From Siphonodentalium dalli (lineage: Eukaryota; Mollusca; Scaphopoda; Gadilida; Siphonodentaliidae), in NCBI GenBank assembly GCA_032622095.1, contig CP136069.1, forward strand, positions 126,623,450-126,687,449: a stretch of DNA of 64,000 bases. Reading direction: 5' to 3'. Every line of letters begins with the position of its first letter. Positions within the stretch are counted from its first letter, which is position 1. The notes below the pieces were generated by a model, which was not told where the DNA came from, searched no databases, and worked only from the letters and a program-made list of their open reading frames with translations. Of the stretch, positions 1 to 64,000 are shown in pieces. The translations under genes and the position numbers were made by a program.

Positions 1-775
1 CAAAACTAACTAGAGGTGTGACTGTCCCAATGGGACTAAGGATACCCCCCGTGTTTTTAAAATACTAAGATGTTTCACATGTCAGTAAACATTTAGTTAA
101 AATAATAAAATAACAGTTCCCATTGCAGGTGCACAAACATAACCGTAATCTTAAACCTATTGACCGAAAAATGTAGGAATAAAAGCTCGGACAAAATTAT
201 GCATTTTGCAAAAATGTTCTAAGTCGAAAAAGGGGAATAACTCCACAAAAAAAGTCTGACAGACATCATAATCGCAGGTGCACAGGTTCTCATGGTACTA
301 AATATCAGTGCCAAGATTAAAAAACATTGACCTAAAAATATAGAAATAAACGCTCGGACAAAATTAGGCATGTTGCAAAAAAAATTCTAAGTAAAAAAAG
401 GGGGATAACTCCACCAAAAAATGCCAGACAGACGTCATAATCACAGGTGCACAGGTTCCCATGGTACTGAATATCTGTGCCAAGTTAAAAAAAAAATTAC
501 CTAAAAATGTAGGAATAAAAGCTCGGACAAAATTATACATGTTGCAAAAAAATTCTAAGTCAAAAAAGGGGGAATAACTCCACCAAAAAAAGTCGGACAG
601 ACGTCATAATCGCAGGTGCACAGGTTCCTATGGTGGTTGATGCCTGTGCCAAGTTTCACGGAAATTGATCAAAAAACGACTGAGAATAACTCCAGACAAA
701 TTTGTGTCCACGGACGGATGGACGACGGACAGACAAGCTGACTTCGTTGCGGGGGGTATAATAATCTGTTTCTCC
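1..775. repeat. R1 tandem/dispersed repeat, copy A
   Basis: About three units of roughly 168 bp repeat the words GCAGGTGCACAGGTTCC, GCTCGGACAAAATTA and GGGGATAACTCCACC. The block starts with AACTAGAGGTGTGACTG and ends in short GGACGGACGG-like runs followed by GTTGCGGGGGGTATA. A second copy with the same start and end lies at 19234-20535, so this is one dispersed family. Short open frames here are shadows of the repeat. Confidence 0.85.
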
Positions 776-1600
776 CACATCCTCATAAAAATATGACCTG
801 CTGGGGTGCTTATTATGGCCCACCAAACATAAAAATAATAAATCATCCTGCCACTCGGCTTCACAACGCAATGACCACAATCTCTGTCCACTATTGGACA
901 TAAATTTAGCTTGACACATTTCAAATTGCATTTGATATCCCCCTTTGTTATATCTGATAAAAATTAAGTTTTTTTTTAATTACTCGGGTTGTACAACAGA
1001 CTGTTACATTGAAAATGAACACTTGAACACTTAATCATGAAAAGTTATTTTCAAACCCAACAACGTTCCTGATAATTTGTGATTAAACACTAAAAATATT
1101 TTTGATGTAAAAAGTGGGAATAAAAAGCTGCCTGCTGTGTAATTTTGTAGATAACAATTAAATAGAAAAACCTGCATGCCCATTTTGATAAAAAAAGTGT
1201 CCGAGTAACAGATAACAAACCTGTGTGGCCTTATGACGTTGTCATTCTAATACTCAGACTAAAATGTTATATACAATGCCCCATACGATATGAGAGGGCC
1301 CTGTTTCATCAAATTACCACAACAACGTTATTACATCAAAAGCCGCTTAAGTGATAAAAATTAATTTTATATTGCCAGTAAATACTATGGTTATTTTTCT
1401 GAAGGCAGTTTGAATGGTTAGTGAGTGTCATTGGTAAATTCGGATAGATGAAAGTAAATTTTTTTTGGTAAAATTTCAAAATATTTGCCAAATTTAATTA
1501 AGGGTAAAATTGGAGTACTTGAAGGAAATTCAAATTTTTTTAATTTTTGCAATATAAAACTAACCAGAAACAGGTAAAATGAGCTGGTAAAGCAAGTTAG
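776..1600. other. No gene seen
   Basis: AT-rich sequence between two repeat blocks. I see no coding potential, RNA gene or clear repeat in it. If STAM transcription continues leftward, this is intronic. Confidence 0.5.
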
Positions 1601-2767
1601 TATTCATAATGAAAGTGTCAATGACACTGTAGCTCAACTTGGAAAGGTAATAATTTCATGTGTTACAGTCAATGGAGCGATTAGGAATGCGGAAAGTTGA
1701 CTGGTCTAAGTAATACTAGATTATCAACATGAAGAGATATAAAATAAAATCCAAGATGGTTGCTCACGGCTGTTTTCCAATGAAATTCCAAAACATTTGA
1801 TAGCTTCCAACTAGTAGATCAATATCAAGATTAATATGAAGTTTGGTGATGATCGTATGAGGGAAGTGGACTGTATGGTGTGCCAAAGGATTTAGTCATG
1901 CAAAGAGTAAAATCCAAGATGGCTGCCAGCAGACATGTTTTATGGCCGAATGACCCCCAAAATAACTCGTTCCCATCTACATTTCAATGTTAACAGCCAT
2001 GACAAATTTCATGATGATCCGACCAAAGGTATGACCTGTAGCCCATACCAAAGGATTTAGTCATGCAAAGAGTAAAATCCAAGATGGCTATCCAAGATGG
2101 CTACCATGTTTTTTGGCCGAATGACCCCAAAATCACTTGTTCCCATCTATATGTCAATATTAACATCAGTGACAAATTTCATGATGATCAGGCAAACAGT
2201 ACGGCCTGTAGCCCATGCTAATGGATTGAATTTTGAAATCCAAGATGACCGCTGGCAGCCATGTTTTTTTGCCGAATGACCCAAAAATGACTCGTTCCCA
2301 TTTACATGTCAATGTTAACATCCATAACAAATTTCATGATGATCTGACCAAAGATACGACCTGTAGCCTGTGTCAAAGGATTTAGTCATACAAAGAGTAA
2401 AATCCAAGATTGCTACCGGCGGCTATGTTTTATAGCCGAATGACCCCCAAATGACTCGTTCCCATCTACTTGTCAATATTAACTTCCACGACAAATTTCA
2501 TGATGATCAGACGGACACTCCGGCCTGTAGTCTGTGCTATTATTAATGGATTGAATTTTGAAATCCAAGATGGCTGCTGGTGGCCATGTTTTTTTGCCAG
2601 ATGACCCCAAAATGACTCGTTCCCATCTATATGTCAATGTCAACAGCCATGACAAATTTCATAATGTTCCGACCAAAGGTGGCCTGTGCCAAAGGATTTA
2701 GTCATGCAAACAGTAAAATCCAAGATGGCTGCTGGTGGCCATGTTTTTTGGCCGAATGACCCCAAAA
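1601..2767. repeat. R2 satellite, copy A (about 163-bp units)
   Basis: About seven diverged units recur with a spacing near 163 bp (the word AAATCCAAGATGG at about 1748, 1912, 2075, 2237, 2399, 2560 and 2716). Shared words include GCCGAATGACCCCAAAATGA, CGTTCCCATCTA and GGATTTAGTCATGCAAAGAG. The leader (AATGAAAGTGTCAATGACAC) is found again at 28940. The block is interrupted at 2768 and R2 sequence resumes at 8228, so 2768-8227 behaves as inserted DNA. Confidence 0.9.
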
Positions 2768-3125
2768 GATAATTTTTAAAATTAAAATTAGTTTTTCCTC
2801 AAGGGAAGCCCGAAACTGAACTATATGGATTATTATCCTCGGCCTTGTGTTATCAGGAGGGTTAAAATTTATTGTCCGTTTATTAGCCTACTCCGGTCAA
2901 TCAGCGACTCCGGTCAATCAGCGCTCGGATTAGCTCACGCATGAATGCGCCCCGTGCAAATCCCGCGCTCTTAACAATTCATCTAGCCAGTTTTATTTCC
3001 GACTTTTAATAATAAGATTTGCGAGTCGCGGGGTTGGGAATGGCACCGCCATGGGAGGGATCTATAATAGTTCAGTTTCGGGCTTCCCTTGAGGAAAAAC
3101 TAATTTTAATTTTTAAAATTATCTT
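2768..3125. mobile_element. Foldback (MITE-like) element
   Basis: The first about 58 bp (from GATAATTTTTAAAATTAAAA through GGGAAGCCCGAAACTGAAC) are repeated as reverse complement at about 3067-3125. The interior (about 2824-2999) also recurs inverted at 8055-8227. A further partial direct copy of the end (CAACTGAACTATATGGATTA) lies at 3148-3167. The superfamily is not recognised and no clear target duplication is visible. Confidence 0.65.
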
Positions 3126-6100
3126 TTTCCGCCAAGGAGAAGCCCTTCAACTGAACTATATGGATTAGAATGCAAGCCCAGGAGGAGGCAACGAGCAATA
3201 AATTTAATATTCCAGTTTGACGGGAATGTACTCTTCCAAACAGATTTCATGTAAATGTGATTTAGTCATGAATCAGCTTTGATATGTTTTGTGAAAGAGC
3301 TCATAAATTCAGATTCCAGCATTGCTCAAGCTTTTACCTCCCCCCCTTGTCTTTTGGAATAAACATCCCAGGCAGTGCCATACCATACGTGCCAGCTACT
3401 AGTAGAAACCGAGCAGTAGAGACTTCTTCTTCTGCTGCTGCTTTTCTCTCGTGTCCTGCGATGAGAGTGATGGCGGTATTTACTATTTATATCTTCCCAA
3501 ATAGAAAGCGCTATAGACGGTACGCGACAGCGAGTCTTCCTCACACAGAACAGCCTCCAAAGGCTCGGGTGCTATTGTCCCGGAGGATTGGTTGCCCGAA
3601 TCTCAGAGAACGGCACTCTGCCTGCCACGGTCTGCTGATGCAGGTCCAGGGGGCGCAAACTGGTACAGCCCGAGGACTGGTACAGTTGTGCAAAGTTTGT
3701 GTAATTCATTGTAACAAGATTTGACACATATCCTGTGATGAAGTTTTTACAAGAGATCGACCCGTGTCGTGTCCGTACGCAAAGCGAGTTCCCTAGGAAC
3801 GACAGAATCCTTGACCGACAGTGGAAACCACCGTCGGCCCGAGATCCTTGCTCATCGTCGTCGAAGCCATCAGACGCCAGGAGAATTATAGAAACTAGAA
3901 AGCATGTCAGGATCGACGCCAGCAACAGAACAGCCTGCATCAGGTTGAGGTAAGGTACTAGAGGGAAGCCCACACTGGGAATGGCTCGAACGAGGAACAA
4001 TTGCGCTCGCAGTTAGATTTTAAGGTGTTATTTCCCACCCCAAGGCCAAAATGGCGGGAAAAAAAAGGAAATTGAAAGGATCCATTTGACCAGGGAAAGC
4101 CCCCCCCCACCGAATCTCCCAAATGCAGGTGGTCCTGACACGCTGACATAAACGTCGATGACATACCACTAGGATCCCCTGACGGCAGAGGAGCAGGCCT
4201 GGACGTATCACTTGGGATGACGTTTCCAGGGGGACAAGACCGACCCTCGTAATGGAGTGGGCCACGGCGCCGTGGGGAAGCGTCAGAAGGCCAGTTGGCT
4301 GGTGCGCTTTGTGCGGCACGGGACAACGAGGCTTCCCCACCCAGAACAGTCGCCAAAGGCGCGGGTGCTTGTGTCCTGGAGGATTGGTTGCCCGAATCTC
4401 CGGAGGACGGTACCCTGCCTCCCACGGTCTGCAGAAGATGGGGCTTGCAGCATGACCAGGGGGGACCGAATGGTTCCTGCCCAAGTTAAGACTGGTACGT
4501 TTGCTCAAAATGTAAAACCATGGACCAATGGGCCCTCAACCAACTATGACAATATCGCGTATATTCATGAGCAACCCGTACGGCCATCAAAGTCGAATCT
4601 CGTTCGACTATAAGCAAGACAAGACATTCTGTTAGTTATTAGCAAGCATAATATACAAAACATTTGTTAGTTATTGCAAAACAAGGTTAATAAGGTAAAT
4701 TCCGTTATTTACTATGGCCACGTGATCTTACCTGCAAGAAATTAAACCGCAGGTAAGATACTGTCTTTTCTCGGCGAAGAGGACGATGAGATCCGATTTC
4801 TCCTGTGCAAGAACATAGCGGTGTCCTTGCTTACGGTGAGGAGAACGTTTTATACACTTACGGAAAGTCTGCAGATGGTGGAGCAGGCCTGGAATATCCC
4901 GAGGGAGTATGATTCCAGGGGGACAAGACCCACTCTCGTAATGGAGTGGGCCACGGACCGTGGGGAAGAGTCGGAAGTCTCAGTCCTTCCCAGGAGACAG
5001 GAGCAATTGTTCACGCAGCCGTATGCAATTGTAATTTCTAATTCACGAATATTAAACTGTGCACTGTTCCCTCTTGACAGAATGTGCATGGTCATAGTAA
5101 TCATTGATTCAATATTAAACTATTGGAAGGTATATATAAAATCGTTCCCATCGCAGTTAAATTATGGGAATGTGAAAGTGCCATGGAACATGCATGTTTT
5201 GAGGTCTATCCCACAATGACATTGAATTTGAGAAAACACAACTGATGATTATACAGGCGCAAGTACATCCGTCTTCTGAATTGCGAGAGCAAATGAGAGC
5301 TCGAGCTGCGGTTACATCTGGGAAGAACTGAAGTCTGGTTGGCTGGTGCGCTGTTAGTGGCACATGATGAGTCTTCCCCACCCTAAGGCTCAGGAGCTGT
5401 GGCATTCGCCCTTGAAGATTTGTTTTCCAAATCAACGATGGTAGCACCCCGCCAGTCATTGGTACTGGGCAGTGGTCATGCACAATATAAAGGCTTCTTT
5501 GGGAACGGCGCTTTATATGTGTGATGATACAAATGCTTTCATTTGTGTTATTCATATAGGTTTTCTATTTACCAGATAATCATGGATATGTAGTAATAGA
5601 AAGAGAAGAGCCATGTTTTGGACTCTTTTGAAATTGGCACTGGCAGGCCTGCCGAATGCAAAATAAATCTGAAGCTGTAACGTATTTGTCGGTTGTCTGG
5701 TTGTGCTTAGGTACCCATAGGTTACACAAACTGTTATATTCAGTATCACGAGAGCCACATGCAACTTTGACGCGACCGAGATTTCACAACCTCCAGGTGA
5801 ACCGAACCGTCGTTCGCCTCCCATACGCAGGCCTGCAGTGGTCATGCGCAATATAAATAGAAACGCTGTTCATGTAACTGCACTTTATATGTGTGACAAT
5901 ACAAATGCTGTCCTTTCTGTTATTTGCCCGATAATCAATTGGATATGAGGCAATAGAAGGAAAAGAGCCATGTGTTGGTCTCTGATGGAAATTATAGTGG
6001 CAGCGGCCCTGCGCAATATAAATGCATTTCCTGTAACTGTGCTTAATACGTGAGTGAAGGCTATTTGACATTTGATCTTTTCTATATGTGGAAATAGAAG

Positions 6101-8054
6101 GTAGAGAGCCAAGTGATGGACTCTGTTGGAAAGGCTATTGACAGTGCATCGGGGGCACATGACAATATAAATGCATAGTAGTTCACCTCGACTATTCACA
6201 GATTGAAAGCGCAGAAGTATGTCGGTATCAGTGAAAATTGACGCCATATTGATATAGTCAGTTCGTATGTCATTGAGCCTTTGAGGCACTGATACCCTTG
6301 TACTAGTATGGAACAATTATGGCTGGCCATACATGTTTTTAAGCTCACCATTTTGTATCATTTAAATTCGTAATTTGAATGTATCTACAAACACTATATC
6401 TGAGGATAACAGTTCAGATGTTGTCTATTTGTTACAGTGAACACGTGGAAATGTCAAACATCAAAATCATCAAAAGTATAAACATTGATTGACTGAAAAT
6501 TTATTGAGACACTGGCTAGCCAATGAATCATTTCAACACTGCGACCATGCTAGGTCACACGGATATGGTGACATGCCACAAGTAGGCCAGCCAAAGGCTC
6601 GCATCCAAAATTTCTCCAAAGAGATCTGACCCCGGACGGAAGTATCCTTGGATATTTAAGTTCAGGCTACTGCATTTGCATATCTGTGCAGTCATGGAAC
6701 AGGGAAGCCCATTCTGCAAAATACATTGAGTGATTGCAAAGAAACAGACACAATTGTCGCCGAAATAACGACAGAGTACCGATATGAATTGATGGAGATC
6801 GCCATTCGACAATGGGAACTCAGGCTTCAAGATTCGACGAGAATCACCGAATCGATTCCCGTAATGATTCTCACAAAACTTTACAATTTTCAGTGCCTCA
6901 TGACTGACATGATTCAGCATTTGATTCTCCCAAAATGAAATGTATTTTGAGCCCTGGAACTTGAAATGAAAATCCTTGGTGCCCAATCTTGTGTCAGATA
7001 ATCCTAGTCCCCAATCAAACCAGTTGCACGATTCGTAGCAAGCGGACACTGTCAGTAATACTGGACAGACATGTAAAGAAAGAGACTATTCAAGAGACAC
7101 AGCATTATTTGAACACAGGTCATATAATACTATATGTTATAACAAACATAATCTCATTGTTTCCAACGATTGTTCCGATAATACAATGAGGGAAAGGAAA
7201 TGGAATCGCAAGACAGAGTCAGAATTTCAAATAAATATCTTGAAGTCGATGTAACGTTTGCGACGTTCCAAGTATCCAAATACGAGCCCTCATGTTAATA
7301 GTAATACATTCGGGCTAGCTAAGATATGCAAAAATTAATCGGTAAGCACAATTAATTATAACGACATGTTGTATATGTACAATGATGTTCTGTGATAATC
7401 ATTTACCAAATGTCGGTTAAGTTCCAGTCGCTCAACTTCAAATTACAATTAGTTGAGGCAAAAGAAATTTCATTGGATTACAAGTTCTATCTTGTTTATT
7501 AATACATGTAAATTATCGCCAAAGGAGACATTTCTGTCATGGCCAACTTTCTGCGCACTAACAGAGCTGTTGCATATACGATTAGGTAGTGTACATGAAA
7601 TGAACGTAGCAAGAAGTCGGCATCATGAAATATAGTTAGCACGAAATTAGGAGACTTCGCATACCGTACCACGTGGACTCAGAAATCGGACGATTCATGC
7701 CACCGTATATGTTGCACAATAATGCAATATAGGTTCGCTACAAGTAAACGATGTGCGTCTGTAGTCATTGTCAAAATGGCCATCAATGGCGAAGTTCACA
7801 ACGTGATTTTGTCGATTCCAATTCCAAATTTTTTCGAGATAAAATGGGTCGATAAAAACACGGAATATTTATAAATAGCGTTGCGCATACTATGAAACGA
7901 AGAGTTTCTGCGCGAACTTAAAAATATTAAACGACCGGGTAAGAACGGATAAATTGCAAGTTTGTTATCAACAATAAATATTGAGTTGATAAACTCGCAA
8001 TAGAGAAATACTTCCTTTAGTTAAAACCACGTCTGATAGGTCCAAGGAGAGAAA
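3126..8054. other. Composite repeat block of unknown type, no intact gene
   Basis: Sequence between the two inverted copies of the foldback interior. It holds diverged internal repeats: GGATTGGTTGCCCGAATCTC at about 3582 and 4382, and CAGGGGGACAAGAC followed by GTAATGGAGTGGGCCACGG at about 4229 and 4917. Around 5480-6190 there are loosely tandem units sharing GCAATATAAATGCA and GAGCCATGT. The open frames found here (for example 3284-3724 and 3572-4508) overlap on several strands, have no recognisable domains and look spurious. A short inverted repeat (ATCTTACCTGC / GCAGGTAAGAT) lies at about 4727-4762. Confidence 0.45.
6821..6956. mobile_element. hAT-type MITE with 5-bp duplication, copy 1
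   Basis: A 136-bp element starts CAGGCTTC and ends GAGCCCTG, so its tips are inverted repeats. It is flanked by perfect 5-bp direct repeats GAACT (6816-6820 and 6957-6961). Copies lie at 9371-9506 and 35205-35344, each with its own 5-bp duplication. The CAGG tip suggests hAT; most hAT elements duplicate 8 bp, so the 5-bp class is the notable point. Confidence 0.85.
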
Positions 8055-8227
8055 TAAAACTGGCTAGATGAATTGTTAAGAGCGCGGGATTTGCACGGGG
8101 CGCATTCATGCGTGAGCTAATCCGAGCGCTGATTGACCGGAGTCGCTGATTGACCGGAGTAGGCTAATAAACGGACAATAAATTTTAACCCTCCTGATAA
8201 CACAAGGCCGAGGATAATAATCCATAT
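8055..8227. repeat. Inverted copy of the 2824-2999 foldback interior
   Basis: About 170 bp are the reverse complement of 2824-2999 with almost no differences (for example GCGCTGATTGACCGGAGTCG here against CGACTCCGGTCAATCAGCGC there). It ends at CCATAT, exactly where the outer 55 bp of the left copy would begin, so this end is truncated. R2 satellite resumes immediately after. Confidence 0.85.
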
Positions 8228-8669
8228 CATTGTCAACATTGATCCGAACAAAGGTACGACCTGTAGCCCATACCAAAGGATTTAGTCATGCAACTACATG
8301 CCATTGTTAACATCCATGACAAATTTCATGATGATCCGACCACAGGTGCGACCTGTAGCCAATGCCAAAGGATTTAGTCATGCAAAGAGTAAAATCCAAG
8401 ATGGCTGCTGGCGGCCATGTTTTTTGGCCGAATGACCCCAAAATGACTCGTTCCCATCTAAATGTCAATATTAACATCCATGACAAATTTCAGACGAAGA
8501 GTACAACCTGTAGCTCGTGCTTATGGATTGAATTTTAACATCCAAGATGGCCACCATTGTTAACATCCATGACAAATTTGATGATGATCCGACCACAGGT
8601 GCGACCTGTACATAGCCCATGCCAAAGGATTTAGTCATTCAAAGAGTAAAATCCTAAATGTCAATATTA
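8228..8669. repeat. R2 satellite, resumed
   Basis: Same words as 1601-2767 (GGATTTAGTCATGCAAAGAG, GGCGGCCATGTTTTTTGG). It stops within the unit word CAATATTAACATCC, where the 8670-10263 element is inserted, and continues at 10264. Confidence 0.85.
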
Positions 8670-9095
8670 GGCCACACAAAAAAAATATTGTGTTTCTCAA
8701 GTTTTTTTCTCCAAAAAACCCAGCAGGCAGGCAGATTTTTATTTTTTTGGGCTGAATTTTACCGGCAGGCAGGTTTTTATGCCGAATTTGTATGTATGCA
8801 TGTATGCATGCATGTATGCATGCTTTTATGATTAAAGATTGACTTAAGACAAGGTTTGGCTGTTCGTAACATGGTGTGTAATGTATATTTACCTTGTTTG
8901 TTCATGATCATGATCTGTTTTCATATGTTGTTGGAAAATGAAGCTGTTTATTTTATATATATGCAAAGTTATGTACCCTATGGATGCTGTATTAAAATAA
9001 GAAGATCTCTCATTTATAGCATTAAAATTTATTGCAGAAATAACAGATGTGTAACAATAACAAGAATATTTTGGTTTAAAACAAATCCAGTCTAC

Positions 9096-9581
9096 CTTAT
9101 TCACAAGCTTATTCAGGAGATCCTTTATGCCTCGCCGATTTGGTTTTTGTATGAAGGGTTGTTCCATTACAGCAACAAGTTGTCCAGAATATTCTAACAT
9201 TTTTGAGAGTTCAAGCACCGGCAGTTTGTGTTTACTTTTTCTGGGATCATTGTATCCAAGAAAAATTTGAAGTCCATCCGGAATGTGACAACATCTCTCA
9301 GTTAGTTTATTAACATGAGGGTCCAGATACTAAAGCATGTTGCACACAAGCTGCACAAAATTCCAGCCTACAGGCCTTAACATTCGACGAGAATCACCTA
9401 ATCGATTCTCGTAATGATTCTCGTGAAACTTTTCCATTTTCAGTGCTTTATGACTAACTTGATTCGGCATTTGATTCTTGCAAAATGAAATGTATTTTGA
9501 GCCCTGGCCTATATTGTCAACGGTATGTGGGGAAAATCCAAGGTGTTTATCTTCAAGGAAATTGATTAATTTTTGTATCAT
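9096..9581 (-). pseudogene. Broken coding fragment, family unknown, split by a MITE
   Basis: On the minus strand a coherent frame starts with an ATG at 9581 (MIQKLINFLEDKH) and runs to TVDNIG, where the 136-bp MITE plus its 5-bp duplication (141 bp, 47 codons) interrupts it. It resumes as WNFVQLVCNML, has one in-frame TAG (9330-9332), and continues YLDPHVNKLTERCCHIPDG, then FLGYNDPRKSKHK, to a plausible splice donor after 9096. Removing the MITE keeps one frame throughout; the TAG could be a mutated TGG because the surrounding text is otherwise protein-like. It resembles proteins I associate with repeats in invertebrate genomes (CHIP...GYN.P..SKH pattern), but I cannot name the family. It lies inside the Harbinger-like element and may be element cargo or the remnant of another insert. 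Confidence 0.55.
9371..9506. mobile_element. hAT-type MITE with 5-bp duplication, copy 2
   Basis: A 136-bp element starts CAGGCCTT and ends GAGCCCTG. Perfect 5-bp flanks GCCTA (9366-9370 and 9507-9511). It interrupts the minus-strand coding fragment and is therefore younger than it. Confidence 0.85.
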
Positions 9582-10263
9582 TTCGTCCTTGCTGTTGTTG
9601 TTTTGTTTTGAAATTGGGAAAAACAGTTTTATTGTTTGAGTTCATGAGAACAGAAAATGCATTTTTCCCACCGTTTTCAACAGACACTGGTGTGGCATTT
9701 TCCAATGTAATCCGCAAATAGCGGCCGAATATATCTGCAACCTGGACCGAATTTAGATTCTGGCAAAGGTCGAAACGAACTGAAACTTAGTCCTGTGAAT
9801 CCTGCGACTTTCCAACAGAAATCCCACTAATATACGCATCACAATTAGCAATAGTTTCACAGTGGTTCTCTATGAACCCATTGCCGCGCTGGGAAATGTT
9901 GTCAGACGAATTAACTTCCGTAATTGTCCAGGGACAAACAAATTTAAGTCCCCTTGTGACACATACTTATCAGCGCCATGCTGGTTATTTGTTTACTGCG
10001 TGTTCGCTGGCGCGTTATGGGTGAACTCGATTGGCAATTCGGAGCACGCAAGGAATGCTTTCATTTTAGAATTACTGCCCTTGCATTGCTGGCGGAGACG
10101 ACTTGAGCTTATTGTGTTGTTTGCGGGTATCGACATCGCCAAGATTTTGTGCGGCGGCATGTTTTTATATTTTTATTTATTGTAAGCTATAAAAAGTAGC
10201 CAGCGGGGGGTATTTTGCAGACGCGGCGATACTCGAGAAACATATTATTTTTTTTGTGTGGCC

Positions 10264-10565
10264 TTAACATCCATGACAAATTTCAGAAGAAGAGTACGTC
10301 CTGTAGCTCGTGCTAATGGATTGAATTTTAAAATCCAAGATGGCCACTGGCGGCCATGTTTTTTTTCCGAATGACCCCAAAATGACTCGTTCCCATCTAC
10401 ATGTCAATGTCAACAGCGATGACAAATTTCATAATGATCTGACCAAAGGTACGACCTGTAGCCTGTATTGTTGAATCCTCACACATGCACACACGGATGA
10501 CAGATACCAAACCATGGCAATAGCTCAAACTTTACAAAGTATATTTGAGCTAAAAACCCATCCAG
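10264..10565. repeat. R2 satellite, right-hand end
   Basis: R2 words resume (TTAACATCCATGACAAATTT) and finish in the family tail: CACACGGATGACAGATACCA, then CCATGGCAATAGCTCA and a poly-A-like GAGCTAAAAA. The same tail occurs at about 29700-29790. Confidence 0.8.
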
Positions 10566-10655
10566 ATGAATAATAGACCATTCCAATGTATACTTTTATA
10601 ACTGAGTGGGAGAATACATTTAGTATAGACAGGGTCAGCCAGGGTCAAATCTTAC

Positions 10656-10741
10656 TTGAGCGCTGGGTCATCCTTGAATTCTGTCATTTCAGCCCACTTC
10701 TTCACCAGTAACCTCAGTTTCTGAGCTACTTTCGGATGAGC
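10656..10741 (-). CDS. STAM: STAM exon 5 (late VHS domain)
   Basis: 86 nt. Acceptor GCACAG precedes GCTCATCCG and the donor is GCTCAA|GTAAG. It reads [19 protein letters not shown] then TEFKDDPAL and ends in phase 2. It follows exon 4 in phase 0. This is the last exon I can find toward the left edge. Confidence 0.93.
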
Positions 10742-13700
10742 CTGTGCAGAGAAGAATAAACATGAAGCAAATGAAGTCAATTGGTGGGAACAAGCATTCG
10801 TTAAAAAAATATTGTCTCAGTCATTTGCAGAATGAGGTCCCCAGAGGGTGAATTTAGTGACCCTATCCCGCACAGTGGGCTAGCATCACCAAATTCACCC
10901 TCTGTGACCTCATTCTGCTTAGCACACATCTTCTCGGAAGTACCTATAGTCTCAAATTAACAATGTTTTAGTTACTTATTCTCTTCTGTTCAGTTTCTAT
11001 ATCCCCTAATTTGCAGAAGATAAAATGCATAATCAAGGTGACTAATGGGTGAACAACACCAACTTCAACTGGGGAACTTAAATCTGATCCTACATGTAGC
11101 TCTCTCATAGCAGTTGAGGCCTAAGCAGAATGAAGTTCCCAGAGGGTGACTTTGGTGATGCTAGCCTGCACACAGCAGGGTAGTGTCACTAAATTCACCC
11201 TCTGGGGACCTCATTCTGCAAATGCCAGGCACACTATTTCAAGACTTGGGTGGGAAGCACTATCACTCACATAATTATAAGAATCCTGGCGACACAAATT
11301 AAGTTATGGTTATCACTTTGTCATTACAATATTCCTTGCTAAAATGATAACCTACATTCATTGTTTATTGCTATAATGTCAATCTCCATAACTTGTTTTT
11401 CGGTCTATTGTATTTTTGATATCTTTTAAGCCCTGTTAGTAGAAGACTCAATGGTATCTTGAAGTTCATTTTAATGAACAACATTTAACTTAAAGCTTTC
11501 TATACTAAATACCCGTTGACGATTTAGTTCAGATAATAAGTTCAACAAATGACCTCGTCCATAGGTTGAACTTATTATCTGAACATTTCCCACCAATGAA
11601 TCTGAATCCTTCTGTTCTTGTAACATCTGTTTTCTGTCTGTCGTCTGCTTTTATTACCTCAAGACCCCTCCAAATAAATGGTATGTGGCTTATACGGACC
11701 CTGGCTCTTACGGACCCTGGCTCATAAGGACCACCGACTGATACGGACCCCGGCTTATACGGACCCTGGCTCATACGGACTAGAGCTGAAACCAGGGTTG
11801 GGGTAATCGTAATCAGTAATCGTAATCAAAGTAATCGATTACACAATTTGGAGTAATCGTCTGTAATCAGTAATCATGACATTTCTTGATTACAAGTAAT
11901 CGTAATCGATTACTTTCAAATGTACCTGTAATCATGATTACATTTGGATTACTTTTTGATTACTTTTACTAAATATCCATATGGTTGGCTATTGGATATT
12001 CATAGGCTCATAATGTGGTACTGTGGAGCGTGCAAAGATACAAACAACATGTTAGAAAGTTAGTACAATTTTTTCATGTGTTATGTTAGTGATACAGTGT
12101 GTATGTACATTCTGGCAGTGGACACAGATAACAACACACAATTGTTGAATACAGCATGGATGGCAATAAACTTGTGATAGAGACAATGAAATGTTCTAAT
12201 ATGAATAAATAGGCTAGCCGACTTAAATTAGGATTACATTGACTACTGCAGACAATGGCTGTAGAATTACACTGGTACAATAGGGCTAATTAACTGAACA
12301 AAGCAGGTGTGGTGTAGACCTAATTAGCTGGTTTGTCATTTACTGCACTCATGGAGTTAAGCCTCATTTAATCCTCATCAGGATTAACAACGGATGATCA
12401 TCAAATAAATCTTAGTGTTATCTTAATTGTGTTGAGTATTGAATCTAACAGAACATGCAAATAATTTATAATTGCTTCTGGTGATATTTTCATAAATAGT
12501 ATGCGTTAGTTTTAATGCATGTAAGAAAATTAAAAATATATTGAAATCTATTTACATAAATAAATACAAATAACATGTATTCCCAATAAGTTGGTGCATA
12601 ACTTCATGATGAAACCTTTCCAATACATGCAAATGTAAAAAGTATATATGTTTATTGGTTGCTTCTTTATATTGTTTCAGTCGTTTCCATGTTATGCAGT
12701 GATGTCTTTATTCAATCAAATTTGATATGTTCATTTTAATTATTTAATTATTTTTTCATATGCGATCAAAATAGTTGGAAACTAACAATTGTAATAAGAT
12801 GTAATCAAAAAGTAATCGATTACATTTACTAAAGTAATTGTAATCGTAATCGATTACATTGAAAAAAATGTAATCAGTAATCGTAAGGGTACGGACGTTT
12901 CGTACCATGGTCGTTTCGTACTTGGTCGTTTCGTACCATCTGGTCGTTTCGTACCATCTGGTCGTTTCGTACCATATTTCTTGGTCGTTTCGTACCGCAT
13001 TGTTTGGTCGTTTCGTACCATGTAGAAAATCAATTGGTCGTTTCGTACCATGTGTTGGAAATGGGGAAAACACGGTATTTTATATATATATTTATATTAT
13101 GTATGTATAATTATTCATGTTCTGGAATGCGGCGAAAGATCTTATGAGATTTGCTTACATCGAATGTGAATAACAATCACGCTGACAATAGTATTCATCT
13201 GATTGACTGCGGGAAAGATCTTATGAGATGTTTTTACAACAAGTGTTAATACTAATCACGCTGTATAAACAAGAGGTGAGCTCTTACTGATTACCACTAA
13301 TTACCACCTGGCTTCTTGATCACACCTTTTCGTGAGTTGTTTTTGTTGGAATCCTATAAGTAACATGAGATCCCCCATCATTTCATCATTCATCTCACAA
13401 TCATGTCTGACTTTCTCTCCGACGTTAATTGTATAGACTGTTCCAGAGAGGTTCGTCCGCGTCAACACGGTCTTCAATGTGAAGGTTAGTACTCGTATAT
13501 ATTATACAATTTTATTTTGAACATCAACTTAACTTAATATTTAAAAACAATCTGTAAAATGTATATATATTATAAATACATTTTTATTTTAAACATCAAC
13601 TTAACTAAATAATTAAAAACAAATCTGTATGAATATTAATGTAAATGATTATTTATGACGAGTCAAATGTTGCTTTAACCAATATTGAAATTCATCAATA

Positions 13701-16700
13701 CAGATATATACCAGTTTGTTATAACACTGAATTGTCTTTCCAGGTTGCCACAGATGGCAGCACCGTACATGCAGCACCGGCGTTAGTCTAGAAGTTTGGC
13801 CGTCAGAAAGGAACAGATTTTCGTCCCTGCGTCAACTCTGGCTGAAGATTTAATGTGGGATGAGTTCGACAAGAACCCCAGCGCCGACCTGCCAAAGCCA
13901 GATAATTTGATCCGCCAAGCTAATCGAAGGCGACAGAAGGTGAAGCCGAAACCACCACACGACAACAACTTCATCACCGACACTGGATTTCTGCCAAAAG
14001 ACTTCCTTCAAGACGACATCCATTTCGACGGCCAAAGGCATCAGATTTTCGCAACATCCGCCCAGCTTGAAATTCTATCCAGGTCAAAGAATTGGTACAT
14101 CGATGGAACATTCAGCATAGTGCGTCAGCCATTCCATCAACTGATGACCATCCACGCCTTCGTCAGAAAAGGCGAACACTTAAAACAGATTCCGCTGATA
14201 TATGTTCTGATGAGTCGTCGAAAGGCAAAAGATTATGATACGGTACGCATCATTTATACATTATGAGTTTTCAAGATAATAGTTTCAAATATAATTTCTA
14301 CAATTAACTTAATTCAGGTAACTAAATAAAATGAGTTTGTTCACAAATAATTTGGAAATATTACAATATGACATTTAATTATAACATGATATTTATTTCA
14401 TTTAAATATTACAACATGATATTTTGTCATTTCAGGTCTTCGAATCACTGCTAAAACTACTACCAGATGAACTTGCGGTGAAGACAGTGACAATGGACTT
14501 TGAAAAGGCAACATGGAAGTCCATACAAAAGCTACTACCAGAGGTGGAAAGACATGGTTGTTATTTTCACTGGACCCAGGCCGTGAATAGGCAGATTCAA
14601 AAGAAAGGGCTGATCGAACTGTACAACAAAAAAGGAGACGAATACAGGTAAATATTTGTTCTCATAGAATAGAATTGTATGAATAAAATAATAGAATGCT
14701 ATTATTTCAATTAGCAGAAATAAGGGTATAATTAGAATAATATATAACAAACTGAAATTTTTTCTTATTTATGTTTATATCTTCTTTTCATTTTTGTAGG
14801 CAACTGCGAAAGCTTTATGCTTTGCCACTTCTGCCAGCCGAACACATCCGACCAGCATTTGCCAGGATGCGAGATCACCCGACAGCCAAAATCGGCAACA
14901 TGCCGTTAATCTACGAATATGTGGAATCACAGTGGCTGGACTCTCGATGCCTACCAATGGAATCGTGGTGCGTCTACGGGCGCTCCATCCGAACGAACAA
15001 TGACACTGAGGGATGGCACAGACGCATCCAATACAAAAACAAGGCAACAAACGTCCCATATTATATCCTGGTTCCAATGCTCAAGAAGGAATCGGCAACG
15101 ACAGACATGACAGTAAAGTTGGTTGGTGAAAAAAAGATGAAAAGGTACCAAAGACTCCAGTATCGGGAGAACCAGGCGCAACTATTCTGCTTGTGGAGTA
15201 ACTACGAAAACGGCGGCATCTCCACCAGTGGTCTGTTGAAGGCATGTTCAAAACTGTTTGCGCCAACAGTTGTTGTCATTGCTGTCGAGTCGGCTGATTG
15301 TTAATATCAAATATCATGTTCGTCCCATATTGTTGTGTAAAATAATGTTGTTAATGTTAATATGTTATTGTTATTTTAAAATAAAGAATAAAGTATGAAA
15401 TTAATACTGTTTTCCCCCATTCCCAACATGGTACAACACACGGTACGAAACGACCAATTGATTTTTCTACATGGTACGAAACGACCAATTGATTTTCTAC
15501 ATGGTACGAAACGACGAAACAATGCGGTACGAAACGACCAAGAAATATGGTACGAAACGACCAGATGGTACGAAACGTCCAGGTACGAAACGACCATGGT
15601 ACGAAACGTCTAGAAGCCAATCGTAATCGTAATCATGTAAATCAAAAGTAATTGTAATCGTAATCGATTACATTGGCATGTAATCACCCCAACGCCTGAA
15701 ACGGTTAGACGGTTAGCATCCGGATAGCGACGTAACCGGTTAGAAAAAATGAACTGGACGTAACCGCATCCCGTTGTCAGTTGAATGTGAACGTGAATAA
15801 TCCTCAAAATATTAGGTTAAATGATGCAAAACTAATACTAAATCGCGTGTCACCGATAGTAGAGTGCAATGCAAGCATTAATTGGTACACGCGGTAGTAT
15901 CAGATACTTAGTAGCAATTCTCGAACTGTCGAGAACCACGACATACTATATATAAAACTGTTTTACAGTGGGGTTTATAAAAACTATGTAAGTCGACAAA
16001 GTTTGAAGATTGAGATCAGCTGCACAATGTCTTCACTCTTCCCGTTCTTCCTCCCTGTTGTGATTTAATATGATCAATTCAATTGAGTGACCAAACAGAC
16101 ATCGTAGTTGAAGCAACCCAAAACTTCTTCAATAATCTTCCCTTTTATCAAGGAAATTGATGCTCCATGCTACTCAGGTTGTGCCTGTGGGACTAATTAA
16201 CACTCAATTTGGCAGTAAATGCTATGTGTTAAGTGATTGCATACTAAAACCGAAACCGAAACGTAAATTATATAACCTCCCAACACTAGTGTCCGCTATC
16301 ATGATACCGACGAATAGCTCGAATACTGAATAGGACTGCGAGTCTGACCTAACTGACCTTCCTTTTTGCTCTCTAGTTATTACTTTCTTGTCTTTATATA
16401 TAATGCATTGGAGGATATACCAATGATGATAATGATATATTACAGATCTTTAATATATAGTTTTGTTACTCGTTTTACCAATACCCATACTATTTTACTC
16501 GTTTTACAAATGCCCAAACATATGCTGATCACGGCAAATAAGCGATCTCTCCTGCCATTCACAAATTTCACTTGCTCATTCCCCAGCAAAAGAACAGTGA
16601 ATGCGTGTTTTTGAATATCGTTAAATGCCGTGAATAAGGTCTTTATTTCAGCTACTACTTCTCACCTAGGTTTGTCCCTGGAGCATGGCATAATGTCGAC

Positions 16701-19700
16701 ATAATTAGTGTGAGAGAAGTCCGATAGAAATTTAGCGGTTAACCGGTTGAAATCCGGTTAACCCCGATGGTTAACCGGTTAGAAGAATGGGTCAACCGTT
16801 TCAGCTCTAATACGGACCTCAATTTTATTTTTCATGTTTATTTAAATAAATTAAATAATGATTGTCTTTTCACACATATATCTGTATTAATTGAGAATTT
16901 CAGTTATTTTTTTTGTGATTTTCAAACTTTATGAATTTTACCAATTTTTTCAGTGATTTTCGGTGAACTTATATTTATGAATTTAATATATAATTATGAT
17001 TGTCTTTTCACACATATATCTGTATTAATTGAGAATTTCTGTGATGTTCTGACTTGAAAAAGCATTTATTGAATTGTGTTAATTAATCTCTTCGCCGGTG
17101 TATAAACACCTTTATGTTGTTGTATAAACAGACACGCGGTGATAAATGGTCAGTGAATGGTGACAGGATGAATCCACTGAGTTTGATTTGTTACAAAAAC
17201 ATGTTAGTAAAAACACAACTTGCTTCAACTAATTCATTGTCCCGTTTGACGCATCGGGTTTGTGACACAGGTGAGTTATAAAACAATTATCGTTAATTCT
17301 CGTTCACTACAGTTCATTACCCGAAATTCGTACTCGTTCATTTCTATCTGATTATAAATTGACATTGGTGTAATTTTGTTTATAATTCTTTTTAGGAATA
17401 AGCCGAGATGAATACTGTCAAGCCAAACGCCTTGGTACACCGGTTGAATTCAGCTGTCAATCTACCATTCTACGTACTAGTCACCCTACTCAACGAAGAG
17501 GCAGCTGATATACCAACCAACGTCAGGATGGTTTCCGAAGGGAAGATGCGTAGACGACAGGAGAGGAAAACGAGGGAGACGACCGGAAAGTTAATGACAT
17601 TGTGGAGAGACTACTCGTCGATGAGGATAAGTGCCAGCAAACTACTAAAAGAAGCCGCCAAGCTGTACGCCCCAGTTTAAATAATGTTCGTCTGATGTAA
17701 CTTTGTTCCATTTTTGTTATCATCATCTTTTTGTTATCTCTGTATGTATGTTGTCATGATTTAAATTTATTTAAATAAACATAAAACATAAAAAATAAAA
17801 TTGTATATTTTAATTGAGGTACGTATGAGCCAGGGTCTGTATAAGCCGGGGGTTCGTATAAGCCAGGGTCCGTATCAGCCGGAGGTCCATATGAGCCAGG
17901 GTCCGTATCAGCCAGGGTCAGTAAGAGCCAGGGTCCGTATCAGCCGGCATTCAAATAAATAACTGACCGTTCCTATGTGTACTTTCATAACTCAGTGGGA
18001 GAATCCATTTAGTGTAGAAAGGGTTAATCTATTTTACCTTCTGGAAGATAAGTGTCCTGCATTCAGACATGAAATCTCTGGAGCAAATTTCCAGGTGGAA
18101 TTGTCGACCACAATTATTTACAGCAGCATCCAGCATCTGAAAAATTACAATATTGATAATAAACCAAAACAAAATCAACCATGACAAAAATTTAATGAAT
18201 TTTTTTATATCTAATGAGTCGTAATTAAATTCTATACAAAATTTATTAACCAAGTGCACTGAATTTGATTCAAGCCAAGCTTTAGTGAGGCTCGAATCCG
18301 AATTTAGTGGAGGAGCTTATAAATTTTCCTATACAATTGCAACAAATTTGAGATCCTTTTTATACCGGTAACATAATCACATTTTAGCAATGAAAACGTT
18401 CTTGAAATGGCTGGGGAAAAAAACAATTAATATTGATTTCCTTATCACAACCAAAGAGGAAGTAAAGACACCTTCAAGAAAAAATATTCCATTTTAAATG
18501 TGTCTTTTCATGTTGAAATTAATTGTTCAACCACCCTTATCACCCGTGTTTATCTCAGTCAACACTGAATAACATAATTATATTCCAATTAACAAAATAA
18601 TAACATTGATCGATATCATTGTGCCAAGCTCTTATGTCACAGCACTTGCTGATATATGAGGCCAGTTTAGGGGCTAATTATGTGATAACTGTCAATATTG
18701 AATGACTTTTTGTACTAGTACTACAGGTATATATACAGTATGATCACCGTCAGCGGATTACTACATTTTAATAATCGGGTCTCAGATGATGGTGCTTTGC
18801 CAATATCGGTTCATCATTACATATTTGCATTTATTATTTATGCCAAATTATATTTTTGTGAGGAAGCAAAGACAAAAATTAGTTAGAACACTTACCACCA
18901 AAGCTTGCATAGTCACAAAAGGAATCTTGTGATTTAGTCTCTTTATTATGGAGCGGAGGCAATCTCGGGCCCTGAAAATATCACAAAATTTATAATCAGA
19001 TCTAGCAAATCTTGTCTACTATTAAAGCAAGTGAATGCATACCACGCAGAATAACCTGGTACTCTCTAGATCCAAATAATAGTACTGAATAATAGTACAG
19101 TATTTCTATTAATTCTAATAATGGTACAGGGCAGAATATAGTACAGGGTGGAAACATGACAAATAGAAAAAAACATACTACTTGACACTAGATGTACCAT
19201 AAGAAAGTTATGAAATATTAAATCCAGCATAAACTAGAGGTGTGACTGTCCCAATGGGACTACGGATACCCCCCTGTTTTTAAAATACTAAGATGTTTCA
19301 CATGTCAGTAAACATTTAGTTAAAATAATAAAATAACAGTTCCCATTGCAGGTGTACAACCATAACCCTAATCTTATACCTATTGACCGAAAAATGTAGG
19401 AATAAAAGCTTGGACAAAATTATGTACATTCTATGTTGCGAAACACTTTCTAAGTCGAAAAAGGGGAATAACTCCACACAAAAAATGTCGGACAGACATC
19501 ATAATCGCAGGTGCACAGGTTCCCATGGTACTAAATATCAGTGCCAAGATTAAAAAACATTGACCGAAAAATGTAGAAATAAAAGCTCGGACAAAATTAG
19601 GCATGTTGCAAAAAACAATTCTAAGTCGAAAAAGGGGGATAACTCCACCAAAAAATGTCGGACAGATGTCATAATCGCAGGTGCACAAGTTCCCATGGTA

Positions 19701-22700
19701 CTAAATATCTGTGCTACATTTTTAAAAAATTGACCGAAAAATGTAGGAATAAAAGCTCGGACAAAAGTATACATGTTGCGAAAAAATTCTAAGTCGAAAA
19801 GGGGGGATAACTCCACCAAAAAAAGTCGGACAAACGTCATAATCGCAGGTGCACAGGTTCCCATGGTGGTTGATGCCTGTGCCAAGTTTCACGGAAATTG
19901 ATCAAAAAACGACTGTGAAAAACTCCGGACAAATTTGTGTCCACGGACGGACGACGGACGGACGGACGTACCAACAAATGGGTAGATATGTGGCTTCGAC
20001 CTATGTGGCTAGAAATGGTAATGTGGCTTTAGTTTTTATGTGGCTTCTCAAGTAGCCATAAAATTTTAAGTGGCTATCAAGTAGTAGATAGTGATAAAAC
20101 TCCAGATTATGGATTCATAACATGTTGGAATTATAGCAGAAGAAGCTGATTAAAACTCAAAAACTTGCTCACAGCAACTGGGACAGTGGAATAGGAGAAA
20201 CTGACAGGTCCGTGATTGGGTGGCTAGCCACATAAATGTCTTGTCAGTGTCCGACATCTCCTATTGACGGGTCATGGATGTCTAAATCGATGGACTTTTT
20301 TTTCTCCAAATTTTGAGTGACTACAAAATTAAATAAGCTGTTAGGCCAAATAGATCATTTTAGAACGTCCATCTGAAAGCCACGCAACGGAAGTTATGCA
20401 CATAAATATCCATTTCACACAATCTTAGCCACATAAGTAGTCATTAGTAAACACGACAGACGACGGACGGACGACGGACGGACAAGCTGACTCCAATATA
20501 CCCCCCCCCCCCCTAACTTCGTTGCGGGGGGTATAACTAGTGTTGAAACGATTATGCGACTAATCAACATCGACAAGACTATTAAATTAGTTGATCCCAA
20601 AATCTGCTAGTCGATTAGTCTGGAAAAACCACCACCTCTAGGCTATCACGACAACAGTGCCATTGCACAGCCATATTATCATGGAAACCATTACAGTTAA
20701 CACATAATTAAATTGTTAAAGACTTATTGTATTGTTCCTTTGATGATACTGGTTTGACCGCTGCCATCAGTCATGCACAGGCGGTGAACTCAGTTATGTG
20801 AACTGAACTCAAGCACACGTGTTGGCGCGATTTCTTTTATGTTTATCGTCAAAGACTTAAAGAGTCGGTGCCGATTGCTAAACTGTCTATTTCGGTGTGA
20901 CGCAATTGATCAGTGATAACTTGTCCTTGTGGCACGTGGCGATTGAATACTACAATACTAGAGTAGTGATGCAACAATAATGGCTTCAAGAATATACGAA
21001 ACATCCGTTCACATCAGGAAACTATCGACATTTTCACGAAAAAAAAAACATTGTTGCACTTCAGTTCTTGGAATCAACTTATGGTGCATTCACCAGCATG
21101 TGTATCATCACTATCATATAGACATTAATTGGATGGTAGGTTGATGATACCAGGGTTTCCGCTAGAGGTTGGGGAATGTGGCCGTATTTGGGAAGCACAT
21201 ACATGTACCCGGCGCCCTATCGGGAGAAAATTTTGATGTTTATCACTGAAAAGTAGCCAATTCCTTGCATTTGAGACAATAAGCAGGAACATTGAAGCTT
21301 TGAATAGAAACCAAATTAAAACAGATCATATTTCTTTTATCTCAAGTTGATGAACTAAAAGCATGTAACACGGTATACAGTTGATACAACAACATTTATA
21401 ACAGTAGCAATTTAAGCGACATCAAAGGGGACCAACATCAAAGGGGACCACTGTTGGCAAAGACACATTTTCACACTCAGTGTTAAGTTTACTCCAGCAG
21501 TAACCAGTGATAATTACTCATGGGCAGATGTCATGCCACGTGCTATACCCAGTTCCGCATGCTTTCTTTGTGTTTTGTTCAGGGTACCAATCAAAACAAA
21601 TTGGTGTTAATTCAAAAGCCATTCCTCAGACGGAGTTGACTTCATGCTGGATTCGTATAATGGATAATTTTGTATTAATTGGATTGGGAATAAATACACT
21701 GTCACTGAAAATAACTATTAATATTTTTAAGAGTTTTATTTTTAATTAAACATTTCTTTGATACAGACCTTGCTTTGAGGCAAAATGTCTGCACTGTTCG
21801 TGGCAGCGACTGCCAGACCTCACTTGTGTTCATGGTTGTAGCTCAGAATTCAGCCCCTTACTGACTAACCGATGTACATGTATAATGCGCATTCTGAGGG
21901 GAAATAGTGGGTTAGAAAGTTGGGAATTATAAGACAAAAATCTACCTACAGTAATTTAAAATGCGAGAGGATGGTTACTACTAAACATTCGCTGACAAGC
22001 GTTACCCAGGATGGTGGAGACAAGTTCAGACAACTACATGTATGCACGTGGTCCATGCTACTGATCATGTCTTATTCAGGCACCAGGTGCAGGATTCATT
22101 GCAATCTGTTAATCATCAGTGTCGGTGGTCGCTTGTCCTGTGCAAAAAGGGGGCTGAGCTAGGTCTGTGGCAATATGTTGTGGCCAATATTAAGTCAAGG
22201 TTGGGGAGGAGAATGAGGCCGCTGGACAGCCGGCTTGCAGTAGTAGCGGAAACCCTAAATGTTTTGCGTTTGAGCATTCTGAAATGGAAATTGGATACTC
22301 AAACTGCGATGCTACACTACCAATTTTATACCTATGGGCTTAGACACAGGACATTTTGGGAGGGGTCTGAATAATAGACTAGTATTTGATTACCTCTGTC
22401 GACTAGTCGACTGTCCACAAGTCGACTCCTGAAAATTTCTTACAATTTCAATACTAACTTACACTTTAAAGTGATGTGAAACACTCTGGTAGGGTGATCC
22501 AATGGAAATGGAGAATATTCTTGCTCAAAGTTGTTCTTTTTACGAATATTAATCCAAACTGCCAACACACACCGTCATTTTGATATATTAATTAAATGCA
22601 CTGACTCTGGATGGCGAAATCATTTGTGTTTGTTTGTCACCGATTGTTGCGTCCCGAATCCAGATGTAAATATTTACAACTGAGCGTAGTTTTGACGATG

Positions 22701-25700
22701 ATTTCTATTGAGTGGTATGGTCGATTTCTTTGAATTTTCGGCGATGTTAGTGGAATGCTACATTCTCCAGGTTGGCATAACGCCTGAATGCCAACATATC
22801 AGTTTCACAAACTCGAACAAGTCCATAATATGTCTTTAACTAAATTTCATCTGTATTACAACTGGTACTTGTACTAGCCAAACTTGTGCCCATTGGGCAA
22901 TTACAATTGTTTTTAGGAGAGTATAAACATACCTGTAGCATTTAAATTCATCTGTACTAGTATACATGTACATTTGTATATACATGTATACTTCCATACT
23001 GTACTATTTGGAAATGTGATAGGAATTTCAATGTTTTGAAGAACAATTGGCAAACAATCCTAATTTGATATAATTATGGGTAATAATAATAATGGTGAAG
23101 GTACTGTATGTAGTACTGTAAATGTACATTTCATGGTTATTCAGCAGGGAAGAGAGAGATAATCCTTTGCGGTTCCAGGGGCCGATTACAGATGGCTGTT
23201 CTATTACCAAAAGCAGTCCATTTCCCGCAATTCTAGTTTAAGGCCTAAAACAAATAGTGATGTTTCTGGTAACAGAGGGAAAAAGTAGGAGCGGGTGGGT
23301 GGAAATGAATAATTTTTGTATTCAATTTTTTTATATTGAAACTCAGCATTCATTCTGAATATATTATTATTTTGAATATATACCCATTCATTCTGAATAT
23401 ATGCCCATGGATTCATTCTGAATATATGCCCTTGGCAGTACAAACAATATAACAGGACACAATGAGAACATTACTGTAGGTATTGGAAGGCGTAATGAGG
23501 CCTTGGTAGTATTTTGAATAGAGATCAACACAAGGGTGCCGCTATTTTAAAACACCGACTTCCAGTGTAACTAATACAAATCGGTGACTGCTAAGCACAG
23601 TTTACTACCCTCGGAGATCAATAAAGATAATTTTTTTAATTTGGTTTTTGTGTATTTTTATTGTCTTGAGTTACCAGAAACATTACTATTTTTTAGGCCT
23701 AAAATTTACCTAGTTTAAGGAGGTGAATTTTCTAATAATCTCAATTTCAAACAATCAATCTGAAGGGAAAAATCATTATTCTTTATAAGCAATGTATGCT
23801 ATAGTATTATAACAACACGTGTTAACCCTCACAATATGACAGATATGTTTGAATTATGAAAAAAAGTGGTTTTAAAAAATAAAAACAAAAACTTTTTCAT
23901 ATATGTCGATAAGATAGTTTGACAGGAAATATTAAAAAAAAAACACCCTGGATTATCTAGACAATGAACCCATCTGAAATCATGACATGATCGGTGGCTC
24001 GTGGCCAAGTCTGCCAAGATTAGATTTACTTCAAGCAATTTTGCACAGTTAGTCACATCGTGTGTGGTTTGCAGAAACATCGGGCTCTTCTGCAATTCTG
24101 GGCAGTATTTAATAGTAAGGGCATGCTTATAACATGTACATCGGAATGAATGAGAGCATGAGTATTCTTTGTTGTATATAAGAAATAAAACACGGAACAC
24201 TGACAGTTTATAACTGTGTTCAGAATTGATGAAAAGTAGTTATCTTGTTTACCTGGATGTACGTGTAATATAGGCGCATATGTGAACGATTAATTGACTA
24301 ACCATCAACTGTAATGGTCGATTACCTGTAGTTGATTCTGAAAACTCATAATCATGGCAATCCTAATTGTGAGGGTGAAGAGTTGTTGTTATTGTACTAT
24401 AGCATACACTGGTTATAAGGGATAATGATTTTTTTTCCTTAAAATTGATAGTTCGAAATTGATATTTTTTTGAAAATTTACGAATGGAACGCCTTCTTAA
24501 CAAGATTTTAATTTTTTCCTCGGCAAAATTTTGGATCCACCCCCAGAGTCAGTCAGTATGCTAGAAACTATGGTTCGATGTCTGGTAGGATGAGATAGCA
24601 CATGCGTTACTGTTTGTGTAGTATGCATGTCACTCACACAGGGCTAATCATTCTACGGGGCTAAAGCCATATTATACCAATGACATTCCATGACAACTGA
24701 GTCAGGCATATGCCTTTACCGGTATTATTAATTTAAACAAAAATTATATCGCCACTTAAAAATATTAAAAAAAACGTTAGGACAACATATCTACCGTATT
24801 GACATGATCATACTGACATAATATTGCTTTAGTCCCATATAACAATTAGCCTGTGTTCTTATCAGTTGTACTACACTAACAAAATAATGCAAAAATATAG
24901 TCTTTTCTGTTTCTAGAGATTTGTATTCAGTTTTATAGGCAAACATACTTTATCAAGTGATTTAGCAATCACAAACTTGGCTACTTCGAGTTTTGTCTGC
25001 CAGAAAGCCTGTATTTGAATTGGTATTGGAACCTCAAACCATATATAGACCCCCTACAGGGATCTAAATGTGTTCTAAATGATATAGGTATGTAGATAAG
25101 AGTCTAAGGTATATTTAAAGGTTAATTGTGGACAAACATGATTAAATTTCAGTGTAGAAAAAAATTTGCATTACTCATTTTTACTAGTGATGAGCCGATT
25201 GTCAAATAGAGCCTTGCGCCAATTATTTGAGATCACAATCGGCCGATTCTGATTATTGTAATAATTATACCAAAATACATGTATGTTATAATTGTGTTAT
25301 ATACTACTTAGATTTGGAAGCAACAGCATCAGTAATATCAGGGTTTCCGCCAGGCCGGCTGCGGGTCCGTCACACGGACCCATTCCCCTCGCAGATGATC
25401 TGTTTGATTCATGCATGTACCAAATGTCAGTAGCAATATGTCAAATAGCGACATTAGATACAGCGTAATACATGTCGCGGCAACATCAAAGAATGCCGGA
25501 CTGTTGAGTACGGATGTTTTTGTTCACGGGATTCCATGGATGAAACTACTCAGACTCGAAGACCCCTGTCCTATCGTACAAAATTTTACATAATTGGATC
25601 AAAGAACACCCAATTGCTGAGTCGGGACATTTTTATGCACAGGATTTTCGTGGATGAAACTACTCAATGTTGATCATTTATCTTATTGCTGTATTATCAT

Positions 25701-28700
25701 TTGTTTTGAGTTCGATGTCAGTGAAGTTCCTGAAAAAAACATGTGATTCTCTACGTGTGTTGATTATTATGCGTATATTGCCATGCATACTCAACAAAAT
25801 CCCAAAGTGATTTATTTCACAATAATACGGAACCTGTCCCGTCTTTATAGCGCGAATTCATAGTGACAACACCATTAATTTGAGCCATATTACACGCATG
25901 GAGGATAAACACAAACCCTCCCGCCCAATATGGAGATAAAGTCAAAGTACAGTCAATAATAGTTTCGTTGTCCCGCCTGGGTACCCAAGCACAATCAACG
26001 ACGCACATGTTCACATTTCCAGCCGAAACTCAATTATATTTTATAAAACGTTGGCTAAAACTCTGTTCTATAGCTGCGGTCGATCGTCAGTTGTTGGCCT
26101 ATACAGACTATTGAACAAGCTACGCGTTCCGAGTGAAAGACTTCGCTACCATTCGTATTTCGCCGCTATAAAAATATACTCCAGACAAACCCTGCAGTAT
26201 GACGTCACAGTGCACAAAGAGTTTTACGATTGACAGAATACATGTACGGTACATAATCCTGTCAGTTTAATTTCCACGGACGCTACTTGAAATTCTAAAA
26301 AATAATTTATTCAATTCTCCTTGCGTGGTATTATTGCTCAATGCGTAGATGCTTTTTAGTGTTTATATTCATTATATCTTATTGTAAGTTATAAATGTGT
26401 AAACACTGTAACTCGTAGCTCGTTATTTATAGAGTATTCAATCAGACGGCAGTCTTATACGTACGTAATTACATGATTAATTATTTGTATACCATCAACA
26501 GAATTAATGCACCCACAGAAATGATCGACTTGCATAATATATGTAGCTTTGGATTGCTTTGTGGGACACTCAGGTGCAAGGAAATGGCTACTTTTAAGTG
26601 CGTTATGTGTTTCTCCAATACAGACTCATTTATTTCCCCCTGGCGGAAACCCTGGTAATATAGCAATATACATATTAAAGTATATGTTTGGGTAAGTATA
26701 AAGGTAGGTATGGGTGGATTTGTGAACGAATTCCTGCGTCCTGACAACTAATACACATGTTATATTATGCTCAATTTACCGTAGATTTATGTCTATATTA
26801 AGTCGCTACTTGTTGACCCAGTAACTGTGTTTCCCCTCAAAATGTGCATGTGCCTTTATATATACAACTGTAAGTCAATAGGGGGTCTGAATTCTGCTAC
26901 AACCACAGACACAGATGAGTTTTGGCATTCGCCGTGATGACAACTCAGAAGAGTGCATCAAAACAGGAACAAAATGTTTAATTATAAATAAAAACAATTA
27001 AAATATCAATAGTGTATTTATCACTATCCAATTAATAAAATACAAGAATTCAACATGAGACCACCGTTTGAGGAAGGACTTTTGATGTTATACCACATTA
27101 TCCTAAACTCAACTGTAGAGACAATACCAAGGAAACCATGCATAACATGCGAGGGCATGATGCAACACAGGTTTACTGTTTCTTTGATGTCGGCTTCTAG
27201 ATAAGAGGTCATTGGCTGACCTGATATCAGTTTGAATACTGGTGATTAGCGGTCACTACGTTGAATAGTAGTTGTTAATTGGTGAACAATGGGGATATTG
27301 TAAGCAAACTACACTATATAATGGTCTCATCGGGCTATTTTACATAATTATTTCAATTCATTCGATATATAATAACTGTTGCTTGATATATACTTAAGAT
27401 GGATAAGCGTGGTGAATACAGTCAACTGCGTAATTATGTGTCAAGTGACATGTACTTTTGGGGATTTATACCTATGTTAGGCAGGACCTGGCTGTATATC
27501 ATCAAATTTGTGTTTGGTTACACTTTCCCCATGTTTACTGGTCATTTATTCAACAAAACATTGTCATATTTAACACAGTTTATTGAAGAAAAACAAGCAC
27601 CTGATTATTATTTAGACAATCGGAAATGTCGATGTTGAAACCCGAGTACCGATTGTCATCCGATGGGCCACAATCGGCCGATTCCGATTGTCGTTTCCGA
27701 TCATCGGCTCATCACTAATTTTTACCAGCCCCGACATACCCACCCACCCCGCCTTGTGTCTGGAAAAAATCTGCAAAATCCCCCCTGGTTAAACATACAG
27801 TATATCGCGTTAAACTTTCCTAATGATGAAGGCTAGGATAATGCCTGGAATAATACCTACCCATTAGGAGTACGCTGTACTTTATCGCATATATCCATAA
27901 TGAGACCCCAATCTTCAGTTGTGTTCATCTCGTTAGTAGCTTTCTCTGAAAAATATGAGAAAAGATAATCAGAATGGTTTTAAATTGGCAATGTTAAGTC
28001 ATATAATTAAAGGTCATTTACTTGGTTAGTATGATATTGGCCGAGATATCTAACCAAGGTAACTACATGTTGATATCTAAATGACCTGGGAATGAAGTTT
28101 GAAATGAACTAGTAGTTACTAGTAGCAAGGTTACCTGGGTTGATGTATCCACAGGGTTTCCGTTAGTATGGCTCAGAGTCCGTAGGACGGCCTCATTCCC
28201 CTCGCAGATGATCTGTTTGATTCATACATGTACCAAAAGTCAATAGCAATATGCCGTAAAAAATCTGGCAACAACTGGAGTTCGGAGGGTTAAACAGAAA
28301 ACTGGTGAAAAAGCGGGCCAATTGCGCACAGTGTGTTACCGGTACAGGTATAACCCTTTGAAATAAAAGCGCCAAAACTACAACATAATGGTTGGTGTGC
28401 ATTGAAATAGCGACATTATACACAGCGTAATACATGTCACGGTGACATCAAAGAATTTGTCGGAGTGCTGAGTACGGATATTTTTGTGCTCAGGATTTCC
28501 GTGGATGAAACTACTCACGCTCGGAGATCCCTTGCTATGGTACGATTACATAATTTGATCAAAGAATGTCGAACTGCTGAGTCGGGAGATTTTTGTGCAC
28601 GGGATTTCCGTGGATGAAACTACTGATACTCCGAGATCCCGTGCTATGGTATTATATAATTAATGGGTCCCTCTGCGGAGTTCATATTCTGCAATTAATT

Positions 28701-31700
28701 TTTATTTTACGATATTACAACCACGCACGTGTTCACATTTCCTACCAAAACTCAATTATATTTTATAACACGTTGGCTAAAACTCTGTTCTATACCCGGT
28801 ATGTCTCGGCGATGTTATGGTTATAATATTTGTGAGTTCATTAGAACGAACGTAGCGATTAATTTCAGTGTTATGAATAGCCAAATATACAAACAATATA
28901 AAAGTAGGAATGAACGATGGACCGCCGGCAGTTCCTAAAATGAAAGTGTCAAAGACACTGTAGCTCAACTTGAAAAGCGAATAATTTCATGTTTTACAGT
29001 CAATGGAGTGATTTATAGGAATGTGGAAAGTTGAAAAGCCTAGTTATGCAAAGAGTAAAATCCAAGATGGCTGCTGGCGGACATGTTTTTTCGTCGAATG
29101 ACCCCAAAATGACTCATTCCCATCTACATGTCAATATTAATATCCATGACAAATTTCATGATGATCAGAAGAACAGTAAGACCTGTAGCCCGTGCTAATG
29201 GATTGAATTTTGAAATCCAAGATGGCCACTGGCGGCCATGTTTTTTGGCCGAATGACCCCAAAATGAATCGTTCCCATCTACATGTCAATCTCAACAGCC
29301 GTGACAAATTTCATAATGATCCGACCAGAGGTAGAATCTGTAGCCAGAGCCAAAGGATTTAGTCATGCAAAGAGTAAAATCCAAGATGGCTGCTGGTGGC
29401 CATGTTTTTTTGCCGAATGACCCCAAAATAACTCGTTCCCATCTACATGTCAATGTCAACAGCCATGAGAAATCTCATAATGATCCAACCAAAGGTACGA
29501 CCTGTATCCCGTGCCAAAGGATTTAGTCATGCAAAGAGTACAATCCAAGATGGCTGCTGGCGGCCATGTTTATTGGCCGAATGACCCCAAAATGACTCGT
29601 TCCCATCTACATGTCAATGTCAACAGCCATGACAAATTTCATATCCAATAAAAGATTATATACGACCTGTAGCCCGTGCTAAAGGAAATTGTTGACGAAT
29701 CACGCACACACACACACGTACCAACACACACACGGACGACGGATACCAAGCCATGGCAATAGCTCAAACTTTACGTTGAGCTAAAAAGGAATCGAATGTT
29801 ACGGAAACTATAAGTTTCATCAAACTTCCAGAGCATGGTTAACAATCACAAACGTGTGCCCCCACCTGCAAATTGCAGGACTGAGTATTTGATAATAGTC
29901 AGTTTCATTCAGCATTCACCACACGATATGCGATAGCCTTTACTAGTAACTTCTAAGTATACTTATGCAAACAAAGTACACTCGCAATTACATTGCAGAG
30001 AACATCGCTGATTAAAATGCTGTATATATTGGTTCCCTGGTTTTAGAGAGAATGTCAATCAACTTCCCACTGGTCCAATCAGATTCAAGGGTGAGTGCAT
30101 TCTGTTCATTGAAATTTGAAAACGTTGACAGTCGGCACATTTCAAAGACATAAGTGCCACTTTTCAAGTATAAATATACAATGACGTCGTCATGTGTTCA
30201 AATCGGCAGTATCGCCAATTTGTAGAATATACAACGACCCGACGAGAAACCATGTCGCATCATAAAATGAACTGCTGACTGTTTGCAACATATATTAGTA
30301 GTACTCATGTTATTGGAATCTCTTTGATACGCAATCAAAGGATGTTAACCCCTCGGTTGTAGATTAAACTGTGTAAAACAAACACGGTATTCAATAATAC
30401 ACAGCATTTTCTGACGTCCGAAATACATATCGCAGATTAATCGACGATGGAAATGGAATCGATTATCGGTTTTATCAATGGTTCATCGATTATACGATTG
30501 ATAGTGGCACCCTTATTCAGGATAAAGATTGCCTTTAAAAAAAATAAAAATATTATTCACCAATTGTCATCATCCATCACTCCCCAAGAGCAGAAATAAC
30601 AGAGGTCAACTAAGGATACACTTAAAGTAAAAAACAGTAATATATTTCACTTATCGACTGCACTGAAACTATAATATACATGTACCCCGGTAGTCTATAT
30701 TCTCCCAATATTCAGTGTTTCATAATCAACTTGTCTCCCATAGAACAGTTCAACTTTCAACTGGTGTGCATTCATAAATAATCGGCAAGAGGATATGCAG
30801 ATGCATATTATCCATTAAAATCCAGACGTGGTGTACATGTAGTGACACATGAGCCACCACACAGAGAATTTACTGATGACCTTTTTTATTTCAATAAAGA
30901 AATAAAATAAAACAATTGATGTGTTTTTTCTGAAATAACTTCAAAGCTCCTATGGTATGACCGCATGAGAGATTAAATGAATACATCAATTTCAGTCAAA
31001 ACAGTAGGCTATGTGTATTAACAGGATGATATGACACTAGCAGGTGGTTTCCCTATAGCACTTGTAGGGCTGTTGTGACGGATAAATTTCAACAAAAATC
31101 CTTAATATGTCAGTTTGTTCAACTTTGTTGAATTCATATATGAGCATCCATCCAAATGGAGAATGGGAAATACAATAGTATTTTCCTCTGTCCTCTGTTT
31201 GCTTTTATTTTAATACATTCTTCCAAGTGACGAATATAACATTCCATGGAATACTTTTAAAACTGGATGGGGAATGAAACATGAATCTCATTCAAAACAA
31301 ATGCAATGGGCATGAATTTATTCAACTCTGGAATTGCTAAAATTTCACTTCACATGTCACATCTATCAGTATCACTGTGCTTTTAAATAATATAATTGAT
31401 AAGTAGGCCATGCTGTGACTAATTTATTCTCAATATCACAGGGTAGGAACTGCTCCGCGAAGCAGACACCACTTCTAATCTTTGGTCCAGTTCACTATCG
31501 ATCCATGTGACATGTCCATTTCAGCCGTGATTTTTGTACAGAAAATGGCGGCTAATACGACCATGCCGGTGAGCATTCCCCTAAATAGACATAGTTTTCA
31601 AACTATTCGCATGGGGAAACAGACAATAAACACTACAAGTTCAAAACACTAACAATTGAGGCAACATGGATACTAATTCCTTGTAGAAACGAGAGGCCGA

Positions 31701-34700
31701 TCACGATCGGCAGATGTTAACCCATCCCTTGGCGATAAAAATTTAATATGATCGGATAAATGAGAGTTTTGGTGTTCAATTATAGAGTATACTGTTATGT
31801 ACTATTATAGACAAATGTACATAACACAAATTATTGGAATTTATGGGTCACTGGCATTTATATAAGAGAATGCACTGGTACAGAATCTGTAATGCTAAAC
31901 CGCCACAGCCAGCAAGCCCATGGGTTAAATGTGTAGGTGTGACCTGGACATGGAATACTTGGGTTAAGAGAGTCCAATTTAAGTTTACAATAATAATGTG
32001 TCCTAGTATACAGATAAGCAACCTCACCACTGACCCATTAATATCAATTATATAGCAGCACAGATGTCCATGTCTACTGTTAATAGCATGTGATGTTTAT
32101 TGTTGAATCTTTATTTTAAATTAGATGCCATAGCCTTATGTATCAGATTATTTGCACATTGGCATAAGTCCAAAGGCAATTGGTGAATTGGATTTAATGT
32201 TGCTCCAAACAGATTTACCAGTACATAACACAAGATTTTGGACCGATTTAATCAAATTTGGTGTGGTGATTCGGGGTACCCTTGGCAGAGTTATATTAAT
32301 GGTGTTAGTTTTTCAATTTTTTTTAACTTATTTAAAAAAATTAAAGGGACACATTGGAAATCTTTTTATCATAATCATCAATATCTAAATGAAAACAAAT
32401 GACAATGTCAATGACATTTTTTTTATTATTATTATAAAAGTTAAAAATAAATTTTTTTAAAAATCGATTCAATTTTTCAATTTTTTTTCGAAAAAGGGTC
32501 ATAACTCCTTTAAAATTAATCGGATCAAACCCATATTCGAACTCGATCTGTATTTTGGGCTGTGAAACTCACATACCAAATTTGGTTCCAATCAGATAAA
32601 AAATGTTTGAGTTATGGCAGAATGCGTGAATTATAAGTTGAAAAAGGGCCATAACTCTGTAACAAAATCTCGGATCAAACCCAAATTCGAACTCGATCTG
32701 TATTTTGGGCTGAGAAACCCATATACAAAATTTGGTTTCGATCGGATAAAAAAATTTTGAGTTATCGCATTACTCGTAAAGTGTCTACGGACAGACGGAC
32801 AGACAGACGGACAGACGGACCAACGACGAGTGGTCAATCCGGGCAACGACACTATGTTTACCATACTATGGTATGGGTAAACATAAAAACCACTGATTGG
32901 TCGGATTTCTGTGAAAAACATAGCCCACTCCTGACATTGACCGACTGATCAAAACATGGTATGCGCTCCAGTTCACTAAAACAGAAGCTTCAGTTCACTA
33001 CAACCTAAACATGATACGTCCAGTTCACTACATCAAACATCGCCTTCTCAAAAGGCAGTCTTTACCCGGTATGTCTGAAAATGGCTGTCAATTTGGGCAA
33101 TGGTAATACAATCCAAACTGGTTTGCTATTCAACAAAGCTCTAAATAATTTTACTTGACAAACGCGCTGGTTTCATGAAGCAATTCTATATACATATTTT
33201 TTGCATAATTTGTAATGAAATGTTAACGGTTATTAATCAGCCTGCAAGTATCGTGTAAAATGATTTGGTATGTGCCATGTATATAACAAGTTTACAACAA
33301 GATTACATCAAGTTACATGTTTACAACAGCGGAAATCATTTCAATAGGAGGAAAAGGTTAATAGATAGCTTGAAAAGCCATGTTCTGTAGACAGCCTTCA
33401 TAATTGGCTACGGCAATCAGCATTGCCGAAGCAATTTGCTGAAGCAAACTGGGCCACGGCATACTGTTGCCGTAGCGGATTGCCGAAGCCAAACAATCTG
33501 AATTAAGAGGGCTGTGTAGATCTGAAGGTGGCTGTTTTAAAACCGACATGTTAACGCTAAAATATCATGTTTGTTTTTACAGATGAGCTCTAAAATGATT
33601 TACCTAACAGTATTTATATACACTGGATACAAATAATATAGAAATATTTATACTAGTACATAATTAAGCTGCACGTGGTTATCGGATTTTAAATCCATGT
33701 TTCCACCGGTGTTTCGGAAGTCCTGTGACTTTGTCTCAAACATGCGATTCCCGGTCAACAATATTACTCTCGGGCTCCAAATAAAAGTGCAGGCCCAATT
33801 AATAGTGCAGCCCTGGGGAAAATTCCATTGAAAGTTAATAACAGTGCAGACCCAAATAATAGTGCAGGGGGACTCTGAGCAAAACACCAACATGCCTGGT
33901 TAAACAAATTATTTTTTGTAGTAGGTCAAGTATAGGAATCAACATAGTACATGTGGTATTTTATTCAATATTAATTAAATGTCCATATGTATGCCATACC
34001 GTACATGTATACTTGAATATTAACATGCATAAAGTTATAAGCTCATCGTTTTGATATCAGAATCGTATAGAAATCTTGACTTTGTGCTCTTTTCAACTTT
34101 AATAGCCTCAAAATTTATAAACGTGCAGACCCAAATAAGCACTGTGCATGGGGGAAATTTCCCACGAAAATAATAAACGTGCATGCATGTTTATTTGGAG
34201 CCCAAGAGTACTAGTATATTGACACTTACATGATTTTATAAACAATTAAAACTCGATCAAGATTTGTTTTGGAATAAGCCATGTGCAGGCCTAATCCAGG
34301 GTGGAAAATAACCAGAAATTTAATAAAAGTTCGTATCAGTATCACAGTGACTGGTCATCGATAAAGTCTCCATCAAATTAAAAAGTACAATTTATCTTTC
34401 GTCGATATCAGGGAATCGGCGCTATGCCAAACTTCAAGCTTGTTGAAATCATATAATGATTGGTTTTGAAAATTTCTTGAAAAGTTTGCGTGTGTTTAAT
34501 ATTCTTATTAATTATTCGCATTCAGCATGCTCGCATTTGTGAAATTTAAGTGAGTAAAAACTGGATGTATGTGTTCGTTATGCACTCCAATAACAGTGGA
34601 TGCATGCACGTACTTACGATAATTCGTACCAGTAACATACTTTGGTAATTTGACCCTGTATGATACGTGATTTTTGGTTTTTTTTCGGCGGTGCGAAAAA

Positions 34701-35683
34701 ATGTTTTGGGTCGCACACAAAAAATAGGGTCGGTCTGGGAAACCCAAACCAAAACACTTTTTTTCTTTGGCCTTAATGTCTGGGCCTGATCCGACAGCGT
34801 ACTGGACAAATGACAAATTACCTGAACAAATGTTGTAATGGCGGGAAGTCAGCATTTTTAATATGGATCTTTATTCAGTGATCTCAAATGAGACTTCATC
34901 TTGACAAACTTGGTATCTGAGTCCTATAGTGAAAACGAAGGACTAATCACTACTGCTAATCCATTGGGGTTTCCCATCCTTGTCGCCATTTAGTGAAAAC
35001 GAGGGACTAATCACTACGGTTACATATCTTTATATGGTCACAATAAATGTATAACATGAGGTAATTCAACATGTCGATAATCGGGAATATGACGTCACGA
35101 TCAGTGCGCTCAATTCCTACTTTGGCAATATCAGGAATCAGAGATCACTACACTCCTGACTGAGTTCTGATTTTTGTCAGAATACCTTAACCAGGTTGCG
35201 ATTCCAGGCCTTAAGAAGATTCGACGAGAATCACCGAATCGATTCTCGAAAATTATTCTCGGGAAACTTTTTAATTTTCAGTGCTTTATGACTAACTTGA
35301 TTCGGCATTTGATTCTCGCAAAATTAAATGTATTTTGAGACCTGGATTCCCAGACGGCTAGCACGAGAGCCCAGTAGTAGGCAGTATGCTACCTCTCGAT
35401 TACCGACTTCCATTTAAACGTTTTGACTTCCACTCAATCAGGATGTGAACGTGTCTTTCGATTTATTTTGATAAGATTTTCCAAATTCCTTTAACAGTGC
35501 ACCTGCCAAAACTAAACACCTAATTTCGCGCAAATCATTGGTCAGATGACATGCCATAAGGCATAACCAAAATATAACAATATTCATGCCATGCTTCGAA
35601 GGCCCACTCTAAATATGTCATCCGTAGAATATAATCTTACCGACATCTGCGTCGAAAGGAGTGCTGACAGCAAAGAAAGGCAT
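10656..35683 (-). CDS. STAM: STAM, signal-transducing adaptor molecule (N-terminal exons, VHS domain)
   Basis: STAM pairs with Hrs as ESCRT-0 on endosomes and sorts ubiquitinated cargo; its N-terminal VHS domain contributes to ubiquitin binding. Five minus-strand exons join in frame: 35683-35641 ([14 protein letters not shown], phase 1), 27945-27861 ([14 protein letters not shown]...), 18971-18896 ([15 protein letters not shown]...), 18136-18038 ([20 protein letters not shown]...) and 10741-10656 ([19 protein letters not shown]...). All have AG/GT borders. The words [23 protein letters not shown] and CSRDF are STAM VHS hallmarks, and the short MPFF..PFD leader before EKAT matches a STAM start. 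Together they give about 130 residues. The end of VHS, the UIM, SH3 and GAT regions are not found and should lie to the left of the window. Introns of 0.8-9 kb are full of transposons. STAM versus other VHS proteins (Hrs, TOM1, GGA): the leader and EKAT.EMNT.EDWG favour STAM. Confidence 0.95.
10827..11223. repeat. Pair of about 95-bp palindromic repeats in inverted orientation
   Basis: 10827-10918 starts GCAGAATGAGGTCCCCAGAG and ends in a near-reverse complement (CTGTGACCTCATTCTGC), so it folds on itself. 11125-11223 is a second copy in the opposite orientation with GCTAGCATCACC-type loops. Both lie in the STAM intron after exon 4, on the 5' side of exon 5. Confidence 0.7.
11527..11584. repeat. 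Perfect 20-bp hairpin
   Basis: GTTCAGATAATAAGTTCAAC (11527-11546) is exactly reverse-complementary to 11565-11584, with an 18-nt loop. It lies in a STAM intron, about 90 bp from the outer MULE. Confidence 0.8.
12887..15618. mobile_element. Inner MULE transposon with transposase gene, level 4
   Basis: Long terminal inverted repeats of about 200 bp are made of tandem GGTCGTTTCGTACCAT motifs (12890-13085 and, inverted, 15405-15612). AATCGTAA occurs on both sides (12879-12886, 15619-15626), compatible with a MULE duplication of 8-9 bp, although the host sequence is itself repetitive (GTAATCGTAATC). It carries an intron-containing transposase gene on the plus strand. Confidence 0.85.
13403..15304 (+). 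pseudogene. MULE transposase with PHD-like zinc finger (frameshifted)
   Basis: Model: 13403-13484, 13744-14242, 14436-14647 and 14800-15304, all with GT/AG introns. Exon 1 plus the start of exon 2 encodes a PHD-like finger: C-x2-C-x12-C-x2-C-x4-H-x2-C (NCIDC...[13 protein letters not shown]). The transposase frame of 387 codons counted from 13796 has DGTF (D about 103), MDFE (D about 170), a GCYFHW C/H motif (about 190-195) and NNDTEGWH near the end, the MULE transposase pattern. The finger frame and the transposase frame differ: a TAG at 13784-13786 precedes the transposase frame and the finger frame stops about 60 nt later, so a frameshift near 13785 breaks the protein unless splicing differs. 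It lies between the terminal repeats of the inner MULE and would act on those ends. Family call is firm; activity is doubtful. Confidence 0.8.
17395..17680 (+). pseudogene. MULE transposase C-terminal remnant of the outer element
   Basis: After a TTTTTAG acceptor, an open frame (ATG at 17408, 90 aa) reads [20 protein letters not shown] then [17 protein letters not shown] and [12 protein letters not shown]. It aligns with the end of the inner MULE transposase ([45 protein letters not shown]). The catalytic part is missing, so the outer MULE is a decayed relative of the inner one. Confidence 0.7.
18038..18136 (-). CDS. STAM: STAM exon 4 (central VHS domain)
   Basis: 99 nt, exactly 33 codons, phase 0 at both ends. 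Acceptor TTTTTCAG, donor CAGAAG|GTAAAA. It begins [20 protein letters not shown] and ends LIFQK. It is the most conserved part of the domain. Confidence 0.94.
18896..18971 (-). CDS. STAM: STAM exon 3 (VHS domain)
   Basis: 76 nt. Acceptor ATTTTCAG, donor TTGGTG|GTAAG. The first base completes a glycine codon from exon 2, then [18 protein letters not shown] and TMQALV. It joins exon 4 in frame to give [15 protein letters not shown]. Confidence 0.93.
19234..20535. repeat. R1 tandem/dispersed repeat, copy B (with insert)
   Basis: Same start (AACTAGAGGTGTGACTG), same unit words and same end (GTTGCGGGGGGTATA) as 1-775; units are about 170 bp apart (19507, 19678, 19847). Copy B is about 490 bp longer because of an insert at about 19972-20452. 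Confidence 0.85.
19972..20452. mobile_element. Insert in R1 copy B, possibly hAT-like
   Basis: Absent from R1 copy A. Subterminal words ATGTGGCT are repeated on the left and their inverse AGCCACATA on the right (TAGATATGTGGCT against AGCCACATAAGTAG). The target is made of GGACGGACG runs, so no unambiguous duplication can be read. No coding sequence. Confidence 0.45.
20536..23714. other. No host gene; scattered transposon ends
   Basis: 20538 begins TAGTGTTGAAACGATTA, a hAT-like tip, with TCGACTAG-type words nearby and again at 22390-22430; a matching right tip is not convincing. AGGGTTTCCGCTA at 21146 and its inverse TAGCGGAAACCCT at about 22244-22256 could be ends of a relative of the 25339 element, but no target duplication is seen. 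23340-23440 repeats CATTCTGAATATAT about three times. The 110-aa frame at 22042-22374 has no features I recognise. This is STAM intron 2. Confidence 0.35.
23719..24496. mobile_element. TTAA-target MITE with about 110-bp inverted repeats
   Basis: Flanked by TTAA (23715-23718 and 24497-24500). The left end GGAGGTGAATTTTC and the inverse of the right end (GAAGGCG... AAATTTTC) match over about 110 bp with indels; both include CATTAT, then GTATGCTATAGTA, then ATAACAACA. TTAA targeting suggests piggyBac or Kolobok. The 123-aa minus frame inside (23829-24200) shows no known domain and is probably chance. Confidence 0.65.
25185..27717. mobile_element. hAT transposon (outer), 8-bp duplication
   Basis: Tips TAGTGATGAGCCGAT...ATCGGCTCATCACTA are perfect over 15 bp and both ends carry CAATCGGCCGATT words. 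Perfect 8-bp duplication ATTTTTAC (25177-25184 and 27718-27725). Its right end is 143 bp from STAM exon 2. A second hAT (25339-26654) is nested inside. No transposase recognised. Confidence 0.88.
25339..26654. mobile_element. hAT-like element CAGGGTTTCCGCC, nested copy
   Basis: Ends CAGGGTTTCCGCCAGG...CCTGGCGGAAACCCTG, a 16-bp perfect inverted repeat, with a 7-bp perfect flank GTAATAT (25332-25338 and 26655-26661). Inside are diverged tandem units of about 125 bp (TGGATGAAACTACTCA at about 25538 and 25651). No transposase. A truncated relative lies at 28152-28830. Confidence 0.82.
27861..27945 (-). CDS. STAM: STAM exon 2 (start of VHS domain)
   Basis: 85 nt. Acceptor TTTTTCAG, donor AATGG|GTAGGT. 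With one base from exon 1 it reads [20 protein letters not shown] then DKVQRTPNG. It lies just outside the right end of the hAT element at 25185-27717. Confidence 0.93.
28152..28830. mobile_element. Truncated second copy of the CAGGGTTTCCG hAT-like element
   Basis: It starts CAGGGTTTCCGTTAG and follows the 25339 element (CTCATTCCCCTCGCAGATGA; CAGCGTAATACATGTC; GGATGAAACTACTCA) to about the shared AACTCAATTATATTTTATAA and GTTGGCTAAAACTCTGTTC, then similarity ends; the right tip is missing. It lies upstream of STAM exon 2, in intron 1. Confidence 0.7.
28936..29790. repeat. R2 satellite, copy B
   Basis: Leader GAAAGTGTCAAAGACACTG, about four units with ATCCAAGATGGCTGCTGG and GAATGACCCCAAAATGA, then the family tail (CACACACACGGACGACGG, CCATGGCAATAGCTCA, GAGCTAAAAA). 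Confidence 0.9.
29791..32479. other. STAM intron 1 sequence, no gene seen
   Basis: AT-rich. The only recognisable piece is a hAT-like end at about 30425-30512, where ATCGATTAT-type words finish at TAGTGGCACCCTT (inverse AAGGGTGCCACTA); no partner end was found. Short frames at 31834-32055 and 32152-32388 lack domain features. Confidence 0.4.
32480..32835. repeat. Two-unit diverged repeat ending in GGACAGACGG runs
   Basis: Two units share AAAAAGGG(T/C)CATAACTC, TTCGAACTCGATCTGTATTT and TTTGAGTTAT, about 160 bp apart, followed by ACGGACAGACGGACAGAC. Organisation is like R1 but the sequence differs. Confidence 0.75.
33411..33491. repeat. Small palindromic repeat
   Basis: TTGGCTACGGCAATC on the left pairs with GATTGCCGAAGCCAA on the right with one mismatch; CGGCAA/TTGCCG words repeat between them. 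No protein or known RNA is evident. Confidence 0.5.
33767..34208. mobile_element. MITE with probable TA duplication
   Basis: Tips CTC(T)CGGGCTCCAAATAAA and inverse TTTATTTGGAGCCCAAGAG match over about 20 bp with one mismatch. TA lies on both sides (33765-33766, 34209-34210), as in Tc1/mariner-like insertions. Subterminal words GTGCAGACCCAAATAA repeat on both sides. No coding sequence. Confidence 0.6.
34211..35199. other. STAM intron 1, no gene seen
   Basis: 34670-34780 contains a G/C-rich repeat-like stretch (TTTTTTCGGCGGTGCG; GGTCGGTCTGGGAAACCC). GACTAATCACTAC occurs in two adjacent copies (about 34941 and 35006). No exon is recognisable. Confidence 0.4.
35205..35344. mobile_element. hAT-type MITE with 5-bp duplication, copy 3
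   Basis: A 140-bp element starts CAGGCCTTAAG and ends GAGACCTG. Perfect 5-bp flanks GATTC (35200-35204 and 35345-35349). Internal words match the other two copies (ATTCGACGAGAATCACC, TTGATTCGGCATTTGATTCT). Confidence 0.85.
35641..35683 (-). CDS. STAM: STAM exon 1 (start codon)
   Basis: 43 coding nt: ATG at 35683-35681, [14 protein letters not shown], then donor GATGTCG|GTAAG. I chose this start because the short MPFF leader matches STAM proteins and the phase fits exon 2. Upstream sequence looks like a CpG-containing promoter. Confidence 0.9.
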
Positions 35684-35830
35684 TTTAACGCCTTATTTCT
35701 TCGAAAATTTTACACCTATTTTCACAATTGTGTTGATTGAATGGCAAAGCGCATGCGTAATAATTGGAAATGACGTATTTTCTATTTTGGTTCCGGGTCA
35801 TCACGAGACCGTGTGTGTTGTTATATTTTT
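35684..35830 (-). promoter_or_regulatory. Probable STAM promoter / 5' UTR
   Basis: Directly upstream of the STAM start codon. It contains an NRF1-like palindrome GCGCATGCGT (35749-35758), a CRE-like TGACGTA (35771-35777) and an ETS-type TTCCGGG (35791-35797), a combination common in TATA-less housekeeping promoters. More CpG words (ACGCGCGTGGGAAACG) follow to about 35920. Inference from motifs only. Confidence 0.5.
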
Positions 35831-38800
35831 AGACTTCATCGATCGCAGAACGATATTATTAGACACGTTTAGTTACAACTTTGTTACACGTACGCGCGTG
35901 GGAAACGGGGTGTACGCGTGACGTGCTATTTAATACCGAACAATTGATTGTAAGTTGTGACAAGAAGGAAACCGAAAAACACAATTACCCTAGCACTGGG
36001 AAGTTGGGAACATATTAGCATATGAATCGAATTCATCGTCATAATCATAATTGTTAAAGCCAAGGCCTATTTAATTTCGAGTCAACTACAAACCCGGCTT
36101 CAATTTACAAAGCGAACAACAACAGTCAGTAGGGCCTACCGTAAACCGGGATAACTTTGAACACTTTTCGTGTTTCTCTGTCGATATTTTAAAAAAGCTA
36201 ATATTATGTAAGATCTGAATGCTTCCAAAAACATGGGAAGAAGTAGTCTTCTCAAAACAAAGGTCTTTTTTAATGTGTACCCACATTGATGACAGGGATA
36301 TTACAAAAACTGGTATTCAAAGTTACCACGACGTTTGGGGTAACTTTGAACACTCTGTCTGTATTCGCGAATGTGTCATATGAAAGCATCATTTTCAACT
36401 TGTTATAAAGATCGAGTATTCCTCATTTCTCAATGTGATGACATTCCTTAAACAGCTTGCACAAAATCACAAACATATAACTATATGGTGTTTGATGCAT
36501 ATGTAGTGTGTGCATGTGACGCTATGTGACCCATTATACCTACACCATAGGTAAGATTCGCACATTGCTTCAAGAACACAACAATCACGAAAATTTTGTT
36601 AATTCTGTTCTTCATATTTTTTTTAACACATACTATATGGTCCCTCGTTGCAAAAACCTCATTACGCTGATAGTCCAGGAGATATTGGTCAACCTCTGTA
36701 CCCCCCCCCCCCCCCCCCCCCAGGACTCAACTTCACCCCAACAATTTTCTTTATTAATGTCTCCTCTAATTTTTTTCACTTGATAACAAGAAAAAAAAGT
36801 GGCCGCAGAGACTCATGGCGGCCATTTTTTTTATATGCACCAGGTCTCTTTGCTCGCCGTTATAGTAAAGATGATATATCACATGCGGTCTTGTTTTTCG
36901 CTTGTTTCGTTATGCTAATATAAAACCCTTACAAATTAGCCAAAAATCCGACACCAGAATCCAATATGGCGGCCAAGATGGCCGCCGAAATGTGAAAATA
37001 TGCTATTTTTCTGACATTTCACCACCTTTCGTTTGTCTCTGTGGGAAAATATTGGCATTTTGTCATGATGTTATTCATTTATCGTATAGAAGAGTCATTG
37101 GCGAAGACATAGGGACCATAATATACATTCATTGTGTGATATTTTTGTCCGTTATCACGTTTTCCCAAATGCCGGTATAATATGTCAAAGCCGAATCAAC
37201 GCTAATAACGTGATGTAATGTTTCGAATCAATGAATGTTATTGCTATCATAACAACACCCATGCATATATATGTACAGGAGATAGTCGAACTAGGATTCC
37301 TCTTATACCTGAGTTGAAAAATATTCACCCCATTCCAAGATGGCGACCAAAATGGCCACCATAAATCAAAAATCGCCCAAAATCGCTGATTTTAACATCA
37401 GTGAGCATCATTGTCATGATAAATCCACACCTACTTACTATTGTGAGTTGGGAACACTTAGGCGAAGAACTTACTTTGTACCATATCCAAATAAAAGTCC
37501 CCCAAATCCAAAATGGCGCCCACAATGGCGGACAGATTTTAAAAAATCACCGAAATTCCCCCATATTCACACCATTGGGAATTATTGTAGAGACAACTCC
37601 ACACATGCTTACAGTTGAGTTGTAAATACTGAGGTGAAGTAATTACCTTATATCTCATGCAAGAAATGGTCTTCCAAATCGAAGATGGCTGCCAAAATGG
37701 CGACCGAAATTTGAAAACACGCCTGCATTCCTTTACTTTCTTACGATGGGCATTATTGTTTCGCGATTTCTACCCACCATTGCATGTTGATGTGGAATAT
37801 TGATATGACGTATTCATTATGGTTTGGCAATTGATACTCCCAGTCAAGATGGTGGCCAAACTGGCGTGCAGAAATTGAAAAGAAGTCGATTTTATCACAT
37901 GCTAATTTCAACTTTTTGTCATAATATCGGTATGTATTGACGAAACTGTACATAAACCATCTATTAGTTCAACTTAAACGTATCAAAACGCATGACATAG
38001 CTCGTATCCTTCTGGAAAGATGAAAACCCACAATTAATATCGCGATGTGGCATTTCGAAATCCATTCTCAACTCAGCGCCGATAATGGCCGTAACCGTAG
38101 GTGTGCCGAATAGTCATATCAGAACAATTACATGATAACATAGTCTGATTTGCCACGTCACGTCCATAATTATCTGGACCAGCTTCCATTTCTTTGTCAG
38201 ATAAATCTAGGTCGCTCACACCGACAAAGTATTCACTACTTCCTGGGAGAAGGGTCCCTCTAATCATAACGTTTCAAACAGCTCATTTTCCGGTGTCAGC
38301 TTACGATTTTAAATATTTGCTAAATATGGGATTTGTGCGTCATCTTGAACTAGGAAGGTATATGGTCGATGAGTATACAAGCTTACAGAAGGTCATCTCT
38401 ATGTATGTGTCTCATACCCCATGGGGATAACGCCATGTACAACTGGAGAACCAGGTAGCTAGTCACTTCTCAATAGATGGTTCGTCAACTCACAAACTCA
38501 GAGAACTCAAACTCAGTGGACAACTTTGACAGTGTTTCGAAGGTTGCTAGCTGTCGAATTCCCTTGGACAGATGTCTATCTGCTAAGGAGAAGACCATAG
38601 TGTACCGACTACCCACACGTCTTGACCATGATCCGAAGCAAACTGTGTGACGTCCAGCAGTTGTGTCGTCGAATATTTCCCAGCAGACAAGAACAATACT
38701 CGCGGTGCTAGTTTGCGGACATGCGCCATGATAGTGGGAATGAAATGGGCAACGGTATACACCACCCCTATACCTGGTGCATGGTTAAGATATAGAATGT

Positions 38801-41667
38801 AATGCGTGCCTTTTTTTTGGTGTGGTAAGATTGTATTTCCACATCCGTTTCGAAGCCGTTCTGATTCAACTTGACCAGACGAACAATTTTGTCTGGATAA
38901 TACTATGCTAGCCTCCCCCAAAACAGTCGGATGGACTAAAGAATAATGTCTTTATGCCATGAAGGCATGCGTTTTTGTTATCCTCTCGCAGGGTTAGTGT
39001 CAGTATGTGGGCTGTATTATTCAAGAAAATGTCAGGAACTGTGGTGCATTTATTTCACTATGTATTCATATAGCTTTATATATATATATATATATATATA
39101 ACTTTAGAATATAGTAGTTAATGTCTCATGTAGGACAATGGTGATATTACTAAGAAATCACTTGGTGTGCCCAACGTATGTTGAACTGAATGCCAGAGCT
39201 CATCAACGTAGCATTCCTCTGGATGTTCTTCGCGTTGAACATTTAACCCTTGTGTTGATGGCATTTGTACTTTCTTGAAACATACCGACCACCACCCAGC
39301 GTGAGTATGACATATCAGCCAACTATCAAATGCATCGCATTTAAGACTACACCCCAGTCTGGGTGGGGCTTACACAGTAGTAGCCAATGGTACACGCCTG
39401 GTCCAGTTGATTAAGAACGGCTTCCAAACGGATGGGAACATACAATCTTAGCATACAAGGAAAGCAAAGCCACACATGAGATCCTGTCTGAATCTAAAAC
39501 ATACCAAAATAAGGGGCGGTGCAGTCATGGTCCAATTTCATTTCCACTATCATGACACATTCCCGCAAACTAGCACCGTGTGTATTGTTATCATCTGCTT
39601 GGATCTGTTCGGTGAGACGATTGCTGGACGCCAACAAGATTGTTCTTATGATCATGTTCAAGAAGTGTGGGCATATTATGTATTATGGTCTACTGTGCCT
39701 TAGCAGAAAGGCATCCGTCAAATATCAGGCTTTCAACATTCGAAGCCATATACAGAAGTTGTCCGGGTACGTCAGTGCATTAGATGAGTATGTGAATTGA
39801 TGAACCATATATTGAGAAGAGGCTGTTTGCGAAGATCACCAGATGTACATGTTGTTATCCGCATTAGCTCACCAAAGCTGAAAATACGCAGATAGATAGG
39901 TCCTTCTGAAAGCTAGTATACGCATCGACCGAATACCTGTCTAGTTTATCGCACAATATGACGCCTATACCCCATATGTAGCATATGAATTATACCATAA
40001 GCTATACCACGAATGAAGCGCGCCAAGAAAAAGGATAAGAATTCAAATCTTTCGAAACAAACACGTGAGCTGGACACCGGCATATATATTGTTTGAAACA
40101 TTCCGATTAGTGGGACCCTTCTACAAGGAAGTGTAGAAAACTGTGTTGTTGTGAGCGAGATAGATTAATCTGACGAAGATACGGAAACTGGTCCAGATAA
40201 TGCTGAATGTGGCAAATCATAATAAGCTCAGGTACTGTTGTTTTTATTCTTGGAAGTTATAATTTGAATATTCGGCGCACCTATATAAGGTTACGACCAG
40301 TATGGGCCCTTTATAGTCAAGAATGGATTTTTAAATGTCACATCGTGATTGTGGGTTTTCATCCTTCCAAAAGGCTACGACTTATATTGGAACTAATAGA
40401 TGGCTTATAATATGTACCGTTTCGTCTATACAGATCGGTATTATGACAAAACGTTGAAATTAGTATGTGATAATATCGACTTCTTTTCAATTTCTGGCCA
40501 CCAGTTTTGCCGCCATCTTGACTGTGAGTATCAATTGCCAAACTTTAATGAATACTTAATATCAAAATTCCATATCAACATGTAATGGTGGGTAGACATC
40601 GCTAAACAATGACGCCCATCGTAAGAAAGTAAAGAAATGTAGACGTGTTTTCAAATTTCGGTCGCCATTTTGGCCGCCATCTTCGATTTGGAAGACCATT
40701 TCTTGCATGAGATATAAGGTAATTACTTCACTTCAGTATTCCAATTCAACTGTAAGCATGGTGGAGTTGTCTCGACAATAATGCCCAATAATGTGAATAT
40801 GAGGGAATTTCGGAGATTTTTCAAAATCTGTCCGCCATTGTGGGCGCCATTTTGGATTTGGGGGACTTTTATTTGGATATGGTACAAGGAAAGTTCTTCG
40901 CCTAAATGTTCCCAACTCATAATAGTAAGCAGGTGTGGAGTTGTCATGACAATAATGCTCACTGATGTTAAAATCAGTGATTTTCGGCATTTTTCTATTT
41001 CTGGTGGCCATTTTGGCCGCTATCTTGGTTTTGGGTGAATACTCATCAACTCAGGTATAAGAGGAATCCTAGCTCGAGTATCTCCTGCATATATATATAT
41101 ATATGTATGGGTGTTGTTATGATAACAGTAACATTCATTGATTCGAAACATTACATCGCTTTATTAACGTCGATTCGGCTTTGACCTATTATACCGGCAT
41201 TTGGGAAAACGTGATATCGGACAAAAATATCCCACAATGAATGTATATTATGGTCCCCATGTCTTCGCCAATGACTCTTCTATACGATAAATATATCACA
41301 TCACGCCAAGATGCCAATATTTTCCCACAGAGACAAACAAAAGGTGGTGAAATGTCAGAAAAATAGCATATTTTCACATTTCGGCGGCCATCTTGGCCGC
41401 CATATTGGATTCTGGTGTCGGATTTTTGGCTAATTTATAAGGTTTGTATATTAGCATAACGAATCGAGCGGAAAGCAAGACCGCATTTGATATCATCTTT
41501 ACTATAACGGCGATCAAAGAGACCTGGTGCATATAAATTTTTTTTCTTGTTAACAAGTGAAAAAAATTAGAGGAGACATTAAGAAAGAAAATTAGTGGGG
41601 TGAAGTTGAGTCCTGGGGGGGGGTGCAGAGGTTGACCAATATCTCCTGGACTATGAGGCTGAGTAGG

Positions 41668-42531
41668 TCATTGTCGCATGGTTTCTGGCAAAAAGACACC
41701 CAGGATATCTTAAACTGTCAAAAAGACACCCAGGATCTCTTAAAGGTACGGTTGGCCTTGGCGGTGGGTATCCTGTGAAAATATTTTCACCCGTCAAAAA
41801 CCACCACAAACAGAAAGAACAACAAAGTGTAGACAGACATTGTCCGCATGCAAATAAGAAATATCGCATAAACAGTATGTTATTGTCATATCTTTGACCA
41901 TTGTTATGTAAACAAAAGCTTAAAAAGTTACTTTTCTGGTGTTTGTTTATATTATGATGGTAAACATAAAGAGCGTTCTTTGTTGGTGAATTCCTGATAT
42001 GGAACGAATAAAGAGCGTTTATGCCATTTGTGTGTGATTAGCCAGCAGCATTGTGCTGTCTTCTGTAACACAATCAAGCTCTTGCTTATGTAAAATATAG
42101 TAAATCTTTATGATAACATGCTGTTTACGCGATGGTCATGGTATATATGAACGGAACTGTATGCGTTTTAATGTTTTTCTGTCTACGGTGATTGGAACAA
42201 ACATGAATATTTTCGACAACTAAGGCCTCACGTGCCTTTAAACTGTCAAAAAGACACCCAGGATCTCAAAGTCTCACCAAATTACAACGGGAAGTTTGTT
42301 TAGTCGTCTGCCATTAATGTTGGTCCAACTATCAAGGATGCGGAATCAGTGTGCGCTGTCAGTCAGACTCAAAGCCGAATTAAATTTCGTTGATATTTCA
42401 CTCCGATCACAAACACATAATTATTATAATAACGACTAAACAAAATTCCCGTTGTTTGGCGAGACTTTGAGATCCTGGGTGTCTTTTTGACAGTTTAAGA
42501 GATCCTGGGTGTCTGTTTGCCAGACAATGAC
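41668..42531. mobile_element. Inverted-repeat element inserted in the right foldback arm
   Basis: Terminal repeats are built from tandem copies of AAAAAGACACCCAGGATCTC separated by TTAAACTGTC: three copies on the left (the third after the nested MITE at 42238) and two on the right in inverse orientation. Both ends also share TCATTGTC. Without the nested MITE it is about 365 bp. The matching left arm lacks it. Target duplication not resolved. Confidence 0.6.
41744..42237. mobile_element. TTAA MITE, copy 1
   Basis: 494 bp, tips AGGTACGGTTGGCC and GGCCTCACGTGCCT, flanked by TTAA (41740-41743 and 42238-42241). It splits a tandem AAAAAGACACCCAGG unit of the surrounding element. A second copy lies inverted at 51886-52352. 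piggyBac- or Kolobok-type targeting. Confidence 0.85.
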
Positions 42532-43556
42532 ATATTCAGCTCCACCGAGGGGTAAAAAGCTATGTTTTGGAAGCTGTCCTCGTTGTACTTGTTAACATAC
42601 TCGAGATGTTTCAACTGATTTATCATGCAGTTGAACTTATGGTTCTTATTGTATATGTACGGCATCCCAACAATGAGTACCGTATACATTTTTGAGCTAA
42701 AATAGCAAGGTGCCAATAATGGCACAATCACTGTCAATGCCTGACAATTATGAACAATGGAATTTAGAAAAAAACAAACATTGTTGGTACTCTCAGTCTC
42801 AGTGCAATGCACACATTCATCTTAGTATATTGCGAACATAATTCAAGATCATTAAATCTGACCACAAATAAACATGTTTTAATGATTTGCCAGGAAACAT
42901 AAATTATTACTAATAACCAGGTTTATAATTACGAATTTAGGTGACAGACAGGCATCACAGCCATATTTCAGACTTATTGACCGTTGCATCAGCGCACATA
43001 CACCGGGTTAAATCTGTCCACAGCATTTTTTATTCAATATATATTAGATTTGTAACCAGAATGAAATTATGTAAACATGAAAACACCACCATGCCTCACA
43101 AAAGCAGTCAAAATATTTAGAATAAGGAGAAATAGCTTACCCCCAACACCATTTTAAAAAATAATTGAAAATATGTTATAAACAAGTTAATATACATGTA
43201 TCGTAAAAAGCGACATTTCGTGACAGTGGGAGCGCTATTGTTAGGGTCATTGCGTGAATGGTGAGTGACAGAAGCCATTAATTATCAACTGCCCACATAA
43301 AGTTTCTAGTATATAACATTTTTCAAAAACAAAATCAAATTTTCCCACAAAAGAAAATATTTTGGCCATATAATACACAATAAGAAATAAAAATATGAGA
43401 AACGAAAATTTCAAGGCAGAACAAAAAGATAAAAACATAACAAACTGACATGCTATTTACTTTCAATATATTTCATTTACCGTAACATATTGAAAACTTT
43501 ATTTGAAAAAACGTTCATAGTTACCCCCGTGTTCAAAGTTACCCCGGTTTACGGTA

Positions 43557-43806
43557 TACCGTTATGTCTATTTCCAATAAGTGGGTGTTATTGTTATTAT
43601 AACTCCATACATGCATCTAGGATACCCGGGCTAGGACTCCTCTTCTGCTTGTCCCAAAAATTAAATATGGCGCACATAATTTGAAAAAATGGCGTACATT
43701 ATTTGAAAAAAATCACCGAATATCCTTCATAATCACATCAGCTGGCACTATTGTCATCACATTTCCATGCTTACAGTTGAGATGGAAATACTAAGGCGAA
43801 GTAACT
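43557..43806. repeat. Truncated foldback-arm copy, left part
   Basis: Diverged direct copy of the 37237-37640 part of the foldback arm (ATGGCGCACATAATTTGAAA; ATGCTTACAGTTGAG; GGCGAAGTAACT). It is interrupted at 43806 by the Bcl-2-bearing element and continues at 49693. Confidence 0.65.
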
Positions 43807-44026
43807 ATTGATGATATACCGCCCAGTTGGCCCCCAGATCAGGAACGATAACTCTATCCGAAGTACACGACCTATATTCTCTGCAGTACTCCTGTTGGTG
43901 GCAGTCTAGACAGTTTGACCTACATTCTCAGCAGTACCCCAGTTGGTGGCAGTCTAGACAGTTTTACCTATATTGTCCGTCCACGCATTGCATCATGGTA
44001 TATGTGTATACCGGTAGGCATGTCCA

Positions 44027-44222
44027 AAAAATTTCAAAAACTTCAAAAATTTCAAAAAACTTCAAAAACTTCAAAAATTTCACAAATTTCACAAATTTCA
44101 AAAACTTCAAAAATTTCAAAAATTTCAAAAATTTCAAAAACTTCAAAAAATTTCAAAAACTTCAAAAACTTCACAAATTTTACAAATTTCACAAATTTCA
44201 AAAAACTTCAAAAATTCAACAA
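44027..44222. repeat. TTCAAAAACTTCAAAAATT minisatellite, left flank
   Basis: Low-complexity tandem repeats of CTTCAAAAA/TTTCAAAAA, mirrored at 49378-49515 in the right flank. Translated frames across it are artefacts (KFQKLQKFQK-type). Confidence 0.9.
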
Positions 44223-44375
44223 AATTCAGGATTTAGTCAAAAATATGGCTTGTTGCCATTCATCGGAAAGCTATGGGGGTACGGTGGTGAGCGCCACCGA
44301 AAAAAGCAAGTGAGCGATGGAAAAAAAGAGAAAAATAACATGACATGTGGTACATACTACAATTTATTATATTAA

Positions 44376-44579
44376 CTATTCACTGTCACTTTCGTCCGAA
44401 TTGTCATCAATTTCGTCAGATGTGTCATTTTTTTCGTCCATGAACTTTTCTAGCAACGGTCTGTACTTTAATATTGACATTTTCACTGCATCACGATCTT
44501 CAAAACCATTCTTCATATATTTGTCCACTTTATCCACCGGCCTTTCAATAGCCTTCGAAAATTTAGGTAAATTACTCAT
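44376..44579 (-). CDS. Protein A, copy 1: small protein with acidic Ser/Asp/Glu tail
   Basis: 67 aa. It starts MSNLPKFSKAIERPVDK and ends in a run of D, S and E (about the last 17 residues, DEKNDTSDEIDDNSDE...), with SDxE-type casein-kinase-2-like sites. Its ATG overlaps the stop of protein B (ATGA, 44576-44579). A poly(A) signal AATAAA lies just after its stop (44368-44363, minus strand). No family recognised. Copy 1 differs from copy 3 by a few residues (MSIL/MSTL, DEID/DESD). Confidence 0.65.
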   Translation of the reverse strand: MSNLPKFSKAIERPVDKVDKYMKNGFEDRDAVKMSILKYRPLLEKFMDEKNDTSDEIDDNSDESDSE

Positions 44580-44794
44580 TTTAGTTCAGTGAATATGTCG
44601 TTTGGAGTTTCCTTTTTAACTTTTCCAATGTTTGTCTTCGCTCTTCCTCCTTTTATCTCTTTAACTTTTATCTTCTTAGCTCCGGGTTTCCTTATAAGTT
44701 TTCCAGGTTTCGCTTCAGTCTTGGGTAGGTCTTTCGAGTCATCGTAGGGTACATATTTATTAAGATCAAAGTCATAATAGTACGGAGTCCCCAT
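44576..44794 (-). CDS. Protein B, copy 1: lysine-rich basic protein
   Basis: 72 aa: a tyrosine-rich start (MGTPYYYDFDLNKYVPYDD), then a Lys-rich segment (KPGKLIRKPGAKKIKVKE, GGRAKTNIGKVKK). It lacks one lysine codon present in copies 2 and 3 (GGRAKK). The basic stretch could be a nuclear-localisation or DNA-binding tail. A TATA box and an E2F-like site lie 38-53 nt upstream of its ATG. No homolog recognised. Confidence 0.65.
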   Translation of the reverse strand: MGTPYYYDFDLNKYVPYDDSKDLPKTEAKPGKLIRKPGAKKIKVKEIKGGRAKTNIGKVKKETPNDIFTELK

Positions 44795-44831
44795 TCCGGC
44801 TAAAGTTCAAAGTGTACTCTGAAGTAGTAGT

Positions 44832-44847
44832 TTTTATAGGCGCCAAA
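44832..44847 (-). promoter_or_regulatory. TATA box and E2F-like site, unit 1
   Basis: On the minus strand TTTGGCGCC (E2F consensus) is directly followed by TATAAAA, 38 nt before the ATG of B1. The same arrangement is kept in units 2 and 3. Confidence 0.6.
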
Positions 44848-44924
44848 TTACCATCCAAGACGTATACCCTTATAAACTGCGGGTAAGTCATAGTAATGCG
44901 CATGTCAACGCCGCTGCCGCCGGC

Positions 44925-44970
44925 GCCGGCGGCGGCGGTAACTACATAATCCTATGGCATGCAAAGAAAT

Positions 44971-45008
<38 letters not shown>

Positions 45009-45036
45009 TTTGAAGGCGGCGGCGGCGGCGTTTGCG

Positions 45037-45066
<30 letters not shown>
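44925..45066. repeat. (GGC)n and (TA)n microsatellites, unit 1
   Basis: Runs of GGC separated by TGTTTGAA, then a TA run, lie between B1 and Bcl1. Lengths differ among the three units, showing independent slippage. Confidence 0.9.
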
Positions 45067-45068
<2 letters not shown>

Positions 45069-45075
45069 ATTGATA

Positions 45076-45657
45076 TTAATATGTTTGCCAATAATTTACA
45101 CATCCATGAATCGATCTGAAAACATTATGGTTCATTGTCAACATTTTTGACGAGTAATTGTCAATATTGAGACATTCCTGGAAGAAATTATCCCAACTGC
45201 CTTCCCGTTCGACCCATTGGTCAGTGTATAATGTCACGATAGTGTGTGCCCATTGCACAATTTCGCTGACCAATGAGAAATCGTTGTCTTTGTATGCTTT
45301 TAAACACATTTTTCCTGTGAACAGGAATGCAGCCATTATTCTCTCCCATGTGTAGGGGCCATCTTCCCGAAATATATTGTCCAACAAGTCACTAAATATA
45401 TATGGAAAATGATCCCTATCGTAACTGTCCAATTTCCCTGTCAGCTCATTTAACAGCCACATGTTATAATTTTCCAGCTGTTGAAGTATTCTTCTGGTGC
45501 AGTCACGTATTTCATCTAACTCTGATAAATAAAAGTTATTAGTGTCTGGGTAATGAAAGCCGTTTTTCAGAATGATATGCCTGACATAACTTTTCATCAA
45601 ATATTTCGTAACTGCGCCAACTTCCATACTGTTAAATTTCTTGAGCTGTGTATCCAT
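45076..45657 (-). CDS. Bcl-2-like apoptosis regulator, copy 1
   Basis: 193 aa, intact. Residues about 14-34 could form helix 1. A BH1-like motif lies at about 100-120 (YTWERIMAAFLFTGKMCLKA: W-x-R-I...F...G..C) and a BH2-like motif at about 147-160 (QWVEREGSWDNFFQ; W at the GGW position kept, first G replaced by S). Spacing between them fits the Bcl-2 fold core. A BH3-like segment is uncertain (around 48-62) and no C-terminal membrane anchor is obvious, so it may be soluble. Several DNA viruses encode Bcl-2 homologs that block apoptosis; the same role here is inference. Differences from copy 3: F8, K31, S153. Confidence 0.8.
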   Translation of the reverse strand: MDTQLKKFNSMEVGAVTKYLMKSYVRHIILKNGFHYPDTNNFYLSELDEIRDCTRRILQQLENYNMWLLNELTGKLDSYDRDHFPYIFSDLLDNIFREDGPYTWERIMAAFLFTGKMCLKAYKDNDFSLVSEIVQWAHTIVTLYTDQWVEREGSWDNFFQECLNIDNYSSKMLTMNHNVFRSIHGCVNYWQTY

Positions 45658-45809
45658 TATTATTTTTTTTCCCTCCTACGTCAGACATAAAATATCAGCA
45701 GTCCCTTTATTATGTTGAGCCAGCTAACCAATCAAAATGCATGATATTAACGTGTTCCGACACGTTTCATTTCTAATTTTAGATGCTAAATGTGCCGACA
45801 TTGTTCTTT

Positions 45810-46053
45810 GGTAAAATTGGCGCGCGCGCGGAGGGGGAGGGGGTGCGAGCGGCGGCGGCGACTGTTGTTGTTGTTGTAGTTGTTGTTGTTGTTGATACAA
45901 ATGTCAATGCAATTATGAGTGATTTCAATAGGCACACTCTATTGTATAGGTAAAAAATTGGCGCGGCGGCAGTGAGGGGGTGATGGGGCCGCACGCGCGC
46001 CAATGCGCGCGTATGCCGCTCTCACCCCCTCCGCGCGCGCGCCAATTTTACCA
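45810..46053. repeat. GC-rich palindromic junction J1
   Basis: It begins TGGTAAAATTGGCGCGCGCG and ends in the inverse CGCGCGCGCCAATTTTACCA, with GAGGGGGTG/CACCCCCTC inside and a TTG/GTT microsatellite in the middle. It is the same as J2 (47533-47785) but joins directly to A2, cutting within the AATAAA region. Confidence 0.75.
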
Positions 46054-46063
46054 ATTATATTAA

Positions 46064-46267
46064 CTATTCACTGTCACTTTCGTCCGAATTGTCATCACTT
46101 TCGTCAGATGTGTCATTTTTTTCGTCCATGAACTTTTCTAGCCATGGTCTGTACTTTAATATTGACATTTTCACTGCATCACGATCTTCAAAACCATTCT
46201 TCATATATTTGTCCACTTTATCCACCGGCCTTTCAATAGCCTACGAAAATTTAGGTAAATTACTCAT
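46064..46267 (-). pseudogene. Protein A, copy 2 (premature stop)
   Basis: Nearly identical to copies 1 and 3, but codon 9 is TAG (AAG in copy 3), leaving MSNLPKFS. The poly(A) signal seen after copies 1 and 3 is also missing, because the tandem junction joins CCA to ATTATATTAAC in place of AATTTATTATATTAAC. Confidence 0.85.
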
Positions 46268-46485
46268 TTTAGTTCAGTGAATATGTCGTTTGGAGTTTCC
46301 TTTTTAACTTTTCCAATGTTTGTCTTCTTCGCTCTTCCTCCTTTTATCTCTTTAACTTTTATCTTCTTAGCTCCGGGTTTCCTTATAAGTTTTCCAGGTT
46401 TCGCTTCAGTCTTGGGTAGGTCTTTCGAGTCATCGTAGGGTACATATTTATTAAGATCAAAGTCATAATAGTACGGAGTCCCCAT
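46264..46485 (-). CDS. Protein B, copy 2: lysine-rich basic protein
   Basis: 73 aa, identical in sequence to copy 3 over its whole length as read. Its stop overlaps the ATG of the broken A2 (ATGA). Confidence 0.65.
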   Translation of the reverse strand: MGTPYYYDFDLNKYVPYDDSKDLPKTEAKPGKLIRKPGAKKIKVKEIKGGRAKKTNIGKVKKETPNDIFTELK

Positions 46486-46522
46486 TCCGGCTAAAGTTCA
46501 AAGTGTACTCTGAAGTAGTAGT

Positions 46523-46538
46523 TTTTATAGGCGCCAAA
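46523..46538 (-). promoter_or_regulatory. TATA box and E2F-like site, unit 2
   Basis: Minus-strand TTTGGCGCC followed by TATAAAA, 38 nt before the B2 start, as in the other units. Confidence 0.6.
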
Positions 46539-46602
46539 TTACCATCCAAGACGTATACCCTTATAAACTGCGGGTAAGTCCTATTAATGCGCATGTCAAC
46601 GC

Positions 46603-46726
46603 CGCTGCCGCCGGCGCCGGCGGCGGCGGTAACTACATAATCCTATGGCATGCAAAGAAATTGGCGGCGGCGGCGGCGGCGGTGTTTGAAGGCGGCGGCC
46701 GCGTTTGCCGGCGGCGGCGGCGTTTG

Positions 46727-46790
<64 letters not shown>
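46603..46790. repeat. (GGC)n and (TA)n microsatellites, unit 2
   Basis: GGC runs with an extra GCGTTTGCCGGC segment compared with unit 1, then a long TA run of about 50 bp, between B2 and Bcl2. Confidence 0.9.
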
Positions 46791-46797
46791 ATTGATA

Positions 46798-47379
46798 TTA
46801 ATATGTTTGCCAATAATTTACACATCCATGAATCGATCTGAAAACATTATGGTTCATTGTCAACATTTTTGACGAGTAATTGTCAATATTTAGACATTCC
46901 TGGAAGAAATTATCCCAACTGCCTTCCCGTTCGACCCATTGGTCAGTGTATAATGTCACGATAGTGTGTGCCCATTGCACAATTTCGCTGACCAATGAGA
47001 AGTCGTTGTCTTTGTATGCTTTTAAACACATTTTTCCTGTGAACAGGAATGCAGCCATTATTCTCTCCCATGTGTAGGGGCCATCTTCCCGAAATATATT
47101 GTCCAACAAGTCACTAAATATATATGGAAAATGATCCCTATCGTAACTGTCCAATTTCCCTGTCAGCTCATTTAACAGCCAAATGTTATAATTTTCCAGC
47201 TGTTGAAGTATTCTTCTGGTGCAGTCACGTATTTCATCTAACTCTGATAAATAAAAGTTATTAGTGTCTGGGTAATGAAAGCCGTTTCTCAGAATGATAT
47301 GCTTGACATAACTTTTCATCAAATATTTCGTAACTGCGCCAACTTCCAGACTGTTCAATTTCTTGAGCTGTGTATCCAT
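46798..47379 (-). CDS. Bcl-2-like apoptosis regulator, copy 2
   Basis: 193 aa, intact, same BH1-like (YTWERIMAAFLFTGK) and BH2-like (WVEREGSWDNFF) motifs. Differences from copy 3 include L11, K26, I66 and S153, all conservative or mild. The frame is kept although protein A in the same unit is broken. Confidence 0.8.
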   Translation of the reverse strand: MDTQLKKLNSLEVGAVTKYLMKSYVKHIILRNGFHYPDTNNFYLSELDEIRDCTRRILQQLENYNIWLLNELTGKLDSYDRDHFPYIFSDLLDNIFREDGPYTWERIMAAFLFTGKMCLKAYKDNDFSLVSEIVQWAHTIVTLYTDQWVEREGSWDNFFQECLNIDNYSSKMLTMNHNVFRSIHGCVNYWQTY

Positions 47380-47532
47380 TATTATTTTTTTCCCCTTCTA
47401 CGTCAGACATAAAATATCAGCAGTCCCTTTATTATGTTGAGCCAGCTAACCAATCAAAATGCATGATATTAACGTGTTCCGACACGTTTCATTTCTAATT
47501 TTAGATGCTAAATGTGCCGACATTGTTCTTTG

Positions 47533-47785
47533 GTAAAATTGGCGCGCGCGCGGAGGGGGAGGGGGTGCGAGCGGCGGCGGCGGCGGCGACTGTTGTTGTT
47601 GTAGTTGTTGTTGTTGTTGATACAAATGTCAATGCAATTATGAGTGATTTCAATAGGCACACTCTATTGTATAGGTAAAAAATTGGCGCGGCGGCAGTGA
47701 GGGGGTGATGGGGCCGCACGCGCGCCAATGCGCGCGTATGCCGCTCTCACCCCCTCCGCGCGCGCGCCAATTTTACCAAAGAACA
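47533..47785. repeat. GC-rich palindromic centre J2 (hairpin-telomere-like)
   Basis: The mirror point of the element. Outer stem TGGTAAAATTGGCGCGCGCG pairs with its inverse ending at about 47778, and GAGGGGGTGCGAGCGGC pairs with the inverse of GCCGCTCTCACCCCCTC. About 155 bp in the middle (about 47576-47730) are asymmetric: GGC and GTT runs, then a second small stem, GCACGCGCGC-CAAT-GCGCGCGTATGC. Nested stems with a short loop recall hairpin ends of linear DNA genomes; this is a structural analogy only. Confidence 0.7.
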
Positions 47786-47820
47786 ATGTCGGCACATTTA
47801 GCATCTAAAATTAGAAATGA

Positions 47821-47838
47821 AACGTGTCGGAACACGTT
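47821..47838. promoter_or_regulatory. Palindrome upstream of Bcl3
   Basis: AACGTGTCGGAACACGTT: 7-bp arms with a 4-bp spacer, about 95 nt before the Bcl3 start. An inverted CCAAT box (GATTGGTTA) and a TATA-like CATAATAAAG follow. The same block lies upstream of Bcl1 and Bcl2 on the minus strand. Likely promoter elements of the Bcl-2-like gene. Confidence 0.45.
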
Positions 47839-47929
47839 AATATCATGCATTTTGATTGGTTAGCTGGCTCAACATAATAAAGGGACTGCTGATATTTTAT
47901 GTCTGACGTAGAAGGGAAAACAAATAATA

Positions 47930-48511
47930 ATGGATACACAGCTCAAGAAATTGAACAGTATGGAAGTTGGCGCAGTTACGAAATATTTGATGAAAAGTTA
48001 TGTCAGGCATATCATTCTGAGAAACGGCTTTCATTACCCAGACACTAATAACTTTTATTTATCAGAGTTAGATGAAATACGTGACTGCACCAGAAGAATA
48101 CTTCAACAGCTGGAAAATTATAACATGTGGCTGTTAAATGAGCTGACAGGGAAATTGGACAGTTACGATAGGGATCATTTTCCCTATATATTTAGTGACT
48201 TGTTGGACAATATATTTCGGGAAGATGGCCCCTACACATGGGAGAGAATAATGGCTGCATTCCTGTTCACAGGAAAAATGTGTTTAAAAGCATACAAAGA
48301 CAACGACTTCTCATTGGTCAGCGAAATTGTGCAATGGGCACACACTATCGTGACATTATACACTGACCAATGGGTCGAACGGGAAGGCGGTTGGGATAAT
48401 TTCTTCCAGGAATGTCTAAATATTGACAATTACTCGTCAAAAATGTTGACAATGAACCATAATGTTTTCAGATCGATTCATGGATGTGTAAATTATTGGC
48501 AAACATATTAA
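47930..48511 (+). CDS. Bcl-2-like apoptosis regulator, copy 3
   Basis: 193 aa, intact. BH1-like motif at about 100-120; the BH2-like motif at 147-160 keeps the canonical GGWD (WVEREGGWDNFF), unlike copies 1 and 2 (GSWD), so copy 3 may be closest to the ancestral form. Downstream are TA and GCC microsatellites and then B3 and A3 on the same strand. No AATAAA is seen directly after its stop, so transcripts may run to the signal at 49233. Alternative: a host Bcl-2 relative captured by a mobile element. The fold call is by motif, not by search. Confidence 0.82.
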   Translation: MDTQLKKLNSMEVGAVTKYLMKSYVRHIILRNGFHYPDTNNFYLSELDEIRDCTRRILQQLENYNMWLLNELTGKLDSYDRDHFPYIFSDLLDNIFREDGPYTWERIMAAFLFTGKMCLKAYKDNDFSLVSEIVQWAHTIVTLYTDQWVEREGGWDNFFQECLNIDNYSSKMLTMNHNVFRSIHGCVNYWQTY

Positions 48512-48518
48512 TATCAAC

Positions 48519-48523
<5 letters not shown>

Positions 48524-48568
<45 letters not shown>

Positions 48569-48695
48569 CAAACGCCGCCGCCGCCGGCAAACGCGGCCGC
48601 CGCCTTCAAACACCGCCGCCGCCGCCAATTTCTTTGCATGCCATAGGATTATGTAGTTACCGCCGCCGCCGGCGCCGGCGGCAGCGGCGTTGACA
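48524..48695. repeat. (TA)n and (GCC)n microsatellites, unit 3
   Basis: A TA run of about 40 bp followed by GCC-rich runs interrupted by GGCAAACGCGG and CTTCAAACA, then CCGGCGCCGGCGG, between Bcl3 and B3. Confidence 0.9.
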
Positions 48696-48750
48696 TGCGC
48701 ATTACTAGGACTTACCCGCAGTTTATAAGGGTATACGTCTTGGATGGTAA

Positions 48751-48766
48751 TTTGGCGCCTATAAAA
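48751..48766 (+). promoter_or_regulatory. TATA box and E2F-like site, unit 3
   Basis: TTTGGCGCC (48751-48759) directly followed by TATAAAA (48760-48766), with the B3 start at 48804. An E2F site next to TATA is typical of genes switched on in S phase, which would suit a DNA virus; inference. Confidence 0.6.
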
Positions 48767-48803
48767 ACTACTACTTCAGAGTACACTTTGAACTTTAGCC
48801 GGA

Positions 48804-49025
48804 ATGGGGACTCCGTACTATTATGACTTTGATCTTAATAAATATGTACCCTACGATGACTCGAAAGACCTACCCAAGACTGAAGCGAAACCTGGAAAAC
48901 TTATAAGGAAACCCGGAGCTAAGAAGATAAAAGTTAAAGAGATAAAAGGAGGAAGAGCGAAGAAGACAAACATTGGAAAAGTTAAAAAGGAAACTCCAAA
49001 CGACATATTCACTGAACTAAAATGA
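48804..49025 (+). CDS. Protein B, copy 3: lysine-rich basic protein
   Basis: 73 aa. N-terminal PYYYDFDLNKYVPYDD, then a Lys/Arg-rich middle (KLIRKPGAKKIKVKEIKGGR). The stop TGA (49023-49025) overlaps the next start (ATGA). Only about 38 nt separate TATA from the ATG, so the leader is very short. Function unknown; a nucleic-acid-binding role is a guess from charge. Confidence 0.68.
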   Translation: MGTPYYYDFDLNKYVPYDDSKDLPKTEAKPGKLIRKPGAKKIKVKEIKGGRAKKTNIGKVKKETPNDIFTELK

Positions 49026-49225
49026 GTAATTTACCTAAATTTTCGAAGGCTATCGAAAGGCCGGTGGATAAAGTGGACAAATATATGAAGAATGGTTTTG
49101 AAGATCGTGATGCAGTGAAAATGTCAACATTAAAGTACAGACCATTGCTAGAAAAGTTCATGGACGAAAAAAATGACACATCTGACGAAAGTGATGACAA
49201 TTCGGACGAAAGTGACAGTGAATAG
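49022..49225 (+). CDS. Protein A, copy 3: small protein with acidic tail
   Basis: 67 aa, ending DESDDNSDESDSE. It starts inside the stop codon of B3, so it is probably translated by termination-reinitiation or leaky scanning from the same transcript. AATAAA follows 8 nt after its stop. Confidence 0.65.
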   Translation: MSNLPKFSKAIERPVDKVDKYMKNGFEDRDAVKMSTLKYRPLLEKFMDEKNDTSDESDDNSDESDSE

Positions 49226-49232
49226 TTAATAT

Positions 49233-49238
49233 AATAAA
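49233..49238 (+). terminator. Poly(A) signal of unit 3
   Basis: AATAAA shortly after the A3 stop, followed by a GT-rich stretch (TTGTAGTATGTACC). Mirrored after A1 at 44363-44368; absent after A2. Confidence 0.6.
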
Positions 49239-49377
49239 TTGTAGTATGTACCACATGTCATGTTATTTTTCTCTTTTTTCCAACGCTCACTTGCTTTTTT
49301 CGGTGGCGCTCACCACCGTACCCCCATAGCTTTCCGATGAATGGCAACAAGCCATATTTTTGACTAAATCCTGAATT

Positions 49378-49515
49378 TTGTTTAATTTTTTAAGTTTTTG
49401 GAAATTTGTGAAGTTTTTGAAATTTGTGAAATTTTTGAAGTTTTTGAAATTTTAGAAATTTTAGAAATTTTTGAACTTTTTGAAGTTTTTGAAATTTTGA
49501 AGTTTTTGAAATTTT
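49378..49515. repeat. TTTTTGAAATTT minisatellite, right flank
   Basis: Mirror image of 44027-44222, somewhat shorter. Confidence 0.88.
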
Positions 49516-49547
49516 GTGGACATGCCCAACTGGTATACACATAGACC

Positions 49548-49772
49548 ATGATGCAATGCGTGGACGGACAATATAGGTCAAACTGTCTAGACTGCCACCA
49601 ACAGGAGTACTGCAGAGAATATAGGTCGTGTACTTCGGATAGAGTTATCGTTCCTGATCTTGTGGCCAACTGGGCGGTATATCATCAAACTATAACTTAC
49701 CGGTACTACTTTCCTGCCATGAAACAGCCTCCCTTGTTCAGGATGGTGTCTAAAATGGGGACCGAAATTTGA
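49548..49772 (+). CDS. Cys-rich open frame near the element's right end (uncertain)
   Basis: The frame starts MMQCVDGQYRSNCLDC and has C-x9-C-x2-C-x5-C-x6-C, then VIVPDLVANWAVYHQ. In the left flank the mirrored copy (about 43815-44000, minus) repeats the NCLDCHQ..YC segment twice but has internal stops, so at least that copy is dead. It runs past the element border at 49692 into foldback sequence, so its C-terminus is accidental. No family recognised. Confidence 0.3.
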   Translation: MMQCVDGQYRSNCLDCHQQEYCREYRSCTSDRVIVPDLVANWAVYHQTITYRYYFPAMKQPPLFRMVSKMGTEI

Positions 49773-49860
49773 AAACACGTGGACATACCTTTAATTTATT
49801 ACAATTCATGGGAGTTATTGTTGCATGAATTCCACCCATAACTGGACTATTTTTTCCTCT
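49693..49860. repeat. Truncated foldback-arm copy, right part
   Basis: Continues 43557-43806 after the palindromic element: TAACTTACCGG, then GACCGAAATTTGAAAACACG and TTCCACCCATAACTGG, matching 37640-37790. The TAACT repeat marks the insertion. Confidence 0.65.
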
Positions 49861-49942
49861 GTTCCAAAGGAACTGTTCACCTCACAGCTCTTGGAGAGGG
49901 TGTCGGATCCCACAAAACTCAAACTTATCTGTATGAAAATAT

Positions 49943-51568
49943 TCGCCAAAACAAGAGAGCAGTACTCTGACCTTTAGAAGAGAATACGACCTTAAAAACC
50001 GTAAAAGCGGAACAGGCGTGTCAGTTAACATAAAACTAGCCAGAGACATCTACTATTTTGTTAATTTCCTCCACGGAGGACCTCTCGATGACATTCGTGA
50101 CGCGATGGTACTGCCTAAGTCACGTACTGAATCGACGTCACAAGTAGACACCAACAGGGACAACGCCCTTGTTTGCCCGTGTAGTAAAGTTTGCGTGCAG
50201 GGCCAGCTGTGCAACATGTTCACCGACATTACTCTAATGAAGAGTAATAATACAGTAGTCACCGAAAATTTACAGAAGAGAATAACTGGCATGGAATCTG
50301 ATATAAACTCAATCAGGAATATGCTAACCAGAATAGTGCATGCTCACAGAGAATTTGTACAAAACACCCACACCAAATCCAAAGATTCAACAAAAGAACT
50401 GATATAAGTTGCATTGATAGACGTTTTTCACAAGTGCTTGAAATCTTCGCTGCGGACTCTTCAAAGAAAATCGAGGAACTTCGTATACTTGTGCAATCTC
50501 TCCTCCCACCACTGGTCAGCTCCACCGAGGAAATCAAAAAGCTCCTCGATCACCCTCCCCCGGGATAGAAGCTCATGCAACTAGACATAACGAATCGTTT
50601 CCGAGTCCGCATGTAAATCTGCTCGGGAATGACAATTGTCTGACATCTACACCGAAGAATGTTTCGAAGTCGGATCCACCCATTCCTCAACCAAGATCCA
50701 AAACCAATGATACTTCCAGTGTGGCTGTTACTGACGCAACATCTGCACAACTGTTCTCGAATTTAAGACCGACAAAATCTGTCAAAGTACCGTTATCAAC
50801 AGGATGTGATGTCAGTTGTGATATTATTCCGACTGCATTCAGCACCGACGAAAGCCCGATCACAACGAAGTTGAAAGCCAGACCGCTCCCGCATCTGGGA
50901 ACTCTTCCTTCTTACCACCAACTCTTCACGATAACTCTGACATTAACAGCATTTATGTGGTGTTATCTCCTGATAAATCATCTGGAGCAATCCATCTCGA
51001 CATCCCTGAATCAGACACAGGAGCTGTCAACTGCACGCAAACCAATCAACAGTTGGACGGATTCATTGGTGCCTCATTAAGAAAACGAAAACGCACAAAT
51101 ATGTTCTTCTTATATGGAATATCGCTTAAAACTACAGACGATTATATCCATAGTTACCTGATCAAGAGGGGCGTATCACCCACATTTGTGAGACTCATCA
51201 AAAGTTCAATTAGTGGAACCCAATCCGCGAGAATAATTGTTGTTGCACCGGACGCAGACACTCTACACAGCGACAGTTTCCTGCCGAGAAGAGTGCGCTA
51301 TATGTTACAAACACCTAATTATTTTCCATATGCGACAGTGTTAACTAGAAGTCCCGTCGGCCATGCTGGGTTAAGCCTATTTGAACTTCAAGTGGTCAAT
51401 TTTCCCTTAGAACGTCATCCGCTGCACCAGTCTGTGACAACAAACGCGCCCTTTTCTGTATTTGTTTCAAACGATAATCTTGCATTTCCACAACTACCCC
51501 ATTTACTGCACAAAAATCAGCAGCATAAAAATACGCAGACCCCTTCCATAACTTCGGGACCCCACTAG
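49943..51568 (+). pseudogene. Non-LTR retrotransposon ORF1, broken
   Basis: Protein-like text continues over changing frames. 49943-50407 (SVNIKLARDIYYFVNFLHG; LQKRITGMESDINSIRNML, coiled-coil-like). About 50408-50560 (CIDRRFSQVLEIFAADSSKK; IEELRILVQSLLPPL) in another frame. 50957-51568 has an RRM-like segment (NMFFLYGISLKTTDDYIHSY, FVRLIKSSISGTQSARIIV), as in ORF1 proteins of many animal LINEs. Stops and frame changes show decay. ORF1 proteins bind the element RNA. The last about 80 residues (from FPYATVLTRSPVGH) are also the start of the tandem repeat unit that follows. ORF2 pieces lie at 59915 and 63177. Confidence 0.65.
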
Positions 51569-54500
51569 ACTCTTCCTGGACATCTATACATACATGATCG
51601 CCATATTTACGTAGGCTATGATTTTCTGTTCCCGCTTAGGGATATTTCCCTCAATGATAATCAACCAATCAGCAGCCAGAATTTTGTTTTATGCTGACTC
51701 GAGTTTCCCCACACAAATTCACGAAGCGTAACTCTATATAATTAGTTGCTTGTAACCTATATTTGTAAAGAAAATCGAACTTTGATCGTGTAAACCACGC
51801 CAATTTTACCAAAAAAAAGCTTTACTGTGATACAATAGAAATATAGGAGTCATTGGACATCCTATTATCTCCCAGCGGTCCTTAAAGGCACGTGAGGCCA
51901 TATAGTTCCAATCACCGTAAACAGAAAAACATTAAAACGCATACAGTTTCGTTCATATATACCATGACCATCGCGTAAACAGCATGTTATCATCAAGATT
52001 TACTATATTTTACCTAAGCAAGAGCCTGGTTGAGTTACAGAAGACAACACAGTGCTGCTGGCTAATCACACACAACTGACATAAACGCTCTTTATTCGTT
52101 CCATATCAGGAATTCACCAACACTCTTTATGTTTACCATTATAATATAAACAAACACCAGAAAAGTAACTTTTTATGCTTTTGTTTACATAACAATAGTC
52201 AAAGATATGAAAATAACATACTGTTTATACGATATTTCTTATTTGTATACGGACAAAGTCTGTCTACATTTTGTTGTTCTTTCTGTTTGTGGCGGTTTTT
52301 GACGGGTGGAAATATTTTCACAGGATACCCACCGCCAAGGCCAACCGTACCTTTAAACCCACATACCCCGTTTTAAAATGAACCATTTTTTTGGGGTAAG
52401 AAATAACACAGATAATCGCATCCTGGTAACTCTGGAAGCACAGGTTTAGTAGACACCATGCTAATGCCTCGTGTCATGCTTGTCATAGACATATATACTG
52501 CACAGTGCCGCATGTCCCATGTCCATCCACTCGCTAATGGGAATATTATGACCACAAATGTGACCACACCCAAAATTAACGGTTTTTCATCATAATTTAA
52601 TTTTAAAAATCCGACTCGCGTGCATTACACACGATAGAAAGGCATATATATAAGTTTTGCAAACAAGTTACATATATTTACCATACGCCGTAAGGAATTT
52701 ATCTCATTTTGAAAATTACAATGTTTAATTGGATTTGAAATGCACCCCCCCCCCCCCCTCAAAATTTCACCATCCGACGATGATTTGGTTCAATGATAGG
52801 CGGATGTCCCTTTAAATTTCAGTACTTTTTAGGAGTTTGAGTCGAATTCCTATTAGAGAAACTTCCATCACCTCGATCGTGCTATTTTGAACATTAAAGG
52901 TCCACCCATATGCACAAAATTGATGATTTGCAGAAAATTACGCCTTCGGAAAAAGTTGAAGTTCCGGCGACAGAGGTAATAATTGTCTCGCATAATCTGA
53001 AAATTGGTCCGTTGGGCGTAAAAATACAATAGCTCAACAAAACAAGACAGACTTTGTTTATCAGTGCTTCTAAATTCGCTGCCCTGAACGATATTTGAAA
53101 AATGTGAATTTTCTGCCTATAGGTTACAAACACCTAATTATTTTCCATAGGCGACAGTGTTAACTAGAAGTCCCGTCGGCCATGGGTTAAGCCTATTTGA
53201 ACTTCAAGTGGTCAATTTTCCCTTAGAACGTCATCCGCTGCACCAGTCTGTGACAACAAAAGCGCCCTTTTCTGTATTTTTTTCAAACGATAATCTTGCA
53301 TTAACACAACTACCCCATTTACTGCACAAAAATCAGCAGCATAAAAATACGCAGACCCCTTCCATAACTTCGGGACCCCACTAGACTCTTCCTGGACATC
53401 AAAACATACATGGTCGCCATATATACGTAGGCTATGATTTTCTGTTCCCGCTTAGGGATATTTCCCTCAATGATAATCAACCAATCAGCAGCCAGATTTT
53501 TTTTTTATGCTGACTCGAGTTTCCCCACACAAATTCAAGAAGCGTAACTCTATATAATTAGTTGCTTGTAACCTATATTTGTAACGAAAATCGAACTTTG
53601 ATCGTGTAAACCACGCCAATTTAAAAAAAAAAGAAGCTTTACTGTGATACAATAGAAATATAGGAGTCATTGCACATCCTATTATCTCCCAGCGGTCCTT
53701 AAACCCACATACCCCGTTTTAAAATGAACCAATTTTTTGGGGTAAGAAATAACACCGATAATCGCATCCTGGTAACTCTGGAAGCACAGTTTAGTAGACA
53801 CGATGCTAATGTCTCGTGTCATGCTTGTCATAGACATATATACTGCACAGTGCCGCATGTCCCATGTCCATCCACTCGCTAATGGGAATATTATGACCAC
53901 AAATGTGACCACACCCAAAATTCACGGTTTTTCATCATAATTTAATTTAAAAAATCCGACTCGCGTGCATAACGCACACGATAGAATGGCATATATGTAA
54001 GTTTTGAAAACAAGTTACATATATTTACCATACGCCGAAAGGAATTTATCTCATTTTGAAAATTACAATGTTTAATTGGATTTGAAATGCACCCCCCCCC
54101 TTGAAATGCACCCCCCCTTTCACCATCCGACGATGATTTGGTTCAATGATAGGCGGATGTCCCTTTAAATTTCAGTACTTTTTAGGAGTTTGAGTCGAAT
54201 TCCTATTAGAGAAACTTCCATCACCTCGATCGTGCTATTTTGAACATTAAAGGTCCACCCATATGCACAAAATTGATGATTTGCAGAAAATTACGCCTTC
54301 GGAAAAAGTTGAAGTTCCGGCGACAGAGGTAATAATTGTCTCGCATAATCTGAAAATTGGTCCGTTGGGCGTAAAAATACAATAGCTCAACAAAACAAGA
54401 CAGACTTTGTTTATCAGTGCTTCTAAATTCGCTGCCCTGAACGATATTTGAAAAATGTGAATTTTCTGCCTATAGGTTACAAACACCTAATTATTTTCCA

Positions 54501-57500
54501 TAGGCGACAGTGTTAACTAGAAGTCCCGTCGGCCATGGGTTAAGCCTATTTGAACTTCAAGTGGTCAATTTTCCCTTAGAACGTCATCCGCTGCACCAGT
54601 CTGTGACAACAAAAGCGCCCTTTTCGGTATTTTTTTCAAACGATAATCTTGCATTAACACAACTACCCCATTTACTGCACAAAAATCAGCAGCATAAAAA
54701 TACGCAGACCCCTTCCATAACTTCGGGACCCCACTAGACTCTTCCTGGACATCAAAACATACATGGTCGCCATATATACGTAGGCTATGATTTTCTGTTC
54801 CCGCTTAGGGATATTTCCCTCAATGATAATCAACCAATCAGCAGCCAGATTTTTTTTTTATGCTGACTCGAGTTTCCCCACACAAATTCAAGAAGCGTAA
54901 CTCTATATAATTAGTTGCTTGTAACCTATATTTGTAACGAAAATCGAACTTTGATCGTGTAAACCACGCCAATTTAAAAAAAAAAGAAGCTTTACTGTGA
55001 TACAATAGAAATATAGGAGTCATTGCACATCCTATTATCTCCCAGCGGTCCTTAAACCCACATACCCCGTTTTAAAATGAACCAATTTTTTGGGGTAAGA
55101 AATAACACCGATAATCGCATCCTGGTAACTCTGGAAGCACAGTTTAGTAGACACGATGCTAATGTCTCGTGTCATGCTTGTCATAGACATATATACTGCA
55201 CAGTGCCGCATGTCCCATGTCCATCCACTCGCTAATGGGAATATTATGACCACAAATGTGACCACACCCAAAATTCACGGTTTTTCATCATAATTTAATT
55301 TAAAAAATCCGACTCGCGTGCATAACGCACACGATAGAATGGCATATATGTAAGTTTTGAAAACAAGTTACATATATTTACCATACGCCGAAAGGAATTT
55401 ATCTCATTTTGAAAATTACAATGTTTAATTGGATTTGAAATGCACCCCCCCCCCCCCCCTCAAAATTTCACCATCCGACGATGATTTGGTTCAATGATAG
55501 GCGGATGTCCCTTTAAATTTCAGTACTTTTTAGGAGTTTGAGTCGAATTCCTATTAGAGAAACTTCCATCACCTCGATCGTGCTATTTTGAACATTAAAG
55601 GTCCACCCATATGCACAAAATTGATGATTTGCAGAAAATTACGCCTTCGGAAAAAGTTGAAGTTCCGGCGACAGAGGTAATAATTGTCTCGCATAATCTG
55701 AAAATTGGTCCGTTGGGCGTAAAAATACAATAGCTCAACAAAACAAGACAGACTTTGTTTATCAGTGCTTCTAAATTCGCTGCCCTGAACGATATTTGAA
55801 AAATGTGAATTTTCTGCCTATAGGTTACAAACACCTAATTATTTTCCATAGGCGACAGTGTTAACTAGAAGTCCCGTCGGCCATGGGTTAAGCCTATTTG
55901 AACTTCAAGTGGTCAATTTTCCCATAGAACGTCATCCGCTGCACCAGTCTGTGACAACAAAAGCGCCCTTTTCGGTATTTTTTTCAAACGATAATCTTGC
56001 ATTAACACAACTACCCCATTTACTGCACAAAAATCAGCAGCATAAAAATACGCAGACCCCTTCCATAACTTCGGGACCCCACTAGACTCTTCCTGGACAT
56101 CAAAACATACATGGTCGCCATATATACGTAGGCTATGATTTTCTGTTCCCGCTTAGGGATATTTCCCTCAATGATAATCAACCAATCAGCAGCCAGATTT
56201 TTTTTTTATGCTGACTCGAGTTTCCCCACACAAATTCAAGAAGCGTAACTCTATATAATTAGTTGCTTGTAACCTATATTTGTAACGAAAATCGAACTTT
56301 GATCGTGTAAACCACGCCAATTTAAAAAAAAAAGAAGCTTTACTGTGATACAATAGAAATATAGGAGTCATTGCACATCCTATTATCTCCCAGCGGTCCT
56401 TAAACCCACATACCCCGTTTTAAAATGAACCAATTTTTTGGGGTAAGAAATAACACCGATAATCGCATCCTGGTAACTCTGGAAGCACAGTTTAGTAGAC
56501 ACGATGCTAATGTCTCGTGTCATGCTTGTCATAGACATATATACTGCACAGTGCCGCATGTCCCATGTCCATCCACTCGCTAATGGGAATATTATGACCA
56601 CAAATGTGACCACACCCAAAATTCACGGTTTTTCATCATAATTTAATTTAAAAAATCCGACTCGCGTGCATAACGCACACGATAGAATGGCATATATGTA
56701 AGTTTTGAAAACAAGTTACATATATTTACCATACGCCGAAAGGAATTTATCTCATTTTGAAAATTACAATGTTTAATTGGATTTGAAATGCACCCCCCCC
56801 CCCCTAAAAATTCACCATCCGACGATGATTTGGTTCAATGATAGGCGGATGGATGTCCCTTTAAATTTCAGTACCTTTTAGGAGTTTGAGTCGAATTCCT
56901 ATTAGAGAAACTTCCATCACCTCGATCGTGCTATTTTGAACATTAAAGGTCCACCCATATGCACAAAATTGATGATTTTCAGAAAATTACGCCTTCGGAA
57001 AAAAGTTGAAGTTCCGGCGACAGAGGTAATAATTGTCTCGCATAATCTGAAAATTGGTCGGTTGGGCGTAAAAATACAATAGCTCAACAAAACAAGACAG
57101 ACTTTGTTTATCAGTGCTTCTAAATTCGCTGCCCTGAACGATATTTGAAAAATGTGAATTTTCTGCCTATAGGTTACAAACACCTAATTATTTTCCATAG
57201 GCGACAGTGTTAACTAGAAGTCCCGTCGGCCATGGGTTAAGCCTATTTGAACTTCAAGTGGTCAATTTTCCCTTAGAACGTCATCCGCTGCACCAGTCTG
57301 TGACAACAAAAGCGCCCTTTTCGGTATTTTTTTCAAACGATAATCTTGCATTAACACAACTACCCCATTTACTGCACAAAAATCAGCAGCATAAAAATAC
57401 GCAGACCCCTTCCATAACTTCGGGACCCCACTATAGACTCTTCCTGGACATCAAAACGTACATGGTCGCCATATTTACGTAGGCTATGATTTTCTGTTCC

Positions 57501-57625
57501 CGCTTAGGGATATTTCCCTCAATGATAATCAACCAATCAGCAGTCATAATTTTTTTTTATGCTGACTCGAGTTTCCCCACACAAATTCAAGAAGCGTAAC
57601 TCTATATAATTAGTTGCTTGTAACC
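51306..57625. repeat. Tandem array of about 1.35-kb units (4 plus a partial)
   Basis: Units begin at TTACAAACACCTAATTATTT: 51306, about 53124, 54477, 55825 and 57173; the last stops at about 57625 after TTGCTTGTAACC. Each unit carries the ORF1 tail (LTRSPVGHGLSLFELQ), a spacer with CAACCAATCAGCAG, and a block ending GATATTTGAAAAATGTG. Units 2-4 are almost identical, with changes mainly in a poly-C tract; unit 1 is more diverged and has a 467-bp MITE. Open frames on the minus strand recur in each unit and are shadows. Confidence 0.92.
51886..52352. mobile_element. TTAA MITE, copy 2 (with empty sites in sister units)
   Basis: 467 bp, tips AGGCACGTGAGGCC...GGCCAACCGTACCT, flanked by TTAA (51882-51885, 52353-52356). 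The sister units at about 53697, 55050 and 56399 have the uninterrupted GCGGTCCTTAAACCCAC with a single TTAA. It is the inverse of 41744-42237. Confidence 0.93.
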
Positions 57626-57939
57626 AAACTGCAAGACAGAGTTCAGCATGAGCGTAGATGGCGCTGTGTACAGCTTGGCTTGTAACCTGTACAGCCTGAC
57701 AGCGCAACCCACCACAATTAACACAAGAAAACCATAGTCAGAAATGGTAACGCCACCAATATCATATTATTAGCCATAAATATAAATTATAATATAATTA
57801 TACTATAAACTAGCTTTAAAATTTTATGTGGGAAATTTGCATACTTCCATATTTCAAGTTTTCCCGTTTCTCGTGTTATACATTACATTCTTCAAACTGT
57901 CTTCTTTATTACACAAGCTGATGGGCCCGACTTCGTCCT
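57626..57939. other. No gene seen
   Basis: AT-rich spacer between the array and the next inverted-repeat block; includes ACAGCTTGGCTTGTAACCTG. No coding or repeat signal recognised. Confidence 0.4.
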
Positions 57940-58480
57940 GGCTGTTTCCCATCTGATTTCCGGCGACAGGCGCGATTTGACCTTGAATTGACTATTTCGA
58001 AAGTCAAGGTCAGGTCAGGGTCACAAAACACCCCCACCCCGTAGAAAAATAACATCGTCGAAATCCGTCCGTTTTACCCCACTTGACCTTTAATTAAAAA
58101 AATTCAAGGTCAAGGTAAGGTCGGAGTCATGATTTGACCCGTCCAAAACACTCCCCGACAAAAGTACCCATAGCTATCAAATTTCGTCGAAATCCATCCG
58201 TTTTACCCCATATGACCTTTGATTGACCACATTGAAGATCAAGGTCACGCCGAGGTCACGATTTGACCCGTTCAAAACACTCCCCGGACAAAAGTATCCC
58301 TAGGTATCAAATTTCGCCGAAATTCGTCCGTTTTACCCAAATTGACCTTGCATTGACAGTTTTAAAGGTCAAGATCAGATTGGGGTCACGATTTTACCCG
58401 TCCAAAACACTTCCCGGACACAAATACCCCTAAGTATCAAATTACGTTGAAATCTATGGAAAGCCGAAGAGGACATTTTA
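57940..58480. repeat. Tandem about 125-bp repeats rich in AGGTCA half-sites, left arm
   Basis: About four units share GATTTGACCCGTCCAAAACA, CTCCCCGGACAAAAGTA, CCGTTTTACCC and TTCAAGGTCAAGGT. The block starts ATCTGATTTCCGGCGA then GCGCGATTTGACC, which is repeated inverted at 60290-60810, so the two form arms around 58480-60290. Confidence 0.85.
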
Positions 58481-58959
58481 GTTGCTAATTGCTAGATATA
58501 CGACGCACGACTTGTCGCGGTTTTTTAAAGGTGTTTCAAACTAGGAGATAGAAGTATTCTGCGTTTCAAATGGTGATGAATTATAGTATTTTATTCAAAT
58601 TTTATGGCATAAATTGTTATTAAAACCGTATATACTATAACAAAAATGAATGACTCGAAAATTAAGTGGGCCTTTAAAGAAAGTCACATTTGCAGTTAGG
58701 CTCATCTCATACTCGTCTATTCAGCGATATTCTGCTGCGCAGTTTGTTATAGCCTCCAGTATTCATTGAGCGTTATAGCCCCACTGTTATAATTCGCCTT
58801 TAGCAGGCGTACTCTTGCCTCAGATTATTGAGATATTAGGTCACACGTAATGACATTAAATCGCATGGAAACATAGCAATTGTGTGGGCTGCTTGGCGTG
58901 AATATGTAATGAGAAATAAGGTCATACGTAATGACATTAAACTCAAGAAAACCCGCGAA

Positions 58960-59720
58960 AACAAAACAAAATCACATTTAATGTTTTAAGTTATTTCCTT
59001 CATAAAAAGAATCTTCGTGATAATGAACCCTCTCAATACTTTAGAATATAGAATTAACCTTAAAATAACAAAAACCTTCGGAATAGAGAACCTTCGGAAT
59101 AACGAACTTTCGGATTGGTGAACATTCGGAATAGCCAACATTCAGAGAAATTTTGGAATAGTGTACCTTCGGGATATGCCCCCCAATATTCATATTATAT
59201 GCCCAGAGTTCAAAGGTATGTGCCCATAAAATTCTAAATTTGGCCCTTAAAATATTGAACCCCAAATTGGAGCCCGCACAGAACAGCACTTAAGTCAACT
59301 GTACCCGTGTCATGTCCCAATGTAGGAGGGTCCATATATACCACAACATTCATATTATATGCCAAGAATTCAAAGGTATGGGCCCACGTAATCACATTAA
59401 ATCTCAAGAAAACCCGTGAAAACAAAACAAAATCACATATAATGTTCTAAGTTATTTCCTCCTGTATCTGTATCGGTATGCGCGCAGGATCAGTTCGGAT
59501 GTGTGAGCGCACACTCCATAAAAAGAATGTTCGTGACAATGAACCCTCTCATGCAATACTTTAGATTATAGAATTAACCTAAAAATAACAAAAACCTTCG
59601 GAATAGATAACCTTCGGAATAGCGAACCTTCGGAATAGTGAACCTTCGAAATAGCAAGTATTCAGAATAGAGAACCTTCGGAATAGTGGACCTTCGGGAT
59701 AGCGAACCTTCATAATAGAA
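58960..59720. repeat. Direct duplication with CCTTCGGAATAG minisatellites
   Basis: CTCAAGAAAACCCGCGAAAA to AACAAAAACCTTCGGAATAG (about 58942-59099) recurs at about 59402-59607. Each copy runs into short ACCTTCGGAATAG(C/A)GA tandem repeats. ATTCATATTATATGCC also occurs twice (about 59188 and 59348). Confidence 0.8.
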
Positions 59721-59914
59721 ACATGTCCCCACAATTACACCGGTGACGTAAACACATGTGCTAATCTGTTTTGGACTATCGTCAATCTATCGGTACGATT
59801 TATACTCAAGTACGAAAAAATACCTAATCATAATACATTCGCCCAGTGGATTATCGATCGTCCGCTCGAACATGAAAAACTGTAATACAGCTTACACCAC
59901 CTTGTGGCGTAATA

Positions 59915-60130
59915 ATGGCTCTATCCACAATGAGACTAAAAATAGTGACTTGGAATGCAACAGGTGTAAAACCTAATTCATCGAATCTCTCCATACTTCT
60001 GCAGTGTCAACAATTTGATGTGGTCGTGATCTCTGAACACTGGCTGAACGCCGAACATTTGTCTTTTCTCGACTCGATCTCTCCTGATTATGTTGCCGTT
60101 TCTAAATCAGGGAGACCAAGAAAACTAAGA
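59915..60130 (+). pseudogene. Non-LTR retrotransposon ORF2, start of the endonuclease domain
   Basis: The frame reads MRLKIVTWNATGVKPN then VVVISEHWLNAEHLSFLD and DYVAVSKS, the first APE-type endonuclease motifs (WN, E-HW). Similarity stops after about residue 65, where foreign sequence begins; the domain resumes at 63177. The endonuclease nicks target DNA for reverse transcription. Clade (CR1/L2-like) is a guess. Confidence 0.7.
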
Positions 60131-60289
60131 TGCATGCATCAGGTCGGCCGTGAACTATCTACCATAGAATTGTTGTAGCTATCGATTATACATTTTGGAA
60201 CACCTGTCTGTATGTATGAATGCATGTGTGTATGTGTTATAGACTCTAACACTGCTCGACTGATCCGACTCGGATTTGGTATTTAACGT

Positions 60290-60810
60290 GTCAACTTGAC
60301 CTCGCTCATAGGCATGTTTCTGGACCTTGACCGATCCGACTAAAAATTTGTGTGTAGGACTACTTCGATCCCGGGAGCAATATGGACGGGTCCAATTTCA
60401 CGTGGGACCATGTTCTCGAACGTGCTGATGTAGGCATGTTTCTGGACTATTTGGACGGGTCAAATCTTGATCCCGACCTGACTTTGACACTCAAAAAGAT
60501 CAATTCAAGGTCAAATCTGGTAAAACGAAGTATTTCAACGAAATATAATACCTACTGTTACTTTTGTCCCATGAGTGTTTCGGGTGGGTCAAATTATGAC
60601 CCTGACCTGATCTTGACATTCAAAATTGTCAATTCAAGGTCAAATCGGGTAAAGCCGGGCGGATTTCGACGGGTACTTTTGTCGTGACTTTTGTCCGGGG
60701 AGTGTTTTGGACGGGTCAAATCGTGACCCGACATGACGTTCACCTTTAAAATGGTCAATTCAGGGTTAAATCGCGCAATTCTCCGAAAATCAGAGGGGAT
60801 ATTTCAAATG
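60290..60810. repeat. AGGTCA-rich tandem repeats, right arm (inverted)
   Basis: Inverse of 57940-58480: TCAATTCAAGGTCAAATC, GGACGGGTCAAAT and GTCCGGGGAGTGTTTTGGAC repeat about every 125 bp, ending GCGCAATTCTCCGAAAATCA. Confidence 0.8.
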
Positions 60811-62180
60811 ATGACAGGAATGCGGAAAGTTGAAGTACCTAGGTAATACTGGCTATCCGAATGAAGAGATATACATGTATATAAAAAACAAAATAGAAGA
60901 TGACTGCTGGCGACAATGTTTTCCAAAAAAATTCAAAGCATTCGATAGCTCCCATCTAGTTGTCAGCCCGAAGATCAATATAAAGTGTGGTGACTATCAG
61001 ATGAGGGATATGACTGTACAGTTGCTAAACAATTCAGTCACGCAAAAGAGGATCAAACAGTAAGATACCAAATTGCTGCCTGTGGTAATGTTTTTTAACG
61101 AAATTCGGGAAAATTAGATTACTCTCACCCTGGTTATCCAGAAGATCATTGTGGAATCTGGTGACGATCGGACAAGGGGTGTCGTCTGTAGGATCAACCA
61201 AATTATTTAGCCATAAAAATAGTAAAATTCAAGATCACCGCTGGCAGTGATGTCTTCACAAGGACAGCTTGAGAACAAAACATGGCTCACATCTAGCGGT
61301 GACCCAAACTATCCACATGAGAAAAAGTTCTCCAATAAAAGCTGGCTGCAGGGTGCGCCAATTGATTCAAATTCGAAATTTAACAGGGTGTACTGCTTGT
61401 GGCCATGTTTTCCCCGCAAATTTGATAGACTGATGGACAAAACCACTGAATCCGTTGAATCAATATACATGTATACATGGATTAATGTATATGCATTGTT
61501 ATACACAGTACTGGTATATAAAGGTACTGAAAATAACAATATTACTAGTATACACAAAATAAACCATATATCATGGCTATGGGTTCTAATATCCGAATAT
61601 GACAGCTGATAACTTGGTGTGAATTGAAGAGTGGTGGTGTCTCAAGCATATCTAACCCTCCACGTTAGAAACATGCCATTAAATGTCATAAGTATAATCT
61701 AGCTTGAGGACAGAAGTTATCCATAAAACCCCCCTTAATTCAACCAGGTCCTCGCGCGATGTATGGTCGATCACATGATGATCTAGGGGGATTAGAATTG
61801 TTGTATAAAAACAGCACTGCATGTAAATATAAAATAAAATAGTGCTACATCTTATTACAGATTATTGCCATATATAATCAGTGACTATACAGACAGTCTG
61901 ACAAAATAAAGTTTCAGTGACACTCTATCCGAAGAGGGGAATAATTCCATCTGTTACAGTCAATGGAGCAATTATGAATCTGGAAAGGTGAAATTTCTAA
62001 GTAATACTAGATATCGACATGACGCGATAACATATAACGTAAATGTAATATGGCCGCTGGCGACCATTTTTTCCTATAAAATTAAAAAAATATTTGATAG
62101 CTCTCATCTGATAGATCAATATCAAGATAAATATGAAGTTTAGTGATGATCGGATGAGTGAAGTGGACTGTGCTAAACGG
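60811..62180. repeat. R2-related diverged satellite
   Basis: Words of the R2 leader and units, diverged: AATGCGGAAAGTTGAAGTAC, GTAATACTGG, ACTGCTGGCGACAATGTTTT, TGTTACAGTCAATGGAGCAA and GAAGTTTAGTGATGATCGGA. Units near 60.82, 61.08, 61.23 and 61.93 kb. The frames at 60830-61063 and 61247-61609 are repeat shadows. Confidence 0.65.
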
Positions 62181-62189
62181 TTTAGTAAT

Positions 62190-62500
62190 GCTTTAAAAGA
62201 TGTTTACCTTAATATTTTTATGTTCACTTTATAAACTTCACTGAGTCATCTTTGTCATGTATTGAGTTTGATATCTTTTGTTAACAGTTTATAAATCATG
62301 TATGTCTCATGTTTGTTATTTTAATTTATGTGTTTATTATCATTAAATAAAGTTGCATTCCTTAAAAAGATTCTTACCTCAATGTTTTTATGTTCACTTT
62401 ATAAACTCCACTGAGTCATCTTTGTCATGTATTGAATTTGATATCTTTTGTTAACAGTTTAAAAATTATGTATGTCTCGTGTTCGTTATTATATTATATA
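62190..62500. repeat. Two-unit tandem repeat (about 180 bp)
   Basis: TTTTTATGTTCACTTTATAA then CACTGAGTCATCTTTGTCAT, TGATATCTTTTGTTAACAGT and TTATGTATGTCTC occur twice, about 180 bp apart, with few differences. AATAAAG lies between them (about 62346). Confidence 0.9.
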
Positions 62501-63176
62501 CACTTTATAGTGTGTTTCAGAACGAAAACTAAATGAATAAAATCAACAAATTTGTAAATTTAAAAACAATTCAAACGTTGTTGTATTCCATGTCCCAGCC
62601 CGGACATATACACCAAATTTCAATAATATTCATTGAGAAACAACGGACCAAACGCCATATAACACCCCGTATGCATCTTTTATTCCGAGTTGGCCTTTTA
62701 TTCCGAGTTGGCACGCCCGATTGGGGCGAGTTAGCCATGGGGCGAGTACGCCGATTCCGACACCTTTTCTATTTGCAGCAGTTAAGTTTACGCGTAATTT
62801 AATTTACAAAGTTCCCCAATTGGTATCGTAAATAGAGCGACCTTATTTGACAGAGAATGCCTCTGTTATTGATTATAAAGTTGCTATACATTAAAAACGA
62901 CAATTCACATGCTCGTTCAAGCGCAGTAGTCTATTTCCCCCATGTTAAAGGACATCCACAAATACTAAATAACGCTAACTTACTGCCGAATGTTTTACAC
63001 GACAACTGTTAACATATTTGGGCTGAATTCATCTGACGCGGTATTATTCCTCAAAATAAACACCAAAACCATCGTTACTTGGAAATGTAGTTTGGGCTAA
63101 CATTTACATAAATCCTCCACATCATTATTCCGACACACACGTCAGATGAAAAAGTCACATGAAGTAACCGGCCAAA
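62501..63176. other. No gene seen
   Basis: AT-rich; TTTATTCCGAGTTGGC is directly repeated at about 62679-62711. The frame at 62533-62802 has no recognisable domain. Possibly the end of the sequence inserted into the retrotransposon ORF2. Confidence 0.4.
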
Positions 63177-63960
63177 TTGGCCGAAATAACAAGGACACCT
63201 AACGGCGGTTCTTTCACAAGGGACGGTGTCGCTATCCTAATATGCCGAAACCGTCTTGGCATGTGTTCCATTCCATCTACCTTAATCAATGACAGACAAA
63301 TCGCAGTGCAGTTTAGGTTCGACATCTCCTCCTTCATAAGCGTGATACAACTATACATTCCGAGCACGAATCACAGTGACACCTTTTTAAACGAATGTTT
63401 GGATGAAGTTGAGGCAACAGTTCCTCAACTATCAGTCGCAGGTCCAGTCGTCGTTATGGGTGACTTTAATGCACATTTGAAATCTGATAATTTCGACCGT
63501 ATTCCTGTGAGTCACGTGGGACGTCATGCCTTGCTTCATAGTTTCATCACGCGCACTATTATATGGATGCTATATCTGCTTCTCATAAACGAACCGGGGA
63601 ACGATTTTCCATTTGCACCATCGATCATCGACCATATCATTTGTTTCTCTGATGTTAAGTGACTTAGTGTTTGACTGTCGTATTCTTCCAGACCATTCTC
63701 TCAACACGTCGTGCCATCTGCCTGTGTCGTGCGGTTTGAACATTCCTATCGTGAACTCACACAGTCCGTCGCCTCATCAGAAACTATTATTCAACTGGAA
63801 AAGATTGAACATACAGACTTATCACTCGTGTATTGAAAGGTCATGCATATCTCTCATTGACACTATGCCAGACAACCCCGATGACCTGTCGCATTTATAT
63901 GACAATATCGTTTCAATGCTGTTATCGTCTTCTGAAATATCCGCTGGATCCAAAAAGTAA
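63177..63960 (+). pseudogene. Non-LTR retrotransposon ORF2, rest of the endonuclease domain
   Basis: Reads GGSFTRDGVAILICRN, then VVVMGDFNAHLKSDNF and PSIIDHIICF, then after a frame change at about 63655 DCRILPDHSLNTSCHLPVSC. GDFNAH and the final DH...LPV are APE endonuclease motifs. It continues in sense and position from 59915-60130. The reverse transcriptase should follow to the right of the window. The stop after DVK and the frame change show it is decayed. Confidence 0.72.
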
Positions 63961-64000
63961 AAAAACCCACTTAAAACCTTTCTGGAATTCAGAACTATCC

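What the first reader, a model, noticed from the sequence alone, without database searches (positions are those of the whole stretch)
43807..49692. Palindromic virus-like element carrying three Bcl-2-like genes
A mirror-symmetric 5.9-kb element holds three copies of a compact unit coding for a Bcl-2-like protein plus two small unknown proteins. Seen: BH1- and BH2-like motifs (TWERIMAAFLFTGK; WVEREGGWDNFF), mirrored flanks, tandem and inverted copies, GC-rich palindromic centre. Known: several DNA viruses encode Bcl-2 homologs that block apoptosis. Inference: this is an endogenous copy, perhaps a head-to-head dimer, of an undescribed DNA virus or virus-derived transposon. An anti-apoptotic gene on a mobile element matters in animals where transmissible cancers are known.
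Basis: partly seen in the sequence, partly recalled or inferred. Interest (0 to 1): 0.93.

Follow-up and report, generated by a model that had tools for sequence, protein, structure and literature searches.

The report
Palindromic Maverick satellite carrying Bcl-2 genes
This is one of a large family of apparently young, mirror-image mobile DNA elements whose ends resemble those of a virus-like transposon (Maverick/Polinton) in the same animal genome, and whose main cargo is a gene resembling cell-death blockers of the Bcl-2 family.

Summary
The element spans 43809-49687 (5,879 bp), has inverted repeats and is flanked by a perfect 6-bp target-site duplication. It carries three near-identical units, each with an intronless Bcl-2 gene (PF00452, E 1.5e-15). 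The middle unit's ORF3 is broken.

Genome search changed the picture. A PF00452 scan listed 128 matches; 123 belong to this element family. Of 22 places examined, 16 are complete elements with TGATGAT ends and 6-bp duplications, all different. Eleven are 5.3-6.7-kb mirror-image elements with two divergent Bcl-2 genes. One is a 14.4-kb element with the same type of ends, encoding an rve integrase, PolB-like pieces, an ATPase-like protein, and TBP-like and PC4-like proteins, but no Bcl-2. Others are a 9.0-kb integrase palindrome and a 9.2-kb integrase+Bcl-2 chimera.

So this is a non-autonomous, palindromic Maverick/Polinton derivative, probably mobilised by helpers and regenerated by fold-back copying (inferred). 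In the eleven palindromes the two ends match each other (0.18 differences per 150 nt) but not other elements (39). Of 89 full-length Bcl-2 copies, 80 lack stops. Adintovirus Bcl-2 genes are known; a high-copy palindromic Bcl-2 satellite is new to me. The transmissible-cancer context is unsupported.

The parts
43803..43808 (.). left copy of 6-bp target-site duplication AACTAT
43809..44330 (+). left terminal inverted repeat (TGATGATATACC... end; 48-bp duplicate at 43869-43964); inner limit approximate
44027..44228 (.). 9-bp minisatellite inside the left terminal repeat
44376..44579 (-). unit A ORF3 (67 aa; the same ORF in unit C matches the 5' 43 nt of the 414-aa gene of larger elements)
44576..44794 (-). 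unit A ORF2 (72 aa; one codon shorter than in B and C)
45076..45657 (-). unit A Bcl-2-like gene, 193 aa, intronless
   Evidence: ORF; on the unit C copy
45817..46053 (.). GC-rich palindromic block between units A and B, with TTGGCGC (E2F-like by recall) sites
46064..46267 (-). unit B ORF3, broken by a stop at codon 9; no AATAAA downstream
46264..46485 (-). unit B ORF2 (73 aa)
46798..47379 (-). unit B Bcl-2-like gene, 193 aa
47530..47779 (.). centre of the palindrome: GC-rich, presumed bidirectional promoter between two divergent Bcl-2 genes
47930..48511 (+). unit C Bcl-2-like gene, 193 aa
48804..49025 (+). unit C ORF2 (73 aa), TATAAAA about 45 nt upstream
49022..49225 (+). unit C ORF3 (67 aa), start overlaps ORF2 stop
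49233..49238 (+). AATAAA after ORF3 (mirror copy at 44363 on the - strand)
49270..49687 (-). right terminal inverted repeat, with 9-bp minisatellite 49384-49515; inner limit approximate
49688..49693 (.). right copy of the 6-bp target-site duplication

Best explanation
The window holds a non-autonomous, palindromic derivative of a Maverick/Polinton (adintovirus-like) element. SHOWN: its ends (TGATGAT..., 6-bp target-site duplication) are of the same type as those of larger elements in the same genome that encode a retrovirus-type integrase, and in one case also PolB-like pieces, an ATPase-like protein and other genes. SHOWN: it belongs to a family with 123 listed Bcl-2-domain matches; the commonest complete form seen is a 5.3-6.7-kb inverted dimer with two divergent Bcl-2 genes. 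INFERRED: helper integrase inserts the linear DNA, giving the 6-bp duplication. INFERRED: the palindrome arises when a displaced strand of the linear, protein-primed DNA folds back and is copied, so both ends are re-made alike in each cycle. INFERRED: the Bcl-2 protein blocks mitochondrial apoptosis so that cells in which elements replicate survive; most full-length copies lack stops and substitution patterns suggest mild purifying selection. INFERRED: the window copy is a variant in which one arm was tandemly duplicated (three Bcl-2 genes) and which carries ORF2 and the start of the 414-aa gene from a helper-type element.
For: Pfam Bcl-2 E 1.5e-15; Bcl-xL E 5e-10. Foldseek: all 50 PDB rows shown are Bcl-2 family, and the top viral hit is Bcl2 of Branchiostoma lancelet adintovirus, E 0.018, from a low-confidence model. 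Genome: 152 matches, 150 rows listed; 89 cover residues 1-193, 80 of those without a stop, 23 head-to-head pairs (recount). PF00452: 128 matches, 150 of 151 candidates scored, 5 not in the list. Sixteen complete elements with distinct 6-bp duplications among 22 places examined. Larger element C8:11153580-11167985, 14,406 bp, duplication CACCCG: rve 5.8e-11, TBP 1e-14, PC4 2.2e-11 and one PolB piece (DNA_pol_B_2 3.6e-7) over their cut-offs; a second PolB piece (1.1e-3), Pox_A32 (0.0045) and chromo (0.005) below theirs. Unit C's ORF2 is 91-93% identical to ORF2 in three integrase-bearing elements, just 5' of the 414-aa gene in each. C2 chimera: integrase and a truncated Bcl-2 in one 9,169-bp element, whose end matches the window's over 120 nt at 90%. 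Concerted ends in eleven palindromes: within 0.18 vs between 39.3 differences per 150 nt, partner nearest for 22 of 22 arms, 0 of 10,000 permutations as low. dN/dS about 0.34-0.41 over 37 copies, no stops.
Against: The window element itself lacks integrase and polymerase. Similarity of its end to the 14.4-kb and 9.0-kb elements is confined to stretches of about 30-40 nt at 88-98%. Only one of the places examined has both integrase and Bcl-2, and its Bcl-2 is truncated. PolB in the 14.4-kb copy lies in separate frames, so that copy is not shown to work. The end motif differs from the AG/AGT motifs of vertebrate Mavericks. No capsid was identified: the 414-aa protein has no Pfam, NCBIfam or PDB match and its model failed (pLDDT 31). 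Fold-back is inferred; gene conversion would also give alike ends, and inner arms are less concerted (partner nearest for 12 of 22). Six of 22 places gave no complete element. The dN/dS figure is uncorrected. Mobilisation and anti-apoptotic activity are untested.
Confidence: 0.8

Rival explanations
1. A cut-and-paste fold-back transposon of another superfamily that captured a host Bcl-2 gene and is unrelated to Mavericks.
For: Terminal repeats, minisatellites and 6-bp duplications can occur in other DNA transposons (recalled); the window copy has no Maverick core gene of its own; the 14.4-kb element has no Bcl-2 at DNA level.
Against: Shares end type and ORF2 with integrase-bearing elements; an integrase+Bcl-2 chimera exists; the five host-like Bcl-2 matches are 23-38% identical over the aligned stretches, and in four of them the codon after GGW is V (GTN), as at a splice donor, where the element gene reads on.
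Confidence: 0.06
2. A packaged satellite virus: palindromic Bcl-2 DNA is replicated and encapsidated in particles of the helper Maverick and spreads between cells or animals, like a defective-interfering or satellite genome.
For: Same type of termini and 6-bp duplications as the larger elements; near-identical copies on all nine contigs; palindromic inverted dimers resemble defective adenovirus genomes (recalled).
Against: No capsid verified; no packaging data; no relatives in IMG/VR by 6 scans.
Confidence: 0.25
3. Integrated dimer of a hairpin-ended ssDNA virus (parvovirus or bidnavirus type); the GC-rich palindromes are its telomeres.
For: GC-rich hairpins of about 120-280 nt fold in the centre and between units A and B.
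Against: The hairpins lie inside, not at the insertion ends; ends have a fixed motif and a 6-bp duplication; relatives carry integrase and PolB-like pieces.
Confidence: 0.02
4. The Bcl-2 protein is not a survival factor: it is pro-death, or acts on something other than apoptosis (e.g. autophagy).
For: No C-terminal membrane anchor; function untested.
Against: Best-scoring solved sequences are Bcl-xL, though Bax also matches at 4.5e-8; viral Bcl-2 proteins without an obvious anchor are known, e.g. E1B 19K (PMC5691641, passages).
Confidence: 0.15
5. Assembly artefact or host gene duplication.
For: Perfect palindromes can be library artefacts; no long reads were examined.
Against: 16 distinct duplications; arms differ; symmetry stops at the ends.
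Confidence: 0.01

Closest known systems
Maverick/Polinton elements
   Same: 6-bp target-site duplication and terminal inverted repeats of some hundreds of bases (intact vertebrate elements: 46-1,447 bp, mean 402; PMC8097293, passages); integrase and PolB-like pieces in the long relative
   Different: this copy lacks the core genes, is an inverted dimer, and has TGATGAT ends rather than the AG/AGT motifs of vertebrate Mavericks
Adintoviruses (now Eupolintoviridae), e.g. Branchiostoma lancelet adintovirus with a Bcl2 gene
   Same: Bcl-2 gene on a Maverick-type element; top BFVD fold hit, from a weak model. PMC11071296 (passages): most mammal-associated adintoviruses appear to encode anti-apoptotic homologs and/or candidate oncogenes
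   Different: here Bcl-2 sits on small palindromic high-copy derivatives, not on the one long helper-type element examined
Adenovirus E1B 19K and other viral Bcl-2 proteins
   Same: BH1/BH2 regions, no obvious membrane anchor (PMC5691641 passages)
   Different: no close sequence relationship shown; adenoviruses do not insert with a 6-bp duplication (recalled)
Burro giant LTR retrotransposons of planarians
   Same: mobile element with a BCL2-like motif (PMC6431247 passages)
   Different: LTR retroelement; Bcl-2 is one domain of a polyprotein
Palindromic defective genomes of adenoviruses (recalled, no call)
   Same: inverted dimers of one genome end arising by fold-back copying
   Different: those are laboratory defective genomes; these are genomic insertions

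Membership tests
Maverick/Polinton | 6-bp target-site duplication | tested here: met
   window plus 15 other complete elements of 22 places examined, searched with 6 bp fixed, which allowed 4-9 bp, gave 6 for the six elements whose ends it set correctly and spurious 4-5-bp repeats for four whose ends it set inside minisatellites
Maverick/Polinton | terminal inverted repeats | tested here: met
Maverick/Polinton | retrovirus-type integrase encoded in the element | tested here: not met
   no such ORF in the window copy; present in elements with the same type of end, so filed as non-autonomous derivative only
Maverick/Polinton | protein-primed PolB encoded in the element | tested here: not met
   no such ORF in the window copy; PF03175 pieces in L048/L049, one over and one below the cut-off; protein priming itself not testable
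Maverick/Polinton | packaging ATPase and capsid proteins | tested here: inconclusive
   ATPase: Pox_A32 0.0045, below cut-off, plus P-loop-like GATKSGKT in L048; capsid not identified
Maverick/Polinton | AG or AGT end motif (reported for vertebrate Mavericks) | tested here: not met
   the 16 ends found are TGATGAT, which was also the search pattern; a lineage trait rather than definition in my judgement
Bcl-2 protein family | PF00452 domain above curated cut-off | tested here: met
   58 bits vs cut-off 31.4
Bcl-2 protein family | Bcl-2 fold | tested here: inconclusive
   model pLDDT 45.5 only, yet the 50 PDB hits shown are all Bcl-2 family, best E 0.003
Viral (anti-apoptotic) Bcl-2 | blocks apoptosis | not testable with these tools
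   needs assay
Parvovirus/bidnavirus | NS1-type replicase and terminal hairpins | tested here: not met
   no long replicase-like ORF in the element; no such match in the nine helper ORFs scanned; GC hairpins are internal

The most novel reading that the evidence does not exclude
A two-part selfish system: Maverick helpers supply integrase and polymerase, while palindromic Bcl-2 satellites, re-made by fold-back copying each cycle, supply cell survival. The satellites keep Bcl-2 under selection because it keeps alive the cells, perhaps germ cells, in which both replicate.
Probability: 0.3. Interest if true: 0.87.

Novelty: new variant of a known kind. Interest (0 to 1): 0.74.

Why it matters
In this genome 123 of 128 listed Bcl-2-domain matches belong to one mobile-element family, and 80 of its 89 full-length copies have no stop. 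That makes it a natural case for asking whether a transposon profits from blocking host cell death, how Maverick replication produces palindromic satellites, and how anti-apoptotic genes circulate among animal DNA viruses.

Tried and rejected
Parvovirus-type telomeres: considered because of the GC-rich hairpins; rejected because they are internal and the ends carry a target-site duplication. Host-gene capture: host-like Bcl-2 exons are distant and apparently split by introns. E2F-type control: TTGGCGC is enriched in the window copy but only 4 sites occur in each of the eleven other palindromes and 2 in L047, so it is not a family-wide signature. Relatives elsewhere: none in IMG/VR with the Bcl-2, ORF2, ORF3, integrase or 414-aa proteins or an end pattern, none in phages for Bcl-2, none in the protein database for Bcl-2 (9 candidates). 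Structure models were poor (pLDDT 45.5 and 30.8), so the 414-aa protein is called capsid-like only by recall. The centre-loop figures are wrong where the alignment crosses the centre and are not used. In 'GCcent' hits within CAG/GCC-like arrays are low-complexity. One search listed L033 as a pair; it is a tandem pair and is left out of the within-pair mean that I quote. One search also scanned the short loci L001-L016 and L037-L046 (3-4 kb); apart from L003, the same place as L019, they gave no complete element and are not in the count of 22. Literature: one search for adintovirus with Bcl-2 found 0 papers; two wider ones listed nothing on Bcl-2 in Mavericks that I could see; later searches failed, and the main adintovirus paper could not be read (one search failed, not held). 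So I make no claim that this is absent from print.
Full report
OBSERVATION. The stretch 43809-49687 is a 5,879-bp element. Its two ends read TGATGATATACCGCCCAGTTGG inwards and match in 38 of 40 bases, and a perfect 6-bp repeat (AACTAT) abuts them. Random hexamer pairs from the window flanks agree in 67 of 200,000 draws. One kilobase of flank on either side shows no significant similarity. Inside lie three units, A and B in tandem on the minus strand and C on the plus strand; B and C form the centre of the palindrome with a 190-nt asymmetric spacer. Pairwise substitution rates are about 0.8-1.2% in the Bcl-2 and ORF2-ORF3 stretches. All three Bcl-2 frames are open. ORF3 has a stop at codon 9 in unit B, which also lacks the AATAAA signal.

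THE PROTEIN. The 193-aa unit C product matches Pfam Bcl-2 (58 bits, cut-off 31.4) and Bcl-xL (E 5.1e-10), with BH1- and BH2-like stretches (motif names recalled). There is no C-terminal hydrophobic anchor (maximum 19-residue Kyte-Doolittle mean 0.93, at residue 127). A single-sequence AlphaFold2 model is poor (pLDDT 45.5), but the 50 PDB Foldseek rows shown are all Bcl-2 family (best E 0.003), and the best viral hit is Bcl2 of Branchiostoma lancelet adintovirus (E 0.018). ORF2 and ORF3 have no significant Pfam or PDB matches.

GENOME-WIDE COPIES. The window lies in a 2.227-Gb assembly of nine contigs. A search with the unit C protein gave 152 matches, 150 rows listed (a lower bound). Of these, 89 cover residues 1-193, 80 of the 89 without a stop, and 46 of the 89 form 23 head-to-head pairs; in 20 of the 23 the two start codons are 374-381 nt apart, the others 340, 550 (the window) and 889. 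A Pfam Bcl-2 scan scored 150 of 151 candidates and gave 128 matches; five are not in the list. Those five are host-like. In four, the codon after GGW at the BH2 position is V (GTN), as at a splice donor, and the frame then leaves the family; the fifth is a shorter match with stops at its end. They share 23-38% identity with the element protein over the aligned stretches, the best-scoring 25% over 163 residues. The element gene reads on after GGW like Bcl-xL. So 123 of 128 listed Bcl-2-domain matches belong to the mobile family; this includes fragments.

ENDS AND INSERTION. I examined 22 places: the window, the 19 places fetched (two overlapping pieces count once), and two fetched for the integrase. 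Sixteen are complete elements with TGATGAT ends and a perfect 6-bp duplication, all sixteen duplications different. That search fixed the end motif and 6 bp, which allowed 4-9 bp, gave 6 bp for the six elements whose ends it set correctly. Six places (L031-L036) gave no complete element. Eleven of the sixteen (L020-L030; 5,350-6,718 bp) are palindromes with two divergent Bcl-2 genes; their arms are 97.7-99.9% identical where aligned, with many gap columns in some. In the one whose frames I listed (L022), each arm also has a C2H2/poly-Q frame.

LARGER ELEMENTS. One of the sixteen is a 14,406-bp element, C8:11153580-11167985, duplication CACCCG, which I call helper-type. It encodes a TBP-like protein (Pfam 1e-14; PDB 3.4e-14), an integrase (rve 5.8e-11; chromo 0.005, below cut-off), ORF2, a 414-aa protein, an ATPase-like protein (Pox_A32 0.0045, below cut-off; P-loop-like GATKSGKT), PolB-like pieces in separate frames (DNA_pol_B_2 3.6e-7 over, 1.1e-3 below the cut-off, a third frame without match), and a PC4-like protein (2.2e-11). 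Whether this copy works is not shown. No Bcl-2 was found at DNA level in its two large pieces. Its end resembles the window's over 32-40 nt at 91-98%. A 9,021-bp element (L047) is itself an inverted dimer of the TBP-like/integrase/ORF2/414-aa end. A 9,169-bp element on C2 has integrase sequence at both ends plus the 414-aa gene, ATPase-like frames, a C2H2 frame and a truncated Bcl-2, and its end matches the window's over 120 nt at 90%; it is the only place examined with both integrase and Bcl-2. The integrase has 140 listed matches (139 of 3,232 candidates scored); by hand count 56 are near full length at 96% or more, 51 of them without a stop, and eight inverted pairs, the C2 one included, were seen by eye. 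ORF2 of unit C is 91-93% identical to ORF2 in the three integrase-bearing elements, and the first 43 nt of its ORF3 match the start of their 414-aa gene at 88-91%. I read the window element as the Bcl-2 arm fused to a piece of such an element.

AGE AND SELECTION. Among 37 full-length Bcl-2 copies read from fetched loci, none has a stop. There are 14 synonymous and 25 non-synonymous codon variants, an approximate dN/dS of 0.41 (pooled pairwise 0.34), without correction for transition bias or shared ancestry. Paired copies within 13 head-to-head loci differ by 6 sites in all (0.5 per 582 on average; my recount without the tandem locus L033), while copies of different loci differ by 2.3 on average (whose between-locus figure still includes L033). 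The Bcl-2 copies are thus very alike, which I take as recent amplification.

MECHANISM. In the eleven palindromes the two ends of one element are alike (mean 0.18 differences per 150 nt) and unlike those of other elements (39.3); the partner is the nearest sequence for 22 of 22 arms, and none of 10,000 permutations was as low. For an inner block of about 1.3 kb the contrast is weaker (69 against 92, inflated by length differences, one locus at 612), with the partner nearest in 12 of 22, two of them ties. This suggests that ends are re-made together in each cycle. I infer fold-back or panhandle copying of a linear, protein-primed DNA; gene conversion is an alternative. The terminal TGATGA is a direct trinucleotide repeat of the sort used in protein-primed initiation (recalled). 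TTGGCGC, E2F-like by recall, occurs 14 times in the window element (8 in the two GC-rich blocks, 3 upstream of ORF2, 3 inside Bcl-2 frames) and 6 times in the other 58 kb, but only 4 times in each of the eleven other palindromes.

COMPARISON. Intact vertebrate Mavericks have 6-bp duplications and inverted repeats of 46-1,447 bp (PMC8097293, passages). Anti-apoptotic gene homologs on adintoviruses are reported (PMC11071296, passages), and BCL2-like motifs occur in planarian Burro elements (PMC6431247, passages). New to me are the high-copy palindromic non-autonomous form and the fact that Bcl-2 travels mainly on it. I could not check the literature fully because later searches failed.

LIMITS. 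No capsid is established. Mobilisation and function are inferred. Counts from capped searches are lower bounds.

Noticed in passing
L048:565-1077 and L049:3002-3514: The 14.4-kb Maverick-type element encodes a TATA-binding-protein-like protein (Pfam 1e-14, PDB 3.4e-14) and a PC4-like transcription coactivator (2.2e-11), unexpected for a Maverick to my knowledge.
   Followed up: partly
G000 genome-wide: Other large Maverick-like sets: PF03175 polymerase frames of about 952 aa and about 1,312 aa in many near-identical copies (149 matches, 69 of 1,596 candidates scored).
   Followed up: no
L047 (C6:118371700-118380900): Integrase-bearing Maverick-type element that is itself a 9.0-kb palindrome with a 6-bp duplication; more inverted integrase pairs.
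   Followed up: partly
L033 (C3:68702600-68712500): Tandem array of Bcl-2/C2H2/ORF2/ORF3/end units with a period of about 3.05 kb.
   Followed up: no
G000:C5:224212856-224213404: Distant Bcl-2 relative (43% identity, five stops), possibly an older element.
   Followed up: no
G000 genome-wide: 827 first-look candidates for the 118-nt end, 40 scored; several scored ones form pairs about 2 kb apart at places not in the Bcl-2 list, probably shorter non-autonomous derivatives.
   Followed up: no
window 51298-57532: About 1.35-kb unit repeated four to five times in tandem, most stretches 95-100% alike, next to coding-looking frames, probably a retroelement fragment.
   Followed up: no
window 2823-8227, 12940-15582, 36713-41623: Other inverted-repeat structures: arms 177 nt at 100%, 114 nt at 98%, and several up to 400 nt at 87-95%.
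   Followed up: no
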